In this document: positions 1 to 64,000 of the stretch, piece by piece
How positions within the stretch are numbered: position 1 is the first letter of the stretch
How the letters are laid out: each line of letters starts with the position of its first letter
Assembly (NCBI GenBank): GCA_002706765.1
Contig: PAJV01000058.1
Span: 124,001-188,000, forward strand
Length of the DNA stretch: 64,000 nucleotides
Origin: Gimesia sp.
GTDB lineage: Bacteria > Planctomycetota > Planctomycetia > Planctomycetales > Planctomycetaceae
Direction: 5' to 3'
The notes under the pieces: model-generated
Told to the model about the DNA's origin: nothing
The model's database searches: none
What the model saw: only the letters and a program-made list of their open reading frames with translations
Made by a program: the position numbers and the translations under genes

Positions 1-13
1 CTGATACAGGATG

Positions 14-2050
14 TTACTTCTGAAGAGCTTCCGCAGGTACCAGAATCTCCCCGGGAGTTAACGCCAGCACGGACGGTATGCCAACGAGCAGAACGTAGTG
101 ATCTTCAAAGGCTCCCTCGGTGGGTCGGTTCAGCACCAGTCGCCATAGTTTTCCCGCTGCCTGTTGCTGGCCAGTCGCTGTGTACAACTTTGGTTCGGCA
201 ATATTCTGTTCTGACCAGACCTGTTTGCCGGAGGGATCAACCAGTCTCGCGCTGACGCGCTCTCCCGGACCTCCGCCAAACACGCCCACTGCCCACTTCT
301 CTACTCCCGCGGGAACCCAGAAGTAAAAATCTCCCGTGGCAGCCATCAGTCGAATCGGTGCCCCTTCCGACGTCAGACACACTTGATGCGACGACTGATC
401 CACTGTGACAAAGTTCGCCCCCGGATCGCAGGTGATGCGATACACGCCCGTTTCAGGAGCTTTGAATGCACAGGTTGCACTCTGTTTGAACGGAATGGAG
501 TCAACCGGAATTGCTTTCCCGGAAGGCGTCGTGACTTTGACAGGTATCTTATCTCCCGTGTATTTCGCCAGTTGATGATAACTGAATTCCACGGAAACCT
601 TCTCTCCCTGCGTCGCATAGAGCAGGTACTGCGACAAACCGCGCTGCCGCACCTTCCGTCGTGGCCCGGAGTCGGTTTTCGCACTCGCGTCGAGCGGCTT
701 GAGCCGACTAATGTCTGTTTCATAAGGCGTGATATTGCCCGCTTCACTGGCCGGCATCCACTTTTGAAACAACGCGGGAGTTAACTCGTATTCCACTTTC
801 CGATCCCCCTGTTCAACCCGCAAGGTTCCCGTCACATTCTCCACTGCTGAGATATAGGAAGCATCATAGAAAGCCATCACCGGATGCAGGTCAGCAGCTT
901 TGACTACACAGTCTTTAAAAGTGACTCCGCCAATCTGACCGACGACTCCCGCCCGCGCGATAAACTGGATAACCGGCAGCGCCGCATCATCCTTCTCCGG
1001 ACCAATGATCGTACAGTTTTTCAACCTGATCGGACAGACGTCCGCCGGTTTGTCGAGAAATGCCACCGGTGTCTGATCGGTACTTTTGAAAGTACAGTTC
1101 TCAAACTCAATCGAGCCCTGCACGCTGCCGGGATTATTATTCCTGGTGGTACAGGAGAGCGCTCTCCCTTTCCCCGTACTGCGACAGTTCTCAAAGCGAA
1201 TGGAGACCGGCTGTGATTCCCGTGTCAGATTCGTCAGGTACAACAGATAACCGGGCCCCTGATTATTTTCCGAAACGCAATTTCGCAGCACACAATTGAC
1301 CAGGCATTCCTCTGCGTGGTTCGGCTCAAAATCAACTCCCGCCATCGGGGCAGTACCGGCCGTGTCTTTAAACACGGTATTTTCAATCAACAGATTCTCG
1401 GCACTGATAATACTGATCCCCTGGCGATAATTGCGTTCAAAGACGACATCTTTGATGGTAATGTTCCGGTTGGTCACTCCCCGTTTCGACACTCCCAGGT
1501 ACACGCCATCACCGCCGGTTTCGCGAATCACCAGCCCGCTAACAGTCACGTTGCTGCAACTCCGCACACTGATCCCGTTCCGCCATTCTGCTTTTTGATA
1601 AGGGGCCGCATCGTAGTCGGCCCGTCGCATCTGCAGGATGGCTCCCGTTCCGGTCAGCTTGATATTCTCTTTCAGCGAAGCATTCAACAGTGAAGCGGTA
1701 GCCGCTTTGAATTCCCCTTTTTTCGCATGGATTTCCACACCTGCCTCAATGACAATTTCCTGGTCACTGGCCAGTTGAATTGGCGTCACAATCCAGGGCG
1801 CGTCCCTCTTCTCCACGATCACTTTCTTTGCACCGGAATTAATCGCCGACTGCAAAGCTGCCGTCGCATCTTCCCGTTCAAAGCCCCACCAGGACGCATA
1901 CGCGACATCCGTTTTCCCTGCCTTCAGTTCGTCAATCGCCCCTTGGTCAATCGCCCCTGGATTGACGCCAGTTCCCGCTCCCGCTTCCACAGCAGACATC
2001 ATCAGCAGGCTGAAGCACACAATCAGGAATCGAAAACAGAATAAAGACAT
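14..2050 (-). CDS. Secreted right-handed beta-helix (pectate-lyase-fold) protein
   Basis: Probably a secreted polysaccharide-binding or polysaccharide-degrading protein. The N-terminus has a hydrophobic signal peptide ending near an AxA-like VEAGA. Residues of about 60-430 hold the short recurring strands of a parallel beta-helix, with repeated phrases of the kind NVTVSGLVI, NITIKDVVFERN and LLIENTVFKD. The C-terminal 170 residues look like a separate beta-rich domain, perhaps pre-peptidase-like. An in-frame GTG lies 15 nt upstream, but I chose the ATG because AAAGG sits 7 nt before it and the signal peptide then begins normally. The gene is divergent from the DUF1501 gene and has no obvious operon partner. 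I cannot identify the substrate. Planctomycetes encode many such proteins near sulfatases, which makes a role in algal glycan use plausible, but that is inference. Confidence 0.8.
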   Translation of the reverse strand: MSLFCFRFLIVCFSLLMMSAVEAGAGTGVNPGAIDQGAIDELKAGKTDVAYASWWGFEREDATAALQSAINSGAKKVIVEKRDAPWIVTPIQLASDQEIVIEAGVEIHAKKGEFKAATASLLNASLKENIKLTGTGAILQMRRADYDAAPYQKAEWRNGISVRSCSNVTVSGLVIRETGGDGVYLGVSKRGVTNRNITIKDVVFERNYRQGISIISAENLLIENTVFKDTAGTAPMAGVDFEPNHAEECLVNCVLRNCVSENNQGPGYLLYLTNLTRESQPVSIRFENCRSTGKGRALSCTTRNNNPGSVQGSIEFENCTFKSTDQTPVAFLDKPADVCPIRLKNCTIIGPEKDDAALPVIQFIARAGVVGQIGGVTFKDCVVKAADLHPVMAFYDASYISAVENVTGTLRVEQGDRKVEYELTPALFQKWMPASEAGNITPYETDISRLKPLDASAKTDSGPRRKVRQRGLSQYLLYATQGEKVSVEFSYHQLAKYTGDKIPVKVTTPSGKAIPVDSIPFKQSATCAFKAPETGVYRITCDPGANFVTVDQSSHQVCLTSEGAPIRLMAATGDFYFWVPAGVEKWAVGVFGGGPGERVSARLVDPSGKQVWSEQNIAEPKLYTATGQQQAAGKLWRLVLNRPTEGAFEDHYVLLVGIPSVLALTPGEILVPAEALQK

Positions 2051-2433
2051 AAAACTACCTTTCACAAGCAGACGAAGTCAGCGTAACAAGATTTGGCCAG
2101 CAGAGGATTTCCGGGCTGTTTCACAGCCTCGACAGGGAAACAGGACATTTCCCTCAAAATAGGTCACCCAGGTGGCCGATGCAAGGAAATCAGACAGGCT
2201 TTCTGCGACATTGATGATTCATAAACGGTGGTCATCCCCCCCAGTAGAAACAATCAATTTTCAAAGGAAAACGACCTGAACAATTTCTCGCTCTATTCCA
2301 GGGTCGTGCTGGACTTGAATTCGAAATAATGTTAACATAAGCAGCATTACATATGAAATTCGCTCGGTTTACGCTGCAGATGGTACCCACGAGTCTAAAC
2401 TCAGGCTCCTGACATACGACAGAGGAACGAGAT
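2051..2433. other. Divergent intergenic region
   Basis: This spacer separates two divergently transcribed genes and must hold both promoters. I see no tRNA, repeat or conserved element. The plus-strand gene has a purine-rich ribosome-binding stretch (AGAGGAACGAG) just before its ATG. Short open frames here have no homology I recognise. Confidence 0.5.
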
Positions 2434-3837
2434 ATGCAACGGCGGCAATTTCTGGTGGCTTCGGGGATCGGCTTTGCCGGCATGTCGTTTGGAAAACCGG
2501 CTGCGGTTCAGTCTGCTCCCCCGACTCAGACAGCACCGGGTCGAAAGACCGCCAAATCCACGATTCTGTTTTTCCTCTGCGGCGGTGCCTCGCATCTCGA
2601 CATGTGGGACATGAAACCCCACGCTCCCTCGAATTATCGTGGTACGTTTTCCCCCATCCAGACTTCCGCACCGGGCGTCCAGCTCTGCGAACATCTGCCG
2701 ATGCTCGCAAAGCAGGCGCATCACCTGGCCCTCATCAACTCCGTCGGCGCGACCGTGAATACCAACGATCATCACGCCGGATACTATTACAATCTGACCG
2801 GACACATTCCGGACCAGTCGTTTATCACACTCGGCAATAACCGGACGCCGATGCCGGATGACTGGCCGTACATGGGCTCGGTAGTCGCATCGCGACGTCC
2901 CTCACACAAGAGTCTGCCGAACGCGATTTCACTCCCGCACATGCCCAGCCGCGCCCCCTATACACGGCCTGGTCAGTTCGCCGCCCGCATCGGCGTGGAA
3001 CACGACCCCATGTACATTCAGGGCACGCGCGAAGAACCGCTCAAGCTCCGCGGCCCGGCCATGTCACTCGAAGGGGATGTCACTGCCGACCGACTGACCG
3101 AACGCATGTCACTTCTGAAACAGCTCGATACCGCCCGTCGCAACTTTGATGGCTTCGCCGAAATCAACACCATGAACCGGCACCAGGAACGCGCACTCTC
3201 GCTGCTGCTTTCTTCAGAGTCCACTTCTGCCTTCGATCTGGAGCAGGAATCACAGGCTACCATGGAACGCTATGGAAAAACCATCAACGGCATGAGCCTG
3301 CTGGTCGCCCGCAGACTGGTCGAAGCACAAGTCCCCTTCATTACAGTCTTCTGGAAAGGGGACCTCAACAAACTGGGGAAAAAATGTAAGAGTGCCGGCA
3401 GCTGGGATACGCATGGCAACAACTTCAATTGCCTCAAACAAAACCTGCTGCCCGAATTCGATCGCGCCTACTCCGCTTTGATTGAAGACCTTGCCAACCG
3501 TGGACTGCTGGATGAAACACTGGTGATGGTCACCAGCGAAATGGGCCGCAAACCCAAAATTGGTGACCCCCGTTCCGGCGGAATATCAGGCGCCGGACGC
3601 GATCATTGGACGCACTGCCTGACCGACGTCCTCGCCGGTGGCGGAATCAAAGGCGGACAGACCTTCGGAGCCAGCGACCGCTACGGCGAATACCCGCTCA
3701 ACAGCCCGGTCACCCCCGCCGACGTCACACACACCGTCTACCACGCCATGGGCATCGACGACCTCATCGCCTACGACAAACTGGAACGCCCCTATCATCT
3801 GCTCGATGATTCGAAACCGTTGACGGCGCTGTTCTGA
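2434..3837 (+). CDS. DUF1501 family exported protein
   Basis: A member of the planctomycete-abundant DUF1501 family, which has an alkaline-phosphatase/sulfatase-like fold and no proven biochemical role. A twin-arginine-type leader is visible at residues 1-20 (RRQFLVASG followed by a hydrophobic stretch), so export by Tat is likely. Family hallmarks follow: FLCGGASHLDMWDMKP near residue 47, SWDTHG in the middle, VTSEMGRKPKIG and GGIKGGQTFGASD in the C-terminal third. At 467 residues the length is normal. Most DUF1501 genes sit beside a PSCyt1/DUF1549/DUF1553 gene; this one does not, so it is an orphan copy. A good ribosome-binding site precedes the ATG. Confidence 0.9.
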   Translation: MQRRQFLVASGIGFAGMSFGKPAAVQSAPPTQTAPGRKTAKSTILFFLCGGASHLDMWDMKPHAPSNYRGTFSPIQTSAPGVQLCEHLPMLAKQAHHLALINSVGATVNTNDHHAGYYYNLTGHIPDQSFITLGNNRTPMPDDWPYMGSVVASRRPSHKSLPNAISLPHMPSRAPYTRPGQFAARIGVEHDPMYIQGTREEPLKLRGPAMSLEGDVTADRLTERMSLLKQLDTARRNFDGFAEINTMNRHQERALSLLLSSESTSAFDLEQESQATMERYGKTINGMSLLVARRLVEAQVPFITVFWKGDLNKLGKKCKSAGSWDTHGNNFNCLKQNLLPEFDRAYSALIEDLANRGLLDETLVMVTSEMGRKPKIGDPRSGGISGAGRDHWTHCLTDVLAGGGIKGGQTFGASDRYGEYPLNSPVTPADVTHTVYHAMGIDDLIAYDKLERPYHLLDDSKPLTALF

Positions 3838-3862
3838 GCTGCATCAGAATCGACGTGAAGCC

Positions 3863-4414
3863 ATGATCCCTTCCGACAACAGTTGGCAACCGCTTCCCGT
3901 ATCAGACATTCAAGTCACGCTCGGAGACTTCAACAGATGGGTTCTGTGTGGTGGATGCTCAATCGACTGGCTGCTCGATAAAACAACCCGGGAACATGCT
4001 GACACGGATATCGGCATCTTTCGCTCAGAGCTCATATGCTGTTTGAAATCCATCGATCAATCTCGCGTATTTCTCTGTGACCCGCCCGGTCAGCTTGTCG
4101 CCTGGAATGGTATAGAGGTTCCGGCACACGTACACGATATCTGGATAACAAACAAAGAGAGAACTCACTGGGTTCTGCAATTGATGGTCTATGATGACCA
4201 CGTTGACACGGTCATCTATCGTCGCGATCCACGCCTCACCTGGCCCAAAAGTCAGCATGCGATTTCCATACGTGGTGTCAAAATCCTGAATCCAGTCGTG
4301 ACGCTCCTGTTTAAACTGCATCGACAGGAATTACGGGACAAAGATTGCCACGACGTTTCAAATTTGATCGAGTACGGCACTCAATTATTATTAGCAAAAC
4401 AGAATCGCATTTAA
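3863..4414 (+). CDS. Nucleotidyltransferase-like protein, aminoglycoside 2''-adenylyltransferase family
   Basis: A small nucleotidyltransferase-fold protein. Residues 28-52 carry the family motif: GG at 30-31 followed by REHADTDI, in which H45, D47 and D49 occupy the positions that normally bind the metal and nucleotide. This pattern resembles ANT(2'')-type and related uncharacterised transferases (PF10706-like). A second conserved block, ILNPVVTLLFKLHRQELRDKDCHD, lies near the C-terminus; only its start is motif-like. The family includes resistance enzymes, but chromosomal relatives often have unknown substrates, so I do not call it a resistance gene. It starts 25 bp after the DUF1501 gene and could be co-transcribed, though the two are functionally unrelated. 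The gene looks somewhat more AT-rich than its neighbours, which would fit horizontal acquisition. Confidence 0.7.
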   Translation: MIPSDNSWQPLPVSDIQVTLGDFNRWVLCGGCSIDWLLDKTTREHADTDIGIFRSELICCLKSIDQSRVFLCDPPGQLVAWNGIEVPAHVHDIWITNKERTHWVLQLMVYDDHVDTVIYRRDPRLTWPKSQHAISIRGVKILNPVVTLLFKLHRQELRDKDCHDVSNLIEYGTQLLLAKQNRI

Positions 4415-4444
4415 ATTCGACGAAGAAATTGAGACATCTGTATT

Positions 4445-7400
4445 TCAAGAAACTTGCTTCTCTGCTTCAGGCTCCGGTTTCTTGCGCAGGTATTCATCCA
4501 GTTTTTGGAACACGACATAAAACACCGGGATGAAGAAGATCGCCAGAATTGTCGACGCCAGCATGCCGCCGAAGACTGCTGTTCCTAATGCCCGCTGCCC
4601 CGCCGCCCCGGCTCCATTCGCGATCACCAGGGGGACCACTCCCAGAATGAATGCGAACGAGGTCATGATAATCGGTCGAAATCGCATCTGTGCTGCCGCG
4701 GTGGCGGCTTCGAGAATCGAGTTGCCCTGGCGACGTAAGTCCCGCGCAAACTCGACAATCAGAATCGCATTTTTACTTGCCAGCGCGATGATCAGCACAA
4801 TACCGATCTGTGTATAAATATTGATTTCCATCCCGCGGTACGCCACCGCCGCGACGGCTCCCAGTAATCCCAGCGGAACCACCAGAATCACCGCTACGGG
4901 CAACAGCCAGCTTTCATACTGCGCTGCCAGCACCAGGTAGACCAGTAAAATCGCTACGCCGAAAATGAAAATTGATTCACTGCCCACACGCTTCTCCTGG
5001 AATGCCGTCCCCGTCCATTCATAACCCAGAGAATTCGAAAGGTTCTCATCGGCGATCTGCTCCATGATCCGCAATGCATCACCGGAACTGTAGCCTGTCC
5101 GATACCCGCCCGAAACAGTCGCTGCCGGGTACAGGTTGTACCGGTTGATTACCTGAGGCCCGAAGGATTTCTTAATTGTAATCAGAGACCGCAGCGGCAG
5201 CATTTTGCCTTCACTCGTACGGACTTCCAGGCGTTCAATATCTTCGGGTTTGGCGCGGAATTCCTGATCCGCCTGGACCCGTACCTGGTAGGTCCGTCCG
5301 AACTTGTTGAAGTCATTCACATAGGTCGAGCCCAGAAAAGCCTGCAGTGTGGTGAAGATATTTCCCAGCGGTACATTCAGTGTTTTCGCTTTTTCGCGGT
5401 CGATCTCCAGGTACAGTTGAGGCACACCGGGTCGAAATGAAGTTGTAACTCCCTGCAACGCAGACTGACTGTTCGCGTCCGCTACAATCGCCTGCGCTGC
5501 TTCCTGCAGGACCTGTAATCCCGCATCCGTGCGGTCTTCCACCTGCATCTCAAATCCACCCCGCATCCCCAGCCCACGAATCGGAGGTGGAGGAAACGCA
5601 AACACGACTGCTTCCTGAATTGGTGCCAGCTTCTGTTGAATTGACGCCAGTATTTTTTCCTGCGTGATACCTTTCGCCACCCGCTCCTCAAATGGATCGA
5701 ACGAGGCGAACACGGTTCCCGCATTAGAGGCACTGCTGTTATCGAGCAGCGAAAGCCCCCCGATGGTGATCCAGCTGGCAACTCCCTCGGTTTCTGCCAG
5801 CACGTTATCGACTTTTTTCATCACTTCCCGCGAACGCTGCTGCGAAGCCGCATCGGGCAACTGGACGGCCATCAGGATATACCCCTGGTCTTCCATCGGA
5901 ATAAATCCGGTTGGCATCCGCAGATACCACCAGCCCGCCAGGGTTACCAGCGCCGCGAATACCACGAACACCGGTATGACCAGTCGTACCAGCCGCTTTA
6001 CAATGCTCGTATAAGTCCGCTCAAAATATCCATACACACTTTCAAACCAGCGATAGAAAATAAATTTCTTCTTCTTCGTAACCGGTCTGAGCCAGAGCGC
6101 ACACTGGGCCGGCTTTAATGTGACCGCATTGATTGCACTCAATAACGCAGTCGCGGCAATCGTCAATGCGAACTGCCGATAGAGTTGTCCCGTGATCCCG
6201 CCCAGCAGAGACGCAGGAATAAATACGGCCAGCAGGACCAGCGTAATTCCGATGATCGGACCGAGTACCTCCGACATCGCCCGGATCGTGGCTTCTTTAG
6301 GCGGTTCGCCCCGTTCAATATGATGCACGGCATTCTCCACCACGACGATCGCATCATCAACTACAATTCCAATTGCGAGAATCAGACCAAACAGCGTCAG
6401 CATGTTGATCGAGAAACCCAATGCGTACATGGCTGCAAATGCCCCGATGATTGTCACGGGAACCGTAGTCGCCGGAATCAGCACAGCCCGCCAGTCCTGC
6501 AAAAAGACCAGGATCACAATCAGCACCAGAATGCCCGCTTCAAACAGCGTTTTATATACTTCATGAATGGACGCTTCCACGAATTCTGTCGTATTCAGGG
6601 GAATACTGTACTCCACGCCTTCGGGAAATTTCTCGCCCATTTCCTCGACCACTTTTTTGACATCTTCTGCCACCTGCAATGCGTTGGCACCAGGCAGTTG
6701 ATAAATTCCGATATTCGCGTTCGGCTGCCCTTCCTTTTCCGTAAACTGATCGTACGACTGTCCCCCCAGTTCCACGCGAGCCACATCTTTCAGATAGACC
6801 AGACGCGTCCCTTCACCGGTCTTGACAATGATATTTTCGAACTGTTCCGCATCACTCAATCGACCCATGGTCGTTACGGTATACTGGAATTTCCGACCAT
6901 CTTCCGTCGGAGGTTGACCAATCTGGCCAGCGGCGACCTGCACGTTCTGTTCGGCCAGTGCCTGCATCACATCCTGCACGGTCATTTTGCGGGCTTTCAG
7001 TTCCTCGGGATCAAGCCAGATTCGCATGCTGTAGTTTGCGGTACCAAATACGGTCACCTCGCCGACACCGGGTACACGACTCAAGCGGTCCCGCATCCGC
7101 AGATTCGCATAGTTTGAGAGGAACAGCGTATCCATGCTCGGATCTTCACTGGTTAATGAGAGCACCAGAATAATATTGGTCGACTGTTTTTTGACCGTGA
7201 CTCCCTGACGCCGCACTTCTTCGGGCAACTGCGGTTCTGCAATCGCGACACGGTTCTGCACCAGAACCTGCGCATCATCCAGGTCTGTGCCGATCTCAAA
7301 CGTAACGGTTAATGAATAGGAACCATCGCCGGAACACGTCGATTGCATATACAGCATATTTTCCGTGCCGTTCACCTGCTGTTCAATCGGAGAAGCCACC

Positions 7401-7582
7401 GTGTCGGACAGAATTGATGCATTCGCACCCGGGTAGCTGGTACTTACACGAATGGTGGGAGGGGTAATCTCCGGATACTGTTCAATCGGCAAGACCCACA
7501 AAGCGACCAGACCAATCAAAACCGTAATGATGGCAATCACATTGGCAAATATCGGTCGTTCAATAAAGAACTTCGAGAACAT
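4445..7582 (-). CDS. RND multidrug efflux pump, inner-membrane subunit (AcrB/MexB type)
   Basis: A proton-driven pump of the hydrophobe/amphiphile efflux (HAE1) family. At 1,045 residues it has the full AcrB-like length. The start FFIERPIFANVIAII is the usual cytoplasmic leader into TM1. TM4 near residue 408 keeps the proton-relay pair in GIVVDDAIVVVEN, and TM10 keeps the lysine in ALASKNAILIVEF near residue 937, so the relay appears intact. Two large periplasmic loops follow TM1 and TM7, as expected. It lies 140 bp downstream of an adaptor gene and then a MarR-type regulator, all on the minus strand. No TolC-like outer-membrane gene is present nearby, so the pump would need a channel encoded elsewhere. 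The substrate cannot be read from the sequence. Confidence 0.95.
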   Translation of the reverse strand: MFSKFFIERPIFANVIAIITVLIGLVALWVLPIEQYPEITPPTIRVSTSYPGANASILSDTVASPIEQQVNGTENMLYMQSTCSGDGSYSLTVTFEIGTDLDDAQVLVQNRVAIAEPQLPEEVRRQGVTVKKQSTNIILVLSLTSEDPSMDTLFLSNYANLRMRDRLSRVPGVGEVTVFGTANYSMRIWLDPEELKARKMTVQDVMQALAEQNVQVAAGQIGQPPTEDGRKFQYTVTTMGRLSDAEQFENIIVKTGEGTRLVYLKDVARVELGGQSYDQFTEKEGQPNANIGIYQLPGANALQVAEDVKKVVEEMGEKFPEGVEYSIPLNTTEFVEASIHEVYKTLFEAGILVLIVILVFLQDWRAVLIPATTVPVTIIGAFAAMYALGFSINMLTLFGLILAIGIVVDDAIVVVENAVHHIERGEPPKEATIRAMSEVLGPIIGITLVLLAVFIPASLLGGITGQLYRQFALTIAATALLSAINAVTLKPAQCALWLRPVTKKKKFIFYRWFESVYGYFERTYTSIVKRLVRLVIPVFVVFAALVTLAGWWYLRMPTGFIPMEDQGYILMAVQLPDAASQQRSREVMKKVDNVLAETEGVASWITIGGLSLLDNSSASNAGTVFASFDPFEERVAKGITQEKILASIQQKLAPIQEAVVFAFPPPPIRGLGMRGGFEMQVEDRTDAGLQVLQEAAQAIVADANSQSALQGVTTSFRPGVPQLYLEIDREKAKTLNVPLGNIFTTLQAFLGSTYVNDFNKFGRTYQVRVQADQEFRAKPEDIERLEVRTSEGKMLPLRSLITIKKSFGPQVINRYNLYPAATVSGGYRTGYSSGDALRIMEQIADENLSNSLGYEWTGTAFQEKRVGSESIFIFGVAILLVYLVLAAQYESWLLPVAVILVVPLGLLGAVAAVAYRGMEINIYTQIGIVLIIALASKNAILIVEFARDLRRQGNSILEAATAAAQMRFRPIIMTSFAFILGVVPLVIANGAGAAGQRALGTAVFGGMLASTILAIFFIPVFYVVFQKLDEYLRKKPEPEAEKQVS

Positions 7583-7722
7583 ACGACAAACCGTTCTGAT
7601 AAATAATAATGGAACTGTTAATGCAGAATCAGGTAGTCAGATCAGGGAATGGCGGGCGAGTTCCCTGTTTACCTGACGCGCTGAAAAACAGGCCAGACAG
7701 GCAGATGGATCAGACAGCCGAA

Positions 7723-8913
7723 TCAACTGGCTGATTTTTTATTCTCTGTTTTCGTGTCTTGAGAAACAGCCGATTTCGCGGACGTTTCCGGTGTCTTGTC
7801 CTCCGGGTTGACTTCCTTACCCGGCTGTGCGCGCTGCAAACCCACCACGACCACACGGTCATCCGGTTTGAGGCCACTCTCAATCACACGTTTCCCGTCC
7901 ACCAGGATCCCGGTTTCGACGGCACGATGCTCGACAATATTTTTTTCATTCACGACCCGCAAAAAGTCGCCTCGCTGATCGGAACCTATCGCTTCTTCCG
8001 GAACCAGCAGTTTTTTTGCAGGATCGCCAACCTTGCCCCGGACCCGCACAAACAGACCGGGAATCAGACCTCCGTCTGTATTATCAAACACAGCGCGACG
8101 CTCTGTGGTCCCCGTTTCGGGATCAACGCCGAATTCACGAAAATCCAGTTTCCCCTCGAATTCAAAATCTGACGAATCCCCCAGAGCCAGTTCAATCCGA
8201 AGCGGATCTGCTTCGCTGATTTTGATCTCACCTTTCTGTGCCATTTCCAGAAATCGCAGTAAATCAGCCTCACTGATCGTAAAATAAGCATAAATAGGAT
8301 CGGTTGCTTCGATCTTCGCAAGCGTCGTTTCACCAATCTGTATCAGGTTGCCAATATCCACCATGTGATGGCCAATCCGGCCGGCGAAGGGGGCGGTAAT
8401 CTTCGTATAACTCAGACTCAGTTTTGCTTCTTGTAATCTGGCTTCTGCTGCTCCCAGGTCTGCTTTCGATGTGGCAACTTCGGCTTCCTGGATATCCAGT
8501 TCATTTGCAGTCGCTACTTTCTTGGCAGCCAGTTCTTTTGTCCGCTTCAGATTCTGTTCGGCCAGAAGTAACTGGGCACTCGCCTTTTCCTGCGCCGCCT
8601 GGGCAGAAGCGACTTCGGCTTCATAAGGGGCCGGGTCAATCAGATACAGCAGCTGACCTTTTTCTACCAGATCACCATCCCTGAAATGAATTTCCTGCAG
8701 ATAGCCGGAAACACGGGCTCGTAATACAACGGTTTTCGAGGCGCGGGTCTGTCCCGTTGTTGAGTAGTATTCCTGCACTTCCTGCTCCACCGGCAAACTG
8801 ACGGTCACCTGGGGTGGCGGAGGTGCAACAAACTCATTTTTCTGCTGACATCCCACGAGAGCCAGAAGCCCCGGCAGTATGAACCACTTGAACGGTTTCC
8901 CATTAACTTGCAT
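7723..8913 (-). CDS. RND efflux periplasmic adaptor lipoprotein (membrane fusion protein)
   Basis: The adaptor that bridges the inner-membrane pump to an outer-membrane channel. A lipobox (ALVGC) near residue 22 predicts a lipid-anchored protein. Next come a barrel-sandwich half motif (VVLRARVSGYLQEIHFRDGD), an alanine/glutamate-rich alpha-hairpin at about residues 95-165, the second lipoyl half (YTKITAPFAGRIGHH), a beta-barrel domain and a charged C-terminal tail rich in Lys, Glu and Ser. At 396 residues it has AcrA length. It precedes the pump gene. A sequence resembling the motif upstream of the neighbouring MarR gene lies 20-34 nt before its ATG, so MarR control is likely. Confidence 0.93.
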   Translation of the reverse strand: MQVNGKPFKWFILPGLLALVGCQQKNEFVAPPPPQVTVSLPVEQEVQEYYSTTGQTRASKTVVLRARVSGYLQEIHFRDGDLVEKGQLLYLIDPAPYEAEVASAQAAQEKASAQLLLAEQNLKRTKELAAKKVATANELDIQEAEVATSKADLGAAEARLQEAKLSLSYTKITAPFAGRIGHHMVDIGNLIQIGETTLAKIEATDPIYAYFTISEADLLRFLEMAQKGEIKISEADPLRIELALGDSSDFEFEGKLDFREFGVDPETGTTERRAVFDNTDGGLIPGLFVRVRGKVGDPAKKLLVPEEAIGSDQRGDFLRVVNEKNIVEHRAVETGILVDGKRVIESGLKPDDRVVVVGLQRAQPGKEVNPEDKTPETSAKSAVSQDTKTENKKSAS

Positions 8914-8932
8914 GGGTTCTTTTCTCCGAATT

Positions 8933-8947
8933 CTAGACGGTATCTAA
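8933..8947 (-). promoter_or_regulatory. Candidate MarR operator upstream of the efflux adaptor
   Basis: The minus strand reads TTAGATACCGTCTAG, an imperfect inverted repeat with arms TTAGA and TCTAG. It lies 20-34 nt upstream of the adaptor ATG. The TTAGA...TCTA(A/G) arms match the perfect palindrome before the MarR gene at a similar distance. The site overlaps the end of a dispersed intergenic element, so its conservation may have two causes. Confidence 0.4.
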
Positions 8948-9001
8948 TATTACTGTAGCGTCTCCAGGCCATTTGGATTGCGCATATCAGATCGAGAGAC
9001 G
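8933..9001 (-). repeat. Dispersed ~70-bp intergenic element, copy C
   Basis: On the minus strand it begins CGTCTCTC, and 37 nt after that start comes GAGACGCTACAGTAA, ending near GTCTAG. CGTCTC and GAGACG are perfect inverted arms that could form a stem. It shares the 15-mer GAGACGCTACAGTAA exactly with the copy near 17.6 kb, and ATCTGA, ATCCAAAT and CCTGGAGAC with the copy near 30.4 kb. It is one base shorter than the others. It fills part of the MarR-adaptor spacer. Confidence 0.55.
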
Positions 9002-9056
9002 CTCTGGTTACACGACCTGCGAGCTTCATCAACGGCCTGCAGACAAAAACTGATTT

Positions 9057-9515
9057 TTATTCACACTTCAATGTCGCTTCCGAATAATGATCCAGATTGG
9101 CATCAACACGCTGCAACATACTCCGCAGAGCTTTCACCTCTGACTCGGAAAGACCCCGTTCCAGTTGATTGCGAACGGCACGGAAACATTTCACAATTCG
9201 ATTCCACACCGGCAGTGCGGCCTTCGTAGGGGAAACGATCCGCTTGCGTCGATCTTCCGGATCCACCTCACGTTTGATCAAGCCATCACGCTCCATCCGC
9301 TCCAGTACCACCACAATCGACGGCGGCTGTACACGCATCCGCTGTGCCAGTTCTCCCTGCGACTGCTCTCCTTCCAAAGCCAGCAATGCCAGGATCTGAC
9401 ACTGCCGATACGTAATCCCCTCGTTCTGCAGCTCCGCATTCACTGCGTTCTCCAGTCGATGGGCCGTCATATGCACCCAGTAGCCACAGTCCTGTTTAAA
9501 ATCATATTCCAGCAT
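9057..9515 (-). CDS. MarR family transcriptional regulator
   Basis: A small winged-helix regulator of about 152 residues. The central region has the MarR pattern: helix-turn-helix ITYRQCQILALLALEGEQS, recognition helix QPPSIVVVLERMERDGL, and wing residues VDPEDRRKRIVSPT. These proteins act as dimers and usually release DNA on binding small phenolic or hydrophobic ligands. It lies 143 bp upstream of the RND adaptor gene on the same strand, which argues strongly that it controls the pump. I chose the ATG over a TTG one codon upstream. A palindrome TTAGACATCTAA at 9538-9549 is a good autoregulatory operator candidate. Confidence 0.93.
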   Translation of the reverse strand: MLEYDFKQDCGYWVHMTAHRLENAVNAELQNEGITYRQCQILALLALEGEQSQGELAQRMRVQPPSIVVVLERMERDGLIKREVDPEDRRKRIVSPTKAALPVWNRIVKCFRAVRNQLERGLSESEVKALRSMLQRVDANLDHYSEATLKCE

Positions 9516-9537
9516 CAATATTCACCCGCCCTTTTAG

Positions 9538-9549
9538 TTAGACATCTAA
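9538..9549 (-). promoter_or_regulatory. Candidate MarR autoregulatory operator
   Basis: The perfect interrupted palindrome TTAGACATCTAA (arms TTAGA/TCTAA) lies 23-34 nt before the MarR ATG. It resembles the site before the adaptor gene in arm sequence and placement. The assignment as an operator is inference. Confidence 0.5.
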
Positions 9550-9712
9550 TTATATACGCCGCAAAAAACCAGACAAGACCGAAATTTGAGACTTCCCCTC
9601 ATTGAGAGCAGAAACGAGAAACGCCTGGTGACACTTTATCATTGAGCGCCAAAGACTTTGAAACCATACTACTTCGAATATCCCGCGAGCATGCACCACG
9701 TCCCGATCTCAA

Positions 9713-10471
9713 TCAGTCGTGATGATCCTCAAGCAGCTCAGTCCCCGATGTGACTTTCGGCGTGCGCGGCGGATAGTACCAGCCGTAGCTGGCCGGGTTT
9801 TGATAATAGAGTAACTGCCTGCGTCGCCACTGCTGCAGCAGTCTGGCCAGCTGTTTCGCAATTTCAGGATGTGCCTGGAGTACGTCCGTCTTTTCACCTG
9901 GATCCTCGCGCAGATTGTACAGGCTGGTGGAATCCTGCTCGCGATTGTGAATCAGCTTCCAGCCGGTCCCGCTGATGACGGCGTCACTCTTTCCGATGGT
10001 CGACTGACAATGCACGAACGCCAGCCGCTTATCGATTTCAGGCCTCGCCGGAGAAAGTACATCCATTCCCTGAAAACAGGGATGCGAGGGAACATCCAGC
10101 AGACCGCAGATGACAGGCACGATATCAATCGCCTGCGTGAGATAATCGATTGTCTGAGCCTCAATTTTTCCCGGAGCGTCGATCACCAGGGCAGTGCGAA
10201 TCGTCGGTTCAAACGGAGGACCGGCGTGTGTGGGAAAGCCATTCTCATAGAAGGCTTCGCCCTGATCACCCGCCAGGACCAGTATCGTTTTGTCTCGCAG
10301 CTGATGGGTTTCCAGATACGCGACCAGTTTCCCGATCTGCTCATCGATATAATGCAGCGAATTATAGTAGGCATTCCGCATCACCGGAATTTTGTCTTTC
10401 GGGTAAGAAACAAACGAAGCGGGAAAATCAATCGTCGCTGGCTGGAACGGACCTGTCTGAACCAGTTTAAG
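9713..10471 (-). pseudogene. Sulfatase remnant, C-terminal half only
   Basis: The frame encodes the C-terminal part of a sulfatase: a Tyr/His-rich helix (YYNSLHYIDEQIGKLVAYLE), the metal-site strand LAGDQGEAFYENG, then FPTHAGPPFEPTIRTALVI and a typical C-terminal subdomain ending in RTPKVTSG. The frame stays open and sulfatase-like upstream (TGPFQPATIDFPASF) to a stop at 10472-10474, so homology does not begin at a real start codon. The N-terminal half with the catalytic Cys/formylglycine motif is absent, and only about 225 bp remain before the divergent sulfatase gene. It is therefore truncated by deletion rather than frameshifted. A GTG at 10384 could start a 223-residue product, but that would lack the active site. 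Confidence 0.75.
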
Positions 10472-10698
10472 TCAGAATTTAACGAATAAAACAGATTTCT
10501 GGTTTTGTTGCTTTCTGTACTCAACCCGAGATCATTTTGAGACATTACCCTCCCAGTCAGCAGAAAATCGGGGCCGATCCAATCTCAGCGAACTTTTGAA
10601 TTCTCCCGAATCAAACATGATCCGACTGCCTGCATCCGGTATCATGAAACCAGTTTCTCAGTGACCACTACATACTCTGTTTAACAAAGCGGCTCTCA

Positions 10699-12531
10699 AT
10701 GAAACAATTAATCTCCCTGGCCCTGCTGATCTGTATTCTGACCGGCAGCCTGACAGCAGCAGAAAAGAAAAACGTACCTGAGAAAAAGTCTCAATCCAGA
10801 CCGGCGACAGAGCCCGGCAAGCATCCCAACATTGTGATCTTCCTCGCCGACGATCAGGGCTGGGGGGACCTTAGTCATAACGGCAACACCAATCTACACA
10901 CCCCCAATGTCGACTCACTGGCAAAAGAAGGTGTGAAGTTCAACCGCTTTTACGTCGGCGCGGTCTGCGCTCCGACCCGCGCGGCATTCCTCACGGGTCG
11001 CTATCACGCCCGCACCGGAACCACCGGCGTCTCCACTGGTCAGGAACGCTTCAATTCTGATGAATACACGATCGCCCAGGCTTTCAAAGCCGCCGGCTAT
11101 GCCACAGGTGCCTTTGGGAAATGGCATAATGGTACACAATACCCGAACCATCCCAATGCGAAAGGCTTCGACGAATACTACGGCTTCACTTCCGGTCACT
11201 GGGGACACTACTTCAGCCCCATGCTGGATCATAATGGTACCTTCGTAAAAGGCAATGGTTACATCACCGACGATCTGACCGACAAAGCGATGGCTTTCAT
11301 CGAACAGCAGGTTCATAACAATAAACCATTTTTCGCTTACATCCCTTACTGCACCCCTCACTCTCCCATGCAGGTGCCCGATCAATACTGGGATCGTTTT
11401 AAAGACAGACAACTCAAACTGCATCATCGTGAGCCTGAGAAAGAACAGCCCGATCACCTCCGCGCCGCCCTCGCCATGTGTGTGAACGTCGACTGGAATG
11501 TGGGACGCGTTCTGAAGCAGCTCAACAGCCTGGGCATCACCGACGATACCATCGTCATCTATTTCTCCGATAACGGCCCGAACGGGGTCCGCTGGAACGG
11601 CGATATGAAAGGCAAAAAAGGTTCGCTTGATGAAGGGGGCGTTCGCTCTCCTTTCGTGATTCGCTGGCCCGGTCATCTGCCCGCCGGCCATGAAGTCAAT
11701 CAGATCGCCGGTGCCATCGACCTGTTCCCCACGTTAACCGATCTGGCAGGCATCCCGCGTCCCGAGCCCAAACCCATCGACGGTGTCAGCCTCAAACCCC
11801 TGATGATGAATTCAGCGCCAGACTGGCCGGAACGCATGATTTTCTCCAGCCTCCGCGATCGCGTCAGCGTCCGCACCAGTCAATATCGACTGTCCCGCAC
11901 AGGCGAGCTGTTTGACATGCACGCCGATCCGGGTCAGCGAAATAATATCGCGAAACAGAAACCGGAAATGACGGCCGAGCTACAACAGGCGGTGGCAGAC
12001 TGGAAGCAGTCCGTCTGGCCGAACGGTTATCCGGAAGAGAAGCGTCCGTTTTTAATCGGCTATGAAGGCGCACGCTCGACGCAGCTGCCAGTCCGGGACG
12101 CCAATTCGCAGGGCGGCATCAAACGCTCTTCCCGGCATCCCAACTGCTCTTTCTTTTCTCACTGGACCAGCACCCGGGACAGCATCACCTGGAACGTGGA
12201 TGTCGACCAGGCCGGCGTTTACGAAGCCATTCTGTACTACACCTGTCCGGAATCAGATATCGGATCCACCGTCGAACTGAGCTTGAATGGCAGCAAACTG
12301 CAGGGACAGGTTACCCAGGCACACGATCCGCCTCTGGTCGGAGCAGCACAAGATCGCGCCGTTCGATCCGAATCGTTCGTCAAAGATTTTCAGCCCATGA
12401 CACTGGGAAAAATCACCTTAAGCAAAGGGACAGGCCTCTTAACTCTGCGGGCACTGGAAATACCCGGCAGTCAGGTCATGGACTTTCGACTGCTGATTCT
12501 CAACCGGATCGAACCACAGTCAGATCGCTGA
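10699..12531 (+). CDS. Secreted arylsulfatase-type sulfatase with C-terminal jelly-roll-like domain
   Basis: Hydrolyses sulfate esters, in this lineage usually on algal polysaccharides. A signal peptide (LALLICILTGSLTAAE) is followed by the metal-binding strand NIVIFLADDQGWGD. The formylglycine motif is CAPTR with Cys90, in VCAPTRAAFLTGR. Further conserved parts are GKWHNG, PFFAYIPYCTPHSPMQ, the second metal site YFSDNGPNG, and KGSLDEGGVRSPF. Residues of about 480-605 form an extra beta-rich module (SITWNVDVDQAGVYEAILYY), probably carbohydrate-binding. The enzyme needs formylglycine maturation by an FGE not seen here. The adjacent sulfatase remnant suggests a locus that once had two sulfatases. 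Substrate unknown. Confidence 0.95.
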   Translation: MKQLISLALLICILTGSLTAAEKKNVPEKKSQSRPATEPGKHPNIVIFLADDQGWGDLSHNGNTNLHTPNVDSLAKEGVKFNRFYVGAVCAPTRAAFLTGRYHARTGTTGVSTGQERFNSDEYTIAQAFKAAGYATGAFGKWHNGTQYPNHPNAKGFDEYYGFTSGHWGHYFSPMLDHNGTFVKGNGYITDDLTDKAMAFIEQQVHNNKPFFAYIPYCTPHSPMQVPDQYWDRFKDRQLKLHHREPEKEQPDHLRAALAMCVNVDWNVGRVLKQLNSLGITDDTIVIYFSDNGPNGVRWNGDMKGKKGSLDEGGVRSPFVIRWPGHLPAGHEVNQIAGAIDLFPTLTDLAGIPRPEPKPIDGVSLKPLMMNSAPDWPERMIFSSLRDRVSVRTSQYRLSRTGELFDMHADPGQRNNIAKQKPEMTAELQQAVADWKQSVWPNGYPEEKRPFLIGYEGARSTQLPVRDANSQGGIKRSSRHPNCSFFSHWTSTRDSITWNVDVDQAGVYEAILYYTCPESDIGSTVELSLNGSKLQGQVTQAHDPPLVGAAQDRAVRSESFVKDFQPMTLGKITLSKGTGLLTLRALEIPGSQVMDFRLLILNRIEPQSDR

Positions 12532-12877
12532 GACAGTCGAGAATTCCCTCGCGCGATAATTGAGTAACAAAACGCAGTCCACTTTAATATTTAACTCTCT
12601 TCAGTAACCTTCTGAACAGACAGAGAACCCGCCGAAAACGTCCTGTTTTGACTGGAATCCTCTCCGGGTACTGGTCATAATGGACTCTGATCATCGTGAT
12701 TCGTGTTTCCGCGTCACTGTTTTCTGTCAGAAATCGTGTGCGGGATGCGGCATCGCTGATTCTTTGAACAGACAGATGATCGTCCTCACGAAAGTCCTCG
12801 ATTCCTGCACTGACTGGCAGGTTCATGATGTCAATTGCCAGTCATCCTTTTATTCCTGATAACCTGATGGATACGTT
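12532..12877. other. Intergenic region between the sulfatase and DUF1080 genes
   Basis: No RNA gene or strong terminator is evident. It contains one doubtful minus-strand open frame, listed separately, and the upstream region of the DUF1080 gene. Confidence 0.4.
12584..12826 (-). CDS. Doubtful small hypothetical protein
   Basis: An 80-residue open frame with an ATG start. It is basic at its C-terminus (RRVLCLFRRLLKR) and has no recognisable domain. There is no clear ribosome-binding site (the ATG is preceded by GGCAATTGACATC). It is kept only because it fills an otherwise empty gap and is not antisense to a known gene. It may be a chance frame. Confidence 0.2.
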   Translation of the reverse strand: MNLPVSAGIEDFREDDHLSVQRISDAASRTRFLTENSDAETRITMIRVHYDQYPERIPVKTGRFRRVLCLFRRLLKRVKY

Positions 12878-13594
12878 ATGAAACGACACACTACCCTCTC
12901 TGCGATCTGCCTCGCATTGCTGTTTACTGCAACCGCACACTCCGACGAAAAAGGCTTCACCCCTCTGTTCAATGGTAAGAACCTTGATGGCTGGGTTCAG
13001 CATGGCGGTAAAGCCGAATACGAGATCGTTGATGATACGATCGTCGGAACTTCTGTCCCCAAAACGCCCAACAGTTTTCTCTGCACCGAAAAGATCTACG
13101 GCGACTTCGAACTGCAGGTGGATTTCAAAGTCGACCCGCTGCTGAACTCGGGGATCCAGATTCGCAGCAATGTCTACGATGAAGACAAGGTCCTCGAAAC
13201 CAAAAACGCAGACGGCAAGGAAAAGAAAATCAAAGTTCCCGCCGGTCGCGTGCACGGATACCAGGTCGAAATCGACCCCTCTGATCGCGCCTGGTCAGGC
13301 GGCATTTATGATGAAGGGCGTCGGGGCTGGTTAAATAACCTCGCTGACAACAAAGCCGCCCAGAAAGCTTTCAAGCAGAACGAATGGAATCATTACCGTA
13401 TCGTCTGTCGGGGCAACTCGATCAAGACCTGGATCAATGGTGTGCCTGCTGCTGACTTGAAAGATGACCTGACCTCAGAAGGATTCATCGCCCTGCAGGT
13501 GCATGGCGTTGGCAATCATCCTGAAAAAGTCGGGAAACAGGTCAGCTGGCGGAACATTAAAATCAAAGAATTGAAACCCGAAAAAAAAAAGTAA
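12878..13594 (+). CDS. DUF1080 (3-keto-disaccharide hydrolase / GH16-like) exported protein, or N-terminal part of a fusion
   Basis: A signal peptide (residues 1-22, ending ATAHSDE) is followed by a complete DUF1080 domain: [52 protein letters not shown] and [21 protein letters not shown]. The fold is a concanavalin-like beta-sandwich; some relatives act on 3-keto-disaccharides and others probably bind carbohydrate. The frame ends at a TAA right after an A10 run (13581-13590). Read one base back, the sequence continues as a Lys/Pro-rich linker into the next gene without a break. The stop may therefore be bypassed by slippage or be a sequence error, giving one protein of about 1,080 residues. 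Confidence 0.88.
13581..13590 (+). other. A10 homopolymer at a frame junction (possible slippage site)
   Basis: Ten consecutive adenines end the DUF1080 frame (Glu-Lys-Lys-Lys-stop). The downstream frame is in the -1 register and is open through the run, giving a Lys-Lys-Lys-Val-Lys-Pro-Lys-Lys-Pro linker. One added A, or a -1 ribosomal slip, would join the frames. Long A runs are known sites of transcriptional slippage, and also of sequencing and assembly error. Confidence 0.6.
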
Positions 13595-13830
13595 AACCCA
13601 AAAAACCGGCTCCTGAGAAAAAAGTCGGAGCCGCCATTGGTGGTAACAAAGCCACCCCCATCGACCGCATCTCAGCCGCCAAAGGGTTCAAAGTAGAACT
13701 GCTTTACTCGGTTCCCGGCGAGGATCAGGGCTCATGGGTCAACCTCTGCACAGACGATAAAGGACGCCTGCTGGTCAGCGATCAGTACGGCGGACTCTAT
13801 CGCATCACCCTCCCTCCCGCGGGAGAAGAA

Positions 13831-16119
13831 GTGAAAGCAGAAGATGTGGAGAAAGTTCCCGCCGGTATTCGGGGTGTCAACGGCATGCTCTGGTCCGACG
13901 GTGCACTCTATGTCGGCGTGAACGACTATGAGCGAAAAATCGCTTCAGGCCTGTATCGTATTTCCGACAGTAACGGCGACGATCAACTCGATCAGGTGGA
14001 GTTACTGCAGGAAGTCGAATCGCACAGCGATCACGGCGTACACGCTTTAATGCCCACTCCCGATGGCGAAGCCTTCTACCTGGTCACCGGAAATAACACC
14101 ATTCCTCCCGTACTGGCCGACAGCTCACCCGTCCGCCAGGTCTGGGGAGAAGATCACCTGCTGCCCAGCATGCCGGATGGACGAGGTCACAACCGGGGTG
14201 TATTGGCGCCCGGCGGAATCATCTATCGTGTTTCCCCCGATGGCCAGAAGTTCGAAGCCTATGCCTCCGGATTCCGGAACATTTTCGATGCCGCCGTCAA
14301 CCGCGATGGCGAACTGTTTACCTACGATGCCGACATGGAATACGATTTCAACACCCCCTGGTATCGCCCCACGCGAATCTGTCACGTCACCAGCGGCGCA
14401 GAATTCGGCTGGCGCAACGGCGCCGGTAAACGCCCTCCCTTTTATGCTGACAACCTGCCCGGTGTGCTTGATATCGGACCTGGTTCGCCGACAGGCATGA
14501 CTTTCGGCTACGGCGCGAAATTTCCTGCGAAGTACCAGAACGCGCTGTATGCACTCGACTGGAGCTGGGGCAAACTTTATGCCATCCACCTCAAACCGGA
14601 AGGTTCTTCCTATACCGCTACCAAAGAAGAATTCGTAACCGGTGCCCCACTGCCGATTACCGATGCGATTATCCGTCCCCAGGATGGCGCCATGTATTTC
14701 ACGATCGGCGGACGTCGTGTGCAGTCCGGTCTGTACCGTGTCACTTATGTGGGCGATGAATCAACCGAGCCTGTTCAGGCAAAACCGACCAAAAATAAAG
14801 CGCGCGAAACGCGGCATACCCTGGAAGCTTTTCACGGTAAACAGGATCCGCAGGCAATCGAAGTCGCCTGGCCTTATCTCGCTGACAAAGACCGTTTCAT
14901 CCGCTTTGCCGCCCGCACAGCCGTTGAGCATCAGCCCACCGATTCATGGGCAGAAAAAGCGTTAACCGAATCTGATCCTGCCCGACAGGTCGAAGCCTTA
15001 CTGGCACTGGCCCGCGTGACAGGCGTCTGTCCTCAACATCGCAACGAGCAGACTCCCGAAGTCGATACCGCCATGCGGGACAGACTGTTGTCCGCCGTCA
15101 TTAATCTTGATGATGCGAAGCTCGATCTGACTCAACAACTGACCCTGCAACGCACCCTGCAGATTATCTTAAACCGCTTTGGTCGTCCCGATGACGCAAC
15201 GGTAGCAAAGCTGATTGATAAATTCGACCCGCTGTTCCCTGCAAAATCACCTAAGCTAAACTGGCTGTTATGCGAAACACTCGCCTGGCTGCAGTCACCC
15301 ACCGTCGCTGAAAAAGCAATCGCGTTGATTCAGTCGGCTCCGACCCAGGAAGAGCAGATGCAGTACGCACGCTCGATTCGCATGCTGCAGGCCGGCTGGA
15401 CTCCTGAGCTTCACAAAGCGTACTTCGAATGGTTCCTGAAAGCGGCCAACTATAAAGGGGGCGCGAGCTTCGATAAATTTATCGAGTTTGTTCGGACCGA
15501 CGCAGTCGATTCCCTCAGCGAAGAACAAAAGACCGAACTGGCTGAAATCCTGACAAAGAAACCAGAGAAGAAATCCGCTCTCGAAAATCTGGGTGAAGTC
15601 TTCGCCGGACGTCCCACTACCAAATGGACGCTCGAAGAACTCTCCACAGCTGCCGGTAAAGAAATGAAGAAACGGGACTTCGTTAACGGCCAGAAAATGT
15701 TTGCTGCAACAGGCTGTTACGCCTGCCATCGCTTCGGCAACCAGGGAGGCATGACCGGCCCCGACCTGACTTCCGCCGGACGACGGTACTCTCCCCACGA
15801 TCTGCTGGACCAGGTGATCAACCCCAGCAAAGTCATCAACGAACAGTTCTCCGCGATCTCAGTTGTGACAGAAGACGGCAAAGTCCACACCGGTGTCGTC
15901 GTCAACCTGAGTGGAGATAACATGACTTTGAATACCGACCTCACCGATCCTAATAAACGGGTCAACATTGATCGCAAGACGATTGATGAACTGGTCGTTT
16001 CCAAAACGTCCCCCATGCCCGCCGATCTGTTTGCCCGCATGACCAAAGACGAAATCCTCGACCTGATCGCCTACCTGATCAGCGCCGGCGATGCACAGCA
16101 TCCCTTCTTCCAGGATTGA
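13831..16119 (+). CDS. PVC-type heme-binding protein: beta-propeller, HEAT-like and cytochrome c domains
   Basis: The C-terminal part holds a c-type heme motif, CYACH (Cys629, Cys632, His633 counted from this GTG), then GPDLTSAGRRYSPHDLLDQV and VINEQFSA, as in PVC heme-binding domains. The N-terminal 300 residues are a sugar-dehydrogenase-like propeller (SGFRNIFDAAVNRDGELFTY, GWRNGAGKRPPF). Residues 330-590 are helical HEAT-like repeats. The listed GTG start is only the first conventional start codon. The same frame is open back to the A10 run, and the sequence between encodes the normal first propeller blade (GFKVELLYSVPGEDQGSWV, GRLLVSDQYGGLYRI). The real protein therefore almost surely begins upstream, most simply as a fusion to DUF1080. 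A strong terminator follows at 16151-16186. Confidence 0.85.
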   Translation: MKAEDVEKVPAGIRGVNGMLWSDGALYVGVNDYERKIASGLYRISDSNGDDQLDQVELLQEVESHSDHGVHALMPTPDGEAFYLVTGNNTIPPVLADSSPVRQVWGEDHLLPSMPDGRGHNRGVLAPGGIIYRVSPDGQKFEAYASGFRNIFDAAVNRDGELFTYDADMEYDFNTPWYRPTRICHVTSGAEFGWRNGAGKRPPFYADNLPGVLDIGPGSPTGMTFGYGAKFPAKYQNALYALDWSWGKLYAIHLKPEGSSYTATKEEFVTGAPLPITDAIIRPQDGAMYFTIGGRRVQSGLYRVTYVGDESTEPVQAKPTKNKARETRHTLEAFHGKQDPQAIEVAWPYLADKDRFIRFAARTAVEHQPTDSWAEKALTESDPARQVEALLALARVTGVCPQHRNEQTPEVDTAMRDRLLSAVINLDDAKLDLTQQLTLQRTLQIILNRFGRPDDATVAKLIDKFDPLFPAKSPKLNWLLCETLAWLQSPTVAEKAIALIQSAPTQEEQMQYARSIRMLQAGWTPELHKAYFEWFLKAANYKGGASFDKFIEFVRTDAVDSLSEEQKTELAEILTKKPEKKSALENLGEVFAGRPTTKWTLEELSTAAGKEMKKRDFVNGQKMFAATGCYACHRFGNQGGMTGPDLTSAGRRYSPHDLLDQVINPSKVINEQFSAISVVTEDGKVHTGVVVNLSGDNMTLNTDLTDPNKRVNIDRKTIDELVVSKTSPMPADLFARMTKDEILDLIAYLISAGDAQHPFFQD

Positions 16120-16150
16120 CCTGACAGGCAGAGACGCGTAACAACAGCCA

Positions 16151-16186
16151 GGCTGCTTACTCATTCCAGTAAGCAGCCTTTTTTTT
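16151..16186 (+). terminator. Rho-independent terminator
   Basis: The 10-bp perfect stem GGCTGCTTAC / GTAAGCAGCC with an 8-nt loop is followed by eight T residues. It lies 31 bp after the stop of the heme-binding protein gene and ends that transcription unit. Confidence 0.92.
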
Positions 16187-16282
16187 GAATTCAACGCATT
16201 CACCTGCCGCCGGTCGGGGCGAACTTAATTTGCAGGTCTACCAGACAGTAAACACCCCTGCGGGTCGGCTTAAGCGCAGGCA

Positions 16283-16624
16283 TCAGGTCTTGACAATAAT
16301 ATTTTCCGTGATCGCTTTGGGCGCATTTTGGGAAACAGATTTGATCCCGTTTTTCATTCCGGTCGTCGCGGCATAACCTTCACTGGTTCCGATAACCTGA
16401 GAATTCTTCGCCTTCAGGACAAAATAATGCTGCCCCGCTTTATTCACCAGTTGTTCATAGCGACTGGGATCGGCTGCATTAGTCTGCACCGAAAGAATCC
16501 CCTTCTTCGCCGAGGCTCGGGAAGCATACATCTGGCTGGCGAGGATAATTTCACCGTTATTCGCAAGCAGGTGAAAATAATACTTGCCGTTCCGCGCCTG
16601 TTGAATCTGAAATCTGGCTGGCAT
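16283..16624 (-). CDS. YegP/DUF1508 family protein with two repeats
   Basis: A 113-residue protein made of two copies of the DUF1508 (UPF0339) module. The first is FQIQQARNGKYYFHLLANNGEIILASQMY...AKKGILSVQTNA. The second is YEQLVNKAGQHYFVLKAKNSQVIGTSEGY...MKNGIKSVSQNA. Each is about 50 residues with the pattern F/Y-x-L-x-A-x-N-x-x-x-I-x-x-S-x-x-Y. This matches E. coli YegP in size and duplication. Molecular function is not known. No signal peptide is present, so it is probably cytoplasmic. Confidence 0.88.
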   Translation of the reverse strand: MPARFQIQQARNGKYYFHLLANNGEIILASQMYASRASAKKGILSVQTNAADPSRYEQLVNKAGQHYFVLKAKNSQVIGTSEGYAATTGMKNGIKSVSQNAPKAITENIIVKT

Positions 16625-16753
16625 ACCTGTTCCTTTCTGAGAGCTGAGGAAACATCAGAAAATTCATTAATATGGTATGTCTCACGCATTTAACATGCAA
16701 GATGATTTCAGAATCCGGGTGCTCCAACATTCGTCTGACAGATAAGTGAAGTG

Positions 16754-17506
16754 TCACTCTTGCATTGTTTTGGCATAAATCTTCACATCATCGACCACAG
16801 CATTCCGGGGGACCGCCAGTCGAAGCAAACGCTTGGTCGGGTGGGCCATCCCCTCCGATGAAAAGGAACCAATGGTTTCGCCGTCAATTTTGACAGTCAG
16901 CTGATCACCGTTGACGGTTACCAGCAGCGTGTACCATTGACCGGTTTTGAGTTTGACCGGAAATCGTTTCCGCTTGGCCTTTAACGCTTCCTGCAGTTCG
17001 GGTGGCAGCTTTTGAGCGAGACGCAGTTCGCGGGTTTTTAAATCCATGTTCCCGGTTTTGAGGTCGGTCAGCTCGACATAACGCGGACTGACTTTCGCCA
17101 CAAACAAGTGTCCCGCATGCACTTTTTTGTATTTGAGATCGGCAAAATTGAGTCCCAGGCTGTCCTTTTCGTTCTCCAGCATGAATCGCAATTCAACGGA
17201 GCCATCTTGAAATTCCGCAGGATGCGTGACAGAGACTGCATGGTCCGCGACTTTATGCATAGAGATATACATCGCCCCGTTTTTCAGGTCGACCTGCTTA
17301 TTGCCAGCGGCCCGAGACCGGCTGTTGGTTCCCCAGCCTTTGCCGATTTCATCTTTTGTTTCCTGCGATTCATTGCGTTCGAAATCATCCTGAAAAATCA
17401 GTTTGCCATGGTCTTCCGCAAGCAGGGATGATGATAAACAAAACAGTAGCACGCAGGCTGAGAGAAATGATTGCTTCACGGACGAACAGCTTAAAAGGAG
17501 GAGCAT
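16754..17506 (-). CDS. Secreted concanavalin-like (DUF1080/LamG-type) protein of unknown function
   Basis: A hydrophobic leader (SFLSACVLLFCLSSSLLAE) predicts export. The mature part starts KLIFQDDFERNES, a common opening of beta-sandwich domains in planctomycetes, and continues with GSVELRFMLENEKDSLGLNF, QWYTLLVTVNGDQLTVKIDGETIGSF and a closing RLAVPRNAVVDDVKIY. This is the layout of a single lectin/glucanase-like fold without visible catalytic glutamates. It may bind glycans. A GTG at codon 10 is an alternative start giving a shorter leader. It sits alone between the YegP-like gene and the second RND system. Confidence 0.75.
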   Translation of the reverse strand: MLLLLSCSSVKQSFLSACVLLFCLSSSLLAEDHGKLIFQDDFERNESQETKDEIGKGWGTNSRSRAAGNKQVDLKNGAMYISMHKVADHAVSVTHPAEFQDGSVELRFMLENEKDSLGLNFADLKYKKVHAGHLFVAKVSPRYVELTDLKTGNMDLKTRELRLAQKLPPELQEALKAKRKRFPVKLKTGQWYTLLVTVNGDQLTVKIDGETIGSFSSEGMAHPTKRLLRLAVPRNAVVDDVKIYAKTMQE

Positions 17507-17766
17507 TATTACGTTTCACCGCATTTTCATTTTGCGGCAGGTTCGTCCCATTTCAGGACGCACCCTGTTTAACCCTCGCGTCTCTCTATCTATTGTGACC
17601 GGTCTAGATAACCTTCGAGACGCTACAGTAAATCTGAACACAGTCCAGTGCTTTGTCAAGCTAGAAATTGAGGGTTGGGTGTGTTGTTTACGTGCTCCGC
17701 TGTCGCACTCTCGTGATATCTATCAACCCAAAATTTAAAAATGACACTTCACTAGCAATGAAGTTT
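17507..17766. other. Intergenic region carrying a dispersed element
   Basis: This spacer separates the minus-strand secreted lectin-fold gene from the end of the second RND pump gene. Its only notable content is copy A of the dispersed element. No clear terminator for the pump gene was found. Confidence 0.4.
17579..17648 (+). repeat. Dispersed ~70-bp intergenic element, copy A
   Basis: It begins CGTCTCTC, has GAGACGCTACAGTAA 38 nt from the start, and ends ACACAGTCCAG. CGTCTC and GAGACG are perfect inverted arms. Spacing and both ends match copies at 42,815 and 30,424 (each 70 bp), and the central 15-mer is identical to the copy near 8.95 kb on the other strand. Confidence 0.6.
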
Positions 17767-20700
17767 CTACCTGGGTATCACAGGCACTTCTTTTTTCACA
17801 TGCTCCAGCTTTGGCTGTTCCGCGACTTTGGTTCTGGGACGCGTGAAAAATGCGGAGAGATCATCAAAGAACGTATACAGCACGGGAATTGCCAAGAGCG
17901 TCAACAGCAGCGAAAGAGTCTGGCCACCGACTGCCAGTACAGCGATAGAGCGGCGTTCTTCGGCTCCCGGACCGGTGGCAATTAACAGAGGCAGCAGACC
18001 CGCTACGAACGAGAGCGTTGTCATCAGAATCGGACGCAGACGGTCACGGTTCGCCTGGAGAATCGCCTGGTAGCGGGGAAAGCCCTGCAGTTGCAGCGCA
18101 TTGGTATGATCGATCTGCAGAATGGCGGCTTTTTTCACGACGCCGAATAAGACCAGAATCCCCAGCGCGGAATACAGGTTGAGCGTTTCGCCTCCCCAGT
18201 GCAGGCTCAATAATCCAAAGGGCACAGCCAGGGGTAACGAAAGTAGAATCACCAGCGGGTGCACCAGATTCTCGAACTGAGCCGCCAGCACGATGTACAT
18301 GAAAATGAATGACAGAACCATCGTCCAGCCAAAATCTCCCAGCGTGCGCTCCAGTTCCCGACCGCCGCCCAGTACCATGGTGTTGTATCCTTCCGGGACT
18401 CCGATCTCTTCAGCAGCAGCGTTGATCGCAGCGATGCCGTCCCCGAGGGCATAACCCGAAGCCATATTCGCCCGCACGGCGATCATGCGTTGTCGATTCA
18501 GACGGTCAATCCGGGAGGCAGCAGTATTAAATTCGAAGTCCACGACGTTATCAATGCGGGCCAGACTTTTTCCCGCAGAGGAAGTGGATGAGCCTGGGAT
18601 CGCCTGGGGGGAAGTCCGGACGTACAACTGTGAAATGGACTGAACATCGCCGCGATCCAGCCCCACCAGTCGCAGTTCCACATCGTAGGCATCGTCCACA
18701 GTTCGATCCCGGTAACGGGAGACCCGGTCATCTCCTCCCACGGCAACCCGCAGTGTATCCGCAATTTCCTGCACATCGATGCCCAGTGCAGCCGCCCGTT
18801 CTCGATCAATGCGTGCCAGCAGTTCCGGGTTATCGATCTGCAGCGTGGAATAGACGTCGACGATGCCGGGAATTGTTTTCACTTTTTCGCGTAATTTATT
18901 ACTGAAGTCCAGCAGGCCATCAATGTCAGGCCCCGTAATCGAGAAGTCGATATCAACGGGTGCTCCCTGGCGCAATGAGGTCAGGTTTCGTACGGAAATC
19001 CGCATGTCCGGAATGCTCTTGAGCTTCTTTCTGACTTCCGCCATTTTTTCCCGCTGCGTAAAGTTACCCCGAAACGCCGCATGGAGATCCCCGTGAAGCA
19101 ATCCACTGAAAAATCGGCCGAAAGAAAAAGTACGTTGTTCGCTGTCGGTCAGACGCACGAAGATACTCGCCCGGTTCACATCGCCAAAACCTCCGGAGCC
19201 AACGGTCAGCAGAAGTGTCTCGACCCCTCCCGTGTTGATCAATTCTTCCTCTGCTCGACCAATTACCTGGTTCATCGACTGCAGCGTTGCCCCCTGGCGG
19301 GCTTCGAGCCGAACCTCAAATTCCGATTCGTCAACATTCAGCGGGATATAGTCCTGTTTCACCAGATGATACAGCGGATAATTACTCAGTATGACCCCCA
19401 CCGAAATGAGTAACACCAGCCAGCGAAATCGCAGCGACAGTTTCAGGATCCAGAGATAGGACGTTTCAACATAATGATAAAACCCGGATCGTGAGCCCGG
19501 GCCATCCGGACTGGGGGTTTCGGGACGCAGCAGCTTGCTGCACATCATGGGTGTTAAAGTGAAACTGACGAGCATCGAAACCAGAATCGCCACCGTCGCC
19601 GTCAAGCCAAACTGAAACAGCAGTCGACCGGTTACACTGGATAAAAACGAGACAGGCAGAAAGACGATCACCAGCGAAATTGTGGTCGCCAGTACCGCCA
19701 GCCCGATTTCCTTCGTCCCCACAATCGCTGCTTCGCGAGGGGACATCCCTTTTTCTTCGATGCAGTGAAAGACGTTTTCCAGAACGACAATCGCATCATC
19801 GATGACCACCCCGACCATCAGTACCAGTGCCAGCATGGTCACGTTATTCAGGGTAAAACCGAAGAGTTTCATAAATGCGAATGTCGAAATGATCGAAGCG
19901 GGAATTGCCACCGAAGCAATCACGGTCGAACGCCAGGAACGCATGAAGATCAACACGGTAATACAGGCTAAGATACTGCCGGAGATCAAATGCTGTTCGA
20001 GTTCATGCAAAGCAGTCACAATATAGCGCGACTGATCCTGAACGATACTGACCTTAACATCATCGGGTAGAAGATCCTGGCTGCGGGGCAGCATTTCTTT
20101 GATGCCTTCCACCACAGCGACGGTATTTTCACCCGATTGTTTCTGAATCTCCAGCACGACGGCAGGTTTCTGATTCAGTCTCGCGATCGTGCGAACTTCT
20201 TTTGTCGCATCAGTCACCGTTCCCAGGTCAGCCAGACGCACGGGGGTGCCATTGATGGTATCCACGACCAGTTCAGGAAATTGATCGGAATCGGCAACGC
20301 GGCCCATGGTCCGCAGTGAACGTTCGCGGAAGCCCTGATCCAGCCTTCCGCCGGGCACTTCCGTATTCTGCCTGACCAGCGCATCGCGCACCTGTAAGAT
20401 CGACATCTGATAGGCGGCCAGGCGGTCGGCATCAATGTCGACTTTCACTGCCCGGTCTGCAGCACCGGCAATCTGAACTTCGCCGACACCCGGTGAAGAC
20501 TCGATCACATTTTTGACATAGCGGTCTGCAAACAGATAGAGTTCGCGTGAAGTTCGGGGGCCCGAGACTGCCAGCGTCATGATGGGCGATGATTCCAGAT
20601 CACGTTTCTGCACAATCGGGGGGTCGATGTTCGGCGGAAGTAAATTCATTGCCCCCGAGACCGCATCGCGAACATCCTGAGTCGCCGCATCCACATTACG

Positions 20701-20997
20701 ATTCAGATTGAAAGTGATGATGACAAACGAACGTCCATCGCGGGAAATGGAACGCAGTTCATCGATGCCGGCTACTGTCGCGACGGCATCTTCAATGACT
20801 GCGCTGACTTCGGATTCGACCTCCTGTGACGCTGCACCAGGATAATTGGTGCGAATGTATATCGAGGGCATATCCATGTTCGGGAAGCGGTCAACACCCA
20901 GTTCGGGAAACGCAACGCCCCCCGCTACCACTAATGCCATGATCAGCATTAAGGCGAAGACTGGCCTCTTGACACAGATTTCCGCTAACCCGTACAA
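17767..20997 (-). CDS. RND efflux pump, inner-membrane subunit (second system)
   Basis: A second HAE1-like RND transporter, 1,076 residues, only distantly related to the pump at 4.4-7.6 kb. It opens EICVKRPVFALMLIMALVVAGG. The proton-relay pair is in VGVVIDDAIVVLENV near residue 400, and a lysine pair is in FGVVKKAAILQIDHTN near residue 955. Its sequence is nearer to the MdtB/MexF side of the family than to AcrB. The start codon is TTG, preceded by AAGGGAA at good spacing. It lies 46 bp after its adaptor gene. Neither a regulator nor an outer-membrane channel gene is adjacent. Confidence 0.93.
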   Translation of the reverse strand: MYGLAEICVKRPVFALMLIMALVVAGGVAFPELGVDRFPNMDMPSIYIRTNYPGAASQEVESEVSAVIEDAVATVAGIDELRSISRDGRSFVIITFNLNRNVDAATQDVRDAVSGAMNLLPPNIDPPIVQKRDLESSPIMTLAVSGPRTSRELYLFADRYVKNVIESSPGVGEVQIAGAADRAVKVDIDADRLAAYQMSILQVRDALVRQNTEVPGGRLDQGFRERSLRTMGRVADSDQFPELVVDTINGTPVRLADLGTVTDATKEVRTIARLNQKPAVVLEIQKQSGENTVAVVEGIKEMLPRSQDLLPDDVKVSIVQDQSRYIVTALHELEQHLISGSILACITVLIFMRSWRSTVIASVAIPASIISTFAFMKLFGFTLNNVTMLALVLMVGVVIDDAIVVLENVFHCIEEKGMSPREAAIVGTKEIGLAVLATTISLVIVFLPVSFLSSVTGRLLFQFGLTATVAILVSMLVSFTLTPMMCSKLLRPETPSPDGPGSRSGFYHYVETSYLWILKLSLRFRWLVLLISVGVILSNYPLYHLVKQDYIPLNVDESEFEVRLEARQGATLQSMNQVIGRAEEELINTGGVETLLLTVGSGGFGDVNRASIFVRLTDSEQRTFSFGRFFSGLLHGDLHAAFRGNFTQREKMAEVRKKLKSIPDMRISVRNLTSLRQGAPVDIDFSITGPDIDGLLDFSNKLREKVKTIPGIVDVYSTLQIDNPELLARIDRERAAALGIDVQEIADTLRVAVGGDDRVSRYRDRTVDDAYDVELRLVGLDRGDVQSISQLYVRTSPQAIPGSSTSSAGKSLARIDNVVDFEFNTAASRIDRLNRQRMIAVRANMASGYALGDGIAAINAAAEEIGVPEGYNTMVLGGGRELERTLGDFGWTMVLSFIFMYIVLAAQFENLVHPLVILLSLPLAVPFGLLSLHWGGETLNLYSALGILVLFGVVKKAAILQIDHTNALQLQGFPRYQAILQANRDRLRPILMTTLSFVAGLLPLLIATGPGAEERRSIAVLAVGGQTLSLLLTLLAIPVLYTFFDDLSAFFTRPRTKVAEQPKLEHVKKEVPVIPR

Positions 20998-21043
20998 CGT
21001 CGATTCCCTTTTTCAAAAGCAGAATTCGATTTTCAGAAGGAAC

Positions 21044-22285
21044 TCAAATTTGTGTTTTCTGTACTGCCGTCGGCAGCGTTTTGGTATCAGCAAGAATGCC
21101 GGGCCGCCCTTCCCGGGCATTCATTAAAATGCGATCTCCCGGCTGCAGGCCTTCTAAAATGCGAATACGCTCACCCCGTTGTTCGCCCAGCAATACTTCC
21201 TGCATCTTCACCTTGCCATCTTCGACTTTCCAGACTTTCTCGGTTCCGGCAAACTGAACCACGGCGGACAGGGGGACCACCAGGGCTTTCTGATCGGGAT
21301 CGACAATAACCTGCCCTTCCGCAAACAGACCGGCCCGTAAAGCACGCTCGGAATTATCGACGACCGCTTCAAACAGCAGGGCGCGGCTCATCTGATCGAG
21401 AAAGGGACTGATCCGTGTCACCTTCGATTGTTTCGTATCAAGGGATTCGATTTCCAGTTCGACAGGCTGCCCCACTTTCAGTTGCGTCGAGACCCGCTCA
21501 GGAACGGTTCCCCGATAACGTAGTTGATCAATGCTCACCAGCACCAGCAACGGGTCCCCCATCTTGATATAACTGCCAGGGGCCACGAGTCGTTTCTGAA
21601 CCACTGCGGTGTAAGAGGCTTTCAGGACGGTATTATTCAAGTCTTCCTGTGCCAGATCCAGCTGAGCCTGCTGCACGGTGATATTCGCCATCTTTTCACG
21701 CACGCCATTGAGTGCAGAATCGTAGCGGGCTGCAGCCACGCGTTCGAGCGATACAATCTGATCGTATTCGGCCTGCCCCATCACCTTCTTATTAAACAGC
21801 ACGCGGGCACGCTCGAGGTTGGCTTTCGCCTCGTCCCATTCTGCCTGCTGTTCTTTGGCAGGAGGTGATTTTTCCGGAACCAGGTTATCGACAGAATCAC
21901 CGGGCTTGAGGCCCACTGCAGAGCGGGCTTGTGCCAGTTGTGCTTCCGCCTGCTCGACCCGCAATTTGAAATCATCCTGATGCACCGTGACCAGGGGATC
22001 TCCAGGCTTGACTACATCTCCCAGATCGACGTGTACCTGGGAAACACGTCCTTCCACTTTGATCCCGAGTGTGGCTTCTTCATCAGGATAGAGACTTCCC
22101 TGGCTCCGCACGATGCGCGGCCAGATCTGTTCGGTCACTTCCAGTGTCTCCACATTCAAGACCGGTAGCGTCTCACCTGTCTGAGAAACAGGAGCCGAAT
22201 CACTACGTTCACATCCCGCAAAAATGAGTGTTAACAGGAGGCAGAACAGGCAAGCTGAAGGAGGGCGGTTAAAACAATGAATCAT
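21044..22285 (-). CDS. RND efflux periplasmic adaptor lipoprotein (second system)
   Basis: A membrane fusion protein of 413 residues. The lipobox IFAGC near residue 25 predicts lipid anchoring. The first lipoyl half is KVEGRVSQVHVDLGDVVKPGD. A long alpha-hairpin follows (about residues 105-205, rich in Glu, Ala and Gln), then TVLKASYTAVVQKRLVAPGSYI, a barrel domain and the membrane-proximal domain ending VLLGEQRGERIRILEGLQPGD. It is translated first and its pump gene follows closely. The tight pairing indicates one operon of two genes. Confidence 0.92.
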   Translation of the reverse strand: MIHCFNRPPSACLFCLLLTLIFAGCERSDSAPVSQTGETLPVLNVETLEVTEQIWPRIVRSQGSLYPDEEATLGIKVEGRVSQVHVDLGDVVKPGDPLVTVHQDDFKLRVEQAEAQLAQARSAVGLKPGDSVDNLVPEKSPPAKEQQAEWDEAKANLERARVLFNKKVMGQAEYDQIVSLERVAAARYDSALNGVREKMANITVQQAQLDLAQEDLNNTVLKASYTAVVQKRLVAPGSYIKMGDPLLVLVSIDQLRYRGTVPERVSTQLKVGQPVELEIESLDTKQSKVTRISPFLDQMSRALLFEAVVDNSERALRAGLFAEGQVIVDPDQKALVVPLSAVVQFAGTEKVWKVEDGKVKMQEVLLGEQRGERIRILEGLQPGDRILMNAREGRPGILADTKTLPTAVQKTQI

Positions 22286-22370
22286 GATATGATTATATCT
22301 CAGGGGCAGGTAATGTCGAGCAGTTTCCTTGTTCTATTCGCGGAAAAAGGACTCTCAAACAATCAGAAAA

Positions 22371-23132
22371 TCAACCCTCCATGTCCTCTATACGCTGACC
22401 GGTGAGAACATATGGCGTTCCCTGTAACACACCATATTCCGGGTCCTGTTTTTCATGTTCAGACCGCGCATCCATTACCGATTGCATCGGCATACTGCGA
22501 ATATTCCGTAAACCTGCTGCCTCCATCACAACCCGCACCATTTCATCCGTATGACTGCGAAACGGCAATTTGTCCAAAGCTCTGCGATAGGCTTCATCCG
22601 GTTCCCAGCCGGGAGCGGGTCGATACTGACGCTTCAACTTCTCCGGATCGGTGGGGTTATTTTCGCCGATCAGTACCAGCGATCCTCCCGGCTTGAGCAG
22701 TCGGGTCCACCGCGCCACGGCATAACCGGGATGTGGCAGTGTGAACAGCACGGCCCGGCTGGAAATGACATCAAATGTATTTTCCGGAAATGGTGGTGCT
22801 TCCACATCGGCTTCGACAAAATCGACTGTCAGCCCTCGCTCTTTCGCAGCTGCCTGCCCCGCAGAAATCATCGTGGCAGAAAAATCCACTCCTGTGACCT
22901 CATGCCCCAGTTCTGCCCATAATTGCGCAATCGTTCCCGGACCGGTTCCCATATCCGCAATCTTGCGGCGTGCTTCGCCGGGAACCGACTGGCGAAGAAC
23001 CTCCAGCCACGCGGTGCGTGAAAGTGGAAATCCGAATTCCCCTTTGATGAATCGCTCGACCCGATGTGAAACCACATTCGGATTGGTCCAGCCACTATGA
23101 AATATCTGCTTTAGTTCGTCGTCCTGCGTCAT
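22371..23132 (-). CDS. Class I SAM-dependent methyltransferase
   Basis: A 253-residue cytosolic methyltransferase. SAM-binding motif I is IADMGTGPGTIAQLW, motif II is VTGVDFSATMI, motif III is VEADVEAPPFPENTFDVISS, and the post-motif is LLKPGGSLVLIGEN. The substrate region (KLKRQYRPAPGWEPDEAYRR) suggests a small molecule rather than nucleic acid. It lies 99 bp after the MFS gene in the same direction and may be the last gene of the metal-uptake series, where it could modify the chelate after import. That role is inference. No specific name can be given. Confidence 0.88.
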   Translation of the reverse strand: MTQDDELKQIFHSGWTNPNVVSHRVERFIKGEFGFPLSRTAWLEVLRQSVPGEARRKIADMGTGPGTIAQLWAELGHEVTGVDFSATMISAGQAAAKERGLTVDFVEADVEAPPFPENTFDVISSRAVLFTLPHPGYAVARWTRLLKPGGSLVLIGENNPTDPEKLKRQYRPAPGWEPDEAYRRALDKLPFRSHTDEMVRVVMEAAGLRNIRSMPMQSVMDARSEHEKQDPEYGVLQGTPYVLTGQRIEDMEG

Positions 23133-23231
23133 TGCTGGTCTGCCTCTTTTCTACTCTGGTTATTTTCATGACTACGTTCCATGCCCGGTTAGTTCTATGC
23201 CCGGATAATACTCCATTTCTACTTCGATGTG

Positions 23232-24542
23232 TCAGCCCGGCGATTCCTGCCGGGACACCTCTTCCAGTCGAATCTGAAACAGAAAACCGACCAGTAGAAT
23301 CACCGCTGCCAGTATCCAGACCGCCAGCAATCCAAACTGATCAGCCGCCAGTCCAAACAGAGGCAGCAGCACTGCCACGGTCACAGCGCGGGAGACGCTT
23401 TCCAGCGAGAGTACCGAGGCCCGCTCTGTTTTGAGCATCTGAGTATTGAGGGCACTGACAAAAATCGGACGTCGCAGATTCTGTAAGAGTGTCAATCCCA
23501 TCAACAACAACAAACCGGGCAACAGACCCCACTTCAGGTTCACAGCACAGCCTGCCAGAAATAACACCGCAAAAAATCCCACGAGATAGATCCGATTCAA
23601 CGCGTGGCTTCGACTGCCTGCCTGCAGTTCATAACCGGGACTGAACCGCGCCCCCAGCGCTCCCAGGCTGTCGCGCAGAAACTCATTCAGTCCGACCCAG
23701 ATTGCCCCCGCGCTTGCTAATCCACTTACACCGGCGGGAGGAATAATTGGAATCCCGAACAGGGCCAGCCCGGTTTTCAGAAATGGTTGTGTAAAATACT
23801 TCAGAATCATTTTCAGCTGACTCTCAAACAGGACAGACTGAATAAACAGTCTGCGAAAATTGGCTTGCTGCCACATCATTCGAAACGGCTTTCGCAGACT
23901 CTCTTCCGAACTCACTGACGTGGACTGGCGGGCGCGAAAGGAATCGCCCTCCAGTGCGCGGGGGTACGTTAATAATAACAGGAAACCACAGACAGCAGCC
24001 CCCGCGGAAAGATAAAACAGTAATCCATAATCACGCGACCAGGCCAGCAAGACGCCTCCCGAAACAGCCGCTGTCGCAGACGTTATTTTTGATACCGAGC
24101 GAGTCCGTCCTAACAGTTGCGTCGCTAAAGCCGATTGATCCGTCGAGTCCAGATAATCGAGCATAATGGCCTTATGCGAGCCGGTTCGCAGCGCTTCGCC
24201 CAAAGCAAACAACGCCAGGCAGCCCCCCAGCCAGAATATCACGGGGACCTCTGTCAATTGGCCTGTCATGCCAAATCCGCAGAATGACAGTGTGTAAAAA
24301 GCAAAACACAAAGCGGTGGCGCGACGCCGTCCCCAGTGATCTGCAAAAATCCCCGACGGAAATTCCAGCAGTACCGTCACCAGGTGCTGCAGCCCCAGCA
24401 ACAGGCCGATCTCTGAATAGGACAACTCCAGTTCCAGAAAATACAGAATCAGAAACGGATCAGCAAAGCGCAGATTCTTAAAAAAAGAATACAGGTAAAA
24501 CCGCAGGATCATGTGAGTCGCATTAAACATCGTTGCCTGCAT
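23232..24542 (-). CDS. MFS transporter
   Basis: A 12-helix major facilitator superfamily protein of about 436 residues. The A-motif between TM2 and TM3 reads GIFADHWGRRRATALCFAFY, preceded by SEIGLLLGLQHLVTVLLEF. Helices continue to the C-terminus (VTVAVLLPLFGLAADQFGLL). Several possible starts overlap the end of the ABC ATPase gene (TTG 24572, ATG 24542, ATG 24530, ATG 24512); none has a strong ribosome-binding site, and I chose the 24542 ATG. The overlap predicts translational coupling. In this position it may move the siderophore or another metal chelate, either exporting the free ligand or importing the complex; the direction cannot be told. Confidence 0.88.
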   Translation of the reverse strand: MQATMFNATHMILRFYLYSFFKNLRFADPFLILYFLELELSYSEIGLLLGLQHLVTVLLEFPSGIFADHWGRRRATALCFAFYTLSFCGFGMTGQLTEVPVIFWLGGCLALFALGEALRTGSHKAIMLDYLDSTDQSALATQLLGRTRSVSKITSATAAVSGGVLLAWSRDYGLLFYLSAGAAVCGFLLLLTYPRALEGDSFRARQSTSVSSEESLRKPFRMMWQQANFRRLFIQSVLFESQLKMILKYFTQPFLKTGLALFGIPIIPPAGVSGLASAGAIWVGLNEFLRDSLGALGARFSPGYELQAGSRSHALNRIYLVGFFAVLFLAGCAVNLKWGLLPGLLLLMGLTLLQNLRRPIFVSALNTQMLKTERASVLSLESVSRAVTVAVLLPLFGLAADQFGLLAVWILAAVILLVGFLFQIRLEEVSRQESPG

Positions 24543-25338
24543 CCCGCTCTGACTGAAAATCCGAAGAAGCAACGGGAACCGGTCCCAGCACCGTGATCAC
24601 CGGTCGCGTTTCCTGGCCGATCGTCACACGCGCCTCCACTCCATAGACCTCCGCAATCAAGGTTTCAGTGAGTACACTCTGCGGTTCACCTCCACAACGC
24701 AGCTTGCCATTCTGAATGACGTATACCCAGTCCGCATATCGTGACGCCAGGTTCAGATCGTGAACCGCCAGCGCCGTACTGATTCCCCGCGAATCAGTCA
24801 GCCTGCGAATCAAAGTACAGACTTCATACTGTCGCCGCAGATCCAGGTTCGATGTGGGCTCATCCAGCAATAATACAGATGGCTCGCGAGCCAGAGACTG
24901 GGCGATTGCCACCAGTTGCCGTTGCCCTCCACTTAATTCGTTCAGATAGCGATCTGCGATATCAGTCAGTTTCATCTCCTGCATTAATTGATTGACGATT
25001 CTCGTATCAACGTCAGAGACGCGCCAACCCAGTTGATGGACGCGTCCCAGCAAAACCGTTTCATAGACGGTCAGCACGGCTGTCGTATTGAATTCCTGGG
25101 GTAGAAAACTAATCTGCCGCGTCAGCTGTTCCTGCTTGAGAGTCGTTAATGTGATTCCCTCCAGGCGAACTTTTCCTTTCGGTCGCAGCATACCACTCAG
25201 ACACTTCAACAGCGTCGATTTGCCCGCGGCATTGGGGCCGATGATTGCCGTCATACCCGGTTTCAGTTGCAGATTCACATCTTCCAGCACCTGATGGGAA
25301 CCATAGCTGAATGAGATATCAGAGGCTTCGAGTATCAC
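24523..25338 (-). CDS. ABC transporter ATP-binding protein, iron-siderophore/B12 family (FecE/BtuD-like)
   Basis: The ATPase of a type II ABC importer. Walker A is IIGPNAAGKSTLLKCLSG, the signature is LNELSGGQRQLVAIA, Walker B is PSVLLLDEPTSNLDLRR, and the H-loop is TALAVHDLNLASRYAD. The C-terminus has the family-typical YGVEARVTIG. I chose the GTG at 25338 because a perfect AAGGAGG sits 8 nt before it and its GTGA overlaps the stop of the permease gene by 4 nt. A longer frame begins at an upstream GTG (25359), which would place that ribosome-binding site inside the coding region. Confidence 0.93.
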   Translation of the reverse strand: MILEASDISFSYGSHQVLEDVNLQLKPGMTAIIGPNAAGKSTLLKCLSGMLRPKGKVRLEGITLTTLKQEQLTRQISFLPQEFNTTAVLTVYETVLLGRVHQLGWRVSDVDTRIVNQLMQEMKLTDIADRYLNELSGGQRQLVAIAQSLAREPSVLLLDEPTSNLDLRRQYEVCTLIRRLTDSRGISTALAVHDLNLASRYADWVYVIQNGKLRCGGEPQSVLTETLIAEVYGVEARVTIGQETRPVITVLGPVPVASSDFQSERDAGNDV

Positions 25339-26390
25339 CAGTACGACCTCCTTTTCCACAGGGCCAATGCCGCAAAGCAGGGCGCCCCAATGGCCGCGGT
25401 GGCAATTCCGATCGGAAAGATCGTCCCCGGTATCAGCAGCTTCGTAATCAAAGCGGCGACGGAAACGAGAAAAGCACCGCTCAAAGCCGATAACGGGATG
25501 AAATAACGCTGGTCTTCACCGACAAGAATTCGCGCCAGATGCGGTGCCAGCAAGCCGATAAAGCCGATGGCCCCGGTAAAACAGACCGCGGTTGCCGTCA
25601 GTATTGAGACCAGAATCAAAGTCTGCAGCCGCAGTCGTTCCGTATTGATTCCCAGGCTGCGGGCATGGCTCTCTCCCAGTCGTAACGCAGTCAGCTGCCA
25701 GACGCGCGACATCAATAAACCCGTCGTGACCGCCATCACCACGGCGATGATCGCCAGTTTTTGCCAGTTCGCTCCCTGCAGAGTTCCGAAGATCCAGAAC
25801 ACGATGGCCGCCAGGGTATCTTCGGAAGCCATATATTGCAGGAATGCGACACCCGAACTGAAAATAAAATGCAGCGCAACGCCACCGACGATGATCGTCT
25901 CTGTCGATGCGCCTCTGATCCGACCAATGGCAAAAATCGACAGGGAACAAAACATCGCGCACACGAACGCACTCACAGGCACAAAAACGGTGGTCGTCCA
26001 GGCCAGCATCCCGGAACCCAATACCAGCGCCAGCGCGGCACCGAAGCTGGCAGCAGCAGAAACGCCCAGTGTATAAGGACTGGCCAGGGGATTATTCAAA
26101 ATCGTCTGCATTTCCGCACCCGCGATTCCCAGTGAAGCACCCACGAAGACCGCCATCAACGCTGTCGGCAGGCGGAACGTACAGACAATCGTCTGAGTTG
26201 CTTCGCTCACAGATCCCGGTTGAAACAGGGCCGTCAGGACTTCCGGCAAAGACAACGCTGCGGGACCCGTAATGACATCCAGAAATAACGATACCAGCAC
26301 CAGCATGACTACTGTCACCACGACAGCCAACCGACGTCGGCCCAGACGCTCATATGCCTGATTGAGATCGTTTGCTGTGGTGCCCTGCAT
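25335..26390 (-). CDS. ABC transporter permease, iron-siderophore/B12 family (FecCD/BtuC-like)
   Basis: The membrane subunit of the importer, about 351 residues with nine or ten hydrophobic segments, and the full FecCD length. Family motifs include RLPTALMAVFVGASLGIAGAE, NNPLASPYTLGVSAAASFGA, GFIGLLAPHLARILVGEDQR near residue 280, and TIFPIGIATAAIGAPCF near the end. One permease gene is present, so it would act as a homodimer. Its ATG overlaps the stop of the binding-protein gene (TGATG), and its own stop overlaps the ATPase start. Such overlaps imply strict stoichiometric co-expression. Confidence 0.93.
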   Translation of the reverse strand: MQGTTANDLNQAYERLGRRRLAVVVTVVMLVLVSLFLDVITGPAALSLPEVLTALFQPGSVSEATQTIVCTFRLPTALMAVFVGASLGIAGAEMQTILNNPLASPYTLGVSAAASFGAALALVLGSGMLAWTTTVFVPVSAFVCAMFCSLSIFAIGRIRGASTETIIVGGVALHFIFSSGVAFLQYMASEDTLAAIVFWIFGTLQGANWQKLAIIAVVMAVTTGLLMSRVWQLTALRLGESHARSLGINTERLRLQTLILVSILTATAVCFTGAIGFIGLLAPHLARILVGEDQRYFIPLSALSGAFLVSVAALITKLLIPGTIFPIGIATAAIGAPCFAALALWKRRSYW

Positions 26391-27550
26391 CAATCACCGT
26401 CCAGGCTGAGCATCCAGGTTCCACTCATCTCAACGGGCATAAACTTCTGGTGAAACTCCTGCAGCCGCTGTTTCGGATTCCAATCTTGAAACTCCTCGGG
26501 ATACAACCATTGTGCCAGCTGCTGCGCTGCTGCAAAACTCATAATGTGGCTGCCAAACCGTGTATGAATGCCATGCACCCGCTGCTGCCTGACCGCAGTC
26601 AGCTCCGACCAGCCGGGCCGTTTCGTGAATGCTGCCAGTTGCCGTGCGGCGCGAGCGGGATCGGCGGTATAACCCAGTTGCAGACTCTCCGGAAATGCGG
26701 TCCAGTGCGCGCCCGTAATCACTATTACATCAGGGTCGGCGGTGAGCAGAAACTCCGGTCGAATCACTCCCATGCCATATAAACCGGAGACCGAGCCGGC
26801 GGCGATATTTTCACATCGCAATTGTGCCAGCACACTCCCCCAGTTGACTGTCTGTCCCTGTTGATTTTCGCCGAATGTATTACCGTATTTCTCTGATCCC
26901 CGGGTGCCAGCCTCCAGGTAGATGGTCGGCACAGGCCCCTCAATCGTTTTGAGTTTACTGAAGACCTGCTGCAGTTCAGCATCGATCCAGTCTGCTGCCG
27001 CATTGGCCCGCTCTGCTTTCCCCAGAACCTGACCCAGCAGACGTATACTCTGCTGCGGATCACGAAACGGATCTTCCGACTTCAGAAACAGCATCGGCAC
27101 CTCCGCCTGTTCCAGTCGTCCCACCGTTTTGGAACCACGGTTCAACATGTACGTATTCATGATGACCAGGTCCGGCTTCAAAGCCAGAACGGCTTCGGCA
27201 CTCACTGTGTCTCGCAGGATATCACCCAGAATCGTCGTTTCTTCCAGACGTGGATACCGCTCTATATATTTTTCGTATGTATCCAAATCCCCGGTTTTCA
27301 AAGATGAATCCCAGCCTGCCAGCTTCTCTTCGACTTCATCTCCCAGCACTGCCGCCAGTTCATAAATGCCCAGGCTGCGCATCAGAATGATCCGCTCGAT
27401 CGGTTGCTTGAGCGTGACTTCCCGGCCCGCCAGATCGGTCACCGTGATTGTTGAACTTTCCGTCACTGGTCCAGACACAGACTCTGCCTGCTGCTGACAT
27501 CCACCAGTGATCAGGAACAGTAAAAAAAGAAGGACAGCCTGTGTTTTCAT
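26390..27550 (-). CDS. ABC transporter substrate-binding lipoprotein, metal-chelate (FecB/BtuF-like)
   Basis: The extracytoplasmic receptor of the importer, a type III binding protein. The lipobox is LITGGC near residue 17. The first lobe begins ITVTDLAGREVTLKQPIERIIL, the classic FecB opening, with PDLVIMNTYM in the middle; the second lobe carries VPTIYLEAGTRG and PDVIVITGAHW. I chose the ATG at 27550, which overlaps the stop of the PepSY gene by 4 nt (ATGA), over a start 63 nt upstream that would put 21 residues before the signal peptide. Ligand is unknown; iron-siderophore is most likely from the PepSY neighbour, with cobalamin or heme as alternatives. Confidence 0.92.
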   Translation of the reverse strand: MKTQAVLLFLLFLITGGCQQQAESVSGPVTESSTITVTDLAGREVTLKQPIERIILMRSLGIYELAAVLGDEVEEKLAGWDSSLKTGDLDTYEKYIERYPRLEETTILGDILRDTVSAEAVLALKPDLVIMNTYMLNRGSKTVGRLEQAEVPMLFLKSEDPFRDPQQSIRLLGQVLGKAERANAAADWIDAELQQVFSKLKTIEGPVPTIYLEAGTRGSEKYGNTFGENQQGQTVNWGSVLAQLRCENIAAGSVSGLYGMGVIRPEFLLTADPDVIVITGAHWTAFPESLQLGYTADPARAARQLAAFTKRPGWSELTAVRQQRVHGIHTRFGSHIMSFAAAQQLAQWLYPEEFQDWNPKQRLQEFHQKFMPVEMSGTWMLSLDGD

Positions 27551-28695
27551 GTTGATTCCTGCAGCTTGAGTGAAGGCGTAACCTGTGATCTGCGTGTGCG
27601 CCGTCTCCGCCACCAGACCAGCAGACCGGTGACATAGAGTACCGCAGGCATCAAACCGGACACAAACACGATCCAGCGACCAACCAGACCAAAGGCCTCC
27701 CCATTATGCAGTGGAAACTGCCAGGCAAAAAAAGCGTCCGCCGCCGAACGCTCATTCCAGTCGCGGACCGACAGCACTTCTCCACTGAACTGATCAATCC
27801 AGACACGGCTGTTACCCGAACTCTTCCTCACTTCCCCTGGCTGTCGCAGTCGCACCTCAAAAGAATCTTTCAACTGGGAAGGAAGTTTGACACGTTTGAA
27901 CTCGGCTTCCGGAAAAACAGACTGAGCGATCGCAGTCGCGCGGCTGACATCGATCCGATTTCCCGCAGTCACGGCCGTTGATTTTTTATTTTCAGAACGC
28001 GGCTGACCATCATCCAGAACCGCCAGCACGCACGGTCTGATCCAGGCCGGAAATATCATGTAGACGCCAGAAAAGGATATCACCAGCAGCAGCACCGCCG
28101 CAATCACGCCCGTGCTTTTATGCAGGTCATACTGAAAGCGGCGCCCGCTGCGTATTGCAAAAGCAGCTCGCCAGCAGTGTCGCCAGAGCGGCCACCACAG
28201 ATAGATTCCGCTGGCGACCGAGAACATCAGAATCAGACCACACAAGCCGACAATAATTTCGCCTGATCTACCTGACAGCAGCTTGTAATGCAGGCTGTAA
28301 AGCCACGTCACCAGGTATTCGCCCCAGACACGCTGCCCCGTCACCCGGGCTGTTGAGGGATCGACATAAACCTGGGTGAATCCTGCTTCCTGGTCCTCTG
28401 TATTACGAAACCAGACAGTCCAGACACCCGCCGATGATCGTGGCGGGTCTGCAAAAAACAGCTGCAACCCCGGTTCGGTGACACTCAATTCTGCCGCTTC
28501 CAGAACTTCATCCACAGAGTGTGGTGCATCACTTTCTGCTGACAGCAGGAGTTGAGGATTGAGCCATTCATCAATCGTGTGATGAAACACAAGCAGACTG
28601 CCCGTCAACCCGATGATGACAAACAGCAGCCCCACGGTTAAACCGAGCCAGCGGTGCGTGATCACCCAGAGCCTGCGCAGCCGATGGTTCAGCAT
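27547..28695 (-). CDS. PepSY-associated TM (PiuB-like) membrane protein
   Basis: A 382-residue inner-membrane protein of the PepSY_TM family. Four transmembrane segments are visible at about 10-37, 147-171, 195-222 and 340-362, with two periplasmic PepSY-like regions between them. Conserved histidines in or beside helices (THRWLGL, LHYKLLSG, YDLHKSTG, FPLHNGEAFG) match the family pattern. Members are often next to siderophore receptors and may act as ferric-chelate reductases or in heme binding. The context with FecBDE-type genes fits iron acquisition. It starts 35 bp after the lipoprotein gene. Confidence 0.88.
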   Translation of the reverse strand: MLNHRLRRLWVITHRWLGLTVGLLFVIIGLTGSLLVFHHTIDEWLNPQLLLSAESDAPHSVDEVLEAAELSVTEPGLQLFFADPPRSSAGVWTVWFRNTEDQEAGFTQVYVDPSTARVTGQRVWGEYLVTWLYSLHYKLLSGRSGEIIVGLCGLILMFSVASGIYLWWPLWRHCWRAAFAIRSGRRFQYDLHKSTGVIAAVLLLVISFSGVYMIFPAWIRPCVLAVLDDGQPRSENKKSTAVTAGNRIDVSRATAIAQSVFPEAEFKRVKLPSQLKDSFEVRLRQPGEVRKSSGNSRVWIDQFSGEVLSVRDWNERSAADAFFAWQFPLHNGEAFGLVGRWIVFVSGLMPAVLYVTGLLVWWRRRRTRRSQVTPSLKLQEST

Positions 28696-28730
28696 AAATG
28701 AATCTCCCGGGAACCCTCAGGCTCAATCAC

Positions 28731-29207
28731 TCAATTCAGAGAAGAGCCTTTCAGGATCTTGACATTCTCCAGCACGATCGGCTCCATTTCATTCGCTCCT
28801 TCTTCCACTTTCATATGAATGGTCGATTTTTTGGGATCGGCATACACGCCCTGCAACCGGTCAGGAGGCGGAGGTGGCATACCCCCGCTGGGTGGTCGCC
28901 AGTTCCGATCGGGCCATTCAATGGTCACCGTATAAGCGCCCGCCGGTGCGCCATCATCGCCTTCATAGGTTGTCAGTTGATAGACGCCTTCCGCATCAAC
29001 CTTCCCACTGGGAAGCAGCGGGTATTTGGCGCCGGGCTGAGGTGATTCCGGATGGAACCTGACCGTTGCCCCGGTCGCGGGTGCACCATTTACAGTCAGT
29101 CGACCGGTCACGGCGTTTGTCGTAATCGTCTCGTACTCGGTTCCACTGCACCCGCTGCACACAGCAAGACACAATACAGCCAGCGAACCGGCCAGTCTCT
29201 GATACAT
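28731..29207 (-). CDS. Small lipoprotein with transthyretin-like (carboxypeptidase regulatory-like) domain
   Basis: A 158-residue lipoprotein. The lipobox is AVCSGC and the start is the ATG at 29207, preceded by GAGGGAGA. The mature part is one beta-sandwich: VTGRLTVNGAPATGATVRFHP, then GVYQLTTYEGDDGAPAGAYTV, the planctomycete-type carboxypeptidase-regulatory-like pattern. A Pro-rich patch (PPSGGMPPPPPD) follows. These are commonly encoded next to DUF1559 proteins, as here. Function is unknown; it is probably a periplasmic or outer-membrane structural or binding protein. Confidence 0.8.
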   Translation of the reverse strand: MYQRLAGSLAVLCLAVCSGCSGTEYETITTNAVTGRLTVNGAPATGATVRFHPESPQPGAKYPLLPSGKVDAEGVYQLTTYEGDDGAPAGAYTVTIEWPDRNWRPPSGGMPPPPPDRLQGVYADPKKSTIHMKVEEGANEMEPIVLENVKILKGSSLN

Positions 29208-29271
29208 TAAAAGCGTCTCCCTCAAATCTCTGAACACACCGTTTCTTCAGCAGCCTGAAATCAAACCTTCG

Positions 29272-30264
29272 TTAGAACTCGCCCACAACCTGACCATCCT
29301 GTTTGCTGATCAGGGAACGAAACGTTCCCTTGTCAATATTCGCACTCAGAAATCGCACGGAACCGTCTCCCAGGCTGGCATGCATGCCGCCGGTATGATA
29401 GGAAAAGGCACCGCCCCAGTCGTTCGTGCAATTAATCACACAGGGACCATAATACTGCAAACCATCATAGGTCCAGCTGCGAACGCGGTCGTGCTGAGTC
29501 GACGCCCACCAACCCTGAAAGTTGGTATCCACCACGGTCGGGTAGACATAATCTGCAGGGTCCTTGGGAACACTCCCATTTCGTAGAATATTGGGAAAGT
29601 TGCTGCGTTCGAAACAGAAGATGGTATTCGTCAAGCCATCGGTAATGCTGTTCATCCTGGAGCCACAACGATCGAGAGTTACCCCGCCACTGATGTCCCC
29701 GTTAAACAATGCTCCAACAGTTTCCTGAGGCGTAAATGCGGGATCCCGGAAACTGCGGGCAATAAAATAGTCTCCACTGCCTGCTCTCAGGTTCGTATTG
29801 AAGCTGGATATATCATCTTCCTGCTCAATCACTCCCTGGATCGGTCCACTCCGCGGAGTAGACGGGCAATTGAAGACAGCCAGTTGCGTCTCGATCACTG
29901 GCTGATTTGCCTGATCCGAAACGCCATTGGGGGCATTCTGATTAAACAGATTGTAGGCCGGCGCCTGATCCAGATAAGGTAACAGCGATATCCCCCAACT
30001 GGTCGTCCACGGCCAGGATGCCGCATCCTTGGTCGTAATCCCCACATCAGGTAGTGGCAGCATATTGAACACGTCATTATAATTATGCATGGCCAGACCC
30101 AGCTGCTTCAGATTATTTTTGCACTGAGAGCGACGGGCGGCTTCACGAGCCTGCTGCACTGCCGGCAGCAGCAAGGCGATCAGGATCGCGATAATCGCAA
30201 TCACCACGAGCAATTCAATTAAGGTGAATCCACTTCGGGACGCGCGGGTACTCTTTAACGACAT
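29272..30264 (-). CDS. DUF1559 family pseudopilin-like protein
   Basis: A 330-residue protein with an N-terminal type IV pilin/GspG methylation motif, SGFTLIELLVVIAIIAILIA, which predicts processing by a prepilin peptidase at Gly-Phe. Then comes the planctomycete DUF1559 signature: LLPAVQQAREAARRSQCKNN and LKQLGLAMHNYNDVF, and a C-terminal HTGGMHASLGDGSVRFLSANI with the family's GG...DGSVRF pattern. Planctomycetes carry dozens of these. Their role, possibly pilus-like fibres or secretion pseudopili, is not established. I chose the ATG at 30264, with GGAG 8 nt before it; a TTG lies 18 nt upstream. It may be the first gene of the metal-uptake series. Confidence 0.9.
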   Translation of the reverse strand: MSLKSTRASRSGFTLIELLVVIAIIAILIALLLPAVQQAREAARRSQCKNNLKQLGLAMHNYNDVFNMLPLPDVGITTKDAASWPWTTSWGISLLPYLDQAPAYNLFNQNAPNGVSDQANQPVIETQLAVFNCPSTPRSGPIQGVIEQEDDISSFNTNLRAGSGDYFIARSFRDPAFTPQETVGALFNGDISGGVTLDRCGSRMNSITDGLTNTIFCFERSNFPNILRNGSVPKDPADYVYPTVVDTNFQGWWASTQHDRVRSWTYDGLQYYGPCVINCTNDWGGAFSYHTGGMHASLGDGSVRFLSANIDKGTFRSLISKQDGQVVGEF

Positions 30265-30640
30265 TGGGGAACTCCAGTTCAATCAGGCGGGAGGGATGCG
30301 GCTTTGACGAATGCAAGCGGCAGCGAGCAGGGAGACTGAGTTTCAATCTCTGGACCAATCATAATCGCTTAGCGGGAGATTTCAACCCTGCACTTCGATA
30401 AGAGTGCATCACAGTGACCAAAGCGTCTCTGAATCTGACCTACTCGATCCAAATAGTCCTGGAGACTGTACAATAAGTACGGAAACAATCTGGAGCGCAG
30501 TAAAGCACCAGGAGAGATTCGAATGCCACGGAGGCTAAGACACCACAACCGTAAGACGTTTAAATACAGACACTTACAGTTACATGACACCCTTAGTCCC
30601 TGTAGGAGTGTTGTTAAGCATTTTTATCAAGCTGGAATTC
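30265..30640. other. Intergenic region carrying a dispersed element
   Basis: This gap lies upstream of the DUF1559 gene and downstream of the DUF1501 gene. It contains copy D of the dispersed element and a weak imperfect hairpin (ACACCC...GGAGTGT) near 30,590-30,612. No coding frame is convincing. Confidence 0.4.
30424..30493 (+). repeat. Dispersed ~70-bp intergenic element, copy D
   Basis: It begins CGTCTCTG, has GAGACTGTACAATAAG 38 nt from the start, and ends ACAATCTGG. It shares ATCTGA, ATCCAAAT and CCTGGAGAC with copy C. Its arms are inverted with one mismatch (CGTCTC/GAGACT). Length and spacing equal copies A and B. Confidence 0.5.
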
Positions 30641-32107
30641 TCAGGCGATAATTTCCTGAATCAGATCTCCCCCCAGATCGGTCAGACGGTAATCGCGGCC
30701 GTTGAAACGATAAGTCAGCTTCATGTGGTCGATTCCCATCAGATGCAGCAGCGTGGCATGCAGATCATTTACGCCCACGCGATTGTGCACGGCTTTGTAA
30801 CCGAAGTCGTCGCTGGCACCATACTGTACGCCTCCCTTGATGCCCCCTCCCGCCATCCACATCGTGAAGGCATTCGGATTATGATCGCGGCCCTGACTTC
30901 CCTGGGAATCCGAGGTTCTGCCAAATTCACCACCCCAGACCACGAGCGTGGAATCAAGCAGTCCGCGGGCTTTCAGATCTGACAGCAGCGCACCAATGGG
31001 CTGATCCACTGATTTTGCAGCGATGCGATGATTCAGACCGATATCACTGTGACCGTCCCAGGGAACATCCGCAACGCCACCACCTCCGCCGTTTGTACCG
31101 GCATAAATCTGAATGAACCGCACTCCCCGCTCTACCATGCGGCGGGCAGTGATACATTGTCGCGCGACCAGTTCTGTCTCTTTCTGATCGACGCCGTACA
31201 GTTTTTGAATTGTCTCTGATTCCTCTTTGACATCCAGTGCTTCGGGAGCCGCGGTCTGCATCCGGTATGCCAGTTCAAACGATTCCAGCCGCGCCGCCAG
31301 ATCCGCTTCGTGAGGACGCAGTTTCTGGTGACTGGCATTCAGCTCTTTCAGCAGATCCAACTGGGTCCGCTGCTGGGGATCGGTCATCGAATTCAATCGG
31401 GACAGATTCGAAATTGGCTGCTGGCTACGACCATCAATGGCGGTTGGCTGGTAAACTTTTGGCAAAAAGCCGGGCGCCCAGATCGGATTTCCTCCGCGAG
31501 GCATGGCACCATGCATCACTACGAATCCAGGCAGATTCTGATTTTCCGTCCCCAGTCCATAAGTCACCCAGGACCCCATGCAGGGACGTCCCTGCAGAAA
31601 TGCTCCCGAATTCATCTCCAGCATCGCCGGGGTATGATTGTTTGAACGGGAAAAACAGGAATAGAGAAATGACATATCGTCCACATGCCGTGACACATGG
31701 GGAAAGATTTCGGAAACCCACGCCCCCGATTCTCCATGCTGCTGAAACTTGAAAGGCGATTTTAATAACTTGCCGCTGGTGGTGAAGAAGCCGGTTTTGG
31801 GATCTGCCCCTTCGAGTGTCTCTCCATCCTTTTTCTGCAGCATCGGTTTATAATCAAACGTATCAACCTGAGACGGACTGCCCGGCATGAACAGCCAGAT
31901 GATCGATTTTGCTTTGGAAACAAAGTGCGGCTCGCGCGCTTCCAGGCCTTCTTCCTCTTCCGCGCCAGCCGAGTTGAGAATCCCCTGCTCCGACAGCAGA
32001 CCTGTCAAAGCCAGGCTGCCAAATCCGGAACCGGCATTCTTCAGAAACGCGCGGCGTGCTTCAAAATTAAATGGGAGGCCTGACTGTATGCTGTTTTTTC
32101 GTTTCAT
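30641..32107 (-). CDS. DUF1501 family exported protein
   Basis: A 488-residue DUF1501 protein with a Tat-type leader: ARRAFLKNAGSGFGSLALTG at residues 17-36, then an acidic linker. Hallmarks are SIIWLFMPGSPSQVDTFDYKP, QNLPGFVVMHG, MVERGVRFIQIYAG, TLVVWGGEFGRT, GRDHNPNAFTMWMAGGGIKGG and NDLHATLLHLMGIDH. It lies 45 bp downstream of the DUF1549/DUF1553 cytochrome gene on the same strand, the standard two-gene planctomycete unit. The family fold resembles sulfatases, but the activity is unproven. Confidence 0.93.
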   Translation of the reverse strand: MKRKNSIQSGLPFNFEARRAFLKNAGSGFGSLALTGLLSEQGILNSAGAEEEEGLEAREPHFVSKAKSIIWLFMPGSPSQVDTFDYKPMLQKKDGETLEGADPKTGFFTTSGKLLKSPFKFQQHGESGAWVSEIFPHVSRHVDDMSFLYSCFSRSNNHTPAMLEMNSGAFLQGRPCMGSWVTYGLGTENQNLPGFVVMHGAMPRGGNPIWAPGFLPKVYQPTAIDGRSQQPISNLSRLNSMTDPQQRTQLDLLKELNASHQKLRPHEADLAARLESFELAYRMQTAAPEALDVKEESETIQKLYGVDQKETELVARQCITARRMVERGVRFIQIYAGTNGGGGGVADVPWDGHSDIGLNHRIAAKSVDQPIGALLSDLKARGLLDSTLVVWGGEFGRTSDSQGSQGRDHNPNAFTMWMAGGGIKGGVQYGASDDFGYKAVHNRVGVNDLHATLLHLMGIDHMKLTYRFNGRDYRLTDLGGDLIQEIIA

Positions 32108-32152
32108 AACGTCGTTTGACCTGTTTATCGATGAATGGAAAATCTTTCAGGA

Positions 32153-35110
32153 TCAGTCTACAAATATAAATTCATTCATACAGAAGATCAGCTGACAGAA
32201 ATCTGCCAGCGCCAGGGCATTCGCCTGTGGATTCTCACCATACGATTCCGTCTGGTAATGGATAAACTCCAGCATCTTCTGCTGTTCTTCAGGACTCGGT
32301 TTACGGGAAAGCGCGATCGCGTACACTTCGTCGACCAGCTGTTCGAGTTTTTTCTGATCGTCGGACCGCACTCGTTTGGCAAAATCCTCTGCCAGTTTCC
32401 GGATAAAGGGAGAGTTCATCATTGCCAGCGCCTGGGGAGGTACCGTCGTCACATTGCGTTTGCCAATACTCTGGATTGCATCCGGCGCGTCAAACAGTTG
32501 CAGGATCGGAATCAGTTTGTCGCGTTTGACAGTCAGATAAATACTCCGCCGCTTGTCTTCCTGATTCAAAGTTCCCGGCCCGAACATTTTGGGATCGAGT
32601 GTGCCACTTACCGCCAGCAGGTGATCCCGAATGACTTCTGCATCCATCCGCAATGCCGGTCGTCTCCACCAGAGATGATTTTCCGGATCATGTTCCTTTC
32701 CACTGGCATTGGTGGCCCCTGATTCACGATAGACGGAACTTTGCATTATCAGCTTGTGGAGCGGCTTCAGATTCCAGTTGTTTTCAATCAACTGGGTCGC
32801 CAGGTAATCCAACAGCGCGGGATGAGTGGGCCGAAAGCCCTGGGTACCAAAATCACTGGGCGTCTCGACAATACCACGACCAAAATGATGATGCCACATC
32901 CGATTGACCATCACGCGTGCCAGCAGATGTCCTGCTCCCTGGCTGGTATCGGTCAGCCAGTCTGCAAAAGCAACGCGGGGAGGCACCGGCTTTGCTTTTG
33001 GGGAATCATCCAACAGCCACTGTTTTTCCTGTGCTTCGCCGGTCATCAGCACCTGCAGGAAACCAGGCTCGGCCAGACCATCCTTGCGATTGGAATTCCC
33101 CCGTACCAGATAATACACCTTACGTGAATCAGGTCCAAAATTATAAGTGGCGCCCCCTTTGCGGGCAGCGAAGACCGGCATCAGATCCTGCTTGGGATGC
33201 TTCTTCATATCTTCCTGCTCGGCATCATTCAGTTCCGCCCAGCCTTCATCGTAGGGCGCATACCATTTTAACAGCTCAGCCTGCTGTTTTTCATCACGCT
33301 CAGCTGATGGCAGCGCCAGGATTTTTTGTATGTTGTCCGGGGGAGTCGTCTCTTTGGCCTGGAAATAAAATCCGGAGGGACCGGTCGCATTCACGATTTT
33401 AACCAGCAGTTCATTTTTACCGGCTTTGAGCGGCAGCTTGACTTGATCCTGATCTGCAGCGGCCCCACCCATGACTTTTTTCGACAGAACCGATTTCCCA
33501 TTCAGCCAGACCTGGATCGCATCGTCGCGGCCCAGTGAGATATCCAGCGGACCGGCTGTCGGCACTTCGATCGTGCGAAACAGATAATTCGCAGAGTTAT
33601 CGCCGGTCAGCGTATTATGAACCACACCATCTTTCCATTCCGGCTGAGGCGTCCACTTCAGCTTGCCTTCTGCAAAAGTCTGAGTGAGATCGACTTTCGT
33701 TTCGGGTTCATTTTTCTTACTGAATGCCTGGTCGAAATGGGCAGCTGCAAAGGGACCAATGACATGCCAGTCAGACAGCACCGGTTGAATTGTTTCCGTG
33801 GGCCGTTTCTCCAGCCAGGCGGTGAGCTGTGCCGGGAGTTTTTCTTTCTCGTATTGCAATCGAGCCGCTATAAAAGGTTGATGTGCGAGATCAAAGGCCG
33901 CCTTCTCTTGCTTGTATTTTTCCGGATGCAGGTCATGCTGGTAATCCTGAAAACCGGCTTCAGCGAAGGCAGCGACCATCCGGTAATAGTCATGGCTGGA
34001 AATCGGATCAAATTTATGATCGTGGCACCGCGCACATCCCAACGTTAATCCTAAAGTCGTGGTCCCCACAGTGTGGATAATATCATCCAGCTGTTCGTAG
34101 CGACTGCGTTCCCGTTCTTTCTGTGTCTGCTGCGAAGTAAAGGGCCCCGCTGCCAGAAAGCCGGTCGCTGCCTGAGACATATAATCGGTCGGCCCGAGCT
34201 GATCGCCGGCAATCTGCAGTCTGATGAACTGATCATAGGGCATATCTTCATTGAGCGCTTTGATTACGAAATCACGAAAGTGATACGCTGATGGGCGATC
34301 AAGATCGAAAGCGTAGCCATTACTCTCAGCAAACCGGGCCAGGTCCAGCCAGTGCCGCGCCCAGCGTTCGCCGTAATGGGGGCCGGCCAGCAACCGGTCT
34401 ATCAGTTTTTCATACGCATTCGGATCAGGATCATTCACAAACGATTCCACATCCGCCGGTTCCGGAGGCAATCCCCACAGATCAATGAACACGCGACGAA
34501 TCAAAGTAACGCGACTCGCCATTTCATTGGGCGTAATCCCCGCGGCTTCCTGTTTCGCCAGAATATATTGATCGATGGGATTAGTCACCCAGGTTTTATT
34601 CCGGGGAACCGGAGGCGGCGACTGGTTTAGCGGTTGAAATGACCAGAACTGACGGCCCTTTTCAATATCAATCTTCTCAGTCTTCAACTCTGGTGCTTTG
34701 CCATCGCGAGGATCAGGCGCTCCCATCTGAATCCATTTTTCAAAGTCTGCTATCACCTGCTCAGACAATTTATTCTTGGGAGGCATTTCAAATGATTCAT
34801 GCCGAATCGCTGCCATCAGCAGACTCTGCTTGGGATCCCCGGGTACAATCGTGGCTCCCGTGTCCCCTCCCTTCAGCATCGCCGGACCGGAATCCAGCAG
34901 CAGTTTCCCTTCCAGTTTATTATTCTTCTTTGCGTCCAGGGAATGACATTCATAACACTCATTCACCAGCACCGGCCTGATTTTGGATTCGAAAAACTGA
35001 ATCCCTTCCCGACTCGGTTCCGCAGGTTTGGTGGCTTCAACTGCCAACGCAGGCTGAGACAGGGTGATGATTCCCAGAAGTGAGAGCAGACAAAAGCGAA
35101 TCATTAACAT
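32153..35110 (-). CDS. PSCyt1-DUF1549-DUF1553 planctomycete cytochrome protein with inserted jelly-roll
   Basis: A 985-residue exported protein. A signal peptide (LLSLLGIITLSQPALAVEA) leads to a PSCyt1 domain with one heme c site, CYECH (Cys52, Cys55, His56). DUF1549 (PSCyt2) spans about 145-360 and includes LIRRVFIDLWGLPPEPADVE, YGERWARHWLDLARFAES and CARCHDHKFDPI; the CARCH motif may be a second heme site. A beta-rich insertion at about 470-620 (LGRDDAIQVWLNGKSVL) resembles a carbohydrate-binding or PA14-like module. DUF1553 fills the C-terminal third (ARVMVNRMWHHHFGRGIVETP). Paired with a DUF1501 protein; electron transfer in glycan or sugar oxidation is a reasonable but unproven idea. Confidence 0.92.
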   Translation of the reverse strand: MLMIRFCLLSLLGIITLSQPALAVEATKPAEPSREGIQFFESKIRPVLVNECYECHSLDAKKNNKLEGKLLLDSGPAMLKGGDTGATIVPGDPKQSLLMAAIRHESFEMPPKNKLSEQVIADFEKWIQMGAPDPRDGKAPELKTEKIDIEKGRQFWSFQPLNQSPPPVPRNKTWVTNPIDQYILAKQEAAGITPNEMASRVTLIRRVFIDLWGLPPEPADVESFVNDPDPNAYEKLIDRLLAGPHYGERWARHWLDLARFAESNGYAFDLDRPSAYHFRDFVIKALNEDMPYDQFIRLQIAGDQLGPTDYMSQAATGFLAAGPFTSQQTQKERERSRYEQLDDIIHTVGTTTLGLTLGCARCHDHKFDPISSHDYYRMVAAFAEAGFQDYQHDLHPEKYKQEKAAFDLAHQPFIAARLQYEKEKLPAQLTAWLEKRPTETIQPVLSDWHVIGPFAAAHFDQAFSKKNEPETKVDLTQTFAEGKLKWTPQPEWKDGVVHNTLTGDNSANYLFRTIEVPTAGPLDISLGRDDAIQVWLNGKSVLSKKVMGGAAADQDQVKLPLKAGKNELLVKIVNATGPSGFYFQAKETTPPDNIQKILALPSAERDEKQQAELLKWYAPYDEGWAELNDAEQEDMKKHPKQDLMPVFAARKGGATYNFGPDSRKVYYLVRGNSNRKDGLAEPGFLQVLMTGEAQEKQWLLDDSPKAKPVPPRVAFADWLTDTSQGAGHLLARVMVNRMWHHHFGRGIVETPSDFGTQGFRPTHPALLDYLATQLIENNWNLKPLHKLIMQSSVYRESGATNASGKEHDPENHLWWRRPALRMDAEVIRDHLLAVSGTLDPKMFGPGTLNQEDKRRSIYLTVKRDKLIPILQLFDAPDAIQSIGKRNVTTVPPQALAMMNSPFIRKLAEDFAKRVRSDDQKKLEQLVDEVYAIALSRKPSPEEQQKMLEFIHYQTESYGENPQANALALADFCQLIFCMNEFIFVD

Positions 35111-35374
35111 TATCCCTCATAAGCAAGGCGAGAAAGTAAGGAGAGAATCTCAGGCAGTATGATTAGTTGACTGTTATGATTTAACCGGGCAGCCTCATTA
35201 TTTTATAGACAGCAGATACATAAAGGATCACTTAATTGTACAACGTTCCAGACGCTTCGCAAGGAGGATCCATGGCGAGGCAATTTCCGATTCCTCGCTG
35301 CAGAAACCGGACGAACAGCTCTGAAAGATAAACTGCTCTGCCATGAACCAGATTCCAATGCATCACAAAATTTA

Positions 35375-36394
35375 TTAGTCGCGCTCAAAAACAATGACCG
35401 ATCCCGTCCGGGCCGATTCCGTTGCCGCCGCCATCCAGGCCACCGCGGCACAAGACTCGTCGGGAGTGATTCGCTCAGGCCGTTCACCGCTCCGCACGCA
35501 GTCAGCGAAATAACGCAGTTCTTCCTGCAGCACCCCCAGGTAGCGGCCAAACGGACGAGGCCAGTACATCGTATCCGGCATCTTGACACCCTCGGCATCA
35601 TGAATCGTCAGTCCCGCTTCGCCACAGTTGATATAGATCGCCCCCTTCGTGCCGATAATTTCCATGCGGGCGTCGATCGTATAAGGCGTCGATTCCGGCA
35701 GATGCCAGACCGATTCCACCACGGCAACCGCACCGTTATCCAGTCTCGCAATCGACCAGCCCCCGTCAGGATATTTATTCTTACCCGGATGAACTTCCTG
35801 TGCATAGACGGTGGAAACGTTCGCACCACTGAACCAGAGCATCAGGTCGGCATCATGAATTCCATCACCCATCAAAGCAGAAATATCATCGAGAACAGTC
35901 TCACCGATTGCCTTCGACAGGTTCCGCCGCGCATGCATGGAGATGATCTCACCGATGCGACCCTCCTCAATCGCCTGTTTCGCCAGAGTCACGCGCGGAT
36001 CAAAACGGCAGATATGACCCACCATTAAAAAACCGGTCGCAGCTTCAGCTGCCGCAACGATCTGTTCACAATCAGTCACTGTCGGCGCCATCGGTTTTTC
36101 CAGCAGGACATGCTTACCGCTGCGCAGGGCATCGATGGCAATTTCACGATGATCATTGATGTGAGTCGTAATGCTGACGGCGTCGATTTCAGGATCAGCC
36201 AGCAGTTCACGATAATCCGTATACCGCCGCGTGACTCCCAGTCGGTCCGCAATTTCATTCAGGCGTTCAGGGCGCCTGGTGCATAACGCCGCCAGTTCGA
36301 TTCCCGGTATCTCCGCCAGGTTGTCCGCATGAACTTCCCCAAACCATCCCAGGCCAATCACTCCCCAGCGAACGGTATCTGATGAACTCATCAT
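35375..36394 (-). CDS. Gfo/Idh/MocA family NAD(P)-dependent oxidoreductase
   Basis: A dehydrogenase of about 339 residues that probably acts on a sugar or inositol derivative. The Rossmann motif RWGVIGLGWFGEVHADN is at the N-terminus, followed by LCTRRPERL and the VLLEKPMAPT motif, in which the Lys is the expected catalytic lysine. A C-terminal alpha/beta domain follows (GDGIHDADLMLWFSG). The frame is open 70 codons upstream, but the ATG at 36394 begins directly before the Rossmann fold and has AGAGG upstream, so I use it. The gene diverges from the next cytochrome operon; a shared pathway is possible but not shown. Confidence 0.92.
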   Translation of the reverse strand: MMSSSDTVRWGVIGLGWFGEVHADNLAEIPGIELAALCTRRPERLNEIADRLGVTRRYTDYRELLADPEIDAVSITTHINDHREIAIDALRSGKHVLLEKPMAPTVTDCEQIVAAAEAATGFLMVGHICRFDPRVTLAKQAIEEGRIGEIISMHARRNLSKAIGETVLDDISALMGDGIHDADLMLWFSGANVSTVYAQEVHPGKNKYPDGGWSIARLDNGAVAVVESVWHLPESTPYTIDARMEIIGTKGAIYINCGEAGLTIHDAEGVKMPDTMYWPRPFGRYLGVLQEELRYFADCVRSGERPERITPDESCAAVAWMAAATESARTGSVIVFERD

Positions 36395-36662
36395 AAGACT
36401 CTGGACCTCTCGAATCATGATTTCAAAAACCAGTGCGGTAACTCGTGTTTTCCAAAGTATCGTAAACCTGACTCCTCGTCCATCGAACCGCGATCTGTAT
36501 AATCCCGATAATTCACCCGCTTCACGTAATGTGAACTCCCTCACCGGACCGTATCGGAGTCCTGTTTCAGGCGTTTTTTGTCTTGTATGCCCTGTCCGCA
36601 TCACTTAGTATGGAGGAAACAACACCTGCGTTCCTCATACCTGCCTGCCAGCGTTGCTAATA

Positions 36663-39533
36663 ATGCTCATACGATTTCTTATACCACTGCTTGTTGTTAT
36701 ATTGGTCCCAGGCCTGGGCCGGACCATTCATGCCGAAGAAAAACCGCTCCTGTTTGAACAGACGATTCAGCCGGTCCTTGCTGCGAAATGTGGGAAATGC
36801 CACAGTGACAAAGTTCGTAAAGGGGGCCTCAACCTCTCAACCATTGCCGGCGTACATCGGGGTGGCGAATCCGGTGAACCTGCCATCGCTGAAACCGTTG
36901 ATGACAGCATGCTCTGGATTCTGGTCGACGCGGGTGACATGCCACCAGAAGGTCAGCCGCAACTGACTGAAGCAGAACGAAAACTGATCCACAAATGGAT
37001 CGCCACCGGCGCCAAATCAGCACAACCCCATCAGCCTGAAGTTAAGCAGATCACACAGCACGATATCCTGCCCATCGTGCTGCTTCGCTGTACCGCCTGT
37101 CACGGCGCACGCCTGCAACGAGGGGGCCTGGATCTGCGAACTCCTGCCAGCATGCTTAAGGGAGGCAAACAGGGCTCGGCCTTTATCGCCGGCAAACCGG
37201 ATGAAAGCCGCATGATTCAGCGCATCGAAAGCCATGCCTGTCCACCACAGGAACAGTTGCTGAAATTTTTTGTCAAACGTCCTCCCGCTTCCGAGGTCGA
37301 AACGCTGCGTGAATGGATCGCTGCCAAAGCACCAATCGTCGATCCGGAGCCGGAAGTCGTCGGCCTGCAACCGGATCCCCTCGTGACGGATGAAGATCGC
37401 CAGCACTGGGCCTTTCAACCACCCCAGGCGAATCCTGAGATCAAATCCATTGATCAACAGATACTCAAACAACTCCAGGAAAATGAACTGGAATTCGCCC
37501 CTCAAGCCAGTCGTGAGACATTGATCCGGCGTGCTTATCTGGACCTGATCGGCATCCCTCCCACGCTCGAAGAGTGGAATCAGTGGCGCAACTCCGAAGA
37601 TCCCCAGTGGTATGCAGCAATGGTCGATCACCTGCTCGCTTCTCCCCGTTATGGAGAACGCTGGGGTCGGTACTGGCTGGATCTCGCCGGCTATGCGGAC
37701 TCCGAAGGGGGCGTCTCTTCCGACCCGTTGCGGGCCGTCGCCTGGAAATATCGTGATTATGTCATCGACGCTTTTAATACTGATAAACCCTACGATCGCT
37801 TCCTGCTGGAACAGATCGCCGGCGATGAACTGGCGGATTACGAAAACGCGCCGGTCATCACTGAAGAACTGGTCGACAACCTCGTCGCCACCGGTTTCCT
37901 GCGGATGGGCATCGACCAGACCGGATCCCGCACCATGAATTTTGTGCCCGAACGCCTGGGAGTGGTCTATGATGCCATCAATGTCATGGGCTCTTCGGTC
38001 ATGGGCTTAACGCTGGAATGCGCCCGCTGTCATACCCATAAATATGATCCCCTCCCGCATCGCGATTATTATCGCTTCAAAGCCATCTTCCAGGGTGCCC
38101 TGGATGAATACGACTGGCTCTCCTTTAAAAACCGTTCCTTGGAACTGGGTACTCCCGAACAGCAGAGCCGCGTTAAGCAGACCAATCCACTCCTCAAAAA
38201 AAATCTGAGCAAACTCGAAAAGCAGCATCAAAAAGCAATCGCCGCACAACAGGTCGCGCTTCTCCGCCAGTTCTATCCGGATCAACCCGCAGAAGAACAG
38301 CAGGAAACGCTGCAGGCTTTAAAGATTGCAGATAACACCCGCACACAACGCCAGCGGATTCTGGTCGAGAAATTGAGAATCGCGGAGACCATGCCCGAGT
38401 CCGAATTCTCGGAACCGGTACAGCAGGCATTACAGCATGTCGCCTCCCTCGAAAAACAGATACACGAAGTGCAACAGCAGATGGAGCCCCCCCTGACAAT
38501 TCGTGCTCTCTGGGACCGCGGCGAGCCTTCTCCCACTTACATTCTACTTCGAGGCGAACACGATCAACCTGGTCAACAGGTCGGCCCGGGAGTTCCTTCT
38601 GTCCTCACTGATGGACGTACCCCCTTCACTGTCAAACCCCCGTTTCCGGAGGGAACCCCCAAAACCGGCCGACGGCTGGCATTAGCACAATGGCTGACTT
38701 CCGACGATCACCCGCTTACCGCACGTGTGATGGTCAATCGAATCTGGTATCACCATTTCGGCAACGGCCTGGTCAAAACACTCGAAAACTTCGGCGTCAA
38801 AGGCGAGCGTCCTTCCCATCCGGAACTGCTCGACTGGCTGGCTGTCAGGTTCATCGAACAGGACTGGAGCATCAAAGACATGCACCGCCTGATCATGAAT
38901 TCCCGCACCTATCAACAATCCAGCCACATCACCCCGGCTATTCAGGAGCAAGATCCACAGAACCGGCTGCTCTCACACATGCCGCTCCGCAGAATGAATG
39001 CCGAAGCCTTGCGCGACTCGATCCTGTCTGTCTCCGGAAAGCTCGATACCACACCGGGCGGCCCCCCTGATTCCGTCACCGTCGATCGCAACGGCCTCGT
39101 CAGCGCCAACGCGACCAGCACTGGTGGCTGGCGGCGCAGTGTCTATCTGCAATATCGACGTACCCAGATTCCGACGATGCTGGATACTTTTGATTACCCG
39201 GAGATGGGACCGAACTGTGTTTCCCGCAATGTCTCTACCGTCTCCCCACAATCCCTGATGCTCTTAAACAACGAGCGGGTCCACTCGCTTTCCCATGCAT
39301 TTGCCAGCCGGGTTCGTAACCTGCTGCCCGACGATCAGAAACAGGATCAGGGCGCCCAGATCGATCTGGTTTATCAGTTGGCTCTCAGTCGCCTGCCCAG
39401 CCAGGCAGAACGCCAGTTGGGCCAGTCGACTCTGCAGGAACTCGCAGTGCTCTGGCAGGATAATCCGGAAGCCGCCCTCGATACCTATTGCCACACGATT
39501 TTTAACTCTGCCGCGTTTCTATACATTGACTGA
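36663..39533 (+). CDS. PSCyt1-DUF1549-DUF1553 protein with two tandem PSCyt1 domains
   Basis: About 956 residues. A signal peptide (IPLLVVILVPGLGRTIHAEE) is followed by two PSCyt1-type heme c domains in tandem: CGKCH at about residue 43, with GGLNLSTIAGVHRGGESG, and CTACH at about residue 143, with GGLDLRTPASMLKGGKQG. DUF1549 follows (IRRAYLDLIGIPPTLEEW, YGERWGRYWLDLAGYADS, CARCHTHKYDPL), then a coiled, Gln-rich stretch around 505-610, then DUF1553 (ARVMVNRIWYHHFGNGLVKT). I chose the ATG at 36663 over a TTG three codons upstream. Its stop overlaps the next start (TGATG). Confidence 0.92.
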   Translation: MLIRFLIPLLVVILVPGLGRTIHAEEKPLLFEQTIQPVLAAKCGKCHSDKVRKGGLNLSTIAGVHRGGESGEPAIAETVDDSMLWILVDAGDMPPEGQPQLTEAERKLIHKWIATGAKSAQPHQPEVKQITQHDILPIVLLRCTACHGARLQRGGLDLRTPASMLKGGKQGSAFIAGKPDESRMIQRIESHACPPQEQLLKFFVKRPPASEVETLREWIAAKAPIVDPEPEVVGLQPDPLVTDEDRQHWAFQPPQANPEIKSIDQQILKQLQENELEFAPQASRETLIRRAYLDLIGIPPTLEEWNQWRNSEDPQWYAAMVDHLLASPRYGERWGRYWLDLAGYADSEGGVSSDPLRAVAWKYRDYVIDAFNTDKPYDRFLLEQIAGDELADYENAPVITEELVDNLVATGFLRMGIDQTGSRTMNFVPERLGVVYDAINVMGSSVMGLTLECARCHTHKYDPLPHRDYYRFKAIFQGALDEYDWLSFKNRSLELGTPEQQSRVKQTNPLLKKNLSKLEKQHQKAIAAQQVALLRQFYPDQPAEEQQETLQALKIADNTRTQRQRILVEKLRIAETMPESEFSEPVQQALQHVASLEKQIHEVQQQMEPPLTIRALWDRGEPSPTYILLRGEHDQPGQQVGPGVPSVLTDGRTPFTVKPPFPEGTPKTGRRLALAQWLTSDDHPLTARVMVNRIWYHHFGNGLVKTLENFGVKGERPSHPELLDWLAVRFIEQDWSIKDMHRLIMNSRTYQQSSHITPAIQEQDPQNRLLSHMPLRRMNAEALRDSILSVSGKLDTTPGGPPDSVTVDRNGLVSANATSTGGWRRSVYLQYRRTQIPTMLDTFDYPEMGPNCVSRNVSTVSPQSLMLLNNERVHSLSHAFASRVRNLLPDDQKQDQGAQIDLVYQLALSRLPSQAERQLGQSTLQELAVLWQDNPEAALDTYCHTIFNSAAFLYID

Positions 39534-41002
39534 TGAATATGAACAGCCAGCCCGAACCGCTTTCCACCCGTCGAGACTTTTTTGCCCGCACCAGCGATGG
39601 CATCATGGGTGCCGCGCTGACACATCTGCTCTGCCAGGATTTTTTTGGTGGATCCGAAGCGCTTGCGAATGAAGCTTCGCACGCACCGCAGCAATACGAC
39701 CTCAAACCCAAACAGCCACACCACCCTCCCCAGGCGACGTCCGTCATCCACCTCTTCATGAATGGCGGCCCCAGCCAGATGGATCTGTTTGACCCCAAAC
39801 CCGTTCTGAACAAGATGGACGGCAAACCGTTCCCGGGCAACATCGAAGATCTGGGAAATTCGAACACCACCAGTATCGGCGAAATGCTGGGCGGACAATA
39901 CAAGTTCGCCCGCCATGGCGAATCGGGCATGTGGATGGCCGATGTGCTTCCCGAGACGGCAAAGATGGCCGATGAACTCTGCCTGATCAACTCCATGTGG
40001 ACCGATCATCCCAATCATGATAACGCCCTGTATAAAATCCACAGCGGCCGACTGTTCATGGGCTATCCCACACTGGGTTCGTGGACCGTGTATGGACTGG
40101 GGACCGAAAACCAGAACCTGCCTGCGTATGTCGTATTGACCGATCCCCTGGGCGCTCCCAAAAACGGCACGCGTAACTGGACGTCCGGCTTTCTACCTCC
40201 CACGTATCAGGGCACCCGCCTGCGGCCCACCGGTTCACCCATCCTGAATCTCAAGCCTCAGTACGACCAGCCTTCAGCCGTGACGGAATCCGCACGCAAA
40301 CTGCTCAACCAGCTCGATTCCATCCACCGCGAAAAACGACCGCACAATCCCCTGCTCGATGCCCGGATCGAATCCTACAGCCTCGCCGCACGCATGCAGA
40401 TGTCGGCTACAGAAGCTCTCGATTTATCGAGCGAAACACAACACACGCTCACCGATTACGGTATCGGCGAAAAAGAGACCGACTCCTACGGCAAACGCTG
40501 TCTGCTGGCCCGCAGGCTGGTCGAACGGGGTGTCCGTTTTGTGCAGATCTTCCTCGAAGAACAGCCCTGGGACAGCCATGCTGACCTCGCCGCCAATCAC
40601 CGTGCCATGTGCCAACGAACTGATAAACCGGTTGCCGGCCTGCTTCGAGACCTCAAGCAACGGGGCCTGCTCGACTCAACCCTGGTGATCTGGGGCGGTG
40701 AATTTGGTCGCACACCCACGACACAGAAATCGGCCAACGGCTTCTCGGGCCGCGACCATAACATGCAGGCTTTCACTTCCTGGATGGCCGGCGGCGGTAT
40801 CAAAGGGGGAACCACCTACGGCGTGACCGATGAATTCGGGCACAGCGTTGTGGAAAACCCTGTCAGTGTCCACGACTTCCATGCCACGATTCTCCATCAG
40901 CTGGGGCTCCATCATCAGGAACTCTTCTATACCCGCAGTGGACTCGAAGAACGCCTGACCGGTGTCAATCCACCTCGCGTGGTCAGGGAGATCCTCAGTT
41001 GA
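39533..41002 (+). CDS. DUF1501 family exported protein
   Basis: A 489-residue DUF1501 protein, second gene of a three-gene operon. A twin-arginine-like leader (STRRDFFARTSDG) lies at the N-terminus. Family hallmarks are SVIHLFMNGGPSQMDLFDPKP, RHGESGMWMADVLPETA, ENQNLPAYVVLTDP, LVERGVRFVQIF, LVIWGGEFGRTPT, GRDHNMQAFTSWMAGGGIKGG and HDFHATILHQLGLHH. It is clearly paralogous to the DUF1501 protein at 30.6 kb. Its ATG overlaps the cytochrome gene's TGA by one base, and a TTG start of the next gene overlaps its own stop. Confidence 0.93.
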   Translation: MNMNSQPEPLSTRRDFFARTSDGIMGAALTHLLCQDFFGGSEALANEASHAPQQYDLKPKQPHHPPQATSVIHLFMNGGPSQMDLFDPKPVLNKMDGKPFPGNIEDLGNSNTTSIGEMLGGQYKFARHGESGMWMADVLPETAKMADELCLINSMWTDHPNHDNALYKIHSGRLFMGYPTLGSWTVYGLGTENQNLPAYVVLTDPLGAPKNGTRNWTSGFLPPTYQGTRLRPTGSPILNLKPQYDQPSAVTESARKLLNQLDSIHREKRPHNPLLDARIESYSLAARMQMSATEALDLSSETQHTLTDYGIGEKETDSYGKRCLLARRLVERGVRFVQIFLEEQPWDSHADLAANHRAMCQRTDKPVAGLLRDLKQRGLLDSTLVIWGGEFGRTPTTQKSANGFSGRDHNMQAFTSWMAGGGIKGGTTYGVTDEFGHSVVENPVSVHDFHATILHQLGLHHQELFYTRSGLEERLTGVNPPRVVREILS

Positions 41003-42801
41003 ACTCTCCGGATTGTGAATTCAGTCGACGCGAGTTTTTGACGACCGCTACTGCAATCGGGTTGACCTCGACACTGGGACGACAAACCTTCCTGTCTGCA
41101 GAGCAACAGCCAGCTGAGATCGAAATCATTGATACCAACGTCAGCCTGTTTCACTGGCCCTTTCGACGACTTCCGCTCGACGACACACAGACACTGGTTA
41201 AAAAACTCCAGGCCCTGGGCATTAAACTGGCCTGGGCAGGCAGCTACGAGGGCATTCTGCATCGTGACATTTCTGCCGTCAATCAGCGGCTGACTGACGA
41301 ATGCCGGCGTTATTCAGAACTCGTCCCCATCGGTTCCATCAATCCCACACTGCCTGACTGGGAATCCGACCTGCAGCAGTGCCAGCATAACCACCAGATG
41401 CCGGGCATCCGCCTGCATCCCAACTACCACGGCTACACACTCACAGATCCACGTCTGCAGGCGCTGTTAACCCAGGCCACCACAGCAGGTCTGTTCGTCC
41501 AACTGGCTGTCTCTCTCGAAGATGTACGCACTCAGCATCAATCGCTGCAGGTGCCTGATGTCGATCTTGCACCGCTTCCCGAACTGGCAACAAAAATCCC
41601 CGGGCTCCGGCTTCAACTGCTGAATGCAAAACTCAGACCGGATCTGCTGAACAAACTTTCTCAAACGCCGGGCATCTACTTTGACACAGCCCGCGTGGAA
41701 AGTACGGACGGCGTACCAGCACTCATGGAACGTCTTCCTGCTGGACGCGTCCTGTTCGGTTCCCACGCCCCGTTTCTCATTCCTGAAGCGGCTTTGGTTC
41801 GCGTCTATGAATCTTCAATTCTTGAGAATGCAGATCTGAAATCGGTACTCACAGACAATGCGACGCAATTCATTTCTGCCAGTAAAGCGAGACAGAAACA
41901 TCCGGCCAGGGTTCGAGTCAAAACACACGATTCAACAAAGTCGACTCCCCCACGCCTGTCAGCTGGTCTGCCTGACAGCGAAGTACTGGAAAACTATCGC
42001 ATCTGGGATTCGTATTTCACGCCCGCACATTCACATCCGGGCCGCGATGGCAGCACCAGCCTGATCGCAGAAATTGAACGGGCGATGCCGGCCATCAAAA
42101 CAGGCCGGTTCGAAAAGCTCTGCTATTTCCCGCACGTCGGCATCGGAACGACCACGGATCGCGAACTGGAACAGAAGCTGAAAGCACAGCCGGATCTCGT
42201 CGAGATACCACTGAAACGCTGGCCCGATCTGATGCTGGGCATGATCCAACTCAACGCCAACAATGTACCCGCTTCGCTGGACGCACTCAATCGCTGGCTA
42301 CAGGACGGACCCATGCGCGGCGTCTATTTTCCCGGAGGCGGACCCGCGGCACTCACGTGTACCCATCCCAATTTTGTCCCCCTCATTGAGCGGATTGCAG
42401 AATTGAACGGCGTGATCATGCAGCATACCTGGTTCATCACCGGCGGCAAGAAAAGTCCTGGGATGACGACCCCCTCCGAACTGGCAGTGCTGGCGAAACG
42501 CTTCCCAGAGCAGAAATTCATCTGCGCTCATTCCGGTGGCGAATGGGAACGCGGCATTCGGGCGGTCCGTGACTCGGAAAACATTCTTGTGGAAACCTCT
42601 GGCTTTGACCCCACTGCCGGTTTCATCGAAATGGCAGTGCGGGAACTGGGCGCCGAGCGCATTATCTTCGGCAGCCACCTGCCCTCCCGATCGCTGGGCA
42701 CAGAGTTATGCAAAGTCACCGCTGCGAATATTTCGGAAGCCGACAAACGGCTGATTCTGGGAACCAATTTCCGCAAGCTGCTGACTCCCGCTGCTGATTA
42801 G
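40999..42801 (+). CDS. Amidohydrolase-2-type protein with two tandem TIM-barrel domains
   Basis: A 600-residue exported protein. A Tat-like leader (SRREFLTTATAIGLTSTLG) precedes two related metal-dependent hydrolase domains. Domain 1 (about 38-300) starts IIDTNVSLFHWPFR, includes IRLHPNYHGYTLTDP and ends RVLFGSHAPF; it lacks the usual N-terminal HxH. Domain 2 (about 325-598) starts IWDSYFTPAHSHPGRDG, includes IMQHTWFITGG and FICAHSGGEWERG, and ends RIIFGSHLPSRSLG; it keeps His residues at the expected metal positions. The first domain may therefore be structural or regulatory. The TTG start overlaps the DUF1501 stop (TTGA). The substrate may be a lactone or sugar acid, but this is not determined. 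Confidence 0.85.
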   Translation: MNSPDCEFSRREFLTTATAIGLTSTLGRQTFLSAEQQPAEIEIIDTNVSLFHWPFRRLPLDDTQTLVKKLQALGIKLAWAGSYEGILHRDISAVNQRLTDECRRYSELVPIGSINPTLPDWESDLQQCQHNHQMPGIRLHPNYHGYTLTDPRLQALLTQATTAGLFVQLAVSLEDVRTQHQSLQVPDVDLAPLPELATKIPGLRLQLLNAKLRPDLLNKLSQTPGIYFDTARVESTDGVPALMERLPAGRVLFGSHAPFLIPEAALVRVYESSILENADLKSVLTDNATQFISASKARQKHPARVRVKTHDSTKSTPPRLSAGLPDSEVLENYRIWDSYFTPAHSHPGRDGSTSLIAEIERAMPAIKTGRFEKLCYFPHVGIGTTTDRELEQKLKAQPDLVEIPLKRWPDLMLGMIQLNANNVPASLDALNRWLQDGPMRGVYFPGGGPAALTCTHPNFVPLIERIAELNGVIMQHTWFITGGKKSPGMTTPSELAVLAKRFPEQKFICAHSGGEWERGIRAVRDSENILVETSGFDPTAGFIEMAVRELGAERIIFGSHLPSRSLGTELCKVTAANISEADKRLILGTNFRKLLTPAAD

Positions 42802-42814
42802 AGCGCATCCATAA

Positions 42815-42884
42815 CGTCTCTCAGTCGATTATTCGCACTATAAAAGACCCGGGAGACGCTACACTCAAACGGGACACAGTCTGG
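42815..42884 (+). repeat. Dispersed ~70-bp intergenic element, copy B
   Basis: It begins CGTCTCTC, has GAGACGCTACA 38 nt from the start, and ends ACACAGTCTGG. Perfect inverted arms CGTCTC/GAGACG. It lies between two convergent genes, so it is unlikely to be a promoter for either. Confidence 0.6.
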
Positions 42885-42928
42885 CAGGACCGCATCACTT
42901 TTCAGTAAAACAAGCATCCAAAATAAAA

Positions 42929-42963
42929 ACAGTCCCCGAAAACCAGATGTTTTCGGGGACTGT
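42929..42963 (-). terminator. Rho-independent terminator of the giant surface-protein gene
   Basis: The 15-bp perfect stem ACAGTCCCCGAAAAC / GTTTTCGGGGACTGT has a 5-nt loop. Reading on the minus strand, the stem is followed by a T-rich tail (TTTTTATTTT). It lies 31 bp after the stop of the giant gene. The strength of the hairpin fits a single long transcript. Confidence 0.88.
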
Positions 42964-42993
42964 CTGTCATTCATTCATTATCAGAGGAATCAA

Positions 42994-45900
42994 CTAATCC
43001 AGCAGAGGATTATCTCCCTCTGCCACACCGCTGAAGAAGTCATCAATCTCAGGCAGACGACGTTCCGAAGCATCCAGGGTTTCACCCATCAGTGAATCAT
43101 CACTGTCCAGGTCATCGTATCCCAGCGTATGCCCCATTTCATGCAGCATGACGGTCAACAGATCCATTTGACCAAAGGCTGCACTACCGATACCAGCCAC
43201 TAGGTCACCATCGGCGTCCAGGCTGAACTCGCTGCTGTCGAACGGCGTATCATCTACGAACCAGCCATAACCGGCAGCATTGATATCAATCAGTATCGTT
43301 GTGGTAGTCGCTCCTCCCAGCATGGCATCAGGCAGATCTGCCAGGACAAAGTTGACCGATTCCAGCAGGCTGATCTGAGTTTCACTCAACCCGGTTGCTT
43401 TCCAGTAATTCAAGGCTGCATCACGCACGGAATCCAGATCTGACTGCGTAATGGCAGGAGCATTGGAAGGACTGACTCCTGCTGCTGCCATCAATGGACC
43501 GGTACGTTCGATGCGAATGGCGTCGGCCCGGATTTTTCCATTAGCGGCATTATCAGTCAGTTCGACAGAAATCGAACCACCGGCTAATACATTCACAACT
43601 CCCAGAATTCCCCAGTTCGCACCATCACTGTTCAGATCATTGGGAGCAACTCGCTGATTGACCACAATCGGGCCACCAGCGTTGATTGAGTACTCCGCAT
43701 TGGTAGCCAGGCTTCCATGAGCAGCCCAGGTTGCATAGACCGTGTAGCTGCCAGCAGTCAGACTGCTGAAGTCCCACGTGGCAGTTCCGTTAGCACCGGT
43801 CAACAACTGACGGGTATCACCCTCGAAATAAGTCACCCAGTTTACCGCGTAGAAGCCACCTGAACTGCTAAAGCCGGCATCCCCATCATCTATAATCAAT
43901 GAAGCATTCATCGTGGCAGAAAGATCAATCGTGAATGGTGCTTCGTCAGCATCATCATTGGGAATGGTCAGAGTTCCGCTATACAGTCCGGCAGCTGTCG
44001 TATTGTTAAATTCGACTTCAAAGGTTGTTGACTGACCGGCGTATAAGGTGTTTGTCCCCAGCGGTACAGAAATACTGAACCCGGCAGGAGCAATTACGGG
44101 ACTCAGATTCAGGGTATCGGTTCCCGTATTCGTAATCGTAAAGGTCTGGAACAGCGATTCACCATAGAAGGCCGTCCCCAGATCGAGACTGCTGCTACCA
44201 CTGGTCAGGTTCACAGCCCCTGCCTGTACTTCAATTTCAGGAGCAATCGAACCGATAGACAGGATATCCAGACGCATCGCATCGGCGGCCAGTTTACTGG
44301 TTGCGCCATCATCCAGCAATGTAATCGTGAATGTACCACCGGCTGCAACCTGGAAGGTACCGAGTGTTTCCCAGCTCACGCCGGCATCAGTAAAGTCGTT
44401 GGCAGCAAATCGCTGGTCCAGGGTAACAGTGATATCACCACCCTGAATTCCCGAAATCACGAACTGAGCATTCGATTCCAGACCACTATGGGAGGCCCAG
44501 TGTGAAGAGATACGATAGGTACCTTCTGCCAGATTGGTGAATTCCCAGCTGGCCGTATTCGAACCAGGCTGATCGCCTCCGAATAATTCATCCTGGTCAT
44601 TCTGGTAGTAATCGTAGACCGAGGTAGCATATCTTGGAACCCAGTCACCTGTGGTGCTGTAACCAATATCGCCATTATCGATGATCATACTATCTGATGC
44701 TGAACCGGAAACGGTAAAGTTGAACGGATTCGCATCGGATGAATCAACACCGAAGGAGACCACACCGGAAAAACTTCCCGCTGAGCTGGCATTCATCTGC
44801 AGTGTAAACGTTGTGGATGCACCTGGTGCCAGATTGGATGAACCCAATGGACTGACTATGCTGAATCCAGCAGGTATCGAGATCGTACCCAGCGCCATGT
44901 TTCGTTCACCATAGTTTGTCACGGTAAATGTTTTAACGACGGGGGCGCCCTCAATCGTATCATCAAAATTGACCGTGCCACCATCAGCCAGGCTATCGCC
45001 GTCCACTACGACATCGACCACTGGATCTACCACTCGATAGATGCGAATCTCATCAGCATAGATCAGACCGTTGGCTAGATCATCCGTCAGCTCAACTATT
45101 AAAGAGTTGCCTGTGATCTCTACAGGATTACCAATGTATTCCCAATTAATCCCATCATCCAGGAAGTCGTTGGAACTGACCCGTTGATTCACCCGTACGG
45201 TGACGGGAAGTGCTCCCCCGATGATCGTGTAAGGTGCATTGGAAGCAGCGCCATGACCGTTCATCGTCACATCAGGATTGACATACCAGTGAGCTACCAC
45301 CTGGTAACGGCCTGGTTCTACAACAAAGTTCCAGGTCGCTGTATTGCTACCGGATCCGGTCTGGAACGGTTCACCAGCGGTCAGGAAGAGAGGATCACCC
45401 ACGTTACTTGGGGTATAGCCTTCCCAGGTCCCTGTTGGGGTGAAGTCGGAGTCGTTGATACCAACCGTTGCCGGCCCTGATTCTCCGCGAACGGTAAAGT
45501 TAAAGGGATTCTCGTCAGCGTCACCGGTTGTGAAGGAAATCTGACCGAAAGTAGTACCATTCGTGCCACCGTCAAACTGAATGCTAAAGGTAACACTGTC
45601 CCCACCGGCAATCGTGACTGGAACATTGTCCGTACCGAATGGTGATGCGGGATCAATACTGAAACCAGGTGGGAATTCAATCAACCCTGTTACATCCACG
45701 TCATCTGCAGACAGGTTGGTGATTGTGAATTGCTTGATCACCGGGATTCCCGGAATCGTGCTGCCGAAGTCGACAATACCGGTGTCATCATCCACGACGA
45801 TACCACCGTCAACAGTGATTTCCAGATCCGGTTCCGGCAGATATTCGATACGAACGGCATCGGCAATCACACCGTGAGCTGACTGACCGTAATTATCACG

Positions 45901-48900
45901 AATGAAATTACTGGCCTCGTTCGTCAAAGTGACGATCAGTTCGCCATCAACACCGACAGTAAACGATGAACTCAGATCAAACCAGGCAACACCATCTTCG
46001 ATGAAACTGGATGGTGCTACGCTCTGATCTACATCAATAATCGCACCACCGTTAATAGAATAAGGGGCATCTGTCACACGATTATAGAGTTGAGACCATG
46101 TCGTAGAGACCCGATAGTTCCCTTCTGCCAGCCCGGTAAAGGTCCAGGTGGCAGTTTCCGTTGGCGGTGCTGGAGTATTGCCCGGATCATTGGGAACAGC
46201 CGCGGAGATATCTCCTTCGTAACCGTTAGATCCTGCATTCACCCCGGTTGAAAAATCCACAAAGCCAGGTGCTGAAAAGTCCGAATCTCCATTGTCGATG
46301 ATAACCACGTTGGAAACCTGACCATCCAGCAGAATATTGAAAGTCGATTCATCCACGTCATCCGTATCGAATGAGAAGATACCGGAACGGTCACCAAAGC
46401 TGTCCGACCCCATGGTAATGGTGAAGGAAATGGTAGAGCCGATTCCAATCGCCTGTGCTGTCAGATCCGTGGTATAACCGGCGGGCAATGAAATGTTGCT
46501 GATATTCAGTACGGCTGAGCCATTATTGGTAATTTCAAACGTACGCACCACATCGGTCAGCAGTTCGGTCGGGCCAAACTGAATTCCGTCTGGATGACCG
46601 TCTACAATCAGCGCCGGCGGAGCCAGAGCATCGGTTACATCAACCAGTTCAATCTCCGGTCCGTCAGAAACCCGTTCAATCCGAATCGCGTCAGCGGTAA
46701 TACGCCCGTTGGCCAGATTCGTCAGCATCACAGTCAGCGTTCTGCTGCTCACAGAGAATGTCCCGAGGATTTCCCAGGTTGTGCCATCTGCTGAATAATC
46801 ATCCGGAGTCACCTGCTGATCTACATCGAATGTCCCCAGGTCAAAGGCTGTGCCGCCAATCTCGGTTCGGGCTCCGTCATAGACAGTAAACGGTGCATCT
46901 GTAGCAGCAAACGGATTCGATGATTCGGGCCACGTGACGGAAACACGGTAGACACCAGGAGTCAGGCCAAAGAATTCCCAGAATGCCTGGGCAGGGCCGT
47001 TACCAATCGGATTAAAACCAGAAACCGAATGAATGTCGTCATCAAATCCGACTCCATTCGTGATTGCTAAGTTCTCCGGATTGTAAGGCCAGTCTCCGGT
47101 AATTGTGAATCCCGGATCTCCGTTATCTACGATGAAGGCGGGATTATCTTCAAAAGGTGTGATATTTTCGAAGTTCAGGTACTGGACTGTTCCCACGCCA
47201 TCCGCAGTCAGAGAGAAACCGGTATCGATTACTTCCTGTCCCTTGGCATCGAAGTCCAGCACGTCTGTTCCTCCCTGCCCGTCTGCAGAACGCAGAACCG
47301 GTGGTCCGTCAATCGGGTAGTTGCCATCCTGGGAGAGTGGATCGATATAGATATAATCGTCGAACTGGCTGCCGACCACATTTTCCATGAAACTGGGATT
47401 GGTGTCCGGCTGTTCGGGCTGGATCTGTCGCAATTCGACGGTATTGCCGCCAAACACATCCTGAGGCGTGTTGATAATATCCACGTCAAACGTGATACCA
47501 GCACTGGCAAAACGGAAGTCGATGGTGTCGTTGCCGTGAATGTCAGTAATCACATCGGCACTGCCACCGGCTCCCGGTTCCATCAGGAACACATCGTTGC
47601 CGCCATTGCCGCTTCCACCTTCCAGGATACCACCACCTGCGTCAAAGCCACCCCCATCCAGGATGTCACTGCCGAGGCCGTCACCCAGGATGTTGTTGTC
47701 GTTGTCGCCGGTGATATTGTCATCGCCATTACCACCGAAGACATTTTCGATGCTGTTGTCATCGTCACCGCCACCAGTGCCGGCTACCAGACCACCACCA
47801 ATATTGGTTGCAGTTCCTGCAAACAGGTTGACTGTGACGCCGGTAACGTAGTCACGGTAATCCAGGCTGTCATTTCCCAGACCCCCGTTCAAAGTTCCAG
47901 ACAAACCATCTCCGGCACTAAGGTCGAAGCGATCGTCCTGTGAACCACCAATCAGGTTCTGGAAGCTGGTGAAGTTCAGACGTTCTTCTGCTCCACTGGC
48001 AGTCGTATCGGCTCCGGTTGTCGGACGACCGCTGCTCAGCGGCAGACGATCAGCAATCAACATTCCCCCATCGAGAGTGGTGATCCCCCAGTAGTTATTC
48101 AAGTCCGGTCCCTGCAGAGTATCACTGCCGGTTGTACCGATCAGATTGTCGATATTGTTAAAGCCAAGGCTGGCGGGACCGGTTCCGAGAATACTGCCAT
48201 TGTCTTCACGTCCCTGGAACCCGTCAGAACTGCCAAGACCGGTCAGAACTACATTCACAACCGGAGTGTAGCCGCTGTAATCAATCGTATCATTTCCATT
48301 CCCGCCGTTGATGAAGCCTCGCAGCACATAGCTGTCCACGAAAATGAACTCGTCATTTCCATTATGCCCCAACAGGCGGGTATCAACGCCAACGGGCGTA
48401 TCACCCTGCAGGAAGAAATCATCGCTTCCCTGGAAACCGTTGATCGTCACGATACCCAGATCTTCCTGTGCTCCCAGGTTGACGTCGATCACATCGTTAC
48501 CGGCAGTAGTCATCAGATCCAGATTGTCAATCAAAGAAAACGTCACATCGATACCAGCGGAACTGCTGAGACCGTCTACGGTTGTAGAAGTGACTTCAAT
48601 CGTGTCACCGCTGCCATCGCCGGTATCCACGATCTCCAGAAGATCGCTTCCGTCCTGGCCGTTCACTGTGATGGCGGCAAAGATATTATCGACGGTATTT
48701 GCACCATCAAACAACTGGAACCGATCATTACCCAGTCCACCCAGCATGGTGACATTCGTAACCGTGCCGGCAGGCGTGGATCGCACTCGGATCCGATCAT
48801 TGGAATTATCGGTTCCCGAGATATCACCGGCATTCAAAACAATATCGGTCAGAGTGGTTGTAGAGTCCAGGCCGATCAGGTCCAGCACATCAGCGCCCAT

Positions 48901-51900
48901 TCCGGAAAGAACCTGCAGGTCACTGAAGCCTTCGAAAAGTACATTGGTAAATTGCATATTACCAACAATTTGCGAGATTCCGTCTCCAGCATTCCCGTCA
49001 TCGTTAATGGCAATCTGGTTCGTGAGTGAATTGGAAGAGGAATCCACCCGCAATTCACCGGCAGCAGTCCCACTGAAGCCCACACCTTCCAGACGGGCGA
49101 ACGACAGCCCCAGGTCAATATCGGTGCCTCCGATGGTAGAAGAAGTGATATTACCACTGCCCGCACCATCCATAGTATCCGTGAAGTAAGCGACATCGTG
49201 AGCTGTTGCAAAGATCACATTAACAGAGTCTATACCTGCACCACCATCGTAGTGAATCGTAATGTCATCCACTGTATAGGCTGGCGGATAGGTTGCATCC
49301 AGATAGGTATTCGCAGAGGCATTCAGATGCGAACCAGCAGACCCGGTCACTGCCGGAGCGGCCACCTGGAAGAAAGGCAGATCGCCGTTCGCATTTTCTT
49401 CGATGTTCAAGGTCTCGTCATCGGTAGACCCCACTACAGTAAAGGACAGTATATTGGCTTGAGCTCCTGTAAAGAAGTTGTCGTTGTTGATATCCAATAT
49501 CAGGTCTGTACCTGAGTTATCTACCGTCGCATCAATCGTATTACCGTTTCCATCCTGGAATCCGGACTGGAACATATCCAGTACCAGATGATAAGACCCG
49601 GCACTCGTATTGACATTTTCAATACTAGAATAATTCACGGCCAGTTCCGTATCGGGGGCCAGGAAGCTGAATGCTCCTGAACCGGCATCAACTCCCAGAG
49701 TCAGAACCGGTGCTGAAACCAGACCACTGAAGTCCAGGTTGAGCACATCACCGGGAACAGTAGGTAGCGTTGGATCGCCCCCGTTGATCGTAATCGGTGA
49801 ATCTTGTGTCGGCAGAATGTTGAATGTATCGTTGTCGTCTCCACCGTTGATCGTGGTGAGTGTGGCGTCTACATTGCCCAGCAGATCAACGGTAGCTCCC
49901 GTGCCATCGGTAATCGGATCAACGTTGATCTCAATGGTGGTCGCAGCTCGCACGGTGCCCGTCAGTGACAACAAGAAGTCATCACCAGAGTTCAGCACGA
50001 CATCAGCTGTCGTTGATTCAACAGTCACGCCGGCATTGATCGTCAGGTCATCCCCGGCACCAGCTGCATCGGTGGATGTCAAAGTAACGGTCCCGGCTGC
50101 GGTCACATTACTGTCAACGGTCAGCGGGCTGGCAGTTGTAATCGAGACAGCGCCATTGGTGGAAGTCACACCAGACAGCGGCGCGACATCACTAATCAAC
50201 AGGGCTCCCGTATTGCTGATGACGACATCATTATCAGTAGTAATCGCAGCCAGCGTTCCGACAGCGGTCTCAATGTCTTCGTCCCCTGTAGAAGTACCAA
50301 TGCCGTCCAAAGCACTGATCGACAACTGCCCCCCGCTGATCAGAGCGGTTTCTGCAACGGTGTTATCAACAATAGATCCACTGCTCGAGTCAATCGTAAT
50401 GATACCACCGGCACTTTGCAGGTCAGCCAGGCTGATATTATCAGTTGCGGTCACATTCAGAGCACCACCCTGGGCATTGACCACGGAACCTTCTGTTTGA
50501 ACAAAGGCACCACCGCCGGTGGTGTCACTGTCGGCTGTCAACGTCACCACTGCTGCAGAATTCGTATCAACCACAGAAGCGGCATTCAGATTCAGATTGT
50601 TTTCTGCCAGCAGGTCAATGGCTCCGCCGTTGGTTTCTACCGTACTGTTGACATCAATATCTCCCTGTGCGTCCACGAGGATCGTAGCAGCTGCTCCGGT
50701 CGCTTCAATAATGTCATCGACTGTCAGCGTACCGCCTGTCACCAGTGAAATATTATCGAGCGCCGTAATACCAGCCAGGGTATCAACAGTGCCAACCGTA
50801 AACCCGGTGGAACTTTCAATGAAAATATCACCAGCCGCTGTTTCTGCGGACACTGTTCCGACAGCCAGATCGATATCATCGGCCCCGGTAGCACCAATGC
50901 CCGTCGCAGCCCGCAGGGCCACGGTATCAGCGGTGATTAATGCTGCTTCGGATCCACTGATATCGGTAATCGCACCGGCAGAAGTCGTCACCTGGACTTC
51001 ACCACTGGTATTCACATTCGCCAGTTCGATGTCATTGGCTGCATCAATGTCAATCAGACCGGTGCCACTGCTGGTGACAGTGGAAGTGTCCGTCAGAGTC
51101 ACAGCTCCAGCTGAATCAATGCCGATCGCGAAGGTGCTGTTGTTGGAAATAATCGACAGGGCATTCAGAACAAAATCCCCACCGGTATTCTGCAGCAACA
51201 GATCACCGCCGGTTGCCGTGATATTTTCCGTCACTGTCATCGTGTCGGTCGAAGTAATCGTGGAAGAACCACCAACGGTCACTCCGTTAATCCCGCCCGC
51301 AAAACCGATATTGATGGCCCCCGTGTTATCAACATAGAGGCTCCCGGTCACATTTGCTTCCAGGCTGTCTACGGCCAGTTCGACTTCTGTTCCCGAGGCA
51401 CCGACGTCACCGGTTGCCCGCAGATCTGCGTTGGTGGCCGTCACCAGGCTGGTTCCGCTGATCGAACCGTTCGTCGCATTCATGGAGACATTTCCACTTG
51501 TCGTAATTGCAGCATTCAATGCAATGCTGCCAGCGGTAATGTCTAAGTTCCCTGTTCCCACATTGGTCGGATTCGTCAGAAATGTAACCGTATCATTGGT
51601 GCCGGCGATCACTGTCAGATTTGCTGTAAAACCAGCATCGACACCTTCGATGTTAATAGTATCCGCACCATCACCAATCGGAATGACGAGCGCATTTTCC
51701 GTATAAATGGTCACCGTACCTGTGGGATTAACAAAGTTGACTGATTCTCCCAGTGTAGAATCGATCAGCGTTTCCCCAACAGTAACATAATTTGAAAGCG
51801 TGATGGTTTCATCAGCAGCTGCGGTGAAACTGAAAGTACGATCGGTAGCAACGATCTGGTCATCAATCGGCTCTAACCCAGTATAAGTGATCGTCGCTTG

Positions 51901-54900
51901 TGATTCCCCATCCAGGAAAATGCTACCATCACTGGCACTCGTGAAAACATGCCCTACCGAGTTGACAGCTCCCGTGCGCTCAAGAATGAGCTCGTCATTT
52001 CCACCGGTTCCGCCTCTGAATTCGATCTGAATGTCCGTAGTATGATCGATAGTGTCTAGATCAATGGTCAAAGTATCGTTCTGGCCATCTTCACCGTGAA
52101 TTACCAGAGGACCGTTTATGGCAGCTACGGGAAATGTCGAGATGATCGTACCAGAAACGGTTTCGCTGAGAACAAAATTCCCTCCCACGATTTCCAGCGT
52201 GTACTGGTCTGCGGCGCCGTTGTTGGGTACTGTGATTTCCGGCGTGGAGTCGACCATATGAATCACAACATCGTTTCCGTCACCACCCAAATAGGTCAGG
52301 TAGGCATTTAACCCGCTACCCAGGAAATTTGTGAACACATGACCTTCAGGGTAGCCAACGAACTCTCCAGAAACCGGGTTGACTCCATTATTCTGAATTA
52401 AAGTAAACCGATCACCATCAGCGGGATTGAACCCATCAATCAGGTTCAGGTCCGCACCATTTAATGTCACGTCACCATTCACAACAATCTGATCAAATCC
52501 GGAACCAGCTGTTGTACCGTTGATTTCGATATCAAGTGCGTCATCACCATTTAAAATCAGATCACCGTTAATCACCACCTGACCGGGACTGGTGCCCGGG
52601 TGCAGGGAGACAGCCTTGCTGCCTGCGTCAACGTTGCCCGCGTAGCTTCCCGTGAGAATACGAACGGACTCTCCTCCCGCTGCATCGTCGATTGCCGGCT
52701 GAATAGCCATACCGGGTCCGACATAATAATCGGTCGAGGAAATCTCTTGAACCACGGCACTTAACGGATTCACTGCTTCTGCCGCAACTTTGGCAACAGC
52801 ATCGAAGGGATCTACGAAGTACCATTCGCCCTGGGGCAACCCAGACGTATCAAAGTCGGTGGAGACCGCATCGAGGCCGATTTCATCCACAAAATTCGCA
52901 AGGTTGGGGACCGAACCCTCGCCCTGGCGCTGGACCGGAATTGTTACGTTATTCAGCGAAAATGACTCGTTACCAGTGAGGATCAGGTTGATGTCGGGTG
53001 CATTTCCCGGTCCGCCAGGCAGCCCGGTAACCGAATCCGTCATCCCCGAGTCATCATTTGTCAGGTCGACCAGTTGAAATCCGATATCAACATTCGTCAG
53101 GTTGACAGCACCATCAATAGTGACATCCTGCTGCCCGCCGAACCGAACGAATGCTCCCCCTCCGAAGTTAAACGACTGAGTTAAAGCCGAAATGCCGACT
53201 TCTGCATTGGTAATGCTGACATTGTCGACCGAGAATGAAGTGGGCCCCTGAAACGCAACAATTCCGTACTCAACCGTGTCGGCAGAAAAGTCTTCGATCG
53301 TCACTCCCTCTGCATCAACAATTCGAATGCCGTCCTGGCTCGTGCCGAAGCCAATATCGAGAGGTGTGTACGCCCCGTCCGGATCCACACCGAAGGTAGT
53401 AACGTTTCTGATAACCGAATCATTGGAACCGTTCAACTCGATCCCACCGGTGACGTAATTCTGGAAAACCACATCTTCGATCGTAGTGCGATCCGCAGTG
53501 GACATGAAGATACGCGAGTAAGATTGGCCGGTGTTGGAATCCAGATTCTTGAAGCCGTCGACGAAGATGTTCTGGATGGTCACATCAGTCGCGGTGATGT
53601 TAATGACGTGGTTGCTCGCCTGGCCGCCCGCACTGACAGGAGCATAGACCGTTCCAACTCCCGGGTCTTCGTCCGCACCGGCACCGATCAGCGTCACCGA
53701 CTTGTTAATGTTTATTCCGTTGCCGCCTGCTGCGCCCGCTTCTGTGTATTCTCCGGCGGCAATATTGACCGTTCCCCCAGCATCCACACTGTCAATCGCT
53801 TCCTGAATCCGCCCTACCCCCCCTGTTTGTGCACCTAACGTAGTGACATTGAGTATGGAGAAATCACCCTGAAAACCTGCCAGCCCCACGTTTGTGTCTG
53901 CACCGTCATTCAAGAATGAAGTGAAGTCGACCATGAGTGGTGTGCCGCCATCTGCGTCTTCCATTAACGCTGCAATACTACTTTCGCTGGTGGTTCCCCA
54001 CCAGTTTCCCGAGGCATCGACTGCGGTTGTCTGGTCACCGAAATGTCGAATCGCTTTGGCATCGCCGCGAACGCCGCCATCGAGAAATGTGTTATTGTTG
54101 ATGTGAATCGTAGATGCATCGATCCCCGATCCTCCATCGGGGAGACGCAATCGGATCCCGTGAGTCGGCTCGGCAGCACCGGCGACATCGTTGTAGTGGA
54201 TTACGTTATTCTCGATTGTCACGTTCTCTGAAACAGTCGTGCCGTACTGTCCTCCCCAGAGCTCGAATGCCTGCCCAAAGAAACCAGGGCTGGCTTCGAT
54301 GTTCTGGAATGTGTTGCCGACGATTTCACCACCAATTGTTCCAACCTGAAAACCAGTGAAGGTATTCCCATCGAAAGTGTTTTCTCGGATCTGAATATTA
54401 CCAGCAGCGCCCATGTTCATCCCGACGCCGCCTGTAAACTCGTTCTGTTCGACGACAGCGTCATTGATCGTGCCGCCGTTTTGGAAGATTCCCCCCGTCG
54501 TTCCAGCGAAGTGGTTTCCGACAATGTGCATTCTCTCGAAAGAACCGCCTCCACCGACCACCAACGCATTTCCGTCTCCCGTGAACTGAAAGAGGTTTTG
54601 TTCGACTGTCAAATCATCAAACGAACCGGATTGCAACTGGATGCCACCTTGAACCCCCGGAATATTTGTGTTGTTGAAAATGTTGTTGGCAATGGTCAAG
54701 TTATCCGCACTTGCGAAGCTATCGATCACACGTCCGCCGTTTCCTTCGAAGGAAAAACCGTCGATTGTGACATCGTTCGCAGTCGGCTGAATCGCATAAA
54801 AACCATTATGGTCAATAATACTTTCGGCTGCTCGGGCCATGCCATTCGGGTCGATACCTGCATTAGCTCCGAGCAAATCGACCGACTTGTTCAATGAGAT

Positions 54901-57900
54901 CAGCCCGCTATAAGTACCGGCGGCGACATTAATGGTCGCGCCTGAGGCAGCCAGATCAATGGCGTCCTGAATCTCGGCGCCACCAGCAGAACCTTCAATA
55001 TTTACGGTGGTCACATTTCCTGAAATACTGGCGGAATTTAAATCTCCATCCAGAGTAACTGTTGTGCCATCGAAGACGATACTATCTGCTGCTACCGAAA
55101 AGCCATTATCGAGATCGAACGTTTCCGCATTAAACTGGATCGATTTCCCCGCAGCCAGTGAAACAGAAGCATCGACATTGATTGTATCAGTTTCATCGTC
55201 GCCATTGATGATAATGTTGGCACTGTAGTCGGCAGCGAGAGAAATGATGTTGATGGTATCTGCACCAGTCCCGGCATTGATAGTCAACGTTCCCGTAGGG
55301 TTGATAAAGTCAGTCATTTCTCCGAGAGAAGAATCGACTCGGGTCTGTCCACCGCCCAGATCAGAGATCTCGATGGTCTCAGCGCCCCCGGTATAAGTCA
55401 ACGTCACGTTTGTGGCGTTAACGGTGGATGTAACCGGCTCCAGACCGGTATAGGAAATGAAATCTGAGCCTGAGTTATTCAGCCTGATGCTTCCGGTACT
55501 GGGATCCACATAGAGAAACTCCATGGAATCCAGGTTGCCACCAACCAGTTCTAAAGTATCATGTCCACCAGCCCCACCATTAAAGATTATCTGGAGATCT
55601 GTCGTTTCATCGATACCGGTCATATCGATCGTCAATGTATCGTTCTCACCAGCTTCGCCATTGATGACCAGTGCGCCACCCAAAGCAGCAAGGTGATAAT
55701 TGGAAATTATATTCCCTGAACCCACTTCAGTAATAACGACGTTACTGCCGATGATCTGCAGGGTATATTCATCCGCAGCACCATCATTGGGGATCGTCAC
55801 AACAGGACTGGGGATCTCAGTATAAATCGCAACATCATTACCATCTCCGCCTGAATAAGTCAGAAAAGCAGAAAGCCCGGCGACTCCGAGAAAATCGGTA
55901 AACTCATGCCCTTCAGGATATCCATTAAAGGTTCCAGTAACAGGATTAGGTCCATCATTTTTGATCAGGATAAACGATTCTGCAATCCCTGGGGTATGAC
56001 CATCAATCAGGTTCAGCGTCGCACCACCCAGTGCCAAATCTCCGTTGACGACAAACTGGTCGTATTGTGTTCCAGCAATTGTTCCATTGACTTCGATATC
56101 AACAATGTCGTTGCCGTCCAGTTTCAGATCACCATCAATGACCACCTGCCCCGGACCGCTGCCGGGGACCAGCTTCACACTTTTATCAATACCCGTTGCT
56201 GTGGCATCTACGTTACCTGCATAGGTTCCACTGGCGATATTGATCGTCCCACCAGAAGTTACCGCAACAATGGCTTCCTGAATCCGGCTCAAAGGCCCGG
56301 TCTGTTCCCCCAGGGCGGTTACATTCACGACGCTGAAATCACCCTGAAATCCAGCGGTTCCACCATCTGTATCCGTGCTGTTATCCAGGTAGGAAGAGAA
56401 ATCAACCCCTGGAGTCATCAAGGCAGCAATCGCTGTTTCATCGGTGATCCCCCACCAGTTGCCCGAAGCATTGACTGTCGCGCCGAACCCACTGACGACC
56501 CCCAGGCTATTTCCTGCCACTGAGTTGTTGTTGATATTCAGCTGGGCACCAGGTGTCAGTCCGCCGGGAAGCCCATTCAGTGTGTCAAAAACACTGACGG
56601 CTGCGTCAAAACCGGTAATCGTATTGTTGGTCACGTTGATCAGCGCTGTTGCAGAGATCGGTCCCATGTCTGCATTGTTGGTGTCGACGTAGAGAGCGGA
56701 TGTCTGAACGCCCGCAGTATTACTGTCAGACAGAGTATTTCTGCTCACAGTGATATTGTCAGAGCCGCCCATCAAGCGGATACCAAACACATTGTTTGCA
56801 CCACCTGAGGTGGAACCAATGAAGTCAATGGTATTGTCACTGATCACTACAGGAGCGTGGCTGGAACCGGAGTGCAGTGAAACGTCAATCCGTCCCCAGT
56901 TGGCAGTGAGATCTCCGACGTCACTGGTAATGGTATTCCCTGAAATCGTGACCCCCTGTTCCAGAGGTACTCCGCTACTGTTGAGCTGAATCGTTGGCTT
57001 GTCAGCACCGGAAAAATCGTTGTCGGTAATGAAGATATTACCAAAGTCAGTGCCGGAACCATTGTATTTGTTGTTCAATACGATGTCACGGAAGTTGTCA
57101 GTAAACGTGTTATCGCTGAATGTGGAATCGCGCAGTTCTTCAGCATAGATACCAACATTGGTGATGTTGCGAATCTGTGAATTGGTCACTTGAAGATCGC
57201 TCAGGTGACCACCTGTCGCATCACTTTTGCTGGCTTCGTTGATGGCACTTGACAGGCCATTAAAATCAGTGTTATCGACATAAATCCCAGCAGCGACTGC
57301 AGTCGTGGCCATGCGGATGCCGGTACCGCTCGTCCCTACGAAGAAACTGTTTGTAACACTGAGATTCGTTAAAACGGCATCATTGTGTATCTCAATACCA
57401 TACGTACTGATATCGCTGAAACGGACGTTATCAACCTGTAAGTTGTCGACAGCAGAATTAACGCGAATCCCCTGTGATGCGTTAAGCATTTGAAGATTCA
57501 TATCCTCAAAGCTCACATCATCGGCAGTCACGGTAAACAGATTACCGGTGCCACCAACAAAAGTGTCAGCTGTCCCTGCACCGTCCAAAGTCACTGATTT
57601 ATCAACATTCACATTCTCATTATATGTACCCGCGGCAATATGAATGGTTGCCCCTGATGCAGCCAGATCAATCGCTTCCTGAATCCGCCCCACTCCGCCT
57701 GTTTGTGCACCTAACGTAGTGACATTGAGTGTGGAGAAATCACCCTGAAAACCAGCGGTTCCATCTTCCGTATCTGTGCCGATATTCAGGTAAGAAGTGA
57801 AGTCGACCTTCGAAGCGTTGCCATCATCACCGTCGCTCTTCATGGAATTAGCGATTGTTGTTGCGTCCGTGATGCCCCACCAGTTGCCGGAGGCATCAAC

Positions 57901-58836
57901 AGTATCTCCACCGTAATGAGCGATGGGGTTGGTGAGTGTTAAGGAGTCAAAAAAGTTGTCATGAGCGGCTACATCGGGTATGCCATTGGAAATGTTATTG
58001 TAGACCCCGATACCTTCCAATGCGTTGCTGAAGGCGTTGCCTTCGATACTGACATCAGTAACGAAGTCGTTGGCGACGCCTGCGACCACGTCATGGATGT
58101 TGTTGCCGAAAATGTCTACATTCGTGTTGCCCTGGTTATGAATACCGGCGGCCCAATAGTAAATTTCGTTGTTCTGGATCGTGATGTTGTCGTTATTTCC
58201 ATTAAATGTGGAGAGCACACCACGACTTTCGACTCCTGTTCCCGGGCCTTCCAGAATATTATTCTCGATCGTATGCCCCGTGGTGCCGGTGGCCATGAAG
58301 ACGGCAGATTTACTGCCAATGCCGGCCGGACCGGCCCCCTCGACGATCTTGAAGCCGTCAATCACGACATCGTTTGCAAAGAGACGAAACCCGCCGGTCA
58401 GTTCACTTTCCAGACCGCGGACACCAGGGTCAACCCCCGCAGCAATCCCGGCATTGGCTCCCTGAATAATCACGGAGGTATTCACGATCACATCTTCGGT
58501 ATAAGTGCCGGCGGCCACGATGATGGTATCGCCTGCGACTGCTGCGGACACCGCTTGCTGGATAGTTGTAAATGCAGTGAAACCAAATTCCGCATTCTGA
58601 TCATCGCCTGCAATGGGATCAGTATCAGTTCCAGAGAAGTCAGACGTTCCGGTAAAATCATCATCCACAAAAAAAGTGGTGAGCAACGTGCGGTCTTCGA
58701 GTGCTTCTGTTGTGGAGATCTGATTTTGAATGATCGACTGCCAGCGTTTGCGGATGTCGCGGCGGTCGCGGGATCGAAAAACACGGCGTTTTGAAATTTT
58801 GGAAGTGAGTGTGTTGAGCCAGTTCGTCAATAGCAT
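42994..58836 (-). CDS. Giant modular surface protein (~5,280 residues) with LExRxLL leader, beta-helices, RTX-like repeats, ASH/golvesin-like repeats and metzincin-like C-terminus
   Basis: The largest gene here. A basic N-terminal stretch leads to LEDRTLLT (about 58,685-58,708), the LExRxLL motif common at the start of very large planctomycete exported proteins. From 58.65 to about 52.2 kb there are several NosD-like beta-helix blocks that recur with GGVGRIQEAID and SGATI(H/N)(I/V)AAGTY. About 51.7-49.9 kb is adhesin-like (repeated phrases such as ITTSGNVSMNATNGSI). About 48.3-47.5 kb has calcium-binding-like GGNGNDTIDYSG repeats. From 47.2 to 43.5 kb five golvesin-like IDNGDxGF units alternate with four ASH-like domains. 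The end carries HEMGHTLGYDD and LMGETLDASERR. Probably cell-surface or secreted adhesion. I chose the ATG at 58836 (AAGGA upstream) over a TTG nine codons earlier. Confidence 0.9.
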   Translation of the reverse strand: MLLTNWLNTLTSKISKRRVFRSRDRRDIRKRWQSIIQNQISTTEALEDRTLLTTFFVDDDFTGTSDFSGTDTDPIAGDDQNAEFGFTAFTTIQQAVSAAVAGDTIIVAAGTYTEDVIVNTSVIIQGANAGIAAGVDPGVRGLESELTGGFRLFANDVVIDGFKIVEGAGPAGIGSKSAVFMATGTTGHTIENNILEGPGTGVESRGVLSTFNGNNDNITIQNNEIYYWAAGIHNQGNTNVDIFGNNIHDVVAGVANDFVTDVSIEGNAFSNALEGIGVYNNISNGIPDVAAHDNFFDSLTLTNPIAHYGGDTVDASGNWWGITDATTIANSMKSDGDDGNASKVDFTSYLNIGTDTEDGTAGFQGDFSTLNVTTLGAQTGGVGRIQEAIDLAASGATIHIAAGTYNENVNVDKSVTLDGAGTADTFVGGTGNLFTVTADDVSFEDMNLQMLNASQGIRVNSAVDNLQVDNVRFSDISTYGIEIHNDAVLTNLSVTNSFFVGTSGTGIRMATTAVAAGIYVDNTDFNGLSSAINEASKSDATGGHLSDLQVTNSQIRNITNVGIYAEELRDSTFSDNTFTDNFRDIVLNNKYNGSGTDFGNIFITDNDFSGADKPTIQLNSSGVPLEQGVTISGNTITSDVGDLTANWGRIDVSLHSGSSHAPVVISDNTIDFIGSTSGGANNVFGIRLMGGSDNITVSRNTLSDSNTAGVQTSALYVDTNNADMGPISATALINVTNNTITGFDAAVSVFDTLNGLPGGLTPGAQLNINNNSVAGNSLGVVSGFGATVNASGNWWGITDETAIAALMTPGVDFSSYLDNSTDTDGGTAGFQGDFSVVNVTALGEQTGPLSRIQEAIVAVTSGGTINIASGTYAGNVDATATGIDKSVKLVPGSGPGQVVIDGDLKLDGNDIVDIEVNGTIAGTQYDQFVVNGDLALGGATLNLIDGHTPGIAESFILIKNDGPNPVTGTFNGYPEGHEFTDFLGVAGLSAFLTYSGGDGNDVAIYTEIPSPVVTIPNDGAADEYTLQIIGSNVVITEVGSGNIISNYHLAALGGALVINGEAGENDTLTIDMTGIDETTDLQIIFNGGAGGHDTLELVGGNLDSMEFLYVDPSTGSIRLNNSGSDFISYTGLEPVTSTVNATNVTLTYTGGAETIEISDLGGGQTRVDSSLGEMTDFINPTGTLTINAGTGADTINIISLAADYSANIIINGDDETDTINVDASVSLAAGKSIQFNAETFDLDNGFSVAADSIVFDGTTVTLDGDLNSASISGNVTTVNIEGSAGGAEIQDAIDLAASGATINVAAGTYSGLISLNKSVDLLGANAGIDPNGMARAAESIIDHNGFYAIQPTANDVTIDGFSFEGNGGRVIDSFASADNLTIANNIFNNTNIPGVQGGIQLQSGSFDDLTVEQNLFQFTGDGNALVVGGGGSFERMHIVGNHFAGTTGGIFQNGGTINDAVVEQNEFTGGVGMNMGAAGNIQIRENTFDGNTFTGFQVGTIGGEIVGNTFQNIEASPGFFGQAFELWGGQYGTTVSENVTIENNVIHYNDVAGAAEPTHGIRLRLPDGGSGIDASTIHINNNTFLDGGVRGDAKAIRHFGDQTTAVDASGNWWGTTSESSIAALMEDADGGTPLMVDFTSFLNDGADTNVGLAGFQGDFSILNVTTLGAQTGGVGRIQEAIDSVDAGGTVNIAAGEYTEAGAAGGNGININKSVTLIGAGADEDPGVGTVYAPVSAGGQASNHVINITATDVTIQNIFVDGFKNLDSNTGQSYSRIFMSTADRTTIEDVVFQNYVTGGIELNGSNDSVIRNVTTFGVDPDGAYTPLDIGFGTSQDGIRIVDAEGVTIEDFSADTVEYGIVAFQGPTSFSVDNVSITNAEVGISALTQSFNFGGGAFVRFGGQQDVTIDGAVNLTNVDIGFQLVDLTNDDSGMTDSVTGLPGGPGNAPDINLILTGNESFSLNNVTIPVQRQGEGSVPNLANFVDEIGLDAVSTDFDTSGLPQGEWYFVDPFDAVAKVAAEAVNPLSAVVQEISSTDYYVGPGMAIQPAIDDAAGGESVRILTGSYAGNVDAGSKAVSLHPGTSPGQVVINGDLILNGDDALDIEINGTTAGSGFDQIVVNGDVTLNGADLNLIDGFNPADGDRFTLIQNNGVNPVSGEFVGYPEGHVFTNFLGSGLNAYLTYLGGDGNDVVIHMVDSTPEITVPNNGAADQYTLEIVGGNFVLSETVSGTIISTFPVAAINGPLVIHGEDGQNDTLTIDLDTIDHTTDIQIEFRGGTGGNDELILERTGAVNSVGHVFTSASDGSIFLDGESQATITYTGLEPIDDQIVATDRTFSFTAAADETITLSNYVTVGETLIDSTLGESVNFVNPTGTVTIYTENALVIPIGDGADTINIEGVDAGFTANLTVIAGTNDTVTFLTNPTNVGTGNLDITAGSIALNAAITTSGNVSMNATNGSISGTSLVTATNADLRATGDVGASGTEVELAVDSLEANVTGSLYVDNTGAINIGFAGGINGVTVGGSSTITSTDTMTVTENITATGGDLLLQNTGGDFVLNALSIISNNSTFAIGIDSAGAVTLTDTSTVTSSGTGLIDIDAANDIELANVNTSGEVQVTTSAGAITDISGSEAALITADTVALRAATGIGATGADDIDLAVGTVSAETAAGDIFIESSTGFTVGTVDTLAGITALDNISLVTGGTLTVDDIIEATGAAATILVDAQGDIDVNSTVETNGGAIDLLAENNLNLNAASVVDTNSAAVVTLTADSDTTGGGAFVQTEGSVVNAQGGALNVTATDNISLADLQSAGGIITIDSSSGSIVDNTVAETALISGGQLSISALDGIGTSTGDEDIETAVGTLAAITTDNDVVISNTGALLISDVAPLSGVTSTNGAVSITTASPLTVDSNVTAAGTVTLTSTDAAGAGDDLTINAGVTVESTTADVVLNSGDDFLLSLTGTVRAATTIEINVDPITDGTGATVDLLGNVDATLTTINGGDDNDTFNILPTQDSPITINGGDPTLPTVPGDVLNLDFSGLVSAPVLTLGVDAGSGAFSFLAPDTELAVNYSSIENVNTSAGSYHLVLDMFQSGFQDGNGNTIDATVDNSGTDLILDINNDNFFTGAQANILSFTVVGSTDDETLNIEENANGDLPFFQVAAPAVTGSAGSHLNASANTYLDATYPPAYTVDDITIHYDGGAGIDSVNVIFATAHDVAYFTDTMDGAGSGNITSSTIGGTDIDLGLSFARLEGVGFSGTAAGELRVDSSSNSLTNQIAINDDGNAGDGISQIVGNMQFTNVLFEGFSDLQVLSGMGADVLDLIGLDSTTTLTDIVLNAGDISGTDNSNDRIRVRSTPAGTVTNVTMLGGLGNDRFQLFDGANTVDNIFAAITVNGQDGSDLLEIVDTGDGSGDTIEVTSTTVDGLSSSAGIDVTFSLIDNLDLMTTAGNDVIDVNLGAQEDLGIVTINGFQGSDDFFLQGDTPVGVDTRLLGHNGNDEFIFVDSYVLRGFINGGNGNDTIDYSGYTPVVNVVLTGLGSSDGFQGREDNGSILGTGPASLGFNNIDNLIGTTGSDTLQGPDLNNYWGITTLDGGMLIADRLPLSSGRPTTGADTTASGAEERLNFTSFQNLIGGSQDDRFDLSAGDGLSGTLNGGLGNDSLDYRDYVTGVTVNLFAGTATNIGGGLVAGTGGGDDDNSIENVFGGNGDDNITGDNDNNILGDGLGSDILDGGGFDAGGGILEGGSGNGGNDVFLMEPGAGGSADVITDIHGNDTIDFRFASAGITFDVDIINTPQDVFGGNTVELRQIQPEQPDTNPSFMENVVGSQFDDYIYIDPLSQDGNYPIDGPPVLRSADGQGGTDVLDFDAKGQEVIDTGFSLTADGVGTVQYLNFENITPFEDNPAFIVDNGDPGFTITGDWPYNPENLAITNGVGFDDDIHSVSGFNPIGNGPAQAFWEFFGLTPGVYRVSVTWPESSNPFAATDAPFTVYDGARTEIGGTAFDLGTFDVDQQVTPDDYSADGTTWEILGTFSVSSRTLTVMLTNLANGRITADAIRIERVSDGPEIELVDVTDALAPPALIVDGHPDGIQFGPTELLTDVVRTFEITNNGSAVLNISNISLPAGYTTDLTAQAIGIGSTISFTITMGSDSFGDRSGIFSFDTDDVDESTFNILLDGQVSNVVIIDNGDSDFSAPGFVDFSTGVNAGSNGYEGDISAAVPNDPGNTPAPPTETATWTFTGLAEGNYRVSTTWSQLYNRVTDAPYSINGGAIIDVDQSVAPSSFIEDGVAWFDLSSSFTVGVDGELIVTLTNEASNFIRDNYGQSAHGVIADAVRIEYLPEPDLEITVDGGIVVDDDTGIVDFGSTIPGIPVIKQFTITNLSADDVDVTGLIEFPPGFSIDPASPFGTDNVPVTIAGGDSVTFSIQFDGGTNGTTFGQISFTTGDADENPFNFTVRGESGPATVGINDSDFTPTGTWEGYTPSNVGDPLFLTAGEPFQTGSGSNTATWNFVVEPGRYQVVAHWYVNPDVTMNGHGAASNAPYTIIGGALPVTVRVNQRVSSNDFLDDGINWEYIGNPVEITGNSLIVELTDDLANGLIYADEIRIYRVVDPVVDVVVDGDSLADGGTVNFDDTIEGAPVVKTFTVTNYGERNMALGTISIPAGFSIVSPLGSSNLAPGASTTFTLQMNASSAGSFSGVVSFGVDSSDANPFNFTVSGSASDSMIIDNGDIGYSTTGDWVPRYATSVYDYYQNDQDELFGGDQPGSNTASWEFTNLAEGTYRISSHWASHSGLESNAQFVISGIQGGDITVTLDQRFAANDFTDAGVSWETLGTFQVAAGGTFTITLLDDGATSKLAADAMRLDILSIGSIAPEIEVQAGAVNLTSGSSSLDLGTAFYGESLFQTFTITNTGTDTLNLSPVIAPAGFSISVPLGTNTLYAGQSTTFEVEFNNTTAAGLYSGTLTIPNDDADEAPFTIDLSATMNASLIIDDGDAGFSSSGGFYAVNWVTYFEGDTRQLLTGANGTATWDFSSLTAGSYTVYATWAAHGSLATNAEYSINAGGPIVVNQRVAPNDLNSDGANWGILGVVNVLAGGSISVELTDNAANGKIRADAIRIERTGPLMAAAGVSPSNAPAITQSDLDSVRDAALNYWKATGLSETQISLLESVNFVLADLPDAMLGGATTTTILIDINAAGYGWFVDDTPFDSSEFSLDADGDLVAGIGSAAFGQMDLLTVMLHEMGHTLGYDDLDSDDSLMGETLDASERRLPEIDDFFSGVAEGDNPLLD
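53795..53874 (-). repeat. 80-bp coding repeat in the giant gene, copy 2
   Basis: Nearly identical to 57671-57750, with only a few substitutions and no gaps over 80 bp (shared runs include CCTGTTTGTGCACCTAACGT). It encodes GRIQEAID preceded by DFSILNVTTLGAQTGGV. The nucleotide identity exceeds what the protein needs, so duplication or gene conversion was recent. Confidence 0.75.
57671..57750 (-). repeat. 80-bp coding repeat in the giant gene, copy 1
   Basis: The partner of 53795-53874. It encodes the hinge DFSTLNVTTLGAQTGGVGRI before a new beta-helix block. A third, more diverged relative lies near 56,265-56,355 and encodes DFSVVNVTALGEQTGPLSRI. Confidence 0.75.
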
Positions 58837-59371
58837 CCTGTCATTCCTTCGTAAGTGATTCAAAAGTCTCGGGGGATGAGAAATATCGCCTCTGTAACTC
58901 TTATTTTCTAACTGTCTATTTCAACCAGATCTCGATGCGAGAACTGAACATTCTCCTCATTTTCCTGCTAAAACGTGAATAACTCTCGTTCTACGTAATC
59001 AACCTATTTTCATATAAGATAATAGGATTAACCAAACTGTGGAAGAATTTCCACTATAAAATGGGACTTCTATTACAATTTTAACAAATTGGGCGCTTTT
59101 TCTGATTAATCTACAATGTAGGCATTTTGCAACAAAATACCTATACAGAATCAGGGACTCAAAGAAGATCGTTCAGATCTGAACGGTTATTTCTGCACAG
59201 CTATGAGAGAAAAACGCTTTTGCTGTCTGCTGCCCTGCCGACAATCTGTCGCCTGTTCCTGTCTGTATTTAAGAGTCTGGTACGAATTCCGAATTACAAA
59301 ATAAATGTCTGATCAACAATGAACTTCCTCCGATTACCGGCCCGTGAGACGATTTCCTCAGCCATTGATCC
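58837..59371. other. AT-rich upstream region of the giant surface-protein gene
   Basis: Markedly AT-rich compared with the rest of the window and without a convincing gene. It holds an 18-bp motif shared with the sialidase upstream region and, partly overlapping it, an inverted repeat GTGGAA-N4-TTCCAC at 59039-59054. It probably contains the promoter of the giant gene. Confidence 0.5.
59047..59064 (-). promoter_or_regulatory. 18-bp motif upstream of the giant gene, shared with the sialidase gene
   Basis: The plus strand reads ATTTCCACTATAAAATGG, identical to 60529-60546. It lies about 210 bp upstream of the giant gene's ATG. Both copies have the same orientation relative to a downstream minus-strand gene. 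Regulatory function is inferred from this shared placement. Confidence 0.4.
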
Positions 59372-60409
59372 TCAGCGATAGAACTGACTGATCTGATAAA
59401 TCCGCAGAGTGATTTCTGAATCACGTTTCCAGCGGGTGGATCGCGAATAATACGCAATGAGTGCCTCATCACCGATAAATGTCACAGATGGATATGCTGC
59501 ATCAAATGTCTCGCGCGCATCAATGTCCTGAAAATGTCCCCAGGTTTTCCCCTCATTTTTTGAAATCGCAGCAGTCAGCGGAGTACGCGGCCAGTTCGAG
59601 GGAGAAGCGACATTATTCCACAACAACAGCAGATCTCCTGTTGACGGTATGCGTTTTACAATCGCTGGTTCGTGACAACCACGGCCCGGAGCGGTCATGC
59701 TGTCAGCACTCCGTTTCCACGTGCGAAAACCATCATCCGAGTAAAACACAAACGAATGCAGGTTGCCTCCCTTATAGGAAGTTCCGCCCACGTACTTTTT
59801 CGCATAAGGACCATGTGCGGGGATCAGCACGCGCCCTGATCTGAGCCGCAGCGCATGGTCGGCGTTGCAGCAGTACCAGCCCGGCTCTGATATCTGTCGC
59901 TGCTCACCCCAAGTCTTTCCGTTATCGGTTGACCGTCGCAGATAGATATTTCGTTGACTCGCATCATCCCAGCCCACATAAGAGAACAGAATTTCCTGTT
60001 CGGACAGACGAATCAGATTCGGATGTTTGACGTTCTGCTTCCAGCGATTAGGCTGCAGCACCTGCCGTGCTCCCCAGCTGCGCCCCTGATCAGTCGAAAT
60101 CAGGGAAGAAATCTGGCAGGCCACATGGTCACCAGCTCCCGAAAAGCCTTTCTTTGTCGCAGGCGCTTTCGACTGACTGTAATACTCTGACCAGACAAGC
60201 AGTAATCGCCGCTGATCCAGGGGAAAAATTAATTGGTGATCGTGACGGGGATGCCCGGGTTGCCAGGGACAGACGATCTGATCATGCACGGGTTTCAGCA
60301 GACGTCGATTCCCACCGGTTGACTCCCCCTTCGCTGGTAATCGCAGGGGAGACAACAGACATGCCAGAGCCGTTGACAGTGATGATCTTGCAAAATCGCG
60401 TCGTCGCAT
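59372..60409 (-). CDS. Exported sialidase-like (BNR-repeat) protein
   Basis: A 345-residue protein with a Tat-like leader (MRRRDFARSSLSTALACLLS). The body is a six-bladed sialidase-type propeller. Asp-box-like motifs are SSLISTDQGRSWGARQV, LRRSTDNGKTWGEQRQI, FVFYSDDGFRTWKRS and AAISKNEGKTWGHFQD, about 50-60 residues apart. An active-site-like HDHQLIFPLDQRRLLLVW stretch is near the start. Planctomycete members of this group usually act on unknown glycans and are not proven neuraminidases. It precedes the giant surface gene by about 530 bp in the same direction, and the two share an upstream 18-bp motif. Confidence 0.85.
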   Translation of the reverse strand: MRRRDFARSSLSTALACLLSPLRLPAKGESTGGNRRLLKPVHDQIVCPWQPGHPRHDHQLIFPLDQRRLLLVWSEYYSQSKAPATKKGFSGAGDHVACQISSLISTDQGRSWGARQVLQPNRWKQNVKHPNLIRLSEQEILFSYVGWDDASQRNIYLRRSTDNGKTWGEQRQISEPGWYCCNADHALRLRSGRVLIPAHGPYAKKYVGGTSYKGGNLHSFVFYSDDGFRTWKRSADSMTAPGRGCHEPAIVKRIPSTGDLLLLWNNVASPSNWPRTPLTAAISKNEGKTWGHFQDIDARETFDAAYPSVTFIGDEALIAYYSRSTRWKRDSEITLRIYQISQFYR

Positions 60410-60878
60410 CGTTTTGATTACCGGTTTCTCTCACAGGGGATGTAACAGAAAGAGGCTCGATTGTAACAGCGAATTTTTCAGACTGCGAGCAGGTTTTCTT
60501 AATAGAAAGATCAGGAAACCGTGATTTTATTTCCACTATAAAATGGCAAGGCTGGGGGATACCTCGGATCTATTCAGGACCCAGCGTTTAACCGTTCATT
60601 CCGATCTAATTGTCTTAATAAATCCGCAGTCGAAAAAACTCCGAACGCAGGTGTAGATTAATCTCAAACAGATCTGATCTGTATACTGTTTTCAACTGTT
60701 TTTCACCAAACCTGTCAACATCCGCGCAGCCCCCGACCTGATAGATTCTGAATCCGGAAAGAGTCTGTTGTGAATTGGTGAAACATTGCAAAAAACCCTT
60801 CGCAGCAGGAATACTGATGTCGATAACAGTGAGAGGCGCTGGTCAATCGAACCGATTTCATGTCTGGATGAATTAATC
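60410..60878. other. Divergent intergenic region
   Basis: Between the minus-strand sialidase gene and the plus-strand outer-membrane protein gene. It holds the second copy of the 18-bp motif. No RNA gene is apparent; a longer in-frame start at 60786 exists for the downstream gene but seems unlikely. Confidence 0.4.
60529..60546 (-). promoter_or_regulatory. 18-bp motif upstream of the sialidase gene
   Basis: ATTTCCACTATAAAATGG on the plus strand, identical to 59047-59064, placed 120 bp upstream of the sialidase ATG. On the minus strand it contains CATTTTATAGTGGAAAT. It might be a shared operator or promoter. Confidence 0.4.
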
Positions 60879-62000
60879 ATGTCTTTGAGTCCATGTAAAA
60901 GTTGCTGCATTTTTTTTCTTGTCATGCTTATTCTCTGCATCATTGAAAAGAACAGTGCAGTATCAGCAGAACAATTCACCAGCGACACCGATCTGGTGGA
61001 ACATTACCAGTTCACAGATCAGGGGCTGGAATTGGATTCAGACTCACTAGACCGGTTGAGGTTTGACTCCCAGACTCAGTACCGCAATCATCCACAACTG
61101 GCGGAAGTGGAAAGTCTGCTCTCCCCCGCGGAACTTGAGAATATCGACCTCGATCCGGTCTCGTACAGTGACGAAGAACCCGCGTGTGTGATCTCTCTGG
61201 AACCAGAGCAAACAAAGCAGCTGGAATTATTCCTGGGTCTGGAAGGTTCCAAGCAGCCACAGGATTTTGGAGTCAACGCCCATTTCGGTTCCCGACTGCA
61301 TGCCAATTATGGATATCAGTTATTCGAAGATTCGTCTCTTGGATTTCAGATCGGTACGGCAGTCAATCTGACAGATCACGCCGTGCGTGTGACATCGCAA
61401 GTTGATGGTGCCAGTTCACGCACGCAAAGTTTTACCACACTGGGTTTTTTCCAGAGACACGATCGCATCAGCTGGGCCGTCGTCTTTGACTATCTCTATC
61501 AGCAGGATTACTCAAGCGTCTCTTTAAGCCAGCTGCGCATGCAGGGCGGATACACGCTGAATGAGTGTCAGGAAGTGGGTGCATTTTTCATGTTCCCCAC
61601 ATCTGACGCCAAAGCAGAATGGGCGGGCATTCCCGTTGCCCTTGATCCCCTGGCACAGGGTGCTTTCTATTTCAGACAGACCTGGGATCACGGAGCCGAG
61701 ACGACATTCTGGCTTGGAGCTGCCGAAGGTCACGGCCAGGTGAATGCGGCACTGGGAGATACTTCTGACACGAACGTCCAGATCGCCTTCGGCTCTGACT
61801 TTCATGTCCCCCTGAATAATCACGTCGCTCTGTTCGGGCAGGCGAATTTCATCATGCCTTCGGATACAGGAACGGTCGACGCTTATCTGGGTTTTGCCTT
61901 TTATCCGGGTGGCAATGCCTATGGCTGGCGCAAACAACAGTATGCTCCTGTACTTCCGGTCGCCAGCAACACCTCATTTGCCGTGGACCTGGATCGATAA
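60879..62000 (+). CDS. Probable outer-membrane beta-barrel protein
   Basis: A 373-residue protein. The leader CCIFFLVMLILCIIEKNSAVSAEQ predicts export. After an acidic region (about 30-115, with SLEPEQTKQLELFLGLEGSK) the rest is built of alternating strands with aromatic belts: HFGSRLHANYGYQLFEDSSLGFQIGTA is the start of a barrel, then TTLGFFQRHDRISWAVVFDYLYQQ, QMYFRQ-like turns, and HVALFGQANFIMPSDTGTVD, ending YLGFAFYPGGNAYGWRKQ. It looks like a planctomycete-specific barrel and I know no function. The ATG at 60879 was chosen because the signal peptide begins there. Confidence 0.7.
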   Translation: MSLSPCKSCCIFFLVMLILCIIEKNSAVSAEQFTSDTDLVEHYQFTDQGLELDSDSLDRLRFDSQTQYRNHPQLAEVESLLSPAELENIDLDPVSYSDEEPACVISLEPEQTKQLELFLGLEGSKQPQDFGVNAHFGSRLHANYGYQLFEDSSLGFQIGTAVNLTDHAVRVTSQVDGASSRTQSFTTLGFFQRHDRISWAVVFDYLYQQDYSSVSLSQLRMQGGYTLNECQEVGAFFMFPTSDAKAEWAGIPVALDPLAQGAFYFRQTWDHGAETTFWLGAAEGHGQVNAALGDTSDTNVQIAFGSDFHVPLNNHVALFGQANFIMPSDTGTVDAYLGFAFYPGGNAYGWRKQQYAPVLPVASNTSFAVDLDR

Positions 62001-62165
62001 TAACAATTATCCCGCTTTACTCTGCCAGCGACACACGTTAGATACCTGCACAAATACTTGCGTGATATTCCTCACATCAGCTCAGAACCTGCTTGCTCCT
62101 GCCATTCCCCGACCTAAGTTTTATTTACGTAAACTCAATGTAGATCGCTTTGTGGAATCAATGCA

Positions 62166-64000
62166 ATGCAGACATCCTCGACAGAGGAATCAGGGGAGCA
62201 AAAAAATCATTCACTCCCTGAGCCCGCTGATCAGACACAGGTTTCAGCCCCTATCGTCCCATCTCCTCCAACACAAGGCGGGGAAACCGATCCCGTTACG
62301 ATTGGTAAGTATCCTGTAATTCGCAAGCTGGGCAGCGGAGGCATGGCGAACGTTTATCTGGCGATCAATCCGGCAGATCATTCAGAAGTTGCCATTAAAG
62401 TTCATCTGGAGTCGATGGAATCGAATCCCCATCTGGTAGAACGTTTTCAGAAAGAGACGCGGCTGCTGGCTGAAATCAACCATCCCCACGTCACCAATTT
62501 ACTGGAAGCGGGGGAATATCAGCAGAAACTTTACCTGGCCATGGAGTATGTGCCCGGCATCGACCTCAAACAGTTACTCAGACTGCAGAAGCGACTTCCC
62601 GAAAAAGCGGCATTGAAAATCATTCGTGATATAGCAGATGCCCTCAGCTTCGCACATCAAAAAGGCATCGTCCACCGCGATATCAAACCCGCGAACGTGT
62701 TACTGGGTGATTTCACAAACACGACGGAGTCTGGCGCAGATACATTCTGCAAGATGATTTCTGATGATCAACATCCCATCGTCAAACTTACGGACTTTGG
62801 TCTGGCCAGGCATATGAACCAAAGCGAATCACTGGCATTAACCAAAACCGGGGCAATGCTGGGGACCCCTTATTACCTCGCACCCGAGCAGTGCATGGAT
62901 ACTGCTCCCATCCAGCCGACTACAGATATTTATTCGCTGGGTATTACCCTGTTTGAACTTCTCGCAGGTCGCCCCCCCTTCCTGGCTCAGGATTCGGTGA
63001 AGCTGATCACCATGCATTGTTTCGAGCAACCCCCTGATCTGAAAAAACTCAACCCCGAAGTCAGCGACGCGGTAGCGGCCCTGGTGGAACGCTGCCTGCA
63101 AAAACGACCGGAAGCGCGATTTGCAGACGGAGAACATTTACGCGATGAAATTGAACGGATCCTGGCAGGTGAATTAACACCTGTGCCACAGCATCCTCTC
63201 ATTCCTGCCAGCAAAACCAGCTTAATGGAAGCCAGCTGGGAATGGGAATTGTCCTGCACTCCCGAGCAACTCTGGCCTTTTGTCTCGAATACAGAGCGGA
63301 TCAATAATGCAATCGGGCTGCCTCCCGTCGAATATACGACCGGTCGCGATGAACATGGCGCGATTTCCAAAACCGGCTCCTTTCGACTGGGTTGGGCCAG
63401 ACTGGAATGGCGGGAACACCCGTTTGAATGGATCGAAGGCAAGCGACTGGGTGTGATTCGCGAATTCACGACTGGTCCCTTTCAGTGGTTTTCCAGTGTT
63501 GTCCAACTGCATCCATTACCGCAGGGCGGGACACGCCTGGTCCATCAGGTAAAAATAGCACCACGGGGACTACTGGGTCGCCTGCTGGCTTTCCTCGAAG
63601 TCAATGTGAATGGTCGCAAGAAACTGAATCTGATCTATCCACGAATCGATCAGATCATTTCGAAACAGAATTATCAGCAGGCTCAGCTGGACCCGTTCCA
63701 GGTATCTGCCCCCGTCAAAAAACGAATTCAGTCACGCCTGAGCGAGCGTATCAGCCAGATCCAGCAACAAGGTGCAGACGACACCTGCACCAAAGTTCTG
63801 GAAAAGTTTATTAATACTGCAGCAGCACAGGAGATCGCCCGAATCCGGCCGTTGGCTCTGGCTGATGCAGTCGATTGCCAGCGTGAGCCACTTACTGAAA
63901 CCTGTCTGCATGCCTGCACCCAGGGAGTTCTGCAACTGCACTGGGACATCCTCTGCCCGACCTGTCGTATTTCCACTACCGTGCGTGACACACTGGCTGA
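62166..64000 (+). CDS. Multidomain Ser/Thr protein kinase with SRPBCC and DUF5939 domains (3' end beyond the window)
   Basis: The frame runs off the right edge after 611 codons. A Pro/Ser-rich 45-residue head leads to a Hanks-type kinase (about 46-315): glycine loop LGSGGMANVYLA, VAIK with Lys78, HRDIKPAN with Asp172, DFG with Asp210, and LAPEQC. All catalytic residues are kept, so it should be active. An insertion lies between the HRD and DFG motifs. Residues of about 357-500 form an SRPBCC (START-like) domain beginning SWEWELSCTPEQLWPFV. From about 559 comes IARIRPLALADAV followed by VLQLHWDILCPTCRI, which matches DUF5939, a domain that usually precedes an adenylate/guanylate cyclase domain. 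No transmembrane segment was seen in the visible part. Confidence 0.9.
   Translation, partial: MQTSSTEESGEQKNHSLPEPADQTQVSAPIVPSPPTQGGETDPVTIGKYPVIRKLGSGGMANVYLAINPADHSEVAIKVHLESMESNPHLVERFQKETRLLAEINHPHVTNLLEAGEYQQKLYLAMEYVPGIDLKQLLRLQKRLPEKAALKIIRDIADALSFAHQKGIVHRDIKPANVLLGDFTNTTESGADTFCKMISDDQHPIVKLTDFGLARHMNQSESLALTKTGAMLGTPYYLAPEQCMDTAPIQPTTDIYSLGITLFELLAGRPPFLAQDSVKLITMHCFEQPPDLKKLNPEVSDAVAALVERCLQKRPEARFADGEHLRDEIERILAGELTPVPQHPLIPASKTSLMEASWEWELSCTPEQLWPFVSNTERINNAIGLPPVEYTTGRDEHGAISKTGSFRLGWARLEWREHPFEWIEGKRLGVIREFTTGPFQWFSSVVQLHPLPQGGTRLVHQVKIAPRGLLGRLLAFLEVNVNGRKKLNLIYPRIDQIISKQNYQQAQLDPFQVSAPVKKRIQSRLSERISQIQQQGADDTCTKVLEKFINTAAAQEIARIRPLALADAVDCQREPLTETCLHACTQGVLQLHWDILCPTCRISTTVRDTLA

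Follow-up and report, generated by a model that had tools for sequence, protein, structure and literature searches.

The closest described relatives of the protein analysed here are the DUF5939 class III cyclases, proteins of approximately 600–650 aa in which an SRPBCC part, DUF5939 and a cyclase domain stand in the same order as in our protein and can be aligned with it from end to end. They differ from it in being kinase-free and in keeping, with two exceptions among the 44 compared here, all six catalytic residues; a few of those 44 have no SRPBCC part. The catalytic set of class III cyclases, as known from mammalian adenylyl cyclase, consists of two metal-binding Asp, a substrate-binding Lys and Asp/Thr, and the transition-state Asn and Arg, and proteins of this fold dimerise naturally.

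A second parallel is offered by the receptor guanylyl cyclases, whose kinase homology domain is thought to act as a scaffold and to transmit the signal (PMC10400071). These proteins also unite kinase and cyclase folds in a single chain, one of them active and the other dead. In the protein considered here, by contrast, the kinase looks active and the cyclase looks dead, the protein is bacterial, and no extracellular part was seen; in outline, the kinase–pseudocyclase arrangement would thus resemble a mirror image of the eukaryotic combination of a pseudokinase with an active cyclase.

Among bacterial proteins, the TOMM system kinase/cyclase fusion (TIGR03903) likewise joins a Hanks kinase to a cyclase-type domain; this assignment was rejected for our protein, which reached 125.1 bits against an equivalog cut-off of 705.75, with the kinase part only. 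Hanks kinases are also paired with FHA readers of the FhaB/OdhI type, FHA being a phosphothreonine-reading domain, and here too the kinase adjoins an FHA protein, the FHA part of which is matched below cut-off by the NCBIfam FhaB and OdhI models. Unlike those partners, the FHA protein of this locus also carries an EAL domain, the type found in c-di-GMP phosphodiesterases. Pseudokinases are well studied; a search of open-licence journal papers returned none on a conserved pseudocyclase family, DUF5939 or FHA-EAL proteins, and to our knowledge little is known of the wiring from Ser/Thr phosphorylation to c-di-GMP in planctomycetes.

Materials and Methods

The window, i.e., the whole stretch of 64,000 nucleotides that was analysed, belongs to a genome of 7.9 Mb (G000). 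The comparison covered 126 non-redundant proteins in which the cyclase region was complete, among them the window protein; 79 were kinase-fused and 47 were without a kinase motif. Of the 61 places fetched, four with incomplete or interrupted frames (L064, L067, L095 and L096) were excluded from the alignment; from the 80 named loci, 4 without a cyclase region and 7 duplicates (more than 97% identical) of rows already present were dropped. Frames with and without a kinase were told apart by a motif pattern, which was checked by Pfam in eight proteins; L061, missed by the pattern, was assigned to the kinase-fused group by Pfam. The genome scan retained the best 80 of 135 confirmed stretches, some of which were not kinase-fused, and since its patterns were SRPBCC peptides of kinase-fused proteins, the sample favours the latter. 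The columns of the six catalytic residues were set on the intact relative L066. A quick tree was built from the SRPBCC and DUF5939 columns, the cyclase columns being omitted. The structure model was made on the sister protein L103 (AlphaFold2, residues 336–950, 56-row alignment A2, mean pLDDT 90.4); this protein, from a Planctomycetaceae MAG, is the nearest named relative of the window protein (88% identity over the C-terminal 615 residues).

Results and Discussion

The frame that begins with an ATG near the end of the window is still open at the window edge, and its stop lies 1,018 bases farther on (position 5018 of locus L002). The full product has 950 aa, and its translation was identical to that of the window where the fetched adjoining stretch overlapped it. 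From the N-terminus to the C-terminus, it contains a Ser/Thr kinase, a likely SRPBCC domain, DUF5939, in which four Cys form a motif, and a domain with the class III cyclase fold (Table 1). The first-pass annotation had foretold a cyclase beyond the edge, and the continuation of the frame past 64,000 indeed encodes a class III cyclase fold, whereas the catalytic residues of that fold proved to be incomplete (see below).

Table 1. Features of the kinase locus (positions beyond 64000 are window-equivalent; domain identities are predictions)
Feature	Position	Strand	Product or residues	Basis or remark
DUF6666 gene	60786..62000	+	404 aa	Pfam PF20371, 83.8 bits; upstream of the kinase gene
Kinase-SRPBCC-DUF5939-putative pseudocyclase gene, 5' part	62166..64000	+	611 of 950 codons	remainder in L002, to 65018
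Ser/Thr (Hanks) kinase domain	62313..63125	+	residues 50–320	Pfam PF00069 (Pkinase), 186.6 bits
Likely SRPBCC (Bet v 1-like) domain	63225..63662	+	residues ~354–499	boundaries transferred from the model of sister L103
DUF5939 (PF19363), part in window	63759..64000	+	residues 532–646	Pfam; ends at 64103
FHA-EAL gene	65046–66212 (L002:5046-6212)		388 aa	FHA 63.9 bits, EAL (PF00563) 157.7 bits; directly downstream of the kinase gene

A chance fusion or an assembly join as the origin of the kinase–DUF5939 order was rejected because the identical domain order recurs across many assemblies. The joining of a Hanks kinase to this set of domains had been called unusual, which is true of the genus, where DUF5939 was found in 2 of 17 genomes, that of the window included, but not beyond it, since the search for the architecture across genomes uncovered a recurrent family with at least 79 non-redundant examples. 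DUF5939 itself was present in 10 of 59 relatives and in 49 of the 392 phylum genomes drawn. Named organisms with kinase-fused relatives include Blastopirellula marina, Rhodopirellula maiorica, Neorhodopirellula pilleata, Botrimarina colliarenosi and Zavarzinella formosa; others came from MAGs labelled Myxococcales, Polyangia and Deltaproteobacteria, labels that may be wrong, and a MAG labelled Kuenenia grouped with Planctomyces MAGs in the tree.

Both the profile and the catalytic set (glycine loop, Lys, HRD, Asn, DFG, APE) place the kinase among the Hanks type, and with G56 of the glycine loop, K78, D172 of HRD and D210 of DFG present, it looks active as far as its sequence goes, in agreement with the initial description of an apparently active Ser/Thr kinase. 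The VAIK Lys, αC Glu, HRD Asp, Asn, DFG Asp and APE Glu were conserved in 78 of 78 aligned kinases and the glycine loop in 76, the remaining two being gapped there; the HRD motif was part of the pattern by which kinases had been selected, and therefore the conservation is independent only for the Lys, the Glu, the DFG Asp and the APE Glu. Catalytic residues were retained in 78 of the 79 kinase-fused proteins. The exception, L061 (1835-5074), has the order kinase-SRPBCC-DUF5939-pseudocyclase with a degenerate cyclase tail, and its kinase looks dead by decay, or its record is faulty, because the catalytic loop, HRD aspartate through DFG, is missing.

Among the 76 proteins with an N-terminal kinase, a long region preceded the kinase in 49 and none did in 27, two of the latter (L122 and L143) being cut by a contig; the window protein is of the short form. 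This long region gave a Pfam kinase match above cut-off in all four proteins tested, and the canonical catalytic motifs were absent by eye from it in 12 inspected. In L014:5253-6137, as in other long forms, an extra kinase-like domain lies N-terminal to the active-looking kinase. Two paralogues of one genome (L058:7259-10084 and L059:7590-10496) show the reversed order, SRPBCC-DUF5939-pseudocyclase followed by a C-terminal kinase, supported by Pfam in L058; in these, too, the cyclase is degenerate.

The identity of residues ~354–499 as an SRPBCC domain, as originally proposed, is likely, as judged from the model of the sister protein and from relatives. A Pfam scan of the full 950-aa sequence gave no SRPBCC match, while Polyketide_cyc2 (PF10604) matched the corresponding place in three of eight scanned relatives, above cut-off in L054 (28.0 against 27.4) and below it in L061 and L063. 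The secondary structure of the L103 model points to a helix-grip fold, and the SRPBCC part of the model matched the PR-10 structure 3e85 in Foldseek with an E-value of 2.3 × 10−6, though with a target TM of only 0.39. The DUF5939 assignment made at first reading was borne out by a significant match (63.3 bits against a curated cut-off of 22.5; profile positions 10–125 of 281). Its two Cys pairs, C597/C600 inside the window and C619/C622 beyond the edge, were conserved in 57 of 57 aligned proteins, and this four-Cys motif is consistent with a zinc ribbon, zinc being presumed from the motif.

Of the best 50 Foldseek matches listed for the L103 model, 49 were class III adenylate/guanylate cyclases and the remaining one was a PR-10 protein, on the SRPBCC part. 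The best cyclase matches, Rv1900c and Ma1120, had target TM values of 0.74–0.76 with an rmsd of 1.7–1.8 Å. A PDB sequence search with the last 238 residues of the window protein gave marginal matches, the top three of which were the class III cyclase Ma1120 (E-value 0.017 to 0.02). The cyclase family profile PF00211, by which the continuation was to have been recognised, found no match in the full 950-aa protein or in its C-terminal 238 aa (E ≤ 10, HMMER filters on), and among five kinase-fused relatives scanned, only L018 matched, at 21.2 bits under the cut-off of 21.9. In the order first metal, Lys, second metal, Asp, Asn and Arg, the catalytic-site residues of the window protein are Q794, K834, D838, D889, T896 and I900; hence, three of the six are replaced (Gln794, Thr896 and Ile900). 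The replacements strike both functional halves of the site, the first metal Asp on one and the Asn and Arg on the other, and therefore a homodimer would be incomplete, as would either half of a heterodimer. An active cyclase was rejected on these residues, and the suggested synthesis of cAMP or cGMP is not supported; because the defining catalytic residues that were tested are incomplete, the protein was not classed as an enzymatic class III cyclase. The C-terminal domain is thus very probably not a working cyclase, while the loss of residues is compatible with residual or altered chemistry.

None of the 79 kinase-fused proteins had all six catalytic residues, whereas of the 44 kinase-free proteins whose contig includes the start, 42 had them (exceptions L065 and L176); three further proteins without a kinase motif, cut by the contig end, were counted apart (L086 complete, L114 and L150 degenerate). 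The number of residues kept among the 79 was 0 in 3 proteins, 1 in 11, 2 in 28, 3 in 29 and 4 in 8. By site, the base-recognising Asp was retained in 61, the Lys in 58, the Arg in 22, the Asn in 7 and the first metal Asp in 6, and the second metal site was D or E in 66. The lost sites were diverse, with 14 letters, Asp among them, at the first metal site and 11 letters, including Asn, plus a gap at the Asn site. In the tree, a single branch (SH-aLRT 89, rising to 96 when the two reversed-order proteins were omitted) set off the kinase-fused rows, along with L114 and L150. Since the kinase-fused set forms one clade, the correlation between fusion and residue loss represents one event, not 79, with no independent replicates, and independent losses of the cyclase residues were rejected for the same reason; only three independent pairs exist, too few to assess the correlation across origins. 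The clade therefore counts as a single change, after which the active site appears to have drifted.

It could be argued that the C-terminal domain still has an enzymatic role, either as a cyclase of non-canonical type or by pairing, itself non-catalytic, with another class III cyclase of the cell in a heterodimer. The retention of K834, D838 and D889, and of the same three sites in most of the kinase-fused proteins, is in line with this, and a candidate partner exists in the genome, namely, a 594-aa FHA-cyclase (L203:502-2286; PF00211 40.9 bits, FHA 24.5 bits), the one other class III cyclase found there and the only one recognised by PF00211, the motifs of which look intact by eye. However, with the first metal Asp, the Asn and the Arg all lost, neither face of a heterodimer would be completed, the wide variation of letters at the lost sites is that expected if catalysis is no longer selected, and the PF00211 searches also speak against it. 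We therefore hold a surviving enzymatic role to be very unlikely.

Between the source genome of the window and G006, dN/dS was 0.116 for the pseudocyclase and 0.083 for the kinase; between G049 and G377, it was 0.108 and 0.053, respectively, with dS near saturation. The pseudocyclase is under purifying selection, and because its dN/dS was this low in two species pairs, the domain is regarded as still maintained. We consider it probable that the kinase is regulated by this half of the protein. The C-terminal half would then be a former cyclase converted to a regulatory module, in which a ligand might be bound by the SRPBCC pocket, the degenerate cyclase pocket or both, the cyclase fold would retain its dimer-forming role, and the ligand-dependent dimer would switch the trans-autophosphorylation of the kinase.

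As a special case of this regulated-kinase reading, the pseudocyclase might be a nucleotide sensor that binds ATP, GTP or a cyclic nucleotide and tunes the kinase without catalysis. The Lys/Asp pair, which has outlasted the Asn, the Arg and the first metal Asp in the counts given above, would agree with such a role. This retention, however, may be structural, because a conserved strand contains the Lys and an LDYFG motif contains the Asp. In the three Schlesneria rows, the Lys is replaced by Asp and the second metal residue by Gly. We regard the sensor as rather unlikely.

Of the 67 kinase loci for which 1200 nt or more were available, 18 had an FHA-EAL gene immediately downstream in the same orientation and 49 lacked one there; with the loci cut by contig ends included, the count was 20 of 79. 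In 19 of the 20 adjacent cases, it overlapped the kinase gene or lay within 56 nt of it. All 20 loci belonged to one 30-row subclade, and in the 13-row subclade that holds the window protein, the gene was found downstream in 12 of 12 evaluable rows. The key FHA residues were conserved in 20 of 20 adjacent copies. In what we take to be the EAL catalytic residue set, eight positions were conserved in every copy reaching them (18–20 rows), and at the ninth, Glu was replaced by Asp in 3 of 18 copies, the neighbour of the window protein included. Profile and catalytic residues together point to a c-di-GMP phosphodiesterase of the EAL type, and seven GGDEF matches were found in the source genome. 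The adjacency of the kinase gene to a gene of the c-di-GMP-degrading type hints that these two signalling systems of bacteria may be connected. An obligate partnership of FHA-EAL with the DUF5939 kinase was rejected because free FHA-EAL copies exist: in 20 places fetched from relatives (L183-L202), some of them short contigs, no DUF5939 kinase stood beside the FHA-EAL gene. Four of these stretches (L192, L195, L200 and L202) hold some other kinase-like frame.

In the proposed chain, the FHA domain of the neighbouring FHA-EAL protein would recognise phosphothreonine on the kinase or on a client, and this recognition would place or gate the c-di-GMP phosphodiesterase. That FHA-EAL is the reader of the phospho-signal of the kinase is an assignment to which we lean slightly. 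On balance, we favour describing the 950-aa protein as a Ser/Thr kinase regulated by a pseudocyclase module, with c-di-GMP, through phosphothreonine–FHA recognition, as its likeliest output. The chain in its entirety is offered tentatively and with some doubt: the cyclase would have become a mere control domain that senses a ligand, dimerises and governs an active kinase, FHA-EAL would read the phospho-signal and set c-di-GMP, and many members would add an N-terminal pseudokinase. If true, it would be a natural reuse of a second-messenger enzyme as a kinase regulator, the pocket of which could be tested, and planctomycetes would have a direct connection between Ser/Thr phosphorylation and c-di-GMP.

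The gene upstream of the kinase gene encodes the only DUF6666 protein found in the source genome. The model of a sister protein (pLDDT 78.0, with the first hundred residues poor) was strand-rich with a signal-like helix, and its fold matches were outer-membrane barrels, from which DUF6666 is predicted to be a secreted outer-membrane-type beta barrel. The kinase might accordingly act mainly in an envelope pathway with this neighbour, its adjacency to FHA-EAL being incidental. Of the 79 kinase loci, 25 had a DUF6666 relative close to the kinase gene, on either side and either strand; 16 of these also had FHA-EAL and 9 were without it in the sequence available. The two domains co-occurred in 6 of 59 relatives (6/4/7/42, Fisher p = 0.005) and, in the 392 phylum genomes, in a 5/6/10/371 distribution (Fisher p = 1.6 × 10−5), both tests being uncorrected for kinship, made with genome lists entered by hand and assuming that both domain surveys covered the same 392 genomes. 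Against this explanation stand the tight spacing of FHA-EAL and kinase genes described above and the phosphothreonine-reading nature of FHA, and a secreted barrel would presumably not meet a cytosolic kinase directly; we judge an envelope pathway with incidental FHA-EAL adjacency to be improbable.

Two further frames lie on the opposite strand ahead of the DUF6666 gene. The frame at 59372-60409 (−) has 345 residues with a BNR repeat-like, sialidase-like domain (PF13088, 65.5 bits), and that at 42994-58863 (−), of 5289 residues, looks by eye like a secreted repeat protein with parallel beta-helix-like and calcium-binding-like repeats.
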